From NCBI GenBank assembly GCA_950295325.1, contig OX485808.1, positions 9,674,501 through 9,738,500 of the forward strand: DNA of 64,000 nucleotides. Reading direction: 5' to 3'. This DNA is from Polytrichum commune (lineage: Eukaryota; Streptophyta; Polytrichopsida; Polytrichales; Polytrichaceae). This document shows, one piece after another, positions 1 to 64,000 of this stretch. The stretch's first letter is position 1; every line of letters starts with the position of its first letter. The position numbers and the translations under genes were made by a program. The notes below the pieces were generated by a model. That model ran no database searches and was not told where the DNA came from. It was given only the letters and a program-made list of their open reading frames with translations.

Positions 1-21
1 ATGTTCATGTGTGTAGGCAGA

Positions 22-3000
22 ATGGATGGGTTTAGTGAAATAGGGGATTGGTCATCTGATGACATGGCCACTTGGCCATCTGCATCTGATGATGACCTAG
101 ACATTGTCGGGGAGGCTACTATGGCTGACAGTGCGGATGAAGATCATTTGGATTTACCTTCGTCTTCCGTACCGCAGTGTCCCATTGTTGAATGTACGGG
201 ACTTTCAAGGGCTTCGTGGGTGAATTTGGAGGTGATACTTCTTAACGATAGTGGAGTTGTTGTGGCGGAGGGGATTTGCCGTAACACCCATCCGCAAGAT
301 TGCATTGATGAAAACCCGCTTGGCACTGAGGACGTTGGGGTTGTCATATTGGAGTCGGTCGTTCATTCCGAGGTGGATCCCACTCATAGGTTCTCCCTCC
401 GCAGGTGGCCATTGAGGAATGTCACAATTGATGGAGTTAGCTTGCGTGAACATGAGCAACGACACATGCAAATCGAAAAGGAGGTGCAATCAAACATGCG
501 GCCGCGCAAGGGTCAAAGAAAGTACGATACATTGGCACGTCCTGCTCCGTCTGCAACTGATTGTAAACGTCAAAGGTTGCTCGGGGAGGAGTCCATTAGA
601 GAAGTTGCCACAAAGGATTGTTGTGTGCATCGTTGTTGCCAATTGTTTCCAAGGGATAAATTGAAGGTCATCCGCGAAGAAATGTGGCTTGGAGATTTCC
701 GTCTAAGATCCACAAGAAAACTTGATGTCCATAGGGCGATACATGTGAATGGGACGGGTCGCAAGGTCATCACCATTGAAAGCATAGACGTGTGTTGTAA
801 GGCATGGTACACCATTCACGGTGTGTCGAAATCGGACTTTTATAGACAAGCTGCTTATGCCAAGGAAGGCCGCCGGTCCCGTCACCATGGTAACGTGGGT
901 TTAAAGAAGCCTAGGGAAGCAACAAGGCAAGCAACGGCCACTCTAGCAACCATCATTGTCCCTCTTGCCGATGCAATGCCGCACAAAACACGCACACTCA
1001 CAACCGGTGAAAAGGTTGTGGAGAAAGTTCTTCCCACAGGCACAAAATGGAAAGACATATTGTTGGACGTTAATGCAGTTGGCGAGAAGATTGGGTTGGA
1101 GCCAATTTCATTGTCAAAATTGAGTGCAATCAAGAAACAAAACTTTAGCGAATACATTACAAAAAGACGAGGGGACAAATTTGCCAGGTGCTCTAATTGC
1201 GAGAAGTTGAAGCGCCTCCGGGATGCACACACGATGGGCACCGAGTCATATGCAGCGCATCAATTGAACTATTTCAAGCACGTAAACATGCAAGAGGCAC
1301 ACCGTAATGATTACTACACAAATAGAGCTTTGTCCATCTCCAGGCCCTTGGAGGTTCTTACGGTCATCCATGACAAAATGGACCATGCCAAAACAGCCTC
1401 CCCATGTTTTGCAAATCGAATCAAGGCCACGGATGGGTTTTTCAAGTTGCCTGTATCGGTTACAGGTGAACTTCGAAACAATGTCATGACATACCCTAAA
1501 TGTTGTTGTATTTTATTCCGTGATGTACTGGAGAACATGGATTCCTTCATAATGGTTTATTCATACATAGATGCTAATCACGTTGGGTTGGCATTGCAGG
1601 AATGATTGCACATGGACACGGTGATGTCAAATTTGCCCATTATGCTCTTGATTTGTATCCAGCGGATTCAAACCACACGATAGGATCATTTGCAAGGCTT
1701 TTACGTGATTTAGAGAAACCACCAGCCTATTCTTCAGGATTGTTATTTGAGAACACGGGTTCAACACCTTTATATGAAGCGGTGTTGGATGGAAAAGATG
1801 TATGCTTGCATTCGTTGCCCGAGCCACCCAATGAACCCGTGATTGCCAAGAAGTTGCCTCCAACTTTGCGTGTCCAATTGGACAATTGTGCCAAGGACAA
1901 TAAAAGCAGATATGTATTTGCATATTGGTCGTTGTTGGTTGCGAAAGGCATTTTCAAGGAGGTTTTTGTGTCCTTCCTATTGGTAGGCCACACGCACGAT
2001 GATATTGATGCATCTTTTGGGCGGTGGAGCATGAAGTTGCGGGAGGAGGATTTTCCTACAATTCCATTATTGATGAAGTCGTACATGGATTTGGAGAACG
2101 TTCCCGTCATCCCCCATATGATTGAGGAGGTGCCAGACTTCAAGGCATTTATAGAACCTTATATTCGAAGTGGAGCTCACCGATTGATCGGGCATACGAA
2201 GGCACAACAATTCCGCTTCTATATGCGTGACGATGGTGTCCCGGCCATGCAATACAAGTTGTTGTGCACGTCACAAGACTGGAGCCCGCCGGAGGGTCTT
2301 CTTGTGTGGCGCGTGGATGCGGATGGAAAGACCATGTTACCGGATGGGGAGCCTAGGCCTTGTAAGCCAATAGCCATGAAGAATTTGGAGGATATTTTGA
2401 AAGGTATATCAGGCTTCATACAATATTGGGAGAGTTTGAAAATAGCGGATGTTGGCGGATCATGTTGGCATCGTTATGGGAGTTGGATACATTATTGGAC
2501 ACGTGTTCGTGCCGCCTTGGCAGACCTCCACCAAGATAGCCCTCATACTTTGAGGCATGGATTTTGGCCACAAACACGAGTCGATGTACAAGCTTCAGAG
2601 CCTAGTCTTTTGGGAAATGGAGAGGTTCGAGAGGAGTTTGATGTGGACGACCATTACGTGGGGCCTGCTAGTAGTCGTCCCCCACCATCTTTCCGCATTG
2701 CAGTGGATTGTCATGAAGGTTATATGCTCATTTTGCGTCCTGGAGACGAGACATATGCGAAGCCAGTGTGGGTGGCAAGAGCTTTGTCCAATCCAAATTT
2801 TGTAACTTCCAGCCCTCATTTTTGACAAATACAAGTGGAGTACTATCGACCGACAGCAAGGAATGAAGATGTGATTCGGCATTATACAGGCTGGGATACA
2901 AACCCTAACTTTCGGTGGAAGGTGGATTCTGAGCACGGTCCATCTTGGGTAGATACAGATTCCATATTCATAGCATGGAAACCACGGAAACACCATAGTG

Positions 3001-3086
3001 GATCAGTGTCCATCCCTCAAAAGTACATAACTTTTGCAAAAGACAACCTTGCTCGGATTGCAGAAGAAGCAACCCACGTTGAATGA
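22..3086 (+). pseudogene. DUF7869 transposase-like gene, copy 1 (nonsense mutation)
   Basis: Probable DNA-transposon protein. The first exon begins after a splice acceptor at 19-20 with an in-frame ATG at 22. It encodes an acidic N-terminus, a cysteine-rich segment (CCVHRCCQLF), a GVSKSDFYR segment and a CSNC zinc-ribbon-like pair. A short intron of about 80 bp (donor probably near 1520, acceptor TTGCAG before 1600) joins it to the core exon, which carries LDNCAKDNKSRY and VGHTHDDIDASFG, the signatures of the DUF7869 family and probably acidic residues of an RNase H-like fold. A TGA at 2823-2825 cuts the frame; copy 2 has CGA there and reads on. The remaining 83 codons to the normal stop (3084-3086) stay open. 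The class assignment is from family resemblance; catalytic activity is not shown. Confidence 0.75.
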
Positions 3087-3571
3087 GAAGTTGGTAGGAT
3101 TGTGTTAGCATGATTATAGTTTAATACGTAATTATAGCAATATAAATTACACATATGTGTGCTCTTCAAAATTGGGGCAGAGTTTGGGTAGAACTTACGA
3201 ATACTATATTGTTTGGAGTTGGATGAATATCCATTTACTATATTTCAAGCTGCAATTGAAGTTCATCTTATTATTATGCTTGGGACTATATTCTCGAATG
3301 AAGAAACATGCATTTATTACATGCACTTTGTATGTTGCAATGTCTATATTCTATTGAACATGCTAATAATAGAAATCATTTTATATATATTTTTGGGTGA
3401 AACTTGTTTGAAGTGCTCTACCCAATGTGTTTTTGTTGATGAAGTTGGTGTCGAGTGCTCTACCATATGTGCTTATGTCCGCACATCATAGATTTGGGAT
3501 ATTAGAACATATAATATAATTGAGATTGTTGACAATATAGTTTCGGGCCTCTTCAAGTTCTTTGATCCATA

Positions 3572-3619
3572 TATTAATTTGAGACTAGAGAAAGTCTCAA
3601 TTTAACGAATATAGTGTTC
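3572..3619 (+). repeat. Terminal inverted repeat, right end of copy 1
   Basis: The sequence runs from a GAGACTAGAGAAAGTCTC hairpin through TTTAACGAATATAGTGTTC. Its reverse complement begins AACACTATATTCG. The same terminus occurs at 18015 and 21061 (left ends) and 37490 and 41655 (right ends). The CACTA core suggests the CACTA/EnSpm group, although the DUF7869 protein is not the classic TNP2 transposase of that group. Confidence 0.75.
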
Positions 3620-3625
3620 ACTAAT

Positions 3626-4075
3626 CTTATATGTTTGGCCAAGGCCTTAACCTCACACACAAGAGCCACTAATCTTATATGTTTGGCCAAGGCCTTAACC
3701 TCACATACAAGAGCCTACAATCACAAATTTTTGGCCAAGGCCTTAACCTCACACACAAGAGCCAACAATCACAAATTTTTGGCAATGCATTAACCTCACA
3801 TACAAGAGGATACAATCTGAAATTTTGTGGCCAAGGCCTTAACCTCATATACAAGAGCCTACAATCTGAAATATTTGGCCAAGGCCTTAACCTCATATAC
3901 AAGAGCCTACAATCACAAATTTTTGGCCAAGGCCTTAACCTCACACACAAGAGCCACTAATCTGATATGTTTGGCCAAGGACTTAACCTCACAAACAAGA
4001 GCCTACAATCTGAAATTTTTGGCCAAGGCCTTAACCTCACATACAAGAGCATAGAATCTGAAATTTTTGGGCCAT
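3626..4075. repeat. Minisatellite, about 46-bp unit, roughly ten copies
   Basis: Units carry TTTGGCCAAGGCCTTAACC followed by TCACATACAAGAGCC and a short A/T-rich tail. Each contains two overlapping 8-bp palindromes (TTGGCCAA and AAGGCCTT). Short reading frames here are open in several frames because of the repeat and are not genes. If the middle region was inverted (see findings), this array originally lay just left of element B. Confidence 0.9.
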
Positions 4076-4501
4076 TAGAAGTGAGAGCATCCAAAAATCC
4101 TAACCGAATCAACACATGAATCCAACTTAAGAATAAGGACTACACATCTAGGGCCATCGGAAGTGAGAGCATTCACCTGAAACAAGGTTGACAATCTGGT
4201 AGAAACGGAGTTGAGAGTCCGAGCACTCACTAGGATGGAGTAGCACAATGCTTGGGCTTGAAAGTCTTACATGCCAAAATAGGAGAGCATGTGCTTGGAG
4301 CGGCACAATGTGAAAAGGGTGCACGGGGATGTGACCATAATTGGAAGGAGATATGCATTCAATGCATTACATTAATGGGATGAATCTGAACTTAACTAGG
4401 GGATCTTAGCCAATACAACACATAATGACAGAGGATGCAATATATAACATTATGGCTATAATGCCACATGCAAAAATCTGGGATGAACCCCAAACCCGTG
4501 G
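4076..4501. other. Gap without a recognisable gene
   Basis: Unique AT-moderate sequence between the minisatellite and the first family-2 palindrome. I see no coding region, RNA gene or transposon end here. Confidence 0.6.
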
Positions 4502-4523
4502 ACCCTCTCGGAACCGAGAGGGT
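4502..4523. repeat. Family-2 palindrome, isolated copy
   Basis: A 10-base arm ACCCTCTCGG, centre AA, then the reverse complement of the arm. It is the opposite orientation (centre AA rather than TT) of the copies in the array downstream. A solo LTR separates it from the main array. Confidence 0.9.
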
Positions 4524-4572
4524 CCCTAAATACTCCAACCCCTTCACAAATATGAACCCAAAAAAGAAACCC

Positions 4573-5545
4573 TGTCGCGCACCTCTCCATGAGGAGTGCC
4601 CGAAACACCATGGGCACAAGGGGGACCCCGGAGTGACACCCGGGACTTGTGGCGCCGTTGGTGAGAGGGCCCAAGTGATCCTAGTGTGGGTGAGGGCCCC
4701 GGGCGTTGGGAACGCCTCCCACCCACGGAGACTAGGAGGCACAAGGGTAAGGCCATAAGCTATGCGTAGCTCATGGCGTGTTGATTCTAGAATGCTCAAG
4801 AACACCTCAATCAGAGGTGTGAGCTAGGAGTTATGGCCATTTGAGTGGGGCGCTGTCCCGGGACAGCGCCCTGGTGCAGCAGTGCCTGGGAGTGACTCCC
4901 GGGACTGCCAAGGTTCAAAGAGGCATAACGTCCTCACAGCTTGCGCAAATGGGGCAAGTGAGGAGTCCATCGGCATCTACATGAAACGTAGATGAAGATG
5001 GAGTGGTTGGTTGCTAGCCTCGGACATCATACAAGGAAGTTATGATGGTCTGAAGCTGCTAGAGGCTTCTTAGCCCAGCGGCTAAGGGAGAATGTCCACT
5101 TGGCCCCAACTCTTGGTGGAGAGACAAGAGGTTGGTTGACGGTGGGGTAGGGGCCCCGTGTAAAGTCCTAGAGGCTTATATGGGTGAGGTGGTGTGGCCT
5201 CACCCACCCGAGGCCGAACGGCATGGCCTCCATGGGCATTGGCCCATTGTGAGGCCATAGTTGCCTTGTATGGTTCGGGTTGTTGTAGTGTTGCTCCGGC
5301 AACGCGATGATCAACATAGGATTGGACTTCCATGGATGGAAGTCCACATTGGGGAAATGGGTTACCGATTAAGGAGTGAGTCCCGAAAGCAAAGTAGGAG
5401 GGTTGGTTCCCTCCTATGAACTATTGGTCCGGGGTAAGAGGAGCTATCCATTAGCATGGCGGAATGCGAAGGGTTAGCACTCGTAACCTTTGCTAGAATT
5501 GAAAATTGGCAAGATTGTCAAGGGGGGCTAGCAAGGGTTGCGACA
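4573..5545 (+). mobile_element. Solo LTR of the chromovirus family
   Basis: It starts TGTCGCGCACC and ends GGGTTGCGACA and is closely similar to the two LTRs of the complete element at 7263-14332. Perfect 5-bp target duplications AACCC flank it (4568-4572 and 5546-5550). No internal retroviral sequence is present, so it is a solo LTR left by LTR-LTR recombination. It contains the ACAGCGCCC-type palindrome around CCCGGG found in all copies. Confidence 0.93.
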
Positions 5546-5672
5546 AACCCCCAACCACTGGACCAATGGATGAAACCCCCACCACTGGACCACTGGATGA
5601 AACCCCCAACCACTGGACCACTGGATGAAACCTCCAACCACTGGACCACAGGATGAAACCCCCAACCACTAG
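5546..5672. repeat. Minisatellite of CCACTGGACC-containing units
   Basis: Five imperfect tandem units of about 26-30 bp built on ACCACTGGACCACTGGATG and AAACCCCCA. It abuts the solo LTR and leads into the family-2 palindrome array; the last unit merges with a decayed palindrome near 5670. Confidence 0.85.
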
Positions 5673-7257
5673 AACCTTTCGAAACCGAGAGGGTCCCTAA
5701 GTAGTCAAACCACTCAACTTGACAAAATCTAATTACCTACCTAATCCACATACATTCATGTAAAAATGTGGTCCATACTATCCCCACCTTGACCCTGTCG
5801 GTTCCGAGAGGGTCTCACTATCATGGATACACAAACATTTTCAACCTAAGTACCTACGTAGTACACATACATGCACATACACAAGGCACATAATAGTTGT
5901 GAAAATCTGGTCCATACTATCACAACCTACACCCGAGAGGGTATCACTCTCATGCACACACAAAAATTTTCAACCTAAGTACCCACCTAGTCCACATACA
6001 TTCACATACACAAGGCACATCATAGTTGTAAAAATCTGGTCCATACTATCCCCACATTGACCCTCTCGGTTCCGAGAGGGTGGGCCTCTTATGAATACAC
6101 AAACAATTACAACCTAAGTACCTACCTAGTCCACATATATTCACATACACAAGCCAAATCATAGTTCTCAAAATCTGGTCCATACTATCCCCAACTTGAC
6201 CCTCTCAGTTTCGAGAGGGTCTCACTCTCATGCACCCAAAATCAATTTCATTATGACTAACTAGATGGACCACATACATACACATAGACAAGCCAAATCA
6301 TAGTCCATACTAAAACCATCCTAGACCCTCTCGGTTCCGAGAGGGTCTCATCCTAGTGCACAAACAAGAAATTTCAAAATGAATAACTAGCTGGTCCACA
6401 TACAGTCACATACTGAATCCACATCATAGTTGTCAAAATCTGGTCCTTAATATCCCCACCTTGACCCTCTCGGTTCCGAGAGGGTCTCATCCTAGTGCAC
6501 ACGCAAGACTTCTCAACAGGAATAACTAACTGTTTCAAAATCTGGTACATACTAAAACCATCCTAGACCCTCTCGGTTCCGAGAGGGTTCGTTGCTAGTG
6601 CACAAACAAGAAATTTCAAAATCAATAACTAGCTGGTCCACATACAGTCACATACTGAATCCACATCATAGTTGTCAAAATCTAGTCCTTAATATCCCCA
6701 CCTTGACCCTCTCGGTTCCGAGAGGGTCTCACTCTCATGAACACACAAAAAGTTCCAACCTAAGTACTTAGCTAGTCCACATCCATTCACATACAAAAGC
6801 CACATCAAGGTTGTCAAAATATGGTCCATACTAAAACCATCCTAGACCCTCTTGGTTCCGAGAGGGTCTCATCCTAGTGCACACACAAAACTTCTCAACA
6901 TGAATAACTAGCTATTTCAAAATCTGGTCCATACTAAAACCATCTTAGACCCTCTCGGTTCCGAGAGGGTCTCATCCTAGTGCACAAACAAGAAATTTCA
7001 AAATGAATAACTAGCTGGTCCACATACAGTCACATACTAAAGCCACATCATAGTTGTCAAAATCTGGTCCATACTAAAACCATCGTAGACCCTCTCGGTT
7101 CCGAGAGGGTCTCATCCTAGTGCACACACAAAACTTCTCAACATGAATAACTAGCTGTTTCAAAATCTGGTCCATACTAAAACCATCCTAGACCCTCTCG
7201 GTTCCGAGAGGGTCTCATCCTAGTGCACAAACAAGAAATTTCAAAATGAATAACTAG
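5673..7257. repeat. Family-2 palindrome array, first part
   Basis: About eleven copies of a 22-bp palindrome (arm ACCCTCTCGG, centre TT) at roughly 5797, 6059, 6199, 6330, 6463, 6567, 6705, 6846, 6950, 7088 and 7192, spaced about 100-140 bp. Between them are similar stretches (TGGTCCACATACA, AAAATCTGGTCCATACTA). Arms are almost always intact; occasional changes affect one arm (for example 6199 and 6846). The array is split by the gypsy insertion at 7262 and resumes at 14338. It is not CRISPR: spacers are repeats of one another and the repeat is a symmetric palindrome. Confidence 0.9.
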
Positions 7258-7262
7258 CTGGT

Positions 7263-8256
7263 TGTCGCGCACCTCTCCATGAGGAGTGCCCGAAACACCA
7301 TGGGCACAAGGGGGACCCTGGAGTGACACCCGGGACTTGTGGCGCCGTTGGTGAGAGGGCCCAAGTGATCCTAGTGTGGGTGAGGACCCCGGGCGTTGGG
7401 AACGCCTCCCACCCACGGAGACTAGGAGGCATGAGGGTAAGGCCATAAGCTATGCGTAGCTCATGGCGTGGTGATTCTAGAATGCTCAAGAACACCTCAA
7501 TCGGAGGTGTGAGCTAGGAGTTATGGCCATTTGAGTGGGGCGCTGTCCCGGGACAGCGCCCTGGTACAGCAGTGCCTGGGAGTGATTCCCGGGACTGTCA
7601 AGGTTCAAACCGGCATAACTTCCTCAAGACTTGCTCAAATGGGGCAAGTGAGGAGTCCATCCGTATCTACGTGAAACGTAGATGAGGATGGAGTGGTTAG
7701 TTGTTATGATCAGACATCATACAAGGAAGTTATGATGGTCTGAAGCTGCCAGGGGGTTCTAGGCCCAGCAGCTAAAGGAAAATGTCCACTTGGCCCCAAC
7801 TTTTGGTAGAGAGACAAGAGGTCTCTTGATGGTGGGGTAGGGGCCCCGCGGAGAGTCCTAGAGGCTTATATGGGTGAGGTGGTGTGGTCTCACCCACCCG
7901 AGGCCGAACGGCACGGCCTCCATTGGCATTGGCCTAATGTGAGGCCATAGTTGCCTAGTATGGTTTGGGTTGTTGTAGTGTTGCTCCGGCAACGCGATGA
8001 TCAACATGGGATTGGACTTCCATGGATGGAAGTCCACATCTAAGGATTGGTTACCGATTAAAGGGGTTGGTTACCGATTGAAGGGGTGAGTCCCGAAAGC
8101 AAAGTAGGAGGGTTGGTTCCTCTCCTTTGAATTATATGGTCCGGGGTAAGAGGAGCTAACCATTAGCATGACGGTATGCGAAGGGTTAGCGCTCGTAACC
8201 TTTGCTAGAAAGGAAAATTGGCAAGATTGTTAAGGGGGCTAGCAAGGGTAGCGACA
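7263..8256 (+). repeat. 5' LTR of the chromovirus
   Basis: It starts TGTCGCGCACC and ends GGGTAGCGACA, with the TG..CA termini of LTR elements. It is 994 bp, the same length as the 3' LTR. The primer-binding site follows immediately. Confidence 0.93.
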
Positions 8257-8257
8257 C

Positions 8258-8270
8258 TTGGTATCAGAGC
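8258..8270 (+). promoter_or_regulatory. Primer-binding site (initiator tRNA-Met)
   Basis: TTGGTATCAGAGC lies two bases after the 5' LTR. The core TGGTATCAGAGC is the usual plant LTR-retrotransposon primer-binding site, complementary to the 3' end of initiator methionine tRNA. It marks the start of minus-strand synthesis. Confidence 0.92.
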
Positions 8271-8699
8271 AGGGTTCCAATATTTGAGCTAGCACTTTGA
8301 GGGAGACATGGCTATCAAAAATGTGGGTTATGATGGTGAGCCCGGGGATTCCTAAAGGTTGTGATGCTCAAATTGGAACAAGGATCATGTGCGAGTGGAT
8401 TTTGACCACCAATTGATTATAATGTCAATGGTGGGGATGATGGTGAATTCGGTAAGGAAATGGGGTTAGTCCTTTGAAAGGGCTCCCGCAAACCTTGAAA
8501 TGTATTCGGGGGCTTAAATACCGAATGCACCCGAAACCTTGGATGGTATTAATCTTGGATTGGAATTCCAATCCAAAATGCTTAGAATGTGGTGATGTTG
8601 GAATGGGTGCAAATGACGCACCCGGGCTCTTAGCCACCCAAATGTGGGCAATTTAACCACCCAAATGAATGGTACAACTAAGATAGACAAGTTGGCTAA

Positions 8700-9760
8700 G
8701 AAACACATCGTTTTAAACGGGGGTTGCAAAAGTGGGTGGTGGATGCCTTGTTCAAGTCTCCAAAGTATCTTGAGGACATGGCGGGGATCATCAAGATTGC
8801 GATAGCATTGAATTCCAAAAAGAAGTTGGATGGTACCTCACCACAAGTGGCTTTAGCCAAAGTAGGTCCCAAAGAAATGAGTGCAAATTGTTTGGTCCAT
8901 TTTACTTAGGCAAAACATGTTGGTGCCGCGGACGGAATGTTGAAAGGTGGCTTTATGCTTCCAAGGCAAATCATACTCGTGCCGCGGACGGAATGTTGGG
9001 AGGTGGCTTGATCCTACCAAGGCAATTCATGTTCCTGCCGCAGATGGAGTGTGGGAAGGTGGCTTTGTGCTACCAAGGCAAAACATGTTTGTTTTGCGGA
9101 CAAACTATTAGAAATTGGTTTTGTGGCACCAAACCAATTTGTCCCGCGGACGGAATGTTTAAAGTTGGCTTTGCGGACCAAGCCAAGCCAAGTTGCCGAG
9201 GACCGAATGTTGGACGATGGCTTTGTGGCCAAGGCTAGTAGCCTTAAGCCGAGGCCAAGTATTTTGTACCTTGAGGCTCAAATGAATGGGAGACTTGTCT
9301 CATGGGTTGACAAAGAGTTAAGGCATTCCTTCATGAGCCCAAAACTCACAAGGGAGTTGGGGCTTGCCGATTGGTAGAGTGGGGAAGCCACCAAGGTGCG
9401 GTTTACAAAGGGCAAACCACATGAGACAATGGAGGCCGCGATGCATGTAACCTTTCAATGTGGGACGTTGGGTTTTTGTCAAAATTTCACACCAAGTGAA
9501 ATAGATGAAATGCATGTCATTGTGAAGGCCGCCTTCTTTGAAACTCACATGATAGATGTGAGGTGCAAGCCGGTGTGCTTGCCGTGCATTATGATGTGTC
9601 ATAATGGCAAAGAATTGAGGTTCAAATTGACAAGGACTCCTATGGTAGGAGGACCCAAGTTGAATTTGGTCTTAATGGACCAAATGAAATATGGTAAACA
9701 TAATGGTCGTGGTTCAATTGGAGCAACTCCAAGGAACTCATGGGGAGGCTAGGAAAGATG
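8700..9760 (+). pseudogene. Gag and aspartic protease remnants of the chromovirus
   Basis: Broken frames. Around 8745-8880 a gag-like stretch (YLEDMAGIIKIAIALNSKKK) remains. From about 8885 to 9235 there is a minisatellite of roughly 60-bp units around GCCGCGGACGGAATGTT. From 9270 a protease-like stretch reads NGRLVSWVDKELRHSFMSP and RELGLADW, followed by RFTKGKPHE; the normal catalytic DTGA-like motif is not evident. Several stops and frame changes separate these pieces, so no functional protein is expected. Confidence 0.6.
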
Positions 9761-9779
9761 GGCCTCCCCCAAACCATAC

Positions 9780-10850
9780 TTGTGGGATGTTGGTGAGATA
9801 CAAGGATGTCTTCACCAATGTGTTGCTCAAAATGTTACCGCCAAGAAGTGAATTGCAACTTTGCTCAAGAAGAAATTGAGTTCTTGAGGCATGTGGTGAC
9901 AAAGGAAGTTGGTGGACAAACATGAAGAATTTCAAGGCAATCCAAGAGGAGAATTGGACCTTGACTCAAAAAAAAAAAAGCTTAGGTCATTGGTTGGCCT
10001 AGCCAACTACTACCACCACTTCATTCTAGATTTGTTTTAAGGTTGCTAGGGCCTTACTCGACTTATTGAGGAAATGGCTATCCCAAGAGTGGGATGAGCC
10101 TTGTCACCAAGCCTTTGGGAAGCTCAAGAGCAAGTTCCCTTCACAAGATGTGGTTAAGTTTCCGGGTTTTCATAAGCATTTTGAGGTGCACATGGAGACG
10201 AAGGACTTTACCATTGGCGGATGTTGATCCAAGATGGATGACGATTGCTTATGAGAGCAATAAGCTCAATGGTTGTTAAACCTTGTCCGGCTTGTGCAAG
10301 ACATGGCTATCCCAAGAGTGGGATGAGCCGTGCCACCAAGTCCTTGAGGAGCTTAAGACGAAGTTCTCTTCGCCGCCCGTGCTCAAGTTCGCGGAGTTTG
10401 ACATACCTTTTGAGGTGCATGCGGGGGCGAGTGACTTTACCATTGGCGGATGTTGATGCAAGATGGATGGCCATTGCATATGAGAGCATGAAGCTCGATG
10501 GTTCGACTTGTGGAAGAAATGGCTATCCCAAGAGTGGGATGATGTTTGTCACGAGTCTTTGGGGAGCTTAAGACCAAGTTCTCTTCGCCGCCCATGCTCA
10601 AGTTCGCGGAGCTTGACAAACCTTTTGAGGTGCATACGGGGGTGAGTGACTTTGCCAATGATGGATTATGTGTAAGATGGATGGCCATTGCATATGCGAG
10701 CATGAAGCTCGATGGTTGTCAAAGAAGACAACCAACTCATGACAAAGAACTTCTTTGCGATAGTGCATTGCTTGAAGATGTGGCGACACTAGTTGGGGTC
10801 GCACAAAGTAAAGGTCTACAAGGACAACGTGTCCTAAAAGTATTTTAACA
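9780..10850 (+). pseudogene. Reverse transcriptase/RNase H remnant with triplicated segment
   Basis: The RT start is recognisable (LVRYKDVFTNVLLKMLPPRSEL at about 9795-9860). The sequence then jumps to the post-RT region (LVGLANYYHHFI near 9990), so the polymerase core with its YxDD motif is missing. A segment starting GGCTATCCCAAGAGTGGGAT follows in three tandem, diverged copies (about 10076, 10302 and 10519; spacing about 220 bp), each covering the RT-RNase H junction (VGDFTIGG-like). Confidence 0.7.
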
Positions 10851-11059
10851 TACAAGCGCAAGTGAGCGCCAAGTCATTGCGTTGGCATGATAGCTTGGCG
10901 CTTATGAAGGTGGATCTAATCCACAAACCGGACCGTGGAAATGTGGTGCCGGATGCGCTAAGTAGACGGGAAGAGTTCCAAGCAATGAGAACCATCCAAA
11001 CCTTGTGGCTAATGTGTGCCGGCGAAGGAAACTTGTGATGCAAGATACGGGAGGGGTAA

Positions 11060-12340
11060 ATTTACTACCCCAAAGCACAAATGCTTTTAGGTGAGCTTCG
11101 CAAGAGCAAGGTGCTCAAAGAGGTTATGTTGGTGGACGGATTGTTCAAGTGTAAACAAAGTCGGATGTATGTGCCACAAGGCAAGTTGAGGCTATCGGTT
11201 TTGAAGGAAGAATGTGATAGTCCTATTGCCGGCCATAGAGGAGAAAGAAAAAGCCGCCATAGAATGGTGTCATGGGGGTACCATTGGCGGTGCATAAAGA
11301 AGGATATAGCCCACTTTGTGAAGGCTTGGATGAAGTGCCAAGTGAACCGAGCCTCTTACCAAAAGCAAGGCGGCTTCTTGCAACCGTTGCCTATCCCGTC
11401 GGGGCCATGGCATAGTATGTGCATGGACTTGATCACAAGTTTGCCGGAGTCACATGGGTATGATGCCATCTTGTTGATGGTAGAGCGGTTTGCCAAGTTG
11501 GCACACATGGTGCCGATTGTGGGAACCGCCACCGCGTTGGAGACCGCATAGCCTTTTCTCAAAGGATGGTTGAGGCACCACGGGTTGCCAAGAGTGATTG
11601 TGTGGGATCAAGATCCAAAGTTCACAAGTGCATTTTCAATGCATTTCTCTAAGGAGGTCGGATGAAACTAAGGTTTAGCACGGCCTTGCATTCCCAAATG
11701 AATGGGAAAGCGGAGCATGTGAATGTAGTCTTGAAGCAATACTTGAGGAACTTGGTGGGGGCGGACCAAGGAGATTGGGCGGTCTATGTGGGTCGAGCGG
11801 AGTGTAATTGCAATGTAGCCACGCACTTGGCTACCAAGGGGTGGTCTTTCGTGGTGGCTTATGGAGTGGATGCGCTCCAACCTATTAACTTAGCTCTCGA
11901 GGGGGCACATTCAACACTAGAGTTCAACCAAGATGGTGAGGACTTGGCCAAGGATGGTAAACAAGTCTTGGAGATGACCAAGTTGTTGGTGGAGAAAGCC
12001 CGAAGGTGCTACGGAGTGCAAATCAATGCCGGAAGACGCGAAGTGGAGTATGAGGTGGGCCAATAAGGTGTTGTTGAATGTGGACAACTTCACCTTGCCC
12101 AAAGGCCTTACTCCAAAAGTTCATGTCCAAAATTGGAGCTTCGTTTCCCATTGTGGACCAAGTGTTCAAGGACATGTATAAGTTGGAATTACCGCCAGAG
12201 AGCAAAGTGCATCCGATATTTCATGTCTCATTACGAAAGTCATTTTAGGGCGACACCTTGTGGCCCGATCACAAGCAAGTGATTAGGCCACGTCCCGACT
12301 TTGTGGACGTCATTTGGAACATCAGGTAGGAGGGCATCCT
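11060..12340 (+). pseudogene. Integrase and chromodomain of the chromovirus, degenerate
   Basis: The zinc-binding region (PIAGHRGERKSRHRM, CQVNRASYQKQGG) is followed by the core (GPWHSMCMDLITSLP, VERFAKLAHMVPI, GLPRVIVWDQDPKFTSAF and LHSQMNGKAEHVN). Then comes the C-terminal part (YKLELPPESKVHPIFHVSL, PDHKQVIRPRPDFVDV) and a chromodomain-like stretch (EGILKCRKPK and EYLVK). Stops at about 11549, 11662 and 12064 break the frame. The chromodomain identifies the chromovirus clade of Ty3/gypsy; in the family it guides integration to chromatin. Confidence 0.8.
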
Positions 12341-13338
12341 CAAGTGTAGGAAGCCCAAGTAAAAAAATGAAAGAAAATGTACAAAGGAATACTTGGTGAA
12401 ATGATGAGGATAGAAAGAAGCCGTTTGGGTAGCGGCAAGAGACATGGTGAACACCAATGAATAGGTGAAGCACTTTGAAGAAACTAAGGCTAAGGATTCC
12501 AATAAAATGAAGCATAGGCATTGATGAGGACATCAATCTCCTTTAGTGGGGGAGACACGCTAGTAGCACACTTAGCTTCGAGGTTAATTACGCCACAACA
12601 TGAACTTGTTCTTTGGCTTGAGGGAATAAAGTCCAAACTTTAGTGGTGCAAAGAGAAAAGTATGAGATGAGGTCCTAGTCTTGTACTTGTGCTTGGTTAA
12701 TGGAAGAGGGGGAATAGACATGCCAAACTAGGTTGGGTAAGCCGAGTAATTGGGGGCCATGGCTTCGAGGGGCCTTGGATAAAACCAAGAAACTTCTTAG
12801 TTGTGGGCTTGTCCGGGCGGGGACAAGGTGATGGCGCGTGCTCATAAAAGTGCTACCCGCGAGCTAACGAGAGTTGGCGCATGGGAGTCATGAACCCATG
12901 TCTCGAAAGAGCAAAGTGGGAACGGAGTCGGGCGGGACTTGGTATCACTCCCGTGCGATCGAGGCGTGGCTTAACAATGGAAAGCCATCTCGGAGTTGCA
13001 ACCGAGACAACTTAGTGGAAGCGTTGAGGTCTCGCCTAGATGTGTCATGTTAGGCTAGTGGAGCCTAACCGGGGAGGCCCCAAAGGAGGGGCAACCCAAG
13101 TGAGTCCCAAAGTAGGTGGGTCTAGTGTAGGTTAGGTCCTTGGAGGAGAGATCCAAGGTCGCTAACAGACCACCTAGGAACGACACCTTTGGGACTATGC
13201 CAAATTTGAAGATGCATTGTGGGGGTCGCGCCCTAAGGTAAACACAATGCCGCACCATAGAGGATGGCAACTTGAGAATTGGTGTGCCGACTACGAGTAT
13301 AGTCGATGAGGGCATCGACTCCGTTTGGTGGGGGTGAG
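12341..13338 (+). other. 3' non-coding part of the chromovirus with polypurine tract
   Basis: No coding potential is seen. It ends in TGGTGGGGGTGAG (13326-13338) directly before the 3' LTR, the purine-rich primer for plus-strand synthesis. Confidence 0.7.
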
Positions 13339-14332
13339 TGTCGCGCACCTCTCCATGAGGAGTGCCCGAAACACCATGGGCACAAGGGGGACCCCGGAGT
13401 GACACCCGGGACTTGTGGCGCCGTTGGTGAGAGGGCCCAAGTGATCCTAGTGTGGGTGAGGACCCCGGGCGTTGGGAACGCCTCCCACCCACGGAGACTA
13501 GGAGTCATGAGGGTAAGGCCATAAGCTATGCGTAGCTCATGGCGTGGTGATTCTAGAATGCTCAAGAACACCTCAATCGGAGGTGTGAGCTAGGAGTTAT
13601 GGCCATTTGAGTGGGGCGCTGTCCCGGGACAGCGCCCTGGTACAGCAGTGCCTGGGAGTGATTCCCGGGACTGTCAAGGTTCAAACCGGCATAACTTCCT
13701 CAAGACTTGCTCAAATGGGGCAAGTGAGGAGTCCATCCGTATCTACGTGAAACGTAGATGAGGATGGAGTGGTTAGTTGTTATGATCAGACATCATACAA
13801 GGAAGTTATGATGGTCTGAAGCTGCCAGGGGGTTCTAGGCCCAGCAGCTAAAGGAAAATGTCCACTTGGCCCCAACTTTTGGTAGAGAGACAAGAGGTCT
13901 CTTGATGGTGGGGTAGGGGCCCCGCGGAGAGTCCTAGAGGCTTATATGGGTGAGGTGGTGTGGTCTCACCCACCCGAGGCCGAACGGCACGGCCTCCATT
14001 GGCATTGGCCTAATGTGAGGCCATAGTTGCCTAGTATGGTTTGGGTTGTTGTAGTGTTGCTCCGGCAACGCGATGATCAACATGGGATTGGACTTCCATG
14101 GATGGAAGTCCACATCTAAGGATTGGTTACCGATTAAAGGGGTTGGTTACCGATTGAAGGGGTGAGTCCCGAAAGCAAAGTAGGAGGGTTGGTTCCTCTC
14201 CTTTGAATTATATGGTCCGGGGTAAGAGGAGCTAACCATTAGCATGACGGTATGCGAAGGGTTAGCGCTCGTTACCTTTGCTAGAAAGGAAAATTGGCAA
14301 GATTGCTAAGGGGGCTAGCAAGGGTTGCGACA
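13339..14332 (+). repeat. 3' LTR of the chromovirus
   Basis: It starts TGTCGCGCACC, ends GGGTTGCGACA, and is 994 bp. Differences from the 5' LTR that I noticed are single-base changes (for example near 13391, 13506, 14272, 14306 and 14325). The target duplication CTGGT follows. Confidence 0.93.
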
Positions 14333-14337
14333 CTGGT

Positions 14338-15265
14338 CCACATACAGTCACATACTGAATCCACATCATAGTTGTCAAAATCTGGTCCTTAATATCCCCA
14401 CCTTGACCCTCTCGGTTCCGAGAGGGTCTCACTCTCATGCACCCACAAACAATTTCAACATGAGTTACTAGTTGGTCCACATACATTCACACACAAAAGC
14501 CACATCATAGTTTTCAAAATCTGGTCCATACTAAACCCATTCTAGACGCTCTCGGTTCCGAGAGGGTCTCATCCTAGTGCACAAACAAGAAATTTCAAAA
14601 TCAATAACTAGCTGGTCCACATACAGTCACATACAGAATCCAAATCATAGTTGTCAAAATCTGGTCCTTTATATCCCCACCTTGACCCTCTCGGTTCCGA
14701 GAGGGTCTCACTCTCATGCACCCACAAACAATTTCAACATGAGTTACTAGTTGGTCCACATACATTCACACACAAAAACCACATCATAGTTTTCAAAATC
14801 TGGTCCATACTAAACCCATTCTAGACGCTCTCGGTTCCGAGAGGGTCTCATCCTAGTGCACAAACAAGAAATTTCAAAATCAATAACTAGCTGGTCCACA
14901 TACAGTCACATACAGAATCCAAATCATAGTTGTCAAAATCTGGTCCTTTATATCCCCACCTTGACCCTCTCGGTTCCGAGAGGGTCTCACTCTCATGCAC
15001 CCACAAACAATTTCAACATGAGTTACTAGTTGGTCCACATACATTCACACACAAAAGCCACATCATAGTTTTCAAAATCTGGTCCATACTAAACCCATTC
15101 TAGACCCTCTCGGTTCCGAGAGGGTCTCATCCTAGTGCACACACAAAACTTCTCAACATGAATTACTAATTGGACCACAAACAAACACATACACAAGCCA
15201 CATCACAGTTGTCAAAATCTGGTCCATACTATCGCCACTTAGACCCTCTCGATTCCGAAAGGGTC
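14338..15265. repeat. Family-2 palindrome array, second part
   Basis: This is the continuation of the array after the gypsy insertion, with palindromes near 14406, 14546, 14686, 14827, 14966, 15104 and a decayed one near 15242. Here the units form a very regular repeat of about 140 bp, or 280 bp as a two-palindrome unit. It adjoins the 3' end of the ParB-like gene on the minus strand. Confidence 0.9.
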
Positions 15266-15367
15266 GGCCTCTAGTGCAATTCCAAAAATTTCAATATGTG
15301 ACACTTGGTGGTCCACATACATACACATACATATAATCCCACTATCCACATGAAGGTATTGAAGTAC

Positions 15368-17887
15368 CTGTGCCCAAAAGGAAGCTTTGTGAAGCCAATC
15401 GTCGAGGACTTTCTCGCGAAGAGGAAGAGAAGAGGGGAACTTGTTTTTGTTTTTGACATCGGCGGGGGAATTCCACCATCGAAGCCACCTAGCCTTAAAG
15501 GAAGCATCCACATGTGTAGTGGCAACTTTTTGTAGTTTCTCAATAGTCATATCAGGGACAAGGAAGGCCGAAAAATGACGGTCAATCTGCAACATTGTCG
15601 CAACCCTTGCTAGCCCCCCCCCCCTTGACAATCTTGCCAATTTTCAATTCTAGCAAAGGTTACGAGCGCTAACCATTCGCATTCCGCCATGCTAATGATT
15701 AGCTCCTCTCACCCCGGACCTTATAGTTCATAGGAGGGAACCAACCCTCCTACTTTGCTTTCGGGACTCACCCCTTAATCGGTAACCCATTCCTAGATGT
15801 GGACTTCCATCCATGGAAGTCCAATCCCATGTTGATCATCGCATTGCCGGAGCAACACTACAACAACCCGAACCATACTAGGCAACTATGGCCTCACAAT
15901 GGGCCAATGCCCATGGAGGCCGTGCCGTTCGGCCTCGGGTGGGTGAGGCCACACCACCTCACCCATATAAGCCTCGAGGACTCGACGCGGGGCCCTTACC
16001 CCACCGTCAACCAACCTCTTGTCTCTCCACCAAGAGTTGGGGCCAAGTGGACATTTTCCTTTAGCTGCTGGGTCTAGAACCCCCTAGCAGCTTCAGACCA
16101 TCATAACTTCCTTGTATGATGTCTGATCATAACAATCAACCACTCCATCTTCATGTACGCTTCAGGCAGATGCCGATGGACTCCTCACTTGCCCCATTCG
16201 GGCAAGTATTGAGGACGTTATGCCTGTTTGAACCTTGGCAGTCCCGGGAATCTCTCCCAGGCACTGCTGTACCAGGGCGCTGTCCCGGGACAGCGCCCCA
16301 CTCAAATGGCCATAACTCCTAGCTCACACCTCCGATTGAGGTGATCTTGAGCATTCTAGAATCACCATGCCATGAGCTACGCATAGCTCATGGCCTTACC
16401 CTCATGCCTCCTAGTCTCCGTGGGTGGGAGGCGTTCCCAACGCCCGGGGCCCTCCCCCACACTAGGATCACTTGGGCCCTCTCACCAACGGCGCCACAAG
16501 TCCCGGGTGTCACTCCGGGGTCCCCCTTGTGCCCATGGTGTTTCGGGCACTCCTCATGGAGAGGTGCGCGACAAACATTGACTACTGCAAAGTAAGAAAA
16601 TGTACTTGAAGTTTAAGTGGAAAAACACGAACGTGGAAACAAACTAAACGTGAAGAGGTGAAGGGAGTACCTCTTGGAAGAAGTCATCGCCGTTGTCCTT
16701 GTGGCGACGGAGATGAACTTTTCAAAGCTTCTAGATCGAATACTTTTGATCAATCTGTCTTGGGCTTTTGTCATAGCGTCCCAAATCCCAGGAGCAGATC
16801 TAAGAGCCTCGGGAGTGGCCTCGCGGTACAACCGTGCAGCAATATCCGCCGCATTGGATATCTCTCTCTGTAACAAACAGAGAAGTGAGTAAAGACAAAT
16901 GCATAGAACATGAGGAAAGGAAAAACAATAGGAAGGAGTAAAATTACCTTGTACAAGAACTTGACGAAGACATCCAATGTGAGAGGATACCAAGTAGGAT
17001 TCTTGTCCATCTTAGACTCGCACATCTTGTAGTCGTCAACCGAAATGAGGTCGAAGAAATCCTCAAGCTTCATTTTTCCAAATGTACGAATGCGAAGCAA
17101 TTTGGCAGGGAGGTTGTCTTTAACATGATCGTGCTCCGTGGACCTAAAAGGCAAAGTAATGAGAATCAAAGAAACAATCACCACAACACAATCGAGGAAG
17201 AAAACAAAAAGAAAAGTGAACTTACCAATTGATGTCATTCATGGCATTCAAGAAGACCGCAGTGGAATTTCTTGGATCCACGACAATACAGTCAACAGAG
17301 ATGTGCCAATCTTTGTCCAGCGAGTGATGCTTATTGATGTGCCTCCACCAAGCCGACAAACGGTGGTTACCCTCCCACACGTAGAACATCTTGCCAGAAA
17401 GGTGGGCAAGGTTAGGGTCATTTTGGAGCATGGCGTCGAATTCCTCATTGGCCTCTTGCCATGATGAACTCCAAGAATTTTGGATGTCATCGGAGACATT
17501 GAGTACCTCATTGAGGTTGTTGTAGGGAGAGACATACAAGGCCCGGTCACCCTCGCGGTAACCCATGACGAACTCATTTTCCAACCGAGCGACATCAACC
17601 TCGTTGACGGGACGAACAAGTGGAAGACAACGCAAGCGGCATAGTGGGATAGAGAAACGCGACTTAAGAAGGGGTTTGATTCGAACCCGGTGTATAACAG
17701 AATTAGAGTCCTCTTTCTGTGATCTCCAAATCAATAGCTCAGTCTCCTCTGGGTTGGACTCATCAAGAGGACGCAAAGAATCTGTTGCAACAAGTGGATC
17801 AACAGATACCACAAGACCCTCCAATGGAACATTATATTCATCCATAGATGGCTCCTCCGTGATAATAAGGTCCATCGATTGTGATTC
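15368..17887 (-). pseudogene. ParB-like gene of the family-2 element, broken
   Basis: Four exons can be read on the minus strand: 17887-17226, 17143-16948, 16867-16671, and 16584-15368 interrupted by a solo LTR. Splice sites are good for the first three (TTTTTCCAG; G|GTAAGT; CTTTTAG; AAG|GTAATT; TTACAG; AG|GTACTC). Exon 1 resembles the ParB/sulfiredoxin N-domain fold: LVRPVNEVDVARLENEF, then a G-containing turn, then FYVWEGNHRLSAWW (the (D/E)GNHR motif), then VFLNAMNDINW, like the LxxxEN stretch of ParB. The last exon reads FSAFLVPDMTIEKL and DDWLHKASFWAQ, but its frame does not join exon 3 cleanly in my reading. Upstream exons are missing, probably cut off by the insertion at 18015. The ParB assignment is by motif resemblance only. 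Confidence 0.6.
15596..16573 (-). mobile_element. Solo LTR inserted in an exon of the ParB-like gene
   Basis: Reverse-oriented solo LTR of the chromovirus family, with inverted termini TGTCGCAACCC (left) and GTGCGCGACA (right). Perfect 5-bp target duplications AACAT flank it (15591-15595 and 16574-16578). It splits the last visible exon of the ParB-like gene, so that gene cannot make a normal product. Confidence 0.93.
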
Positions 17888-17931
17888 CTGGAAAAATGAG
17901 GCATACAATCTTTAGAACAACCGACACGCCG

Positions 17932-17953
17932 ACCCTCTCGGTTCCGAGAGGGT
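17932..17953. repeat. Family-2 palindrome in the intron upstream of ParB-like exon 1
   Basis: Intact copy with arm ACCCTCTCGG and centre TT. It lies about 45 bp upstream of the splice acceptor at 17888-17889 on the minus strand, hence inside an intron or leader of the ParB-like gene. Element B shows the same placement relative to its own ParB-like gene, with a different palindrome. Confidence 0.85.
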
Positions 17954-18014
17954 CTCCCTCTCATGCACACACAAAAAGTTTGAACCTAAGTTGCTACCTT
18001 GTCCATATACATTC

Positions 18015-18060
18015 AACACTATATTCGTTAAATTGAGACTTTCTCTAGTCTCAAATTAAT
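18015..18060 (-). repeat. Terminal inverted repeat, left end of copy 2
   Basis: AACACTATATTCGTTAAATT followed by the GAGACTTTCTCTAGTCTC hairpin, matching the ends at 3619 and 21061 nearly base for base. Confidence 0.8.
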
Positions 18061-18545
18061 ATATGGATCAAACAACATTCCGTGTTCCGAAACTATATTG
18101 CGAACAATCTCAAATATATTATATGTTCTAATATCCCAAATCTATTATGTGTGGACATAAGCACATATGGTAGAGCACTCAACACCAACTTCATCAACAA
18201 AAACACTTTGGGTAGAGCACTCCAAACTAGTTTCACCCAAAAAACATATAAAATGATTTCTATTAATAGCATGGTCAATAAAATATAGACATTGCAACAT
18301 ACAAAGTGCATGCAATAAATGCATTTTTCTTCAATGGAAAATTTAGTCCCAAACTTAATAAAAAAATGAACTTCACAATTGTATTGAAATATAGTAAATG
18401 GATATTCATCCAACCCCAAACAATATAGCATTCGCAAGTTCTACCCAAACTTTGCCCCAAGTTTGAGGAGCACACATATGAGTAATATATATTCGTCGAA
18501 TCACAGTTTACACTATAATCATGCTAACACAATCCTACCAACTTC

Positions 18546-21060
18546 TCATTCAACGTGGGTTGCTTCTTCTCCGATCCGAGCAAGGTTGTCTTTTGCAAAA
18601 GTTATGTACTTTTGAGGGATGGACACTGATCCACTATGATTTTTCCGTGGTTTCCATGCTATGAATATGGAATCTGTATCTACCCAAGATGGACCGTGCT
18701 CAGAATCCACCTTCCACCGAAAGTGTTGGTTTGTATCCCAGCCTGTATAATGCCGAACAACATCTTCATTCCGTGCTGTCGGTCGGTAGTACTCCACTTG
18801 TATTTGTCGAAAATGAGGGCTGGAAGATACAAAATTTGGATTGGACAAAGCTCTTGCCACCCACACTGGCTTCGCATATGTCTCATCTCCAGGACGCAAA
18901 ATGAGCATATAACCTTCATGACAATCCACTGCAATGCGGAAAGATGGTGGCGGACGACTACTAGCAGGCCCAACGTAATGGTCGTCCATATCAAACTCCT
19001 CACGAACCTCTCCATTACTCAAAAGACTAGCCTCCGAAGCTTGTACATCGATACGAGTTTGTGGCCAAAATCCGTGCCTCAAAGTATGAGGGCTATCTTG
19101 GTGGAGATCTGCCAAGGCCGCACGAACACGTGTCCAATAATGTATCCAACTCCCATAACGATGCCAACATGATCCGCCAACATCCGCTATCTTCAAACTC
19201 TCCCAATATTGAATGAAGCCTGATATACCTTTCAAAATATCCTCCAAATTCTTCATGGCTATTGGCTTGCAAGGCCTAGGCTCTCCATCCGGTAACATGG
19301 TCTTCCCATCCGCATCCACGCACCACACAAGGAGACCCTCTGGCGGGCTCCAGTCTTGTGTCGTGCACAACAACTTGTATTGCATGGCCGGGACACCATC
19401 GTCACGCATGTAGAACCGGAATTGTTGTGCCTTCGTATGGCCAATCAATCGATGAGCTCCACTTCGAATATAAGGTTCTATAAATGCCTTGAAGTCTGGC
19501 ACCTCCTCAATCATATGGGGGATGACGGGAACGTTCTCCAAATCCATGTACGACTTCATCAATAACGGGATTGTAGGAAAATCCTCCTCCCGCAACTTCA
19601 TGCTCCACCGTCCAAATGATGCATCAATATCGTCGTGCGTGTGGCCTACCAATAGGAAGGACACAAAAACCTCCTTGAAAATGCCTTTCGCAACCAACAA
19701 CGACCAATATGCAAATACATATCTACTTTTATTGTCCTTGGCACAATTGTCCAATTGGACACGCAAAGTGGGGGGCAACTTCTTGGCTATCACCGGTTCA
19801 CTGGGTGGTTCGGGCAACGAATGCAAGCATACATCTTTTCCATCCATCACTGCTTCATATAAAGGTGTTGAACCCGTGTTTTCAAATAACAATCCTGAAG
19901 AATAGGCTGGCGGTTTCTCTAAATCACGCAAAAGCCTTGCAAATGACCCTATCGTGTGGTTTGAATCTGCTGGATACAAATCAAGAGCATAATGGGCAAA
20001 CTTGACATCACCGTGTCCATGTGCAATCATTCCTACAATGCCAACCCAAAGTGATTAGTACCTATGTATGTCTAAATCGTTTTGAATGAATCAATGTTCT
20101 CAAGTACATCACGGAATAAAATACAACAATATTTAGGGTATGTCATAACATTGTTTCGAAGATCACTTGTAACCGATACAGGCAACTTAAAAAATCCATC
20201 CGTGGCCTTGATTCGTTTTGCAAAACATGGGGAGGCTGTCTTGGCATGGTCCATTTTGTCATGGATGACCGTAAGAACTTCCAAGGGCCTGGAGATGGAC
20301 AAAGCTCTATTTGTGTAGTAATCATTACGGTGTGCCTCTTGCATATTTACGTGCTTGAAATAGTTCAATTGATGCACCGCAAACGACTCGGTACCCATCG
20401 TGTGTGCATCCCGAAGGCGCTTCAACTTCTCGCAATTAGAGCACCTTGCAAATTTGTCCCCTCGTCTTTTTGTAATGTATTCGCTGAAGTTTGCTTTCTT
20501 GATTGCACTCAATTTTGACGATGAAATTGGCTCCAACCCAATCTTCTCGCCAACTGCATTTACATCCAACAATATGTCTTTCCATTTTGTGCCTGTGGGA
20601 AGAACTTTCTCCACAACCTTTTCACCAGTTGTGAGTGTGCGTGTTTTGTGCGGCATTGCATCGGCAAGCGGGACAATGATGGTTGCTAGAGTGGCTGTTG
20701 CTTGCCTTGTTGCTTCCCTAGGTTTCTTTAAACCCACGTTCCCATGGTGACGGGACCGGCGGCCTTCCTTGGCATAAGCAGCTTGTCTATAAAAATCCGC
20801 TTTCGACACACCATGAATGGTGTACCATGCCTTGCAACACACGTCTATGCTCTCAATGGTGATGACCTTGCGACCCGCCCCATTCACATGTATCGCCCTA
20901 TGCACATCAAGTTTTTTGGTGGATCTTAGACGGAAATCACCAAGCCACATTTCTTCGCGGATGGCCTTCAATTTATCCCGGGGAAACAATTGGCAACAAC
21001 GATGCACACAACAATCTTTTGTGGCAACTTCTCTAATGGACTCCTCCCCGAGCAACCTTT
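18546..21060 (-). pseudogene. DUF7869 transposase-like gene, copy 2 (5' end lost)
   Basis: The core exon (20030 to 18546) is open for 494 codons from MIAHGHGDVKFAHY to the family's normal end (NLARIGEEATHVE). It contains LDNCAKDNKSRY and VGHTHDDIDASFG, and reads through the position that is a stop in copies 1 and 3. The preceding exon (from 21060) keeps the Cys-rich segment, the CSNC pair and the YYTNRALSISRPLE segment. An intron of about 80 bp lies near 20040-20120; its acceptor is TTGTAG here and TTGCAG in the other copies. The N-terminal roughly 190 residues are missing because element B sits there. Confidence 0.8.
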
Positions 21061-21110
21061 GAACACTATATTCGTTAAATTGAGACTTTCTCTAGTCTCA
21101 AATTAATATA
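21061..21110 (-). repeat. Terminal inverted repeat, left end of element B
   Basis: GAACACTATATTCGTTAAAT then the GAGACTTTCTCTAGTCTC hairpin. The six bases before it (21055-21060, ACCTTT) are copy 2 sequence and are the predicted target duplication of this end. Confidence 0.85.
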
Positions 21111-21593
21111 TGGATCAAAGAACTTGAAGAGGCCCGAAACTATATTGTCAACAATCTCAATTATATTATATGTTCTAATATCCCAAATCTATGATGTGCG
21201 GACATAAGCACATATGGTAGAGCACTCGACACCAACTTCATCAACAAAAACACATTGGGTAGAGCACTTCAAACAAGTTTCACCCAAAAATATATATAAA
21301 ATGATTTCTATTATTAGCATGTTCAATAGAATATAGACATTGCAACATACAAAGTGCATGTAATAAATGCATGTTTCTTCATTCGAGAATATAGTCCCAA
21401 GCATAATAATAAGATGAACTTCAATTGCAGCTTGAAATATAGTAAATGGATATTCATCCAACTCCAAACAATATAGTATTCGTAAGTTCTACCCAAACTC
21501 TGCCCCAATTTTGAAGAGCACACATATGTGTAATTTATATTGCTATAATTACGTATTAAACTATAATCATGCTAACACAATCCTACCAACTTC

Positions 21594-24500
21594 TCATTCA
21601 ACGTGGGTTGCTTCTTCTGCAATCCGAGCAAGGTTGTCTTTTGCAAAAGTTATGTACTTTTGAGGGATGGACACTGATCCACTATGGTGTTTCCGTGGTT
21701 TCCATGCTATGAATATGGAATCTGTATCTACCCAAGATGGACCGTGCTCAGAATCCACCTTCCACCGAAAGTTAGGGTTTGTATCCCAGCCTGTATAATG
21801 CCGAATCACATCTTCATTCCTTGCTGTCGGTCGATAGTACTCCACTTGTATTTGTCAAAAATGAGGGCTGGAAGTTACAAAATTTGGATTGGACAAAGCT
21901 CTTGCCACCCACACTGGCTTCGCATATGTCTCGTCTCCAGGACGCAAAATGAGCATATAACCTTCATGACAATCCACTGCAATGCGGAAAGATGGTGGGG
22001 GACGACTACTAGCAGGCCCCACGTAATGGTCGTCCACATCAAACTCCTCTCGAACCTCTCCATTTCCCAAAAGACTAGGCTCTGAAGCTTGTACATCGAC
22101 TCGTGTTTGTGGCCAAAATCCATGCCTCAAAGTATGAGGGCTATCTTGGTGGAGGTCTGCCAAGGCGGCACGAACACGTGTCCAATAATGTATCCAACTC
22201 CCATAACGATGCCAACATGATCCGCCAACATCCGCTATTTTCAAACTCTCCCAATATTGTATGAAGCCTGATATACCTTTCAAAATATCCTCCAAATTCT
22301 TCATGGCTATTGGCTTACAAGGCCTAGGCTCCCCATCCGGTAACATGGTCTTTCCATCCGCATCCACGCGCCACACAAGAAGACCCTCCGGCGGGCTCCA
22401 GTCTTGTGACGTGCACAACAACTTGTATTGCATGGCCGGGACACCATCGTCACGCATATAGAAGCGGAATTGTTGTGCCTTCGTATGCCCGATCAATCGG
22501 TGAGCTCCACTTCGAATATAAGGTTCTATAAATGCCTTGAAGTCTGGCACCTCCTCAATCATATGGGGGATGACGGGAACGTTCTCCAAATCCATGTACG
22601 ACTTCATCAATAATGGAATTGTAGGAAAATCCTCCTCCCGCAACTTCATGCTCCACCGCCCAAAAGATGCATCAATATCATCGTGCGTGTGGCCTACCAA
22701 TAGGAAGGACACAAAAACCTCCTTGAAAATGCCTTTCGCAACCAACAACGACCAATATGCAAATACATATCTGCTTTTATTGTCCTTGGCACAATTGTCC
22801 AATTGGACACGCAAAGTTGGAGGCAACTTCTTGGCAATCACGGGTTCATTGGGTGGCTCGGGCAACGAATGCAAGCATACATCTTTTCCATCCAACACCG
22901 CTTCATATAAAGGTGTTGAACCCGTGTTCTCAAATAACAATCCTGAAGAATAGGCTGGTGGTTTCTCTAAATCACGTAAAAGCCTTGCAAATGATCCTAT
23001 CGTGTGGTTTGAATCCGCTGGATACAAATCAAGAGCATAATGGGCAAATTTGACATCACCGTGTCCATGTGCAATCATTCCTGCAATGCCAACCCAACGT
23101 GATTAGCATCTATGTATGAATAAACCATTATGAAGGAATCCATGTTCTCCAGTACATCACGGAATAAAATACAACAACATTTAGGGTATGTCATGACATT
23201 GTTTCGAAGTTCACCTGTAACCGATACAGGCAACTTGAAAAACCCATCCGTGGCCTTGATTCGATTTGCAAAACATGGGGAGGCTGTTTTGGCATGGTCC
23301 ATTTTGTCATGGATGACCGTAAGAACCTCCAAGGGCCTGGAGATGGACAAAGCTCTATTTGTGTAGTAATCATTACGGTGTGCCTCTTGCATGTTTACGT
23401 GCTTGAAATAGTTCAATTGATGCGCTGCATATGACTCGGTGCCCATCGTGTGTGCATCCCGGAGGCGCTTCAACTTCTCGCAATTAGAGCACCTGGCAAA
23501 TTTGTCCCCTCGTCTTTTTGTAATGTATTCGCTAAAGTTTTGTTTCTTGATTGCACTCAATTTTGACAATGAAATTGGCTCCAACCCAATCTTCTCGCCA
23601 ACTGCATTAACGTCCAACAATATGTCTTTCCATTTTGTGCCTGTGGGAAGAACTTTCTCCACAACCTTTTCACCGGTTGTGAGTGTGCGTGTTTTGTGCG
23701 GCATTGCATCGGCAAGAGGGACAATGATGGTTGCTAGAGTGGCCGTTGCTTGCCTTGTTGCTTCCCTAGGCTTCTTTAAACCCACGTTACCATGGTGACG
23801 GGACCGGCGGCCTTCCTTGGCATAAGCAGCTTGTCTATAAAAGTCCGATTTCGACACACCGTGAATGGTGTACCATGCCTTACAACACACGTCTATGCTT
23901 TCAATGGTGATGACCTTGCGACCCGTCCCATTCACATGTATCGCCCTATGGACATCAAGTTTTCTTGTGGATCTTAGACGGAAATCTCCAAGCCACATTT
24001 CTTCGCGGATGACCTTCAATTTATCCCTTGGAAACAATTGGCAACAACGATGCACACAACAATCCTTTGTGGCAACTTCTCTAATGGACTCCTCCCCGAG
24101 CAACCTTTGACGTTTACAATCAGTTGCAGACGGAGCAGGACGTGCCAATGTATCGTACTTTCTTTGACCCTTGCGCGGCCGCATGTTTGATTGCACCTCC
24201 TTTTCGATTTGCATGTGTCGTTGCTCATGTTCACGCAAGCTAACTCCATCAATTGTGACATTCCTCAATGGCCACCTGCGGAGGGAGAACCTATGAGTGG
24301 GATCCACCTCGGAATGAACGACCGACTCCAATATGACAACCCCAACGTCCTCAGTGCCAAGCGGGTTTTCATCAATGCAATCTTGCGGATGGGTGTTACG
24401 GCAAATCCCCTCCGCCACAACAACTCCACTATCGTTAAGAAGTATCACCTCCAAATTCACCCACGAAGCCCTTGAAAGTCCCGTACATTCAACAATGGGA

Positions 24501-24658
24501 CACTGCGGTACGGAAGACGAAGGTAAATCCAAATGATCTTCATCCGCACTGTCAGCCATAGTAGCCTCCCCGACAATGTCTAGGTCATCATCAGATGCAG
24601 ATGGCCAAGTGGCCATGTCATCAGATGACCAATCCCCTATTTCACTAAACCCATCCAT
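21594..24658 (-). pseudogene. DUF7869 transposase-like gene, copy 3 (same nonsense mutation as copy 1)
   Basis: The minus-strand gene starts at an ATG at 24658 right after an acceptor-like TAGGCAG. Exon 1 ends near 23160 and the core exon runs from about 23080 to 21594. The protein matches copy 1 throughout. The TGA corresponding to copy 1 position 2823 is present here at 21855-21857, where copy 2 has CGA. The product would lack the last 84 or so residues, after the DUF7869 core. It is divergent from the ParB/MTase/FCP1-like gene, with the palindrome array between them, an arrangement in which the array could serve both promoters. Confidence 0.78.
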
Positions 24659-24861
24659 TCTGCCTACACACATGAACATTGAACATTGTCTTAAAATCAC
24701 AAAAATTGTAGGTTCAAATCGAAGAACAAAAAAACCATCATATATAAACAAAATTGCAAATACTCAGTGCTCATACAAGTTCATATGACTGCTATGCCAT
24801 TGGGCTTGCAAAGGTTTCGGAAGGCCAGTGGCCACACCGGCACCCAGATCCCAACCACACT

Positions 24862-25831
24862 TAGAGGCTGGGTTTGGGTCGAGCGACCCAAACCTTTTGG
24901 GAGGATGGGTTCAGGCTCAATACAGAGAGCACCCACACTTAGGCGCTGGATTTGGGTCGAGCGACCCAAACCTTCTGGCAGGATGGGTTTAGGCTCACTA
25001 CAGACAGCATCCACACTTAGGGGCTGGGTTTGGGTCGAGCGACCCAAACCTTTTGGCAGAATGGGTTTTGGGTCACGACAGGGAGCACCCACACTTAGAG
25101 GGCTGGGTTTGGGTCGAGCGACCCAAACCTTTTTGCAGGATGGGTTCAGGCTCACAACAGTGAGCACCCACAGTGTAGGGCTAGGTTTGGGTCGATCGAC
25201 CCAAACCATGAGGCAGGATGGGTTCAGGCTCACAACAATGAGCACCCACACTGTAGGGCTGGGTTTGGGTCGATCGACCCAAACCATGAGGCAGGATGGG
25301 TTCAGGCTCACAACAGAGAGCACCCACACTGTAAGGCTGGGTTTGGGTCGACCGACCCAAACCATGAGGCAGGATGGGTTCAGGCTCACAACAGTGAGCA
25401 CCCACACTGTAGGGCTGGGTTTGGGTCGATCGACCCAAACCATGAGGCAGGATGGGTTCAGGCTCACAACAGTGAGCACCCACACTGTAGGGCTGGGTTT
25501 GGGTCGATCGACCCAAACCATGAGGCAGGATGGGTTCAGGCTCACAACAGAGAGCACCCACACTGTAAGGCTGGGTTTGGGTCGACCGACCCAAACCATG
25601 AGGCAGGATGGGTTCATGCTCACAACAGTGAGCACCCACACTGTAGGGCTGGGTTTGGGTCGATCGACCCAAACCATGAGGCAGGATGGGTTCAGGCTCA
25701 CAACAGTGAGCACCCACACTGTAGGGCTGGGTTTGGGTCGATCGACCCAAACCTTGAGGCAGGATGGGTTCTGGCTCAATACAGAGAGCACCCACACTGT
25801 AAGGCTGGGTTTGGGTCGACCGACCCAAACA
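24862..25831. repeat. Family-1 palindrome array, 13 copies on a 78-bp unit
   Basis: Each unit holds a 22-bp palindrome: arm GTTTGGGTCG, two variable bases, then the reverse complement of the arm. Copies start near 24872, 24954, 25030, 25108, 25187, 25264, 25341, 25419, 25497, 25574, 25652, 25730 and 25809. Between them are CATGAGGCAGGATGGGTTC and AGCACCCACACTGTA-like segments. Arms are nearly invariant (one G to A change at the second copy) while the central dinucleotide varies (AG, AT, AC). Because 78 is a multiple of three, long open frames exist on both strands; they are by-products of the repeat. The array sits just upstream of the DUF7869 gene. Confidence 0.95.
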
Positions 25832-26451
25832 ATTCCGCAAAATCCGCCTATTTATTCGGGTGATGCTCTATTAATCTATTTATAACCTATTTGGGACAAC
25901 TGAACTCATAGATGCTTGTTGTAATTAGCTGCTCATGAATGGAAGCGTATACAAACCGTGTATTACAGCTCCAACTTAGAGAGCTTGCAGCAATCTCAGG
26001 ATTGGGACATGAAAGAAAGAACCAGCATTTGGGGGGGTTGGGCTCTTTATACTACCCGCCTCCGCTTTGGGCATCCTCTTTGGATGCCTTTCCCACCTGG
26101 TCTCCTTTGGAGGTTAATTCAAACCTTCTGACTCAATTTCCCGCTTCTTGTCAATAATAGAGAATGTATATTTAGCTTGGCTCTTCGTTGCCCCAACCAC
26201 CAAATGAATAATTCAACATATATTTAAAGTTGTTACCACCCTAACTTGGTCAACACTATTCTTCAACTCTTTCATAATTAGTTTTATACATGAATACACC
26301 ACCACCTTCCCTATTGCCATCTCCTTTCTCCTTTTATCATTGTTGTATATTTTTCTCACATCCTTACTAATACTAAATCCCTATATGTAACTTCCATATA
26401 TCACCATAGTGGATATTTAGTGTTTGAGTTTACATTTAATGTTACTTACTC

Positions 26452-26584
26452 TCATAGGGTTAGTAATGGGAAGTGTATGCGTTCGTTTTAAGTGTATCAA
26501 ACACTAACTATCATATAACTAAAAAGGATATAAAGGTTTTGATACACTACATATGAACGCATACACTAAATACCAATAACCCTA
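26452..26584. mobile_element. Small foldback (MITE-like) element
   Basis: Starts CATAGGGTTA and ends TAACCCTATG. The arms contain AGTGTATGCGTTCGTTTTAA and, on the other side, the imperfect reverse complement (ATGAACGCATACACT), also GTGTATCAAA and TTTGATACAC. The whole 133-bp unit can fold into one hairpin. No clear target duplication was identified. Confidence 0.6.
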
Positions 26585-27401
26585 TGACAATATGTAAGAT
26601 TATATCTATTAAGGGGTTTTACTCTACTTGTAGTCAAACATTATGGTATATTTCAAACAATATATTGACAAAAGATGTGCATGTATTATAAAACTTCATA
26701 TACTAAAAGTCACTAAATATAATAGTTAATGCTATTATTTAGACTCTCACATGAGGACTTATATTTTGAAAACAAATAATTAATGCCATGACAAACTTGA
26801 ATAATTTGGCCAACTTTCAATTTCTGCTAATTAAAAGAACATATGTTGTGTTGTAATGTGTGCACCCAATATTGCTTCATCCTCAAGACTCCAAGTGTGA
26901 CAATAACCTAGTACCTATGTGGAAGTCATTAATGGAACCCTAAACCACAAATGACATTTGGCACGTTCAATCTTCCAAGGATGTTTGAACCTATCGTGAA
27001 GTCCCTTGAACTCTACCAATGTGTGTGAGCAAAACATGCAAAGTTCAAAAGGTATGTCCTCATATCATTCACAACATGAAATCTACTTTAAATTAATATA
27101 TAATATTTCACTATTCCAAATAACATGTTAACATGAACAACATCCTATCCATTATAATCTAGTTCTTATGCTTTTCTTACCAGGTGACAAGGTTATAGGT
27201 TAATATTGTATCACCTACTTGTGAGCACAATATCGTTTATTTCCTTTAGTGCGTTCATTCGTGAAAAACCACACATCCATCTTTCACGTTTGTGAATTAG
27301 GATGTTGTGATGACAATATACATTTGTATTGGAAACTACAAGCACCAAGGCCCATGTCATTTGACCTATGTGCCATCCAGTTATGGTTTGTGTTGTTTAA
27401 G

Positions 27402-27433
27402 GTTTAGGGTTTAGGGTTTAGGGTTTAGGGTTC
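27402..27433 (+). repeat. Interstitial telomere-like repeat (TTTAGGG)n
   Basis: Four to five head-to-tail TTTAGGG units, the plant telomere repeat. The run is short and internal, so it is not a chromosome end; such runs often sit in plant promoters (telo-box) or mark repaired breaks. Confidence 0.85.
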
Positions 27434-27959
27434 AGGCATCATCAAACATCAAACTGAATGTTTAAATGACTTCATATGATATGTGAACTCCATGGGGTTG
27501 CAGTAGATACATTTGTAATCATTTGTTTCTCCCATGTACTTCAAATGTGAACTTCTAAGTACATATATTAATGTTCACTCTAATGCTACTTGTTAGGGTA
27601 TCCATTATAGACTAGAGCATTGTCCTCTACCAACAACCATCATATAAATTACAATACATAATCCTAAACTGTTAACCATGTGAATGGTTACCATATTTAT
27701 ATTATTGCACCGTGTAATTGCCTTTGTGGATTGCAATATAATTATGACTTACTCCTCTTAGACTTTGTAACACTCTCATATGATTCCATAAATTACATTA
27801 TTCATACACCAAAACGATAATGGCTACATTCAACGATGTTATCAATTCCAACGGGTGATCATTCAATTGAACACCATTAAAATATGAGTTGGTGATGGTG
27901 TTAATTTTGTGGAATACCTTAGTCCACGTAGGTTTTTGAGTGGTATTGAATTGCCGCTA

Positions 27960-28560
27960 ATGAATAGCGGGTTAGAAGGCCGGGGCCGGGCGGCCAAGAG
28001 AGGCGCCGGCCCTCCTATGTCCCGCACCTAGGGGCAAGGACAACCAGGAAGGCAATCTCCCTAGGGTGGCAGGTGTCAACACCACAAGCCTCGCGGGCAA
28101 CCACCTAAACCAAGGAGGTGTCGACACCTGGCAAGGTGTTGGCCCGCGAGGCTTCTGAGCCGTTGATGGGCCCGGCGCAATCTAATGGCCCGGATTCGAG
28201 GGTTTAGGGTGACCCCTTCCGCTCTCTCCTTCTCTCCCCTCCTCTTTTTTCTTTCTCTCTTTTTCTTCCTCTCTTCCTCCGCGCCAAGCGCCGCTCTTGG
28301 AAACGCCGCCGCCGCTTTCCATAGCGCCGCGCCAAGCGCTTCCTCTCGCACCTTTTGCTTTTGTCTTGGTCGCGCCGCTTCCCTTCATTCTTCTTTCTCC
28401 TTCATTCCTCTCCTCCTCTCTGATGCTTCTCCTCCTCTTCTCTCATTCTATTCCTCGTGTTATTGTCTTCCTCTTCTTATTCTCTCTTCTTGGTCCAGAG
28501 TGTTAGCTTTGAGTGAGTTCGGAGCGGTTTATTGTGTTGAACTCCTTACTTGTTTTGTAA
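27960..28560 (+). promoter_or_regulatory. GC-rich block with hairpin, then CT-rich leader
   Basis: GC-rich DNA starts abruptly at about 27970. A long inverted repeat pairs AAGCCTCGCGGGCAA (near 28086) with TTGGCCCGCGAGGCTT (near 28138), with AGGTGTCGACACCT in between. From about 28210 the plus strand turns into a C/T-rich stretch typical of plant 5' untranslated leaders. A 134-codon frame here is low in complexity and probably not a protein. I infer the promoter and first, non-coding exon of the plus-strand gene beginning at 30059; no TATA box was identified with confidence. Confidence 0.45.
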
Positions 28561-28939
28561 AATTCATGCATGGAGTGATTTTAGGTTGAGTAGAAGTGAG
28601 CACGGTCGAGTGTGATAGAAATGTAGAGGTCTTTCAAATTAGGCCTGAGTTTGCAAGAATCAGGGGGTTTGTGAGAAAGTTTTAGGGTGCTTGAGAGATT
28701 CATTGTGTTTCTGAGATCTTTGTGAGAGTTGTTCTTTAGTGCCACAACAGAGTTTCTGAGTCTGGTTGTAAGAAGCAGATTGTGAGAGCAGCTTTCAAGA
28801 GTTTGAAAGACAAGGTAAGCAATTTGCATCAGTGCACACAATTTGCATCATTCCCTTTAGGTTCCTGTTACATATACAATGCATAAGCATTGTATATGTT
28901 GCCCAAGCATTAAACATGCATCTGGAAACACAGTAGTTT

Positions 28940-29905
28940 GGGGAGACGACCCAAACTCATATTAAAATATAATAAATATTTGAATTGCAGCCTAAAATGA
29001 ACTAAATGTTTGGGTCGTTCGACCCAAACATTGCAGCCTCTTGTTTGGGTCGAGCGACCCAAACATTGGAGCCTCATTATGTTTGGGTCGCTCGACCCAA
29101 ACATTACAGGGAGAAGAACTAAACCACATTGTAAAATATAAAAGAACTTCAAAAATTAAGTAAATGTTTGGGTCGTTCGACCCAAACATTGCAGACTGAA
29201 ATGACTGGGTTGAGGTACCTAAATTTGCAGCCTAACATGTTTGGGTCGCTCGACCCAAACATTACAGGGAGAAGAACTAAACCACATTGTAAAATATAAA
29301 AGAACTTTGAAAATTAAGTGAATGTTTGGGTCGTTCGACCCAAACATTGCAGTCTGAAATGAATGGGTTGAGCTACCTAAATTTGCAGCCTAACATATTT
29401 GGGTCGCTCGACCCAAACATTACAGGGAGAAGAACTAAACCACATTGTAAAATATAAAAGAACTTTGAAAATTAAGTGAATGTTTGGGTCGTTCGACCCA
29501 AACATTGCAGTCTGAAATGAATGGGTTGAGCTACCTAAATTTGCAGCCTAACATATTTGGGTCGCTCGACCCAAACATTACAGGGAGAAGAACTAAACCA
29601 CATTGTAAAATATAAAAGAACTTTGAAAATTAAGTGAATGTTTGGGTCGTTCGACCCAAACATTGCAGTCTGAAATGAATGGGTTGAGCTACCTAAATTT
29701 GCAGCCTAACATATTTGGGTCGCTCGACCCAAACATTACAGGGAGAAGAACTAAACCACATTGTAAAATATAAAAGAACTTCGAAAATTAAGTAATTGTT
29801 TGGGTCGTTCGACCCAAACATTGCAGTCTGAAATGAATGTGTTGAGATACCTAAATTTGCAGCCTCATCATGTTTGGGTCGCTCGACCCAAACATTACAG
29901 GGTGA
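28940..29905. repeat. Family-1 palindrome array, second block (158-bp units, two palindromes each)
   Basis: About 13 copies of the family-1 palindrome, intact from 29008 onward (29008, 29044, 29081, 29166, 29239, 29323 and so on to 29872). Centres are TT, AG and CT. From 29160 they form about five tandem units of roughly 158 bp, each with a TT-centred and a CT-centred palindrome in fixed order. A worn copy precedes (28940) and two worn copies follow (29970 and 30011). The block is upstream of the acceptor at 30058, so it probably lies in a 5' intron of the large gene. Confidence 0.93.
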
Positions 29906-30058
29906 CCACCTAAACCACACTTTAAAATCTAAAAGATCTTTTAAAACGACTTTGAAAATTAAGTAAATGTTTGGGTCAATCCTCCAAATGTTAAATGCAC
30001 ATTGCAATACTTTGGGTCGATCGACCGAAACTCACAGTTTCGATTTCTTGGATTGCAG

Positions 30059-33000
30059 ATGGCCCCTAAAAAGAGACCAGGTGAAAGGTGGTTCATGCTC
30101 GCGCCAGACCACCTTTGGCAGGAGTATGAAACTCCACAGGACGATTCTTACGTCCCAAAAAATGGCGTCGTTTTGGCATGGTCCGTTCAGGTGGTGAAGG
30201 CATCCATGTTCAAGCTGCTATTCGTGGTGAAGGTGGGGACCCACGAGCAGCACACCTGGGCAACGCTGACGGGATGGGAGGTTGCGTCCGTCCAGTCTCT
30301 CGGGGACTACGTAGACGTGATACTGGAGAACTCCGCCGTGCAGAACGTCCACATGTTCATGCACCAGTTCTCCGAGCCCTTCGACCCCCTGTACGCCAAG
30401 GAGACTTGCGTCGACCCTGAAACCATAAAACCGGAGGCCATATTCATAGATGGTAGTGTAACGAACACGAAGGTTGCGAGCAGGTTCACGAAGTTAAAAC
30501 AGGCTATCACGGTTCTCAACAAGGCGCTGCAAAGCAAACCCAAGACGCAGCAGCCTGTGAGGCGGAAGGCAACGACGGAAGAAGGCGCAGGGTCCTCAAG
30601 ACCACAAACTGTGAGGAAACCGCGGGCGGTCCCTGCAGACTCGAGACGGACGAGCACTACAACAACGCCGGCTGACAGCGAGACGCCAACGCCATCAGGA
30701 AGCCGTCAGACGACCCCTTCCAAGAGGGGAAGAGAGTCATCGGGGATGACTGACGAGCCTGTTTCCCCGGAGCTCCGGATGCCGAAGCCTGGCCAAGAGG
30801 TGGATGCAGGCGAAATACAAAAAATAAACAACAACTTCGAGACAAAATGCCTGCACTGCTTCTTCATGGGCAGGGACTTCAAATTCGAGGTCAACATTGC
30901 GCAGTGCCACCTTGCGCCACCAGAGAAGTGCGTCCGAGCCAAGGAGGACGCCTACGTCGACTGGATGGTCGCTCAAATCTTGGGCGGGCAGTTCAAGGAC
31001 GACAGGCAGACAATTGTTGTCATGCCACAAGGGCTGAAAAGAATGCCGACGCCTGAGATGTGGCCGGCAATCTCTAAAGGAGACTTCTGGCTGATTGACG
31101 GGCAGCACAGTGTGGAGGCCTCGAAAAAAATCCAGCTGATGACCGAGTGGGACGACCCGAACAACCAGAAGGAGAAGCTAAAAGTTTGGAAGGCTTTGGT
31201 GGTTTGGTCGGACAACGAGACGGTCCTCAGCGACATCTCCAGGTTCTTCAACATGGAGAACAAAAAGAGGGCCTATCAGGCATCGTGGATCAGAAACATC
31301 ATGGCCTCGAGGGAGGTGTGGGAGTTTTATGGAAGGCCTCCCAAGGAAAGGGAGAATGCTAAAGACAAGAACCCCAAATGGGAGGTGAGTATGTTTGGGT
31401 CGATCGACCCAAACTCCTACATTGTTTTGTTGTCATCGCCAGGTTGATAGTTTGGGTCGGTCGACCCAAACTCTGAAATTATTTTGATATTGTCCCCAGG
31501 TTCATAGTTTGGGTCGGTCGACCCAAACTCTGAAATTGTTAAGATGTTTTCGCCAGGTTCATAGTTTGGGTCGTTCGACCCAAACTGCTGTTGCATTTGT
31601 TTTTCCATTATGTGTTGTCTAACATGTGCTAATGTCTTCCTGTGCAGGACTTCAAATATCAAATGATCAATAAATTCTCCTCGATCGACAATGCTAGCCA
31701 CAAGCAGAAAAAGTATAACGAGCTGAGAGGAGAAATCTATTTGATCACAGCGTCCGATTCCGTATGGGCAAGATGGAAGAGTGTTTTTGAAAAACACGAG
31801 ACGGGGGACCTCATGGACCCCGACACCGGCATGCTCTTCAACCAGACTACGCGCTTCAAGCAAATGAAGCCTCTGGTGAGGGAGTTCTTCAGAGCGCTTC
31901 AAGGTCTCTCCGAGACAGAGATGGGAAAAGCGGCGTCCCACATCCTACACGTGGAGACGACGGCGAAGAGATGCTGGGTCCACCCTAAGATCGTCTTCAC
32001 CAAACCCAAGATCTTCGTCCCTTCATGCTACACAATGAAGGAATGGACGGAGAACAGGAAGAAGAAGACGACCATCGTCCAGGAGCTGCACAAGCTTGTG
32101 CCAGAGAAGAAGCTCATCGTGGACGGAGAGGTCGACGAGGCGCACTGGAGGGCCTTCAAAGCCGAATATAAGTTTACCAGTGCGTCCATGGCGGCACTCA
32201 TGAGGGAGGCGGGAGACGACTTCCTCAGATCCAAGCTCGTGAAGGGGGGGAGGAACCGGGCGCTTCCCGAACACTCAGTGCGGGCCTTCTCCAACTTCAT
32301 AAAGGAGAAGAAGATCGTCAGTTTCGAAGGCGATGCGCAATTCAACATGGTCACTGTCGAACCTCTCAGGATCCAGGGTTGGCCGGGTTCTGAGTCAAGG
32401 AAGGCGATCAGGACTAGAGCCGGGGACCGCTTCCCCTTCGGAATGATAGACTTCAGGAACATCCCTGGAGCCTCATTCGAGGGGACTATGAGCACCCCTT
32501 TTTACGATCCTTTCTTGTCGAAGTTCGTGGACTACGGCAGCCCCAAATTCAGGGAGGTCGACGTCTGGCTCTGGATTGTCGAGGACAGAAGGGCAGAGCA
32601 GGTTTACGAGATCGTGCGCAAATTGCAGCCGGAGTATGCCGTCTCGAAATCTCACTACGTTGCTGCACCGGCGGAGGGGGCGTACAGCACGCTGAAAGAC
32701 AAGAAGACGAAGATCGTCAACGTGCTGTGTTTGTACTTCGTGTACAAAGCTGAGCTGGTTAAGGTGCCAAACCATCCCATAGCCAGGATGGAAAAGCTCT
32801 TCCAAGTCCAAGAAGGGTTGGGTACCAGCAGGAGCTTATATGACGAGGCGAAGTACGCCAACTACCCCGCGGATGAGCTGCGCATGGAGTTCTACCTGCG
32901 GATGATGAGGACCCTCACGAAGAGAGGGGACTGCATCTTCAACGTTTTCGGGGGGTCCAAACCGATTTTTGCAGCCATTGTAAGCAGAAAACCCAGAAGT

Positions 33001-35985
33001 CCCTATACGTTCGGTTTGGGTCGAACGACCCAAACTAGGGGCATGCACAGTTTGGGTCGAGCGACCCAAACTAGGGCCATGCATAGTTTGGGTCGAGCGA
33101 CCCAAACTAACTATTCTTATTTTGTTTTGGAAGTCATTTTCCATTATATGTTCATTTGGTGTTACTAATAGTATTGATTTTGATTGTGCAGATGTCTGGG
33201 TTGAACATCTACTCCTATGTGGAGGATGCCGATGTTCAATTCTACAGGACCCAAAAGGCGCTGGCCAAGAGAATGGACATCCTCGACTGGATACCCGGAT
33301 CCTACGTCGAAGAGATCGTCGAGGGGGGCGAGAATCCTTTGGATATTGCGAGGCGAATCAACCCGGGTGAATTCGCCATGCGGGCCCCCGTTCAATTGCC
33401 AGAGCCGCTCATCGGGTTGCATCCGGGCAATCCGTCTATGGGAGCAGGTGGCGAGGTTGGGGAGGAGGGGGAGGAAGACGAGGAGGAGGCGGAGGAGGAA
33501 GCAGAGAAAGTGGAGGGGGAGGTGGAGGAAGGGGCAACAGGATTCACTCAAGAATCCGAGGCCCCTCAGCGGAAGAAGGCCATGCGGCCTGCCACGCCGC
33601 AGAGCAGGCTGGTGCCCGCGTTGACGGTGGACGACGCCAAGGATATGTACTCGAGGGACGCGACGGCCACCTTTAGGGAGCGTAGAAGGATGAAGGGGAA
33701 GAAGCTGTACGGGGACTATGCGGTGGAGGAGACGATCGCAATAAGCTCCGAGGACGAGGACGACATGGAACTCGCCAAGAAGCTGAGGTCTGATCCTGCC
33801 TCCCCCAGAGCGTTCGCCGGGAATGTGAGGGTGAAACCGGAGGTCCTCACCGTGGAGGAGGCGAACGCAAAAATGCTCCGAGACGAGGAGCAGCGTGTGC
33901 GACTGCAGAGGGCTGCCGCCGAGGAACCCTCTGTCCGCAACGAAGTCGCGGAGTTGAGGGCTCTCCTGTTGGAGCAGGAGCGGCAAAGGGCGATGTCCCA
34001 AACTCCGTCCCAAGCGGACCTCATCACGCAAGTGATCCAGGGCATGCTGGCGCAGGGATTGGTGATGGCTCCCCCGAGTTCATTCCCTCACTTGCCCGCA
34101 GGCTTCCCTCCACAGGATATCCGCCCGCGGCCGGCGTTGGAGCATTCCTTCAGCTTCGCGGATTTGCTGCAGCCGCACGCCCGTCCTTACGCGCCTGTGC
34201 AGCAGGTGGATGATCCAAACCTTTGGCGCGTCCCCGGAGCGTCCAGCTCGTTGGCACCCCCCCCGCTCCGGCCTCCCATCCTCTTGCCCCCACACCACCA
34301 GCGGGACGACCCCCACATGTTTGGGTCGTCCGACCCAAACAGTGCCGACGTTGCAGCGTCGCAGAGCGACCCTCGCCAAGCAGCAGGGTTTGGGTCGGCC
34401 GACCCAAACCCCGTCCCCCATCAGACCCCGGTCGACGAGCCTATGCTAGATGTTGAAGGCCCGCAAGGGCCTGGTGATACCTCTACTCCTAACCCAGTCG
34501 ATGAACCAATGCATGATGCGCATGCGGAGGTTGGGTTGGGACAAAGGCCTGACAGTCAGCCTTTGCAGGAGCAGGTTGCGGCTGACGGCGTCGTCGGAGG
34601 CGGCGGTGACAGAGGTGGGGCAGCGCACGCGATGCCGGCATCAACGTCGTCAAGGCACGACCAAGGCGAGGTAATGCACTGACCCCACTCAGTTTGGGTC
34701 GGCCGACCCAAACTTCCTGGGTCTTTGACTTGTTGCCTTGGTCGTGTCCCCTAGCTAGGACAAACTTAGGCCCCCCCCGGCACTCGCGCCCTTCGTCACC
34801 CCCAGCGACCATTCGTTCGTCCACCTACCCCCGGCTTTGCAACGAAGTCTTCATCACGGCGGCCCGTCTCTTCAATTTTTTCTAGATGTAGAAGTAGGCT
34901 AGTTTGAACGCATCGTTCAACGCGGCTCCCCCAATCAAGATGTACATAGAGCATTGTATATAATATAATCACCATTTTTGACTCCTATATACTTGTATAT
35001 TGTGTTTGAATGTATTTTGTATGCTCTTGTATCCCTTGTATCCCTTGTTGCACCCCCTCCAAAATGAATCAAATGCTTTTGTGTTTGCACCGAGAACGCT
35101 CGTTTCCTTAATGCTTCGTTTGGACATAGCATGACATAAGTCGCCCCCGTTTTCTCTCGCTCGTATCCGCAGGGCTCGGAGCATAGCGTAGCGGCTCCCC
35201 GACGCTCTTCTCCAAGGAGCGCAGAGGGCAGCACGGCGGCCCCCCCGGTTTTACCCGCCCCGCCCCCGCTGCCGAAGAAACGATTCCTGGTGTTAGACCT
35301 GAACGGTGTCCTCGTGCAGTGCGTTCATTGCCCTAGGGCCCCCACAGTGCCCTTTTGCAAGCCCGAGGACGCTAATTACGACGGGCCGCCCACGTTCATA
35401 AAGAGCAAACTAGTTCACCTCCGCCCGTGGCTTCGGACCTTCCTCCAGATCGCCCAACAACGATGGTGGGTGGTCGTGTGGAGCTCCATGACGGCCGAGA
35501 ACACCAATGCGGTCGTGGAGTTCATCTTCAAGGGCATCGAGCCCCCCTGCATGGTCCTAGCACAGGAAGCCTGTAGAATATTGTACACACAGGACGGCAA
35601 AGTCGTCAAAAAACCAAACAACCCCGCTTCCCCCCAATACCTCAAGGTCTTGAAGCCCATTTTTTGGGACCAGCGACCGTCCTTGATAGGCGTCCCCTAC
35701 GACGTCCGCCCCACCCGCGAGAACACGCTCATGGTGGACGACAGCGCCGCAAAGAACATGTTGAACCCGACGGCCAACTTCATAGTGTGCCCTACGTGGA
35801 CGGTCGAGAAGGTCCGGGACCGATTTTTGTTAGACCTTAGTAAATACCTCCAGGCGCTCTGGGGAAGTGGACTTCCCGTAAACAATTTTGTTAGGAATAA
35901 TCCCATAGGCGAGAGATACTTGGATCCACGAGACCATTTGTACAGAGAGTTGTTATCTCACGCGAAATTTAACAAGCTCATTTGA
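30059..35985 (+). CDS. ParB-like / amino-methyltransferase-like / FCP1-like multidomain protein
   Basis: Exons 30059-31384, 31648-32979, 33192-34670 and 35173-35985 give 442, 444, 493 and 270 codons; every intron is GT..AG and phase 0. Exon 1 starts with ATG after TTGCAG (true start, or continuation of an upstream exon). Its second half resembles a ParB N-domain: VRAKEDAYVDWMV, TIVVMP, FWLIDGQHSVEASK, and FFNMENKKRAYQAS. Exon 2 contains VDVWLWIVEDRR where beta-class amino-methyltransferases have DPPY, and ends GDCIFNVFGGSKPIFAAI. Joined to exon 3 (MSGLNIYSYVEDADVQ, then LAKRM) this matches the AdoMet motif I/II layout, across the splice. Exon 3 continues with an acidic tract and a disordered Pro-rich region. 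Exon 4 is FCP1/HAD-like: VLDLNGVLV, VVWSSMTAEN, TLMVDDSAAKNMLNP. The key catalytic residues of both enzyme domains look altered. Exons are GC-rich, unlike the surroundings. Function unknown. Confidence 0.7.
31393..31585. repeat. Four family-1 palindromes in intron 1 of the large gene
   Basis: Copies at 31393, 31449, 31507 and 31564 (centres AT, GT, GT, TT) on a unit of about 58 bp containing CCAGGTT(C/G)ATA. The first starts eight bases after the donor GTGAGT (31385). In the pre-mRNA each could form a 10-bp stem with a two-base loop region or pair with its neighbours. Confidence 0.93.
33014..33107. repeat. Three family-1 palindromes in intron 2 of the large gene
   Basis: Copies at 33014 (centre AA), 33050 and 33086 (centre AG) on a 36-bp unit. 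The intron (32980-33191) interrupts the AdoMet-binding motif region of the methyltransferase-like domain. Confidence 0.93.
34319..34409 (+). repeat. Two family-1 palindromes inside coding exon 3
   Basis: Intact palindromes at 34319-34340 (centre TC) and 34388-34409 (centre GC) lie in frame and encode FGSSDPN and FGSADPN in the disordered region. The length of 22 bases is not a multiple of three, so the surrounding bases restore the frame. Confidence 0.9.
34692..34713. repeat. Family-1 palindrome in intron 3 of the large gene
   Basis: Intact copy, centre GC, 21 bases after the donor GTAATG at 34671. With intron 1 and intron 2 this means every internal intron of the gene carries the motif. Confidence 0.93.
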
Positions 35986-36128
35986 GACAGTACGTGTGTT
36001 TGTATGTGTGTGTGTGTATATGCGCCTACCCATTTTGTGTAATTTACGCTTCATATGTATCTTGATTTTCACGCGCTCTATCTCCCCCCTTTTCCTTGGG
36101 TTTTGTTTTGTTCCAATTTTGGCTCCAG

Positions 36129-36904
36129 CGTTTGGAGCCCTCGATTGACGTCGTCAGCGAGTCAGACTTGGGGAGCTTCTTCTACGAGACCGTTTACGAC
36201 GCCGCGTCAACCATCGACTACTCCAAGGAGCCTCTTGACGCCGGCGTCGTCGATAGCCCCCCACCCAAGCAAATCTTCCGGCGATCTGCGTCCCCGTCAC
36301 CGCTCAAAGGCATAAATCGCAAATGCGTCCGGACATCCCCCTCTCGGCCCGGCGGCAGTAGTACACCTCAACGGCGGCTGCGGATGGACGCTCGGCCTAC
36401 GAAGAGTGGAACCCTTCCTATTCCTTTGCGGGATGCCTTGCCCCTCCTCGCCAACTCCGACGGGAACGCCCCCGGTGACAAGGTGAACCCCCCCCCCCCC
36501 CCCCCAAAAAAACATGGTTATCCGCGCATTACAATCATTTTGCACTTAAAAAATGAATGTGTGACACGTTTGGGTCTTCCTCCCTAAACTAACACATGTG
36601 TTCGTGCGTTGACGCGTTGCAGGTTGCTCCCACCCGTAAACCTATGCGGTCTAGTGCGTCCATCGAGTTGGAGCGTTTCTACTCCATGACCAGAAATGCA
36701 AGACAGTCCACTTCATCGTATTCGAATTCTTCGTCGTATAATTCGGGCGGCCGACGGAATACAAAATGTGTTATTGATGGCGTTCACCCCAAGAATGGCT
36801 ATAGTCGCGGGGCGGAGATTTTCAGGAATGTTGAAGCAATGCGAGCAAAAGAAACTGCAGCAAAAGAAAAAGAGGCAAAAGAAAAAAAAAGCAAAAGAAA
36901 ATGA
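36129..36904 (+). CDS. Two-exon low-complexity product downstream of the large gene
   Basis: Exons 36129-36482 (118 codons, after GGCTCCAG, ending GACAAG before GTGAAC) and 36623-36904 (94 codons with stop, after GCGTTGCAG) join in phase 0. The product is Ser/Pro/Arg-rich (RRSASPSP, SPSRPGGSSTP) with a Lys/Glu tail (AKEKEAKEKK). No start codon is obvious in the first exon, so it is either the 3' part of the preceding gene by an alternative splice that skips the stop at 35985, or a separate transcript with an unseen first exon. The intron has a C18 homopolymer and a decayed palindrome at about 36569. No domain is recognised. Confidence 0.4.
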
Positions 36905-36984
36905 AGCAAAAGAAAAAGAGGTAGTATCCGAGGCTAGATAGGCCATAGTAGGCGTAGGGTTTTGGGCCATAGGCAAGAACATTT

Positions 36985-37345
36985 TGGGTCGCACTATCCA
37001 ATGCATGTGTGGTGTTAGCATGATATGCATTTTACATGCCACACTTTGTATGTTTTTTTTTTGCAATAATACAAGTTAGACATGATTTCCCCTTCCATAT
37101 GGTCTAAGGTTTGGATTGCCCTACCTAAACCATCACAAATATGAGTTTGGAATATTTTGTATGCAATATTATATTGGTTAACATATTAACCCTTCAATAA
37201 GATCTATGGTTTGGATTGCCCTACCTAAACCATATTCATACAAGCTCTAATATTTTGTGTGCAATAATATGAATGTTTTAAGGTTTCCCCTTAAATGTGG
37301 TCTAAGATTTGGATTGCCCACCCTAAACCATCACAAATATGAGTT
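36985..37345. repeat. Decayed palindromes and 120-bp tandem repeat near the right end of element B
   Basis: Three units contain GGTTTGGATTGCCC followed by (T)ACCTAAACC or a close variant (about 37109, 37211, 37306), which looks like the family-1 palindrome with a changed centre. Each is followed by CATCACAAATATGAGTT or a similar segment. A further half-decayed copy is near 36986. This places palindromes at both ends of the element. Confidence 0.6.
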
Positions 37346-37456
37346 ATTTATGGGGTTCTTGGTCTAAACACCTGCTTCAAAGTGTTCGCATCTTACAACT
37401 TTCTCCAATATGTGTTCCATTTATCCTTGTTCTTATTTATGTGAATGTCTCAAAAT

Positions 37457-37490
37457 GCCCAAAAAGTCTCAATTTAACGAATATAGTGTT
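37457..37490 (+). repeat. Terminal inverted repeat, right end of element B
   Basis: AAAAAGTCTCAATTTAACGA then ATATAGTGTT. It shares the terminal 28 or so bases with the left ends at 18015 and 21061 and diverges inward. ATTAGT follows directly. Confidence 0.75.
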
Positions 37491-38186
37491 ATTAGTTGTT
37501 AAAACGTCCAGTAATTGGTTTTTTACTGTTTTACTACTGAGCAATTTATTCAGTAGTAGTAATTATTTGGTGTTAATAATTTAGTTGGTCAGATAATGAC
37601 TTGTTGGTCCAAAGTTATTAAATAGCATTGCATTTCTTTGACAAGTTGATCATTTTTTATGACCTCAGTGTGCCAGTTGGTCATGTACTGGACAAAGGGC
37701 AAAAATGCGTGAGGATAGCTAGTTGCAGTGTTTTGACAGGGTGGTAACCTACCAAGTTGACCCACCTAGTAGGTAGTTGTTTTGAGGTATATAAAGATTG
37801 TCCTAGAACCTTTTGGCTCTCTTAGTACACATATGTGAAGATAGCTTAGACTCTTAGAGAAGGTGTCTATGCTTGTAAGTTTAGACCTAGAAATGTGAGG
37901 CAGTCCAGACGGACAACAGTCTTGGAAAACAAACAACAAAGTGTTGAAAGAGGGATTTGAAGAGTAGATTCATTGTTGGCATTCTCCTATTACTGCTCTC
38001 CTTCTAAGATAACATAGTTCTTAGTGTTGGCAAGACAAAGGTGTTGAAGGTGTTATTGAAAATGTGCATTGGACAACTTGTCATGTAGGAACAAAGAATG
38101 CATTAGAAAGTAGAAAGGGTGGGTATGCGCGAACGCGACACTCATAGGAGACGTCTAGAGCAAGTAGTTAGAATGACTTGGAAAAT

Positions 38187-39615
38187 GTACCATAGGTTGG
38201 TTGAAGCTTAGAAACGTTGGATTTGGATTCGGTTTGCGAAAACCACCTTTGACCAAAAACGTTAGCTAGTCATAAGGCACGGGTAGATCACTCCATTGTC
38301 AAGTTGAACATCACGTGCGACCAAAAAAAATCTTCTTTTGGTAAGTTGCACCACCAAAATGGGTCAAAATTTTATCAAATTTTTTTCATGAGTACATATA
38401 CACAGTACCTATGACATACTTAAAAATGGTAACGAAATTTGATGATTTGTTTTTTTCATAAAACATACCGTTTCTAACTAGAATGACACAGAATTGAACT
38501 AAACAAATTACTAAAAAAAATAAAGATGACTAAAAATTTCAGAAAACTATTCAAAAGTTACTATCAATGGTTATGTATATGTAGAAAAAAAATCATAAAT
38601 TTTAAAATTATATATGGCATGTAATATAGGGGTAGCAAACTTTGTCCGCACGTGGTGTTCAATTTGACAAGGAGTGATCTACCCGTGTCATAAGGACCCG
38701 AAAACTACACTATAGGTTGTAGAAGATTAGAGATGCTAGCTCTAAGCTTATATTATGAAAACAACATCTAAATGTTGGCCATTCAGACCAAAAACGTGAG
38801 CTCGTAGGTAGTGTCCAAGACATATTTTTTAGCCTTAAACGGAAGTTTAAGGCGATCATACGTCAAAGGAGTTTTCTAGAGATGCACTAGGTTGGGAGGT
38901 GTTTTTGCAAGGCTTGGAAATGACTAGCAACAAAAGAGTTAATGTAGCAAGGAAGGACTGCAAACACCCATTAACAATGGGCTTTCATATATACGTACTA
39001 TGCAGCATTTGGTTGCTGCGCAGAAGTTTACGACAATCTGGGCCGAGGTTTACGAACGCCCGTTCGTAAATGTGGCGGAAATGTAAGCTTCTGCGCAGCA
39101 ACCAAGTGCTGCACAGTTACGAACGTGCATTCGTAAACCTCGGCCCACATTTACGAATGGGCGTTCGTAAACATCAGCCCACATTTTCGTAAACTTTTGC
39201 GCATCAACCAAATGCTGCATAGTACGTATATATGAAAGCCCATTGTTAATGGGTGTTTGCAGTCCTTCCTTGCTACATTAACTCTTTTGTTGCTAGTCAT
39301 TTCTAAGCCTTGCAAAAACACCTCCCAACCTAGTGCATCTCTAGAAAACTCCTTTGACGTATGATCGCCTTAAACTTCCGTTTAAGGCTAAAAAATATGT
39401 CTTGGACACTACCTACGAGCTCACGTTTTTGGTCTGAATGGCCAACTTTTAGATGTTGTTTCCATAATATAAGCTTAGAGTTGGCATCTGTAACCTTCTA
39501 CAACCTATAGTGGAGTTTTCGGGTCCTTATGACTAGCTAACGTTTTTGGTCAAAGGTGGTTTTCGTAAACCGAATCCAGATCCAACGTTTCTAAGCTTCA
39601 ACCAACCTATGGTAC
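38187..39615. repeat. Long imperfect inverted repeat (foldback), arms about 426 bp
   Basis: Left arm 38187-39030 and right arm 39190-39615 pair over their whole length (GTACCATAGGTTGGTTGAAG on the left, its reverse complement at 39596-39615). Paired positions add to 77802 outside the MITE and 78220 inside it; the difference of 418 equals the MITE plus its target duplication, so there are no other indels that I can see. The loop (39031-39189) carries the first family-3 palindromes. Confidence 0.88.
38278..38687. mobile_element. 410-bp MITE with 8-bp target duplication
   Basis: Terminal repeats CACGGGTAGATCACTCC (left) and GGAGTGATCTACCCGTG (right), with further inward symmetry (TTGAACATCACGTGCG against CGCACGTGGTGTTCAA). 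TCATAAGG is duplicated on both sides (38270-38277 and 38688-38695). The undisturbed single site survives in the opposite foldback arm near 39524. The 8-bp duplication fits the hAT superfamily. Confidence 0.88.
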
Positions 39616-40720
39616 AAATATAAATCACAAATCACAAATCACAAATCAATGCATTTGTAGTATTGGTTCAAACATAGATGATGGTTGAGAGTTTACAAAC
39701 GCACGTTCGTAAATCACAAATCAATGCATTTGTAGTATTGGTTGAAACATATATGGTGATTGAGAGTTTACAAACGCGCGTTCGTAAATCACAAATGAAC
39801 GCATTTGTATTAATGATTCAATCACATATGATGGCTAAGAGTTTACGAACGTGCGTTCGTAAATATCACATGTGAGTATGGTCTATGTATCTAGCAATAT
39901 CCATAGATAGACATACATCTATGTATAGACCCAAACAATATATCATAGTAATATATGAACGTGCGTTCGTAAATACCACCTATGAGTATGGTCTATGTGT
40001 CTAGGAACATCCATAGATGGACATACATCTATGCATAGACCCAAACAATATGTCATGGTGATATACGAACGCACGTTCGTAAAGATATGACCCAAAGCCT
40101 TATGAACGGTCGTTTGTAAATACCACCTGTGAATATGGTCTATGTATCCAAACAACATCCATACATAGACACATCTATGCATCGACCCAAATATGATGAT
40201 GATATATGATACAAGTCTGTCATGATGATATACGAATGGGCATTCATAAAGATACCTACCAAAGCTTTACGAACGGCCATTCGTATGGAGTATACCAATC
40301 CAATTGCCCCAAATACCCGTATGATGGCATACGTTTTGCGAAAGTATGTCCGTAAATACCACAATTATTACAGTCTAAATTTTATTTGCCATAAAAAATA
40401 CAACATGTGACATACGCGCGGCCGTTCATAAAGATACCCTCCTGGAATATGTATAGGGAGGTATACGAACGCCCATTCGTATATCCCAAGTCGTATTTTT
40501 TTGTATTTTGGGCCTATAATCGACGACATACATCGTGTCGACTGTGTATGCGACTAATATTTTTTAAATCCATATCATTCAGTTTTTTTCATATGCATGT
40601 ATAATGTTCTTTGACACCAATGTGAATATATGTATCGTGTGATCTTTAACATCATGTGTTGTTTGTCCCATGCACATTTGATCATGAAATGGGATGTGCT
40701 TTACGACCGCGCGTTCGTGA
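39049..40720. repeat. Family-3 palindromes (arm TTTACGAACG, two-base centre)
   Basis: About 14 copies in various states at 39049, 39111, 39149, 39690, 39767, 39840, 39955, 40062, 40102, 40231, 40266, 40411, 40461 and 40699. Best copies are perfect 10 + 2 + 10 palindromes with centres CC, TG, CA and CG. They sit in a repeated context: CAATGCATTTGTAGTATTGG up to 39800, and ACATCCATAGATGGACATA from 39900 to 40190. Confidence 0.88.
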
Positions 40721-41616
40721 ACATATGTGAAAATCATGTCTTGTATTGATGTAGAACCATGTCCATGGTTATTTAACAAATCATTTCAACGCCTTCTAAA
40801 GATAATAAATAACACCATGTGATGCCCATGTTTATTGGAATGGAAAAATAAGGATTATTTGCACCTGACCATGGATTGTTTTGGAACACATGTTCGTGTT
40901 TATTTATGAGGTTCTCCAATGGTATCCCAACACCTACTTTTTAATGTCCACAATGCGAGCGTGTCTTTGGTTTGCTAGTCATTATTGTCTCTTTAGTTGG
41001 AAAGTGTATGTATTTCATGTCATATATACTCACATATAGTGTGTCCACTCTTATTTGCATAGCATCGGTTATGCGGTTGTCCATTCCATGGTTGTTTTTT
41101 AGGTGTGATGGTAGTGGATGTAGTAGATAGTGCCTTTGTGTTGTCGACATATGCATCGTCTTTAGATAATGAATGTGAACTCTCTTCCCGATCGGCTGAC
41201 AATATTGACGGGACAATCGTGGTGGGTGTGTTTGTGGATACATCTTTCGGTGGACATAACATAGGTTGGAATTAGTGTGAAAATAGGGGCATTGTATATA
41301 TTTGGTTGTATTGCGGCTACATTCAAACTTATTTTAAATAAGTTTGGGATGTGCCATCTAATTCAATAAGGCCTTTCCATATGGAATGCGCATCCTAGAC
41401 TCTATAATGACATAAAACCATTTTTTGGGAGATTGGATTGTTATTTTCCATGTGAAGTTCATGTTTTGATCACGATATTTAAAATTACTATATTTAGTAA
41501 TGTGAATATTCTTTGCGTACAAACTTATGAACTATCATTTTCCCAATGTTCCCAATGTTCCCATTATAATGTATGCTCACAATATTGGCATCCCAAACTA
41601 TGGGTGAATTTGATTT

Positions 41617-41655
41617 TGAGACTTTCCAAAGTCTCCGATTAACGAATATAGTGTT
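41617..41655 (+). repeat. Terminal inverted repeat, right end of the family-3 element
   Basis: GAGACTTTCCAAAGTCTC then CGATTAACGAATATAGTGTT. It has the same outer 13 bases as element B, and a different but still self-complementary inner hairpin. Confidence 0.75.
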
Positions 41656-43490
41656 AAATGCGTTCATAACAGTTTTTCGGAGCTCATTTGTGCATAGAAG
41701 ATCAACTTTTTTGGAATTTTGTTAGTCTAAGAAAAGTTTAGAAATCAAGTCATCTTTCACCTCCAACAAAGTTTATGTCATTTGAAGACTCTATGCAAAA
41801 GTTATGCGTGTTATAAAAATGAAGTCTAACTCGGTGCTTCACCTCAAAGTTTACATATCCCATATGCATTGTTGAACACAACTCCACTCTACTTGCATAA
41901 AGCACAGAGCATTCTCAACTCTTCACTCACATCTTACTTGTCATTCAATGCAAGAGAGATGTACAAGATATAAGCTTAAATAGAAAATTAAAGATAAATT
42001 TAAGCCGAATTTTTAAAAATTAAAAGAGAAAATTGCCAAAAATATGAATATACTATTTTTAGGTGCCGAACCTACTTTTTGAGCTTTAATTAATTATTCG
42101 GCTAACATGTGTCGAACCAGCTATGAACCTACGGTACTAATTAAAAAGAAATGAATGACAATTTGAATGGTATGGAATGTTTATTGCTCACATAGTCGGT
42201 TTCACAATGCTATAGTATTCCCTTCATTATTTGGTACTTGTATGATTTTTTTTTTTTAAAATGCCAAAAATAAGCCTCTCTAAACAATTACAAATAAATA
42301 TAGGGTGCTCAAAAATACGTCAAAACACCTTTTTATTTACAAATAGGGAGGGAAAAAATATTGAGAGGTGCATAAATATCCCCCCAACAAATGCCCCATT
42401 GTCGCATGTGGTTACGAAACGTAAGGGTGTGTGATCGCCCCGAGCCTTGCTGATGTATGCAACTAAAACAATGAGGAGACTGTTATCATGTAGGAGATAC
42501 ATCATTGGGAAAGTCCCCACAAAACAAAAATATACAAGGTGTGGACTTATAGAGACTGGGTGAACATGGCAAACAATCACAATTTTAATGCCTTCTTCAT
42601 CACCATGATGCAAAAGCTTGTGAGGGGATCTAACATGGAGAAGGCTTCATTGAAAGAAACAAATGACTTAACAAAAATTCCCCAACAACAAGGTCTTCTA
42701 CAGTTTTAGGCAACAATTGAATCATACATGTATGGGTTGAGTCTTTGGCCCTCCCATACAATGACATCAAGAAAAACCAAATTGTTATCAAGAGGAAGGA
42801 CTTGAATGAAGTTTTGGAGATTGTGAGGAAATGAGGTATTTGTGATCCCCAAATATAGTAGATGCACATAACTTAATCTATTAACATTGGTGTGGTTTTT
42901 CCAATGAACAATCGAATGCGGCATCTTGAAGATGTTTGAAGACGAGATTGTACAAAATTCTACACCACTGGTGTTTCAATATTTTTCTTGCTTCATGTAG
43001 ATGGTAGTAGCATGCGTTGGATAGCTTCGTGATCTTAGCATTTGAGATTGTCACCTAGTGGTTTTCTCGCCTAATACATAGATTGTCACATCATGGTTCT
43101 CTCGGCCAATACAAAGCTTGTCATATCTTGGTTCTCTCACCTAGTGCTGACCTTGAGACTTTTGTGTTACAGGCTTGGGAGACATAAAACCTGGTGTATG
43201 TTCCAGTGATATTCGCAAAAGTAGTCATCAGGGCTAAAAAAACATTTGATGAAAATCTTTAGAGTCAACAAATTGGTGAACAATGTTTATGCAAAGATGC
43301 TCACGCAATCTCCTCTTGGGAACTCATTGAACTTGGGTGTTTAGGTTAGTGTTTTTTCTCTTGAAGCTCTTTGTAGGCAATGCATTAAAATACTCTCAAC
43401 AATAATTTGGTAGGAATTTGATATTATTGGATATACACAAACGAGTTCCTACTCACTCATCCAATATAACAACTTTCATCAAACATGTCA
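41656..43490. other. AT-rich DNA without a recognised gene
   Basis: Only short frames are present. A minus-strand stretch at 42700-42920 (HNLQNFIQVLPLDNN) is too short to assign. From about 43035 to 43150 there are three imperfect 46-bp tandem units around GATTGTCACATCATGGTTCTCTC. The region lies 3' of the NLR gene. Confidence 0.55.
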
Positions 43491-43639
43491 AACCCCATAA
43501 TCATTTTGGGAGCATCATCTAGGATTTCCATCTATAAAATGCAAATTACTCCAACGCCTCGAGTGTGCACACTACGGATGATAATTCTTCCAAGGCCTCG
43601 CATTTCCACATCACGGGTTTCTTCAAACATGTCAACCCC

Positions 43640-44042
43640 CTACTCCTTCCGGGATCTTCTTCAATAATCTCCATCCACAAAAACTTAATTCCTCCAACTC
43701 CATGGGCATGCGCAATCCGGATGGAAATTCTTCCAAGGCCTCGCATTCCCACATCCCAAGTTTCTTCAAACATGTCAAACCACCTAGTCCATCCGCGATC
43801 TTCTTCCATGATTTGCAACCACCAAAATTCAATTCCACCAATGCCACGAGCGTGCACACTCCGGATGGAAATTCTTCCTCGGCATCGCATTCCCACATTT
43901 ACAGTTTTCTCAAACATGTCAAACCCCCTAGTCCTTCCGGGATCTTTTTCAATGATTTGCATCCACGAAAATTCCATACCTCCAACGCCACGAGCGTGCA
44001 CACTCCGGATGGAAATTTTTCCAAGGCCTCGCATTCCCACAT
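43640..44042 (-). pseudogene. Decayed 3' continuation of the LRR repeat
   Basis: Past the stop at 44043-44045 on the minus strand, two to three further 144-bp units continue in the same register (MWECEALEKFPSGVCTL, LVELNFGGCKSWKK, LEELSFCGWRLLKKIPEG) with more substitutions. They suggest that the gene was once longer or that decayed units accumulate at the array edge. Confidence 0.7.
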
Positions 44043-47000
44043 TTACAGTTTTTCCAAACATGTCAAATCCCCTAGTCCTTCCGGGATCTTCTTCAATGAT
44101 TTGCATCCACGAAAATTCAATTCCTGCAATGCCACGAGCGTGCACACTCCGGATGGAAATTCTTCCAAGGCCTCGCATTCCCACATGTAGAGTTTCTTCA
44201 AACATGTCAAACCCCCTAGTCCTTCCGGGATCTTCTTCAATGATTTGCATCCATAAAATGCCAATTCCTCCAATGCCACGAGCATGCGCACTCCGGATGG
44301 AAATTTTTCCAAGGCCTCGCATTCCCACATGTAGAGTTTCTTCAAACATGTCAAACCCCCTAGTCCTTCCGGGATCTTCTTCAATGATTTGCACCCATTG
44401 AAATGCAATTCCTCCAACGCCACGAGCGTGCGCACTCCGGATGGAAATTTTTCCAAGGCCTCGCAGTTCCACATGTACAGTTTTTTCAAACATGTCAAAC
44501 CGCCTAGTCCTTCCGGGATCTTCTTCAATGATTTGCACCCTTTGAAATGCAATTCCTCCAATGCCACGAGTGTGCGCACTCCGGATGGAAATTCTTCCAA
44601 GGCCTCGCATTCCCACATGTAGAGTTTCTTTAAACATGTCAAACCCCCTAGTCCTTCCGGGATCTTCTTCAATGATTTGCATCCATAAAATGCCAATTCC
44701 TCCAATGCCACGAGTGTGCCCACTCCGGATGGAAATTCTTCCAAGGCCTCGCATTCCGACATAGAGAATTCCTTCAAACATGTCAAACCCCCTAGTCCTT
44801 CCGGGATCTTCTTCAATGATTTGCATCCACGAAAATTCAATTCCTCCAATGCCACGAGCGTGCGCACTCCGGATGGAAATTCTTCCAAGGCCTCGCATTC
44901 CCACATGTAGAGTTTCTTCAAACATGTCAAACCCCCTAGTCCTTCCGGGATCTTCTTCAATGATTTGCACCCATTGAAATTCAATTCCTCCAACGCCACG
45001 AGCGTGCGCACTCCGGATGGAAATTTTTCCAAGGCCTCGCAGTTCCACATGTACAGTTTTTTCAAACATGTCAAATCGCCTAGTCCTTCCGGGATCTTCT
45101 TCAATGATTTGCACCCTTTGAAATGCAATTCCTCCAATGCCACGAGTGTGCGCACTCCGGATGGAAATTCTTCCAAGGCCTCGCATTCCCACATGTAGAG
45201 TTTCTTCAAACATGTCAAACCCCCTAGTCCTTCCGGGATGTTTTTCAATGATTTGCATCCATAAAATGCCAATTCCTCCAATGCCACGAGTGTGCGCATT
45301 CCGGATGGAAATTCTTCCAAGGCCTCGCATTCCGACATGGAGAATTCCTTCAAACATGTCAAACCCCCTAGTCCTTCCGGGATCTTCTTCAATGATTTGC
45401 ATCCACGAAAATTCAATTCCTCCAATGCCACGAGCGTGCGCACTCCGGATGGAAATTCTTCCAAGGCCTTGCATTCCCACATGTAGAGTTTCTTCAAACA
45501 TGTCAAACCCCCTAGTCCTTCCGGGATCTTCTTCAATGATTTGCACCCATTGACATGCAATTCCTCCAACGCCACGAGCGTGCGCACTCCGGATGGAAAT
45601 TTTTCCAAGGCCTCGCAGTTCCACATGTACAGTTTTTTCAAACCTGTCAAATCGCCTAGTCCTTCCGGGATCTTCTTCAATGATTTGCACCCTTTGAAAT
45701 GCAATTCCTCCAATGCCACGAGCGTGCGCACTCCGGATGGAAATTCTTCCAAGGCCTCGCATTCCCACATGTAGAGTTTCTTCAAACATGTCAAACCCCC
45801 TAGTCCTTCCGGGATCTTCTTCAATGATTTGCATCCATAAAATGCCAATTCCTCCAATGCCACGAGTGTGCGCACTCCGGATGGAAATTCTTCCAAGGCC
45901 TCGCATTCCGACATGGAGAATTCCTTCAAACATGTCAAACCCCCTAGTCCTTCCGGGATCTTCTTCAATGATTTGCATCCACGAAAATTCAATTCCTCCA
46001 ATGCCACGAGCGTGCGCACTCCGGATGGAAATTCTTCCAAGGCCTCGCATTCCCACATGTAGAGTTTCTTCAAACATGTCAAACCCCCTAGTCCTTCCGG
46101 GATCTTCTTCAATGATTTGCACCCATTGAAATGCAATTCCTCCAATGCCACAAGCGTGCACACTCCAGATGGAAATTCTTCCAAGGCCTCGTAGTTCCAC
46201 ATCCAAAGTTTCTTCAAACATGTCAAACCGCCTAGTCCTTCCGGGATCTTCTTCAATGATTTGCACCCTTTGAAATGCAATTCCTCCAATGCCACGAGCG
46301 TGCGCACTCCGGATGGAAATTCTTCCAAGGCCTCGCATTCCCACATGTAGAGTTTCTTCAAACATGTCAAACCCCCTAGTCCTTCCGTGATCTTCTTCAA
46401 TGATTTGCATCCATACAATGCCAATTCCTCCAATGCCACGAGTGTGCGCATTCCGGATGGAAATTCTTCCAAGGCCTCGCATTCCGACATGGAGAATTCC
46501 TTCAAACATGTCAAACCGCCTAGTCCTTCCGGGATCTTCTTCAATGATTTGCATCCACGAAAATTCAATTCCTCCAATGCCACGAGCGTGCGCACTCCGG
46601 ATGGAAATTCTTCCAAGGCCTCGCATTCCCACATGTAGAGTTTCTTCAAACATGTCAAACCCCCTAGTCCTTCCGGGATCTTCTTCAATGATTTGCACCC
46701 ATTGAAATGCAATTCCTCCAATGCCACGAGTGTGCGCACTCCGGATGGAAATTCTTCCAAGGCCTCGCATTCCGACATGGAGAATTTTTTCAAACATGTC
46801 AAACCCCCTAGTCCTTCCGGGATCTTCTTCAATGATTTGCACCCATTGAAATTCAATTCCTCCAACGCCACGAGCGTGCGCACTCCGGATGGAAATTTTT
46901 CCAAGGCCTCGCAGTTCCACATGTACAGTTTTTTCAAACATGTCAAATCGCCTAGTCCTTCCGGGATCTTCTTCAATGATTTGCACCCTTTGAAATGCAA

Positions 47001-47430
47001 TTCCTCCAACGCCACGAGCGTGCGCACTCCGGATGGAAATTTTTCCAAGGCCTCGCAGTTCCACATGTACAGTTTTTTCAAACATGTCAAACCGCCTAGT
47101 CCTTCCGGGATCTTCTTCAATGATTTGCATCCATAAAATGCCAATTCCTCCAATGCCACGAGCGTGCGCACTCCGGATGGAAATTCTTCCAAGGCCTCGC
47201 ATTCCCACATGTAGAGTTTCTTCAAACATGTCAAACCCGCTAGTCCTTCCGGGGTCTTCTTCAATGATTTGCATCCATAAAATGCCAATTCCTCCAATGC
47301 CACGAGCGTGCACACTCCGGATGGAAATTCTTCCAAGGCCTCGCATTCCGACATGGAGAGTTCCTTCAAACATGTCAAACCCCCTAATCCTTCCGGGATC
47401 TTTTTCAAGGATTTGCATTGTAAAATGTTT
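43640..47430 (-). repeat. 144-bp coding satellite of LRR units with a 576-bp higher-order period
   Basis: About 26 tandem 144-bp units, each encoding two 24-residue LRRs. Unit types recognised by the residues after EEL (NFRG, AFYG, HFKG, HFNG) recur in that order, giving a four-unit, 576-bp higher-order repeat. FSMSEC-type units lie at about 44758, 45334, 45910, 46486, 46774 and 47350, that is 576, 576, 576, 288 and 576 apart. High DNA identity points to unequal crossing over or gene conversion. Confidence 0.9.
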
Positions 47431-50400
47431 AATTCCTCCAGAGAAGTTAATTTTTGAAGTCCATTCGGAAACTCATCCAATGTTGTACAGTCTATGAAAG
47501 TAAGTTCTTTGAGTGTTTTGAAATGGATAACATCAAATGGAAGAGATCTTGAAATTCGGCCCTCAAATATTTCAAGTATACTTAATTTCTCCAAATGATT
47601 TTTGGCAATTCTTTTCATGTCATTGTCAAATATATGTTGCGTTGCCAAATAATTATCACATTTCGTATTGAAATTGATCCTCAACCTTTTCAGGTTGGTT
47701 GTTCCCATGAGGATAGCAAAAAGAAAGTGCACATCCTCGCAATTTTGAACACTTAACAATCGTAGACCTTGCACTTGTAAAGTTCTTGGATATGTCACTA
47801 TTTTTTTCATATTTGTAAATGACATGCCTTCAATCAATCTTGTGCCCTGCATGGAAAACAAACATTAGACAATGAAACATTTATTTTTATATCTTAGTTT
47901 TTTCTTGGTTATGGTTACATTTTTGAGTTTCAAGTCATAACTTCATGATGATTTTGTAAAGACATGTGCAATAATAAAGGTATTGTGTGCCACATACCTT
48001 TTGTTTGTAATAATGAATAAATGTGGATGAAGAAAAATCCCATATTCGAGAACCTTGGTATTCTTTTTCCACAATCATACGACCCATATCCCGCAATTGA
48101 TCATGCATATCCAAACCACCATTTTGGTCAACTTTTAGCAATGATTTTTCTTGCAACCTTTCAAAAGTTTTCTTTATAATGTTATCATCATCATCATCAT
48201 CATCATCAAAGCATCGAAGTATTGTGTTTTTTGTAGATCGCAAGCCACCAATCCACGAGTCTTTGCAAAAGAAACAACATATATCCAAGAACATGTTCTT
48301 TTCCCTTTCATTAAGCTCATCGAAACTTGTGCGTAATGTATTCCAAATTTTGTGATCTCCACTTCCATCATGCCTTGCCCTCAACAATCTTTGCAATCTT
48401 CGTTCCCATATTCTCAAACGTTTTTCCCCATTTAAGGAACTACCCATCACTTCCAAACTCAACGGGAGTCCATCACAAGCCTTCACAATTTCCTTGACTA
48501 CATATGTCAAGTATGGCAAGCATGGCTGGTCGGTTGTAAAATTTGCACGCATCGAAAATAACTCCAATGATTGTTGCATGTCAAGCATTTTCACATCCAC
48601 TTTGCCAACCGTAGGTATGTATGCTTCCAAGGACTTCCATTCACGAGAAGTGGCAATGAATTTACTTCCATCGCCATCTTGAAACTCATGATTGCCCAAT
48701 AGTTCTTTGAGTTGACTTGCTTCACCAACATTGTCCACAACAATAAGGATTTTTTGTGAACTTTGTAATTGGGCCAAAATCTCTCGTCCTTCCAATAATG
48801 TTTTGGTTTCAGGTAGCATTTTCACATTTGTTAGCTTGTATTTCACTGCAAAACTACAACTTTCATCTTTCAAGGCATTTACAAAGACTGTTGCATCAAA
48901 TTGGTGGGACATGTGATCACTTAAAGCAGTTGCAAATGTTGATTTGCCAATTCCACCCATGCCCACAAACCCCAGACTTCCAACATGTTGAAGTAGTTTT
49001 TCCAATTTTGGCATCTGCTCTTTGAGGCCAATCAATTTGGGATCCTCCTTTGTGTTGTATCCCCCCTACAAAATGTCAAATTGTCAATATACCAAGTTAA
49101 TTCGTTGTTGTTGAATGAATAACATAAGTGACTTGAGCTCTTATATTGTTTTGCATCATTAAGTCTATGATATTATTATTCGTCAAGATTCATCCAATTT
49201 TCTTTGCAAATAAAATATTGACAAAGTTGTATTCACCTCATGTCGCATTTGATCTGACGATGCGTTTTTCGATTGCTCTTCAATTCCCGATAATGAGGTG
49301 GTATTACCAAGCTTTAAACCAAAAAGAAATGTGGGCTCATTGAATTGCTTGGTGCCTCCAACATCATGGAAAGTCTTAAGGATTGCATCATTCTTTAATT
49401 CTCTCAAAGTCTTATGAATATCAAGGAATGTTGGCCTTCTTGAAGGTTCCCCGGACCAACATTTATGTATCAATGATTTCAATGGTTCTGAACAAGCTTG
49501 AGGGAGCTCGGGTCTCTCACCATTCAAGATAGAATTCTTGTAAGTACGAAGAAGAGAGCCATCAAAATTTCTTTTTCTTAAAAGGATCTCAGAGCACACC
49601 ATGCCGAAACTAAAGACGTCCATTTTGAATGCATCTACATTTGAACTTCTTTCAAGAACCTCAGGTGCCGTATACCCAGGAGATCCATATAAACCTGTGG
49701 GCACCTTTGAAGAGTTTGTCACTTCAATTTTGGAAATACCAAAATCAACCAGCTTCACATGCACATGCTTCACACTAGTTGAATCGTTTAAAAGTAGGAC
49801 CACATTATCAGGCTTCAAGTCACGATGGGCGACTTCCATGTCGTGAAGGTAGCACATTCCACTTGCGATTTGCAACATTATATCAATTGCATTTTCTTCA
49901 TTGAATGAGGTTTGTTGATTTAAGAAACATAACAAATCCATAGTTCCACGCTCGGTGACAATTTCAAACATTCTTTTTTCTTTGCCACAACAGAACAACT
50001 TGATGTTCGGATGATCCTTCGTAAAGCCACAACCAAACAACTTGATGATGTTTGGATGACTCAATCCTCCCAATATACTCGCTTCTTTCCAAACCATTGC
50101 TTCATGCTCTAGGCCTTTCACTTCGATGACCTTTGTGACAGTATCAAATCCTAACCATTTTGTGGAGTATACACTTCCTGATGCACCTCCACCCAAAGGA
50201 ACACGACGCCTTCCATATTCAGGGCAAGGGTAGTCATGAGGAAAAATGATGCTATCCAATTCACCACCTTTTGCCCTTTGAAGATCCTCTACTCGTCCCA
50301 TTAGATACCGTACAAGCGTGCAATCTTTGCAACTTGCACTTTTGCACATTTTCAAGTGCTTTGAAAACCTTTCACACATTGAATTATGGTCCTCTTCGAC

Positions 50401-50826
50401 TTCATCAATGCACGTTGGAAAAAATGTCATAGAACTTTCAATCCTCAAGATTTCAGGTTCTCGACTTTGAAAAAAATGACAAAATATGTTGCACATTGTG
50501 TGGAAAGAACACTCAAAGTCCTTGAGAAGTTCTCTGAAGGTCTCTTTGTTATTCATTTGTTTCACGACAACTCGACACCAATCATCATTGCAACATTCTT
50601 CTATCACACCCCTTGCCTTGTTCACAACGAGGAGCATGTCTTCCTCCACTTGACGAAAGACATCCCCATGTGAACCCACAACAATTGTTTCAATTGCTTG
50701 CACACCCTTGCGGAAGTTGTCCAACAAATTTTCACATTGTCGTCTATTCAAAACTTCTTCTGGCAATGGCAGATTCGGAAAATTTGCAATCTCCATCGGT
50801 ACCCGTAGAAAACTTGTCATTCTCAA
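44043..50826 (-). CDS. HeLo-like / protein kinase / NB-ARC / LRR immune receptor
   Basis: Three exons: 50826-49237 (530 codons), 49065-47998 (356) and 47846-44043 (1,267 plus stop); splices GAG|GTGAAT, TTTTGTAG, AAG|GTATGT and CCATGCAG, all phase 0, for about 2,153 residues. Exon 1: an N-terminal helical region (about residues 20-190) resembling the DUF1221/HeLo domain of plant MLKL-type kinases, then a kinase with GGGASGSVY, VIEVK, AHRDLKPDN, VDFGISK and YTAPEV, so probably active. Exon 2: NB-ARC with GMGGIGKST (P-loop), KILIVVDNV (Walker B), FIATSRE, CDGLPLSLEVMG and LDMHDQLRD (MHD-like), plus a run of eight Asp. Exon 3: 24-residue LRRs of type CxxLxxIPxGLxxLTxLxxL in nearly identical pairs. 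By family knowledge this is an intracellular pathogen sensor; kinase-NB-ARC-LRR proteins are typical of mosses. The upstream start at 50826 and the ATG two codons later are both possible. Confidence 0.88.
48184..48210 (-). repeat. Trinucleotide run encoding poly-Asp in the NB-ARC exon
   Basis: ATC repeated about eight times on the plus strand, read as GAT codons on the minus strand, placed between CFDDD and NIIKKTFE in the winged-helix part of NB-ARC. Length variation here keeps the frame. Confidence 0.85.
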
Positions 50827-53800
50827 TACTGATGATTTCTTGTTTCCATAAAATTGTTGTGATAAAAATTGCTAATTGCGCAAACTGAGTAGTATACACC
50901 TTCAAGCACAATTATAATGAGATGCAAAAGTAAGTGTTATGATTGATTTTAGAAGATATGAATTTCCAATATACAAGGCTTATCAATATATTACTAGCAA
51001 CCCCAAATCAAGCATGTTGACATTCAAGTGCTCACATGAAAATCATCAATATTTTATGATACAAAGCAATTGTTGCCATTACTTTATAAAAACAAAAATT
51101 GACATGATTATAGGAACCACTAAGGGATTGGAAGGCCAAACTCCAGTCTCAAGGTTTTTTGGATATTATGTTTGATGTAGAGAATTTCTATTTTATTGGA
51201 TTCCTTTCTCCCATAGCTTGTATACAAAAATTCTAAATAAATACCCAAGGTACAAAATACACATATGGAGTGTTATTATTTTTTAATCTCATTTCATTCT
51301 TATAACTAGTTAACATTTATATCGATGCAAGCTCAATGAACATTTTTATAATGTTTGTCATGAACTCAATCACCTGGCTTATATTGTACATGAAATAACA
51401 AGGGATTTGTTGAATACACTTGCAAAGCATTTTAAAACATCAAAGAATTGGGGGATGTAATTAAAATTCCAAACCTGATAAAGTGAAAAACCTTGGAGAC
51501 TTGTTTGAAGTGAATAACTTCGCCTAGTACCCTCAGTCTTTGGAGTCCCATGTTCACCGTGGAAAATGCTAATGCTCAAATGTCCTTACAAAGTGGGCAT
51601 AATGCATGTTCTACCTTAACAACAGTTGGCTTCAGGGCATTGCTGATTTGCATGTTATGAAATCATTTCATATATGAGTATTGAATTTCAATTTTATGAA
51701 CACCTGCACATGGTCATCATGAAATCAACTAAAACCATTTTGAAGTGCATTGGTGTAACTATGAGTTTGTCTTGCACAACTAAGCAAAGCAAAGCAACAC
51801 TCTCTTGACAAATTCACCATGACAATTATTTCATTTACGCATATGGAAGATAGATTACACATAAGCCATACTACTTAGGTCAAGCACTATGTGTCAAAAA
51901 GGAATGCTCCCTACATCCTACAATCTACCTATGTATTACACGGACAAAAAATGAACCTTATACAAGCCACGTGAAGACTACCTTCAAACACCAAATCAAG
52001 AATTTCATGTTGGTCTCTTCATGACTCTTCATAACATGAAATAACCTAGAGAAACAAATAGTCGCAAGTCCTCATATACCCATTCCCCACTAGGATGAAA
52101 GCAATACATGCATAGAATGCCACTTTAGGTCAAATACAATAAAGTATAATTTTTTGCCTTTAACTATGACAAAGTAGTGCAAAAAATGTATAGAATGGGA
52201 GTTTAGGTATTAGGCGGAGAAAGTTATATCAACAAAGTCAAACACACATGGTGATCCAATGAAGGACCTACACCAAACTCAACATTGTGCTACATTCAAG
52301 AAGGAAATCCCCCAAGTATGGCTTACAATTAATGATAGCCATGTTGAGGGGTCCATAACGTAATTTGCTAAGCCATGTATAGATTTGTAGTGGACACAGT
52401 CCACAAGACTAATGCGAGATCTTGAGTGTTGACTTCGGGTTAAATTTGTTCCAAAAAGAAAAAATTCGAGGTATATGGGATTCTAAAGTTTCAACTTACA
52501 AAGCTACCACGAATTCTTGGCTCTAATACATGTGACAATCTCAAAAACTTGAACCAACAAATACATGACACAATAAAACCACCTTCAAAACACCATATCA
52601 ACAAACTCAAAATCTTAATATAAACTTGATCATACCCTCAAGAACCACTCTATCAAGGTTTGAGCAATTTTCCACTTGGAGCATTCGCAGTTGTCCATCT
52701 TGAGGTAGTGTATTGATGCACACCCTGGAGAAAGTTTGATAGATACCTCACCGACGTCTACAACACCACCAAAACATGTCCGCTATTGAATCGACCTCAT
52801 AACCTAAACTCTGTATGCCCAACAAAGACGACACCAATCATTGAATAGAACACAACATTTAGCTCAATAGTACTACCTCCCAATATTCCAACAACGTGAG
52901 TACAAATTTTGAACAATTTTGCAACACTTTTAGGGATTTTTCAAATGTCTCCCAAATGGCCATTTCCTTGATAGGTTCCAATGGTTAACAATCCATTGTA
53001 AACATGATCATGATCTATTCTTCCATAGACATAAGTAATCTTTTCTTGAATCCTAGTAAAGTGCAACAAAATAAAAATGATGACAACATATCATGGTGTT
53101 AAGACGAGATGTTGAGTAGCAGATGCACACACGGGAGTACAAAGATGCATGGTTATGCTACGAATCACTAGCACACCACGACATAGTGTTGAGTTGGTAC
53201 AAACAACCCAACACAACTCTAACATCCACACACTCTATGTCAAGCAATAAACAAAATCTTTTCCCTGCAAACAACCTCTTGCTCAACATTTATGAAAGTG
53301 AGCCTTTTGCCACGAAAAAGAAAAGAGACAAAAGAAAGGGGGTAAATTAGTTTACTAATGAGGCTCAACCTAAAAGTTATCAAAATCATAGTCAATGTAC
53401 CTAAGTTTTCTGAGACTAGGCACTTGTGGGTAATAGTGTTGTCATTTCACTACCACCTAGAGGTTGGCGGGTAGTCTGATCTCACTCTTATTTGTCTTGC
53501 TATTGGTGTGACCTTGTCATATTGGTGAATCACCTAAATGGGGGAACCCACAATGAGTAAGTTAGTGGAGGGAAACTTATCTACTAACTTAGTGATTGTC
53601 AGTCCAATCTACAAATGCAAACAAAAAGTTTCTAGAGCATCTTAGCACTCCCATAGCTGAAGTTCTTGGGGGCCTTGGCGGTGTGTCAAAGATGGATAGG
53701 TTGGCAACCCTACGCTTAGTGACGTAGTCCATCAACAACAAAACAACTTAAACAAACAAAATGGACGTGAACATGATACCAAAATACAAACGAACATGAT

Positions 53801-55950
53801 GGAAAGAGAATTACCACTAAATTAACCTTATATAATTTTTGCATTCAAAGTTGGTTTTTAAACTTGAAATGACTATTTGTATTCTAAGGTCACATGATCC
53901 CCACTATTCTAACAAATAGCATGACATCCAAGAAATGACATTACATTCAAGAAATAGCATTGCAATCTAAGTAATGACAAGAAACCAAAAAATACAATAC
54001 AATTCCCTAGTTATGGTCTTTGAGATGTGAGCATTTTGTGGTCACTCTTGATTGGACGCCTATACTTGAATGGCATATGACAAGGCTTGTAGTGAAGAAT
54101 GGACACCAAATATTCATGGCTTGGGATGAGATTGGAATATGTGCTCAAAATTTAGAAACCAACTTAGGCCCAAAAAATTGGGAAGTTTTTATGATCACTT
54201 AAAGAGAGAGATAATTACCACTAAAAGAACTCCTATAATTATTGTGTCCAACTTTAAATGATTGTTTGCGTGCTTCACAATTGTTAAACTCATATGAGAC
54301 AATTCCCAATTTGATCCACCTCTCAAGATTGTATGTAATCAAAGATTATTATGAGAAGCATCATGCTCCGCATCATGGGCAACACGTGCATGATGGTTTG
54401 CTTCACAAACACCATCTAGGTATGGGAATGAGCTTACCGCCAAGTTTTAGTGGCGAATTTTGATAATGCAATCTAAATTGCAAGGATTATGGGTAAATGA
54501 TATTCTACAAAATTTTAATATATTGAATCCTACAATGTTTCGAGGCAATAGGTCTCGTATTTTCTACTAAAGGAAATTGTGTGCAATATCATAGTACACT
54601 AGTATGCAATTCTTCATAGTTACGTGGTGGAGTCTAACATGGAAGAGTGTTGTTCAGGACACTCAAACCATCTAATCCTTGAATCCTTGGACCACATCAA
54701 TCTTCGTGCCATTCTTCCATTCACATCTCACTCTGACCATTGGCAATTTAGATTTGCTCCAACGAGGTCAAGGTTGAAGAATTTGAGTTTTGGCTGAAAT
54801 ATTGTGAAATAAGAATTACCAAACTCCCAAGATTTTCAAAGCTCAAACTCTCAACTCAAGCTACATTGTAAAGGATGCTTAAGTGCCATTCTTGCTTTGA
54901 TTTCTCACTTAGAGCATGACAACTATACACTTGCACAACCCATGGAGAGCTTGAGGAAAATAGTCAAACTCTCAAACTCTCAAACTCTCAGATTTGGTTT
55001 GAGCTTGGGATGGAATCTTGTCCAATTCAAGTATCAAACTCCCTAGAAATGTATAAGTTCTCAACTCAAGTTCGCGTGTAAAGGTGACTAAGAAAATCAA
55101 CTGCTCCTACTTCAATTTGATTGATGCAATTCAAAACCAAGGTGTACCATGGAGTTTTTACTTGGGATTTGTAACTCCTCAAAATTTGTCAAGGCTCTTT
55201 GTAGAATTGCCTACTTGGGAAAGGCCACTAATTGCACTAAACAACACTTTATCCAAAAAATTAATTGCAAACACATATATTAATTGCAATATTGATATCA
55301 TGTGCCAAAGGCTTGAGATTGTCTGAATGCATATTTTTGTGAACATGGAGAAAATCGATCTTTCAGCCGGATCGTAATCATGGTGGGTAGCCCCATTACT
55401 TCACATCTACACTCACAAAATCCCAAAATTTTCTTGCAATGAGAGACCTACTCGGGTAACCTAAGGATGGCCACATGAAACAAAACACACTTCTTCATTA
55501 TCTCTACACTTACAAAGTGAGAAAATGATTGTGGAAGTTGGGGATTTTAGTGTGGAGGAATGATAAATGCGGGCACAATCCACACCACACTTGGATGTTT
55601 CTCTTCAGTGCAAGCCCCAACAACCGTTGTGAACAAAAAGAAAAGCTTCCAAAAACAACCCACAAGGATGCAAAACATGAAAGAAAATGCAGATCACTGC
55701 TTACTTGTTGGTGCACATCTCCAAGCTTTGTTCTCGCATTCTACCACTTCGAGTCACCTTTTGGGTAGCAAATCACCAGATGATGTGAAAAAAAATATGC
55801 CCGTGAATCCCAACAATGTGTCCCTCCTCCACTTCACTTCACTTGAGTCTCCATAAACTAAGATCTCCATAATCCTTTTGCAAGTGGAGGCTTCAAAAAA
55901 ATTCAATCTTTGCTACACCACTATTTACACATAAACTTCGGCAACAACCA
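50827..55950. other. AT-rich DNA upstream of the NLR gene, no gene seen
   Basis: Many short frames, none with recognisable domains or clear exon structure. The first few hundred bases should hold the NLR promoter on the minus strand; I cannot place a TATA box reliably. Small decayed transposons may be present but no paired termini were recognised. Confidence 0.55.
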
Positions 55951-55956
55951 GATGTT

Positions 55957-56360
55957 GGAAGATGAAGAGGATTTGCAAGAGAGAAAAAACAGTTCCTTTC
56001 CCCTGCACTCAAACCACTACCACTTTCCTCCCCCCAAAACTGTGGATCAGAGCTCGTGTGCATATCACTTAAGAAACTTTGAAAGAGGCAGTGTGAGTTT
56101 CTCTCTCTCTGCTCCAAACCCTCCCATACCCACAGGGCAGGCTGACAGCTCTCAACTTGGAAGATGAAGAGGATTTGCAAGAACAAAAAAACAGTTCCTT
56201 TCTCCTGCACTCAAACCACTGCCACTGATCTCCTCCCCCCATCTGAGCTCGTGTGCATATCACTTAAGAAACTTCGAAAGAGGCAGTGTGAGTCTCTCTC
56301 TAGATCTGTGTCTCTCCTCCAAACCCTCCCAGACCCACAGGGCAGGCTGACAGCTCTCAA
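55957..56360. repeat. Tandem duplication of a 200-bp segment
   Basis: Unit 1 (55957-56157) and unit 2 (56158-56360) both start GGAAGATGAAGAGGATTTGC and contain CAGTTCCTTTC, CTCGTGTGCATATCACTTAA and CAGGGCAGGCTGACAGCTCTC. The second has an extra CTAGATCTGTGT. Its end belongs to the dispersed family described next. Confidence 0.88.
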
Positions 56361-56500
56361 CTTGCGAGGTGCGTGGGGAATCATTGACTCCTGGAATTAA
56401 TGACCCCAAACTTGGGAATTAAGTTTCGGCAACTTATATTTGTCAGTCTGTACTATGCTAGGGATGGATCATCATGCAACTTATTACGTATGATAATTTA
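56338..56500 (+). repeat. Dispersed repeat family, copy 1
   Basis: GGCAGGCTGACAGCTCTCAA, then GCGAGGTGCGTGG, AATCATTGACTCCTGGAA, and CAGTCTGTACTATG. Related sequences occur at 61195 and 62503 in the same orientation and order. I do not know the element type. Confidence 0.7.
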
Positions 56501-57364
56501 CTCTGACTTGGTCTACTTTATGCAGCCTTCAACAGGATGAACGGGAGAACTAACCACTGCACCACATATGGTATTTAGTGTCACGCCTGCTACTTGCCAA
56601 TACGATTCCATTTGCGGTATAGCAATGTTCATTCCACTATCCTAGTAGTGCAAGTCCCAAGTCCCACTCACATTAGCAAGTTCCAACTTTTGAGCCTCAA
56701 GACATCATTAAAATATGTTTGATAATTATTAAAGTCGGGTATGTATTACTTTATGCAAAAATATTTGCGGGACTAATGTTGAGAGTTGGGTCCAGCTTTT
56801 TGCTCGATCTAGCTTTTTGCTCAACACAAGTCCCAAGCCTCACTTCCGAAAAGTATTGTCTTGAAGACATCCATGTCATCCTTGGAACTTAGGACTTGAG
56901 ACCCCATGTGAAGTGGTAAGTACAAACTTCCATGCTCTCAACAATTGAGATTGCATGGATCAACCTCAAGTGACTTGGGACTTGGACTTGGGACCCCGTG
57001 TGAACCGCCCCTCAGTAAAATTCTACAACAATGCGTCTCTCCAAACGGTAACCTACACCAATTGGACTGTTTATCGTAGTTACAGATGAAGCGATTTAGT
57101 TTGAGAAACAACCGATTGAAGTCCAAGACTTCAAGAAAATTACCAATCATTATACAAATTCTAGGGAACATACCTCAAATTTATATATATATAAACCAAA
57201 AGGTGTCAACATGTACTAGCTGCACTTGGAAACACTAGGATCTTAACCGATTGTGCCCAAAAATTGTTGCAGACAATGGTTTACAATGGCAAATGCAAAA
57301 ATTTCCATGGCAAAGGAAAGGTAGAAGCACATATTGTGGACAATTCGAGCACTAAGATTCCTTA
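56501..57364. other. Non-coding AT-rich DNA
   Basis: No gene or repeat structure recognised apart from short direct repeats around CAAGTCCCAAG and GACTTGGGAC. Confidence 0.5.
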
Positions 57365-57660
57365 CAGCCAAGGCTAGACACCCACCTCTTTGAGTTGGCC
57401 CCTACCACTAACTTATTACCCGAGGTGGAAGTATAGTCAATCCTATTATAGCATGAATTATAAATATTTGGATAATTTGACTCCAAAATTAACATCGGAG
57501 GTCCCAAATTTGTCTAAGAGGTACCATTTGAGATGAAGAAACTCCAAACCTATCCAATGGGGCTCATGTTATTACCTTTTACTAGACTCTTTTACCTTGC
57601 TAAGAATGGTAGGGTGCAACTCAAAGAGGTGGGCATCTAACCCTAGCTAGTCCCTTGCCT
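57365..57660. mobile_element. MITE-like inverted repeat, about 290 bp
   Basis: CCCACCTCTTTGAGTTG near 57380 faces its exact reverse complement CAACTCAAAGAGGTGGG near 57617, with further flanking symmetry (CTACCA against TGGTAG; GGCTAG against CTAG). No target duplication is certain. Confidence 0.55.
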
Positions 57661-57914
57661 CACGCATGCAAATTATCCAATATTTTATTTGGATTAGCAA
57701 TTACGTAATAAATACAACGACATTAAGATCACATGAATCATAGCATACCTAGTTTTTATGGGAGTGTTCAAACACACAAACCTCATTTCACCCTTCCTAG
57801 TCACATAGGGCCACCCAAAATGGACAATGTTGATCGTTGACATTTTCATTCCTTCAATCAATGAGCTACAATTCTAAACCTTATAATAAGACAATTATCT
57901 ATACATGTATATAT

Positions 57915-57942
57915 ACACACACACACACACACACATACAATT
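57915..57942. repeat. (AC)n microsatellite
   Basis: An AC run of about 26 bp following an AT-rich TATATATA stretch. Confidence 0.95.
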
Positions 57943-60885
57943 TGGCACTCTATGGTGAGGGTGTTTGGGTGTTAATGTAGTCACTATTCTAAAGTTTCAA
58001 AATGGTCAGTCGTTGAGAATAGCATGTTGAGGGGACATTTTGGGGATGGACTAGGACATTAGTTCATATGCACATATGCAACATGGAGAGATGGCATGGG
58101 TCCAAACTACTGGACCTAATTAGCTATCATGTCAAAGTATCTAGTGGCCCACTTTGGGGTCCAATAAGTGTCGGAATTAATGGAAGTGGACACTTCTACC
58201 TTAAACTATGCAAACCATCCCTTGAAATAATAGTTCATCGTGGATAGTAATGTTCAATTCAGACAAAATTGAATCATTGTCATTAGAGCAAGATGCATCT
58301 AAACAATTTAGAGTTGGATATTTAACAAAGTAAACACTCGCACGTTCTTGTTATCACCAATCTAGAGGTACCCTTTCCCATCTAAACTCTTCCGCACCTT
58401 TAAATATGCAACTTAATAGAGAGGAGAGTTTCAACACCTCAATAAGGGATCCATCTATTAATATCGCACAATTATTGATCAAATATAATCTTTGCTCTAA
58501 CTCTTTCTATGTAGGCCCTTGCATGTTGTATAATAATAATTTTGATAATGGGACCCACAACTTCAATTATTCATATAGGATGATTTTTTGGTTGAGCATG
58601 ATACTCTTGCCCCCGGAAAAAGTTCCCCTCCCACCAAGCGTGAGACCACATTCCTGATAAGCCCTCGCCTTCCCCTCCATGAAACTCTTAACTCCTAAAG
58701 ACCATAAAGCCATATATGGTTTTTCCCACATTCTTCATGAGGTCCATATAGTTGGGCCTAGATATATCATTATAGATTCATAAAATTGGAAGGTCGAGAT
58801 TCATAAAAGCAATGAGTTTACTTGTTCAAGAAAATGAAAGTACTTTATGATGTATTGATTGGTTTTTTTTTTTACCTATTGAAAAACATGATGGCATCTC
58901 AAGTTATTGAGCATGTTTTAAAACAACGGGGTTGTCTTTTGGCATCGAGGCAAGTACATGTTGATAGGTTTATTTAGAACTAAAATGGACCCAAAAATAT
59001 GATAATAATTATTACATGTTTAAATATATATATGCAACTTCTTATCTATAGTAGGGTTTCAAGTACTAGAGAAATGTGTTTTGAATGGACTAGTTTGCTC
59101 AAGACAACCCAAATTTGACATGTGCCCATAACAAGTCGAGGAACCACGATAAATATTTTTCAAACGCAAATATTCATATTGTTGCACATGGGCTAAACTC
59201 GCACACGGAGATCAAGAAGGCAAAATGTTACCTTGGAAAATATATGTAAACTCTAAAAAAGGTAACACAAACCGAGGTTGACATATGGGCACACACTTGA
59301 CCCTCCCACCATTGAAATCTTCACGGTGGAAGTGCCTTCAAATGATGTAATAAAAAAAATCATGGCCCTCCATACTACTATATTCAATACATGCAGGTGA
59401 CTTGAGAAATCATGAACAAACACCCGTTCAACATCGATGCTGAAAACGTGCAAAAATGACACACCATTCTCTTTGCTCTTTCCTTTAGGGTCGGGTATTA
59501 CATGTTTAAGATGTGGCCAAGTTTTTCCTCCTCGCGACTTTGTTTGCTATGCGACCATGTTTTGGGTTAGTTCTACCACTTGACATGCCAAGAGATCGCG
59601 CATCATATTTTGGTCATGAATATACCATACCAAGGTATGTAATGATAAAATGACATCCCAAGGGTCCAAAGAAGTTATGCTCAACATACTTGACCGTATT
59701 TGCACGCCAAGTTAAACTTAATCCTTCCATGGAAGAAAGTCATTAGAAGAATAAAGCTATCCTTTCGTTAAGGGTATTCTTCTAAGAAACCACTGAAGAT
59801 GAAGTTAGCAACAACAAAATTTCATTATCATGATCTCATTTCTAGGTTGAACATGCTCATACCTTTACATAAGTTTATCTAGAACAATAAGGAAATTGAG
59901 CGAAGGTCAACGAAATTGCCTAGCCCAATTTACATGCAGGGAATTACCCAATTGAGTCATTTGGTACACTAAAATGTACAATCATCTTCATCAATACTTA
60001 AAAGAATCCAATTGAAAACAATTGGTACGATAATTATAATGAAGAAAATCAACCAAATACAGCATGCAAATACGATCAAGTAGAGTGAGAATACAGTATT
60101 TTATTGACTCAGGATACAATTTCAGTATATAATATCTATGTCTGCATTGTTTATGATCAAAATCCATAACATTTCTCCTTGTCAAGTCGAGCAAGTCAAT
60201 TAGAAATTGGTGGCACTAGCTATCATATATGCTAGTGCAGTCGCGTTATTTGGGTCAAAAGTGATACTGTCAGTGGACTGTTTGAGGAGGACGTAAATCC
60301 CCATGGTAATTAACCCACACTAATTAGGCAAAACAGTGTAGCAGTCGGTTCCCCTGGAAGTCTCTTAAAAGGCAGGCCCACGCCTCTCCACTTGCGAGCA
60401 TAGTCCGCCAAGAGCCTAAGGCTAGTGTAAATGCAACCTACAAAATTTGTGACTTAGCCTATAAAATTTTGAAAGTGTAGGACAAAGAGCCTATGGACAA
60501 TTTAAAAACATAGGATATCAACCAATGTGATAAAAAACATGTAGGAAATTTTGCCTACAAAGTTTTTAAAAGAGAGGATTTTAGCCATTCATCCTTCTTC
60601 AAATTGGGAAATTAGTTGACCTAAGTACATATCTTTAGGCTAATACTCGGGACTCTTGGGTGGCACATAGACGGATATCAATAATAGCCCTAACTCCCTT
60701 TTTTTGAGTTTATTTTGGAGGAAGCTATATCTTTGTGGAAGGATTCAAGAAAGTTTCGATTCTTGTTTACTAATCCTGAGAAATATCTTGCAGGAAGAGT
60801 AGACGTTGAATCAGAAGATGGTGAGGACTTTCACCCTTAAACTCATTTGAATTTTAGCAACCTTTCATTATAATCAACTCTTTAA
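57943..60885. other. AT-rich DNA without a recognised gene
   Basis: Only short, unsupported frames on both strands. No RNA gene or transposon end identified. Confidence 0.5.
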
Positions 60886-60892
60886 AAAAGAG

Positions 60893-60972
60893 TTGGTTAA
60901 TCCTTGGCCTTCAAACGTGGTGAAGGGCTTAGCCAGGTTCAATTCCTGCCAAGGATACCACTTAGTACTCAA
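60893..60972 (+). repeat. tRNA-derived SINE-like sequence, plus strand
   Basis: TTGGCCTTCAAACGTGGTGA is followed by GGTTCAATTCC (60936-60946), a good match to the RNA polymerase III B box, then TGCCAAGGATACCA. A related copy lies on the minus strand at 63172-63095. It cannot fold into a complete tRNA in my reading. Confidence 0.45.
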
Positions 60973-61194
60973 ATTTTGAATTTAAAACCTACAACATTAA
61001 AAGATATGAAGGATTTTAACCTACTAAAAATTAGTTTTGAAGGCAATTGGCGGGTAACTTAAAAACTCAAAAGGTTTTCAACTTACAAAAATTTGATATT
61101 GTAGGATGCAACCTATGCCATGAGGGAAATAGCCTATGCCCTTTTAAAGAGGTAGGCAATTAACCTCAATAACTTCAAAAACTTTTCGGACACT

Positions 61195-61345
61195 GCTTGC
61201 GAGGTCTGTGGCGGAATCATTGACTCCTGGAAAAAGATGAGCAGACATTTGGGAACCACAGTAACTTACACTCGGTTCGTGCTTATCCTTTCACTGTGTA
61301 CTATGTTTGGGATGGCCGGGATTCCATGCCCCACCAAAATAATCT
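61195..61345 (+). repeat. Dispersed repeat family, copy 2
   Basis: CTTGCGAGGTCTGTGGCGGA, AATCATTGACTCCTGGAA, TCGGTTCGTGCTT and GTACTATGTTTGGGATGG, in the same order as the copies at 56338 and 62503. Confidence 0.7.
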
Positions 61346-61399
61346 ACTGTGACTTGGTCCGACCTACTCATCATTCTGCAATAATAGAATAGTGTATTT

Positions 61400-62180
61400 A
61401 GTGTCATATGGTATTTCATGTCACTGTGGTAGCTTTTCCAATGATATTTCTTACGAAAATTTTCACAAGTATTGTCGTCCCAACTTCCGTTGACTTCATT
61501 CAAATGCCAGTTATATATAAGAACCAAGTCTGGTGTAGTCTGCATCCGGAACGTTTCTAATATGAAACACTGTCATGGGTGATTGAAATTTTGGATGGAA
61601 AGTCACTTACTAAGTGACAATTATAACAACATGGTAAATCTATAATGCCTAGATTTCTCTACAAGGAATGATGAATAAATGTTAGGTTCACATTTAGTGT
61701 TGGTGACACTACATAAAATATTTAGCGTACTTCTCTTTGAAACTACATTGTTCGTGGTTTTTAGTGTCACATAGATTGTTTGCAAAGGGCCTAAACTAGG
61801 CGCCTAGAGGTCTCAAAGTGTCACGCCCGCTAATTGTCAATATGATTCCAATCGTCAACAGAAGTAACTTCTTTAAGTGAAAGAATATCTACACTATGAA
61901 GTTTGGATGACACTTTTTCCTAAAGAAGGCTATAAATATTGTCATCCCAAATTACTTTTAGCCCATCCAAATGCCAAGTATTAGAACAAAGTGTGATACA
62001 CTCTACATCCCAACATTTATGTGATGAGACATTATCAAACATGATTGGAATTTGGATGACAAATCACTTAGTGAGTGAATGGAATTACAACATTGATAGT
62101 CCATGATGACCAAATGTTTTTATAAGGAATGACAAATAATGTTAGGGTTACAATTAGTGTTGGTGACAGTACACGGGCAT
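61400..62180. repeat. Diverged tandem duplication
   Basis: Segment 61430-61740 and segment 61920-62180 share a chain of matches: ATTGTC(G/A)TCCCAA, CAAATGCCA(G/A)T, (T/G)ATTG(A/G)A(A)TTTTGGATG, TCACTTA(C/G), GGAATGA(T/C), and TTAGTGTTGGTGACA. The copies have diverged considerably. Confidence 0.65.
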
Positions 62181-62475
62181 TTTACAATTAGTATTGAGAA
62201 AGACAAATAGAATTGGAGAGTGTAGTGTGTTTGACATAAAAAGATTCTCTCCTCCCCCGAGGATCCCTTCATGCCAAAGGGCACTACACTAAATCTTGTA
62301 TATAGCGTCACTTACCAATCAAAATTATGCAACGCTATGTCCATTTGTTAAATATCTCATATTCTATCAACAAATGCCAGATTGGTTGTTTGGACATAAT
62401 AGAACATGAACTTTACTTGGTAAAATAATTCACGAATACTGTGTAACTCCAAACAGTAAGTGATAGTAAAAAAAA

Positions 62476-62502
62476 CTCTCTCTCTCTCTCTCTCTCTCGG
62501 CA
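62476..62502. repeat. (CT)n microsatellite
   Basis: CT dinucleotides for about 26 bp directly before dispersed repeat copy 3; the same position in the copy near 56100 also has a shorter CT run. Confidence 0.95.
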
Positions 62503-62660
62503 GGCTGATAACTCTGAACTTGCAAGGTGTGTGTGCCGGAATCATTGAGTCCCGGAAGAGATGACCGACTTTTAATTTGGGACTTAGATTCGGTTCGTGC
62601 TTTTCTTCTTCTCAGTCTGTACTATGTTTGGGATGCGTTACCATGCAACATATGATAATC
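62503..62660 (+). repeat. Dispersed repeat family, copy 3
   Basis: GCAGGCTGATAACTCTGAAC, GCAAGGTGTGTGTGCC, GGAATCATTGAGTCCCGGAA, TTCGGTTCGTGCTTTTC and GTACTATGTTTGGGATG, in the same order as the other two copies. Confidence 0.7.
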
Positions 62661-64000
62661 TAATGGCACCGGGTCTGAGGTAGATGGGTCTTGATGGTTA
62701 CTTTTCCCAACTATATATGGTACAAACACGGAAAACATTTAAAATAAGTTGATTCGGCCAGAAAGAGTGGATTGAAATCTGTGCATTCTTTTAGAAAGAC
62801 GGAGTCAGTGTGTACCACAGTCCGGGGAGTTTTATACAAAATTCGGTACATTTCCGATCTTTTATAAAGACATTCGGATTTTTTTTCTTTTCTCGGAAGC
62901 TACCTAAATCCAACTTTTATTCTCGGTTAAAAACTAATATTTAACTTTACCATTTGGTAGTTTTCCGACTTTCTGAATTTCATTTCAGTATGTTTCCAAA
63001 GATTCGTATTGTATGTCGGATTTGTTTTTTTAAATATTGTAAAACAAATTGGTGTTATGCTTTTAAAGTGGTGAATTTGTGTTGATAGAAAATCCAAGTA
63101 TCCTTGGAAGGATTTGAACCTTGCCAAACCCCCACCAACTTGGGGCCAAGGATTTAGCCTTTGAAAAATATATAAATCCAAAAATGGATCATACATTATT
63201 TAGAGGCTAGTTAGTACAACAATACATGCAACTTTTAAACATTTGCATCCTCAGAATTAGAAAACATAGTTGAACTTACTGAACAAGATGCATCACTTGC
63301 AGAAGACACATAACGTGAAGGATTAGCATATAAAAACCGGTATTTGGTTCCAGTTTTCCACAAAGGAATTGTGTGAGGCCAAATCCACCACCCTTAAGCG
63401 TCCTAGTTTGGGTGATGTTTTTGAGAATCACATGCATTCTACTAAAACTTGTAGTAGTATGAAATGTAACTTCCGTATCCGGGGACACCCACATTGTGTA
63501 AAGTCATGATGCTTTATTAATGCTAGCCTCTTGAATAGATGTAGCGTGGGCCTCCTCAAGAGTCCAACCCGCGGCCGTAGCTACACATGCCCTTAAGGAC
63601 ATTCCTCTCGCCCCTTTAGTCTTGATTTTCCTTGTCTCAACATTGCGAGAATCCTTCACACTTTCCATCAACTCGTGTACTCAGTTTATTTCCTAGTGTG
63701 GGTACAAGCGTTAAAAAACGCTATTCTCTATTATCACAATCCTCACTTCGTGTTCTACTATCTTGCTAATGACTAATTATCTAAAGTAACATTAAGTAAC
63801 AACCCAATCAACTAACTATCATTTAGTCCAATATGGCACTACGGCTTTCCCCCTTAATTATCTACCCAAGTCACTAAAGGCCTAGCATTAAGCCTTGAAG
63901 CTGCCTTACTAAGTCCCCTTACAAGTGTCGGCCGACTAAACTTATAACCAGCAGCCCAACAGTAGCTGCAACTACTTTCACAAATTAACTAGCATCCCAC
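62661..64000. other. AT-rich end of the window, no gene seen
   Basis: Apart from the SINE-like minus-strand sequence, no coding region or repeat structure is supported. Confidence 0.5.
63095..63172 (-). repeat. tRNA-derived SINE-like sequence, minus strand
   Basis: On the minus strand: TAAATCCTTGGCCCCAAG, GTTGGTGGGGGTTTGGCA, then GGTTCAAATCC (63120-63110, B-box match) and TTCCAAGGATAC. It aligns along its whole length with the plus-strand copy at 60893. Confidence 0.45.

Follow-up and report, generated by a model that had tools for sequence, protein, structure and literature searches.

A CACTA-ended DNA transposon of about 16.4 kb (21064-37488) best explains the centre of the window, i.e., the whole 64,000-nucleotide stretch of Polytrichum commune DNA that was analysed. 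It carries a gene for a presumed transposase with a DUF7869 domain, a divergently transcribed accessory gene for a predicted ParB-methyltransferase protein with altered active sites, and a symmetric 20-bp palindrome, TTTGGGTCGNNCGACCCAAA, in 36 exact copies. Our overall reading is that the accessory protein may recognise this palindrome, mark copies of its own family and counter their silencing, a proposal which we believe and doubt in about equal measure. The parts that define the element are as follows.

21064-21089, plus strand: left terminal inverted repeat, CACTATATTCGTTAAATTGAGACTTT, a 26/26 inverted match to 37463-37488
21855-24763, minus strand: DUF7869 gene, presumed transposase, in two open reading frames (ORFs; 21855-23102 and 23075-24763)
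37110-37327, no strand: right subterminal repeats, with three degenerate palindrome copies at 4-5 mismatches
37463-37488, minus strand: right terminal inverted repeat with a TAGTG end, the inverted match to 21064

Ends identical to CACTATATTCGTTAAATTGAGACTTT were also found at 18017 (plus strand) and, inverted, at 3591-3616. Positions 1-3620 are an inverted duplicate of 21060-24679, approximately 17 kb apart, and this recurrence of 3,620 bp of the left part at 100% identity suggests very recent movement. Within that copy, 1578-2825 matched PF25273 (DUF7869; E 6.3e-43) and is 100% identical to the 21855-23102 region; ORF 18546-20054 also matched DUF7869 (E 4.5e-43), and ORF 23075-24763 had no Pfam match. 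The left end at 21064 interrupts an older, 94% identical copy starting at 18017, the remainder of which was not found to the right of the element, and no target duplication was found at the flanks of the terminal inverted repeats, which read GAA on the left and TTA on the right (TGA and TAT if one more base is counted to the element). Since the flanks mismatch and the rest of the older copy was not found on the right, some rearrangement is likely. The pair 21064/37488 has exact ends with no further end between them, and a single element starting at 18017 or ending at 41653 was therefore disfavoured. The well-known En/Spm element, with its TnpA/TnpD layout, likewise combines CACTA ends, subterminal repeats and two genes, but here the ORFs of the element matched DUF7869 and not Transposase_21 in Pfam, and a target duplication was not found.

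Several other features lie outside the element. At 41628-41653 lies a third CACTA end of the right-hand kind, which has 3 mismatches and is perhaps the remnant of another copy. Just outside the left end at 18017, a second ORF (17222-17911, minus strand) contains a ParB-like motif, FYVWEGNHRLSAWW, recognised by eye, and had no Pfam, PHROG or NCBIfam match. A hairpin-like element occupies 38687-39533 (a 389-nt inverted repeat, 96% complementary, with a 69-nt loop), and LTR-like repeats of about 1 kb with 91-99% identity lie at 4573-5546, 7263-8262, 13339-14337 and 15595-16573; an integrase zinc-binding match (11060-11551) falls in their region. On the minus strand at 43546-50871, Kinase, NB-ARC and WHD_ROQ1 domains stand beside a long tandem repeat, rich in leucine, with two open frames (1308 and 1273 aa); this looks like a resistance-type gene of the kinase-NB-ARC-LRR kind, typical of mosses.

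The accessory gene is laid out as follows, all on the plus strand.

30059-31384: exon 1, 442 aa, with a PH-like domain, a low-confidence linker and a ParB-fold domain
31385-31647: intron 1, with 4 palindromes at 57-bp spacing
31648-32979: exon 2, 444 aa, a helical region and then a methyltransferase fold
32980-33191: intron 2, with 3 palindromes at 36-bp spacing
33192-34670: exon 3, 493 aa, mostly acidic and proline-rich, with 2 palindromes in the coding sequence (34320 and 34389)
34671-35172: putative intron 3, with 1 palindrome at 34693
35173-35985: exon 4, 270 aa, an FCP1/NIF domain with DLNGV; the join to exon 3 is putative

The initial annotation had proposed four phase-0 exons, and this model stood: the borders are GT..AG, the joined frame gives 1649 aa, the frame used is the sole open one in each exon, and all of the quoted motifs were found in the translated exons. 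GC3 of the exons is 0.71-0.74, against an overall GC of 0.43-0.49 in introns 1-3. Three relatives with 70-73% identity came from a protein query of residues 1-1000, and profile searches with exons 1-2 and with exon 2 returned 49 matches each, giving the set P0001-P0099, in which the lowest identity is 35% in the exon-1 part and 26% in exon 2. These relatives are available as proteins only; most span one exon and many read on beyond the exon ends. P0001 and P0002 have exon 1 and exon 2 in the same order, separated by unalignable sequence, and P0003 spans exons 2 and 3. When 47 relatives were aligned at the end of exon 1, 37 reached the last column and all 37 continued with V (a GT codon). The last column of exon 2 was reached in 47/52, where one stops and V follows in 45 of the 46 others, and Q (CAG-type) directly precedes the start of exon 2 in 28/29 rows; all of these counts come from translations of DNA, not cDNA, and it is from them that we infer splicing. 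The relatives, together with the V and Q counts at the borders, indicate at the sequence level that exons 1-3 are a real, conserved gene and that the positions of introns 1 and 2 are conserved. Across the relatives, the exons of this gene are conserved and its introns divergent. Chance ORFs were ruled out as an origin of the four exons, as 99 relatives match exons 1 or 2.

For the join between exons 3 and 4, which is covered by no relative, the evidence consists of the phase, the splice sites and the fact that no Met precedes the HAD motif. The initial annotation had placed ParB-like, methyltransferase-like and FCP1-like domains in one protein, and profile searches recovered the last of these: exon 4 matched PF03031 (NIF; E 3.7e-15, 56.4 bits against a gathering score of 21.8), but no other Pfam domain was found in exons 1-4. 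Exon 4 also matched TIGR02251 (E 2.6e-08, far under its curated cut-off) and had one further, sub-threshold Pfam match. The catalytic motif of NIF/FCP1 proteins is usually DxDx(T/V), and the HAD motif here is DLNGV, with the second D changed to N. It may be that exon 4 belongs to a separate or alternative product and that the three-domain fusion is an artefact of joining, an explanation that we rate a little below even. The C-terminus of P0003 is EVMH-stop, exactly as in the window's own read-through of exon 3, so that a product ending there is possible from the reading frame, and codon usage in exon 4 correlates with that of exons 1-2 at r 0.49-0.55, compared with r 0.80 between exons 1 and 2. 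Against separation, exon 4 is in phase 0 behind an AG acceptor and has no start codon ahead of the HAD motif, its first Met being residue 106 and DLNGV lying at 42. Further 3' on the plus strand, two phase-0 open stretches with splice-like borders (36129-36482, with GC3 0.71, and 36623-36904) are possible further or alternative exons; neither had a Pfam match.

The domains and motif positions of exons 1 and 2, again on the plus strand, are these.

30092-30535: PH/PTB-like domain (residues 12-159), a weak match
30878-31270: ParB/Srx-fold domain (residues 274-404), a predicted fold
31100-31111: Box II position, GQHS for GxxR, from an alignment of 48 rows
32323-32979: beta-class amino-methyltransferase fold, a predicted fold
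32449-32460: motif IV position, DFRN for DPPY, from an alignment of 53 rows
32938-32961: motif I position, FNVFGGSK, from the alignment

Structure prediction bore out what had been read from short motifs, namely a ParB/Srx fold in exon 1 and a Rossmann methyltransferase fold, with motif IV ahead of motif I, in exon 2; the latter is probably completed by the start of exon 3. A second prediction left out exon 3 of the window, which was misplaced in 9/9 alignment trials that included it. Foldseek searches of the predicted folds gave no match as good as E 0.001. The signature motifs themselves are altered throughout the family. Box II is GQHS in 38/40 ungapped rows (of 48) and has R in none of the 40; motif IV is exactly DFRN in 38 of the 52 ungapped rows (of 53) and takes other forms in 14, with DPPY in 0/52 and PP in none. 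Motif I is mostly FNVFGGSK or FNVFGGTK, and, read with the accepted roles of methyltransferase motifs, its N stands where D is usual. The sequence IDGQHS..FNxxNK presumably resembles the DGQHR/DndB branch of the ParB superfamily, a lead without a supporting library match. Neither a helix-turn-helix nor a C-terminal dimerisation domain was matched by Pfam and NCBIfam in the exon-1 rows or by Pfam in the exon-2 rows, where a single member of the 53 matched HTH_70 (E 0.094).

According to a passage in a 2025 survey of ParB-CTPases, the control proteins lost nucleotide binding when their Box II arginine was replaced by alanine. Because the Box II arginine and DPPY have been lost, and loss of the arginine abolished binding elsewhere, it seems unlikely from the sequence that the protein works as an ordinary CTP clamp or as an ordinary methyltransferase; it may instead handle nucleotides in a changed way or have a purely structural role. 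Phage and prophage proteins in which ParB-CTPase folds are fused to N6_N4 methyltransferases, as far as the survey's passages describe them, have the same fold pair, but the GxxR arginine is missing here. The words transpos- and plant- are absent from the main text of that survey.

The initial annotation also saw in this gene a captured, prokaryote-like ParB-methyltransferase. That view is partly supported: both folds are predicted, the signature motifs are altered, and sequence searches gave no significant parent. There was no significant bacterial or phage parent for exons 1-3 in Pfam, PHROGs or NCBIfam, and nothing significant when all 48 exon-1 rows were searched with NCBIfam and Pfam, the exon-1 rows also with PADLOC, and the 53 exon-2 rows with Pfam. 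The few weak matches in these row-wise searches were single or scattered (best E 0.0013, Pfam GHBP, one member) and included no ParB or methyltransferase family. PDB sequences, prokaryote contigs and viral contigs gave no significant parent, and viral structures no significant match (best E 0.03). In phage tblastn searches the ParB part had no match, and the best 20 of 21 records for exon 2 had E 0.6-0.9, being tail proteins or amidases where annotated.

The palindrome lies mainly in promoters and introns of the element, and its two largest arrays are upstream of the two genes.

24873-25829, no strand: array A, 13 exact palindromes with a 78-bp period, upstream of the DUF7869 gene
29009-29892, no strand: array B, 13 exact palindromes, mostly with alternating 73/85-bp spacing, upstream of exon 1

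Allowing up to 2 mismatches, 37 copies of TTTGGGTCGNNCGACCCAAA were found in the window against 0.00 expected (100 shuffles); a one-mismatch palindrome lies beside array B, at 30011. Exact copies occur only within 24873-34712, all between the terminal inverted repeats, with a density of 11-15 per kb in the promoter arrays A and B and in introns 1-2, and a count of 0 in exons 1, 2 and 4. As the tandem units differ (78, 73/85, 57 and 36 bp), the four arrays probably arose separately around one 20-bp site. Twelve degenerate palindromes (2-5 mismatches) were also found, 11 of them inside nested elements: 3 are in the right subterminal repeats, 1 is near the left end of the 18017 copy, and three are repeats of one array-B unit. 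Some of the 12 may be chance, since, when up to 5 mismatches are allowed, Markov sequences of the window contain a mean of 3.4 sites (30 runs, the highest count being 8).

In the relatives, the palindrome was sought as a recognisable peptide in each reading frame. Across the 99 proteins, 46 palindrome-encoding peptides were found in 2,927 residues unaligned to the exons, and 1 in 40,599 aligned residues. An unaligned stretch of at least 15 residues is present in 61/99 relatives; 30 of these 61 have an exact-type peptide there and 31, the most distant included, do not. P0003 has the peptide of one exon-3 palindrome and lacks the other. A variable-site scan, with two free positions per arm (256 forms, 16 of them symmetric), fitted 65 windows of the relatives, of which 61 can be read as symmetric and 4 cannot, and one window in the aligned exon residues. 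The 61 comprise 46 of the main type and 15 of three variants, with half-sites TTTCGGTCG, TTTCGGGCG and TTTGGGCCG. For 10 of the 15 variant windows the frame hides the right arm; in the other two frames, one of which hides one left-arm position, variant windows read as symmetric in 5 cases and solely as asymmetric in 4. P0068 has two site types, and P0011, P0028, P0030 and P0076 have an asymmetric window as well.

Site type follows the trees of the protein. On the exon-2 tree, 21 strictly labelled rows need 3 changes, the minimum, and 0/500 shuffles were as low; a first, hand-labelled run gave the same result (23 rows, 3 changes, 0/500), and with the types pooled as main versus other 16/500 shuffles were as low. 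The exon-1 tree needs 4 changes over 24 rows, with 1/500 shuffles as low. Within a clade, then, the type of site is stable, and a shift from one type to another can involve both arms. Co-adaptation of the protein is not implied, because gene and intron are inherited together and the clade pattern alone is no proof of it.

The closest parallel to this layout is the VANC system of VANDAL elements in Arabidopsis. As described in passages of PMC5735166, VANC carries DUF1985 and DUF287, binds its motif and induces loss of methylation, and the VANC21 motifs, of subfamily-specific types, belong to tandem repeats located within introns of VANC and VANB and also upstream of VANA. Both systems, on that description, have a short motif of several types that is repeated in tandem within introns of the gene for the element's protein and ahead of the transposase gene; the candidate site here differs in being a long palindrome, and DUF1985 and DUF287 were not found in this protein. 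As the layout closely resembles that of VANDAL and a ParB fold suits palindromic sites, we infer a similar binding logic. The accessory protein, or a complex containing it, would recognise the palindrome as a symmetric dimer and thereby mark copies of its own family; it might then oppose silencing over the element, as VANC does. The degenerate methyltransferase fold would serve DNA or cofactor binding and not methylation, and the FCP1-like domain, where present, would touch the transcription machinery.

The same binding could instead make the protein a cofactor of transposition or transcription, like TnpA of En/Spm, a binder of subterminal repeats, with no anti-silencing role. Palindrome arrays upstream of both genes would suit such a cofactor, as would the degenerate copies that make up the right subterminal repeats and the one close to the left end of the sister element. 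Yet every exact site is internal, in the promoter arrays, the introns or exon 3, and the terminal copies are degenerate; we regard the cofactor reading as rather unlikely. A more specific and bolder form of self-recognition, in which a phage-type ParB-methyltransferase would act as a clamp that loads at parS-like palindromes, spreads and blocks silencing, with site and protein co-diversifying into recognition types distinct from one another, seems to us unlikely. The palindrome might also be bound by the DUF7869 transposase or a host factor and merely be carried by the ParB-methyltransferase gene; array A lies directly upstream of the DUF7869 gene, and each of these proteins would be a candidate binder. 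The sites nevertheless reappear beyond this gene's exon borders in 30/61 informative relatives, and ParB proteins bind palindromes, albeit via a domain other than those identified here, which leaves a different binder improbable. That the methyltransferase is active and marks its own DNA with 6mA or 4mC, as a passage in PMC12477816 proposes for the Ectocarpus Sola1-1 protein and related transposon proteins, fits the predicted DNA amino-methyltransferase fold but is very improbable, since motif IV is gone (DFRN-type, with DPPY intact in 0/52 rows) and motif I has N for D.

The initial annotation was also aware of no described plant transposon with such cargo. For land plants this stood: no moss or land-plant transposon with ParB was found among the matches listed, in open PMC titles and abstract openings. 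The cargo is, however, known in algae, and ParB-methyltransferase cargo on transposons is not new, as the relevant passage of PMC12477816 describes such proteins. According to that passage, which cites Iyer et al. 2011 and Petroll et al. 2025 as primary papers and also giant EnSpm elements with accessory genes in red algae, ParB and N4/N6-methyltransferase accessory proteins occur in Ectocarpus Sola1-1_Ec32 and in green and red algal transposons and are thought to bind their own transposon. The moss element shares with these, as they are described there, a transposon-borne gene on the strand opposite the transposase and the combination of ParB-like and amino-methyltransferase domains. It differs in its moss host, its CACTA ends with DUF7869, a lost catalytic signature, ParB and methyltransferase domains undetected by Pfam, its PH-like and FCP1 domains and a candidate cognate site. 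As far as the matches listed tell, the new points are that the host is a moss, that the element is CACTA-ended with DUF7869, that both signature motifs are lost and that a recognition site can be named as a concrete candidate.

The passage in PMC12477816 on transposon proteins suggested to bind and modify their own element names no target site. In the element described here the site itself seems to be on display in dozens of copies, and relatives supply natural variants, so that the idea can be put to a simple binding experiment. Should the protein indeed oppose silencing, the problem solved by VANC would have been solved a second time and in an unrelated way, with a protein built from a bacterial DNA-partition fold, which might also offer a sequence-addressed tool for plant epigenome editing.
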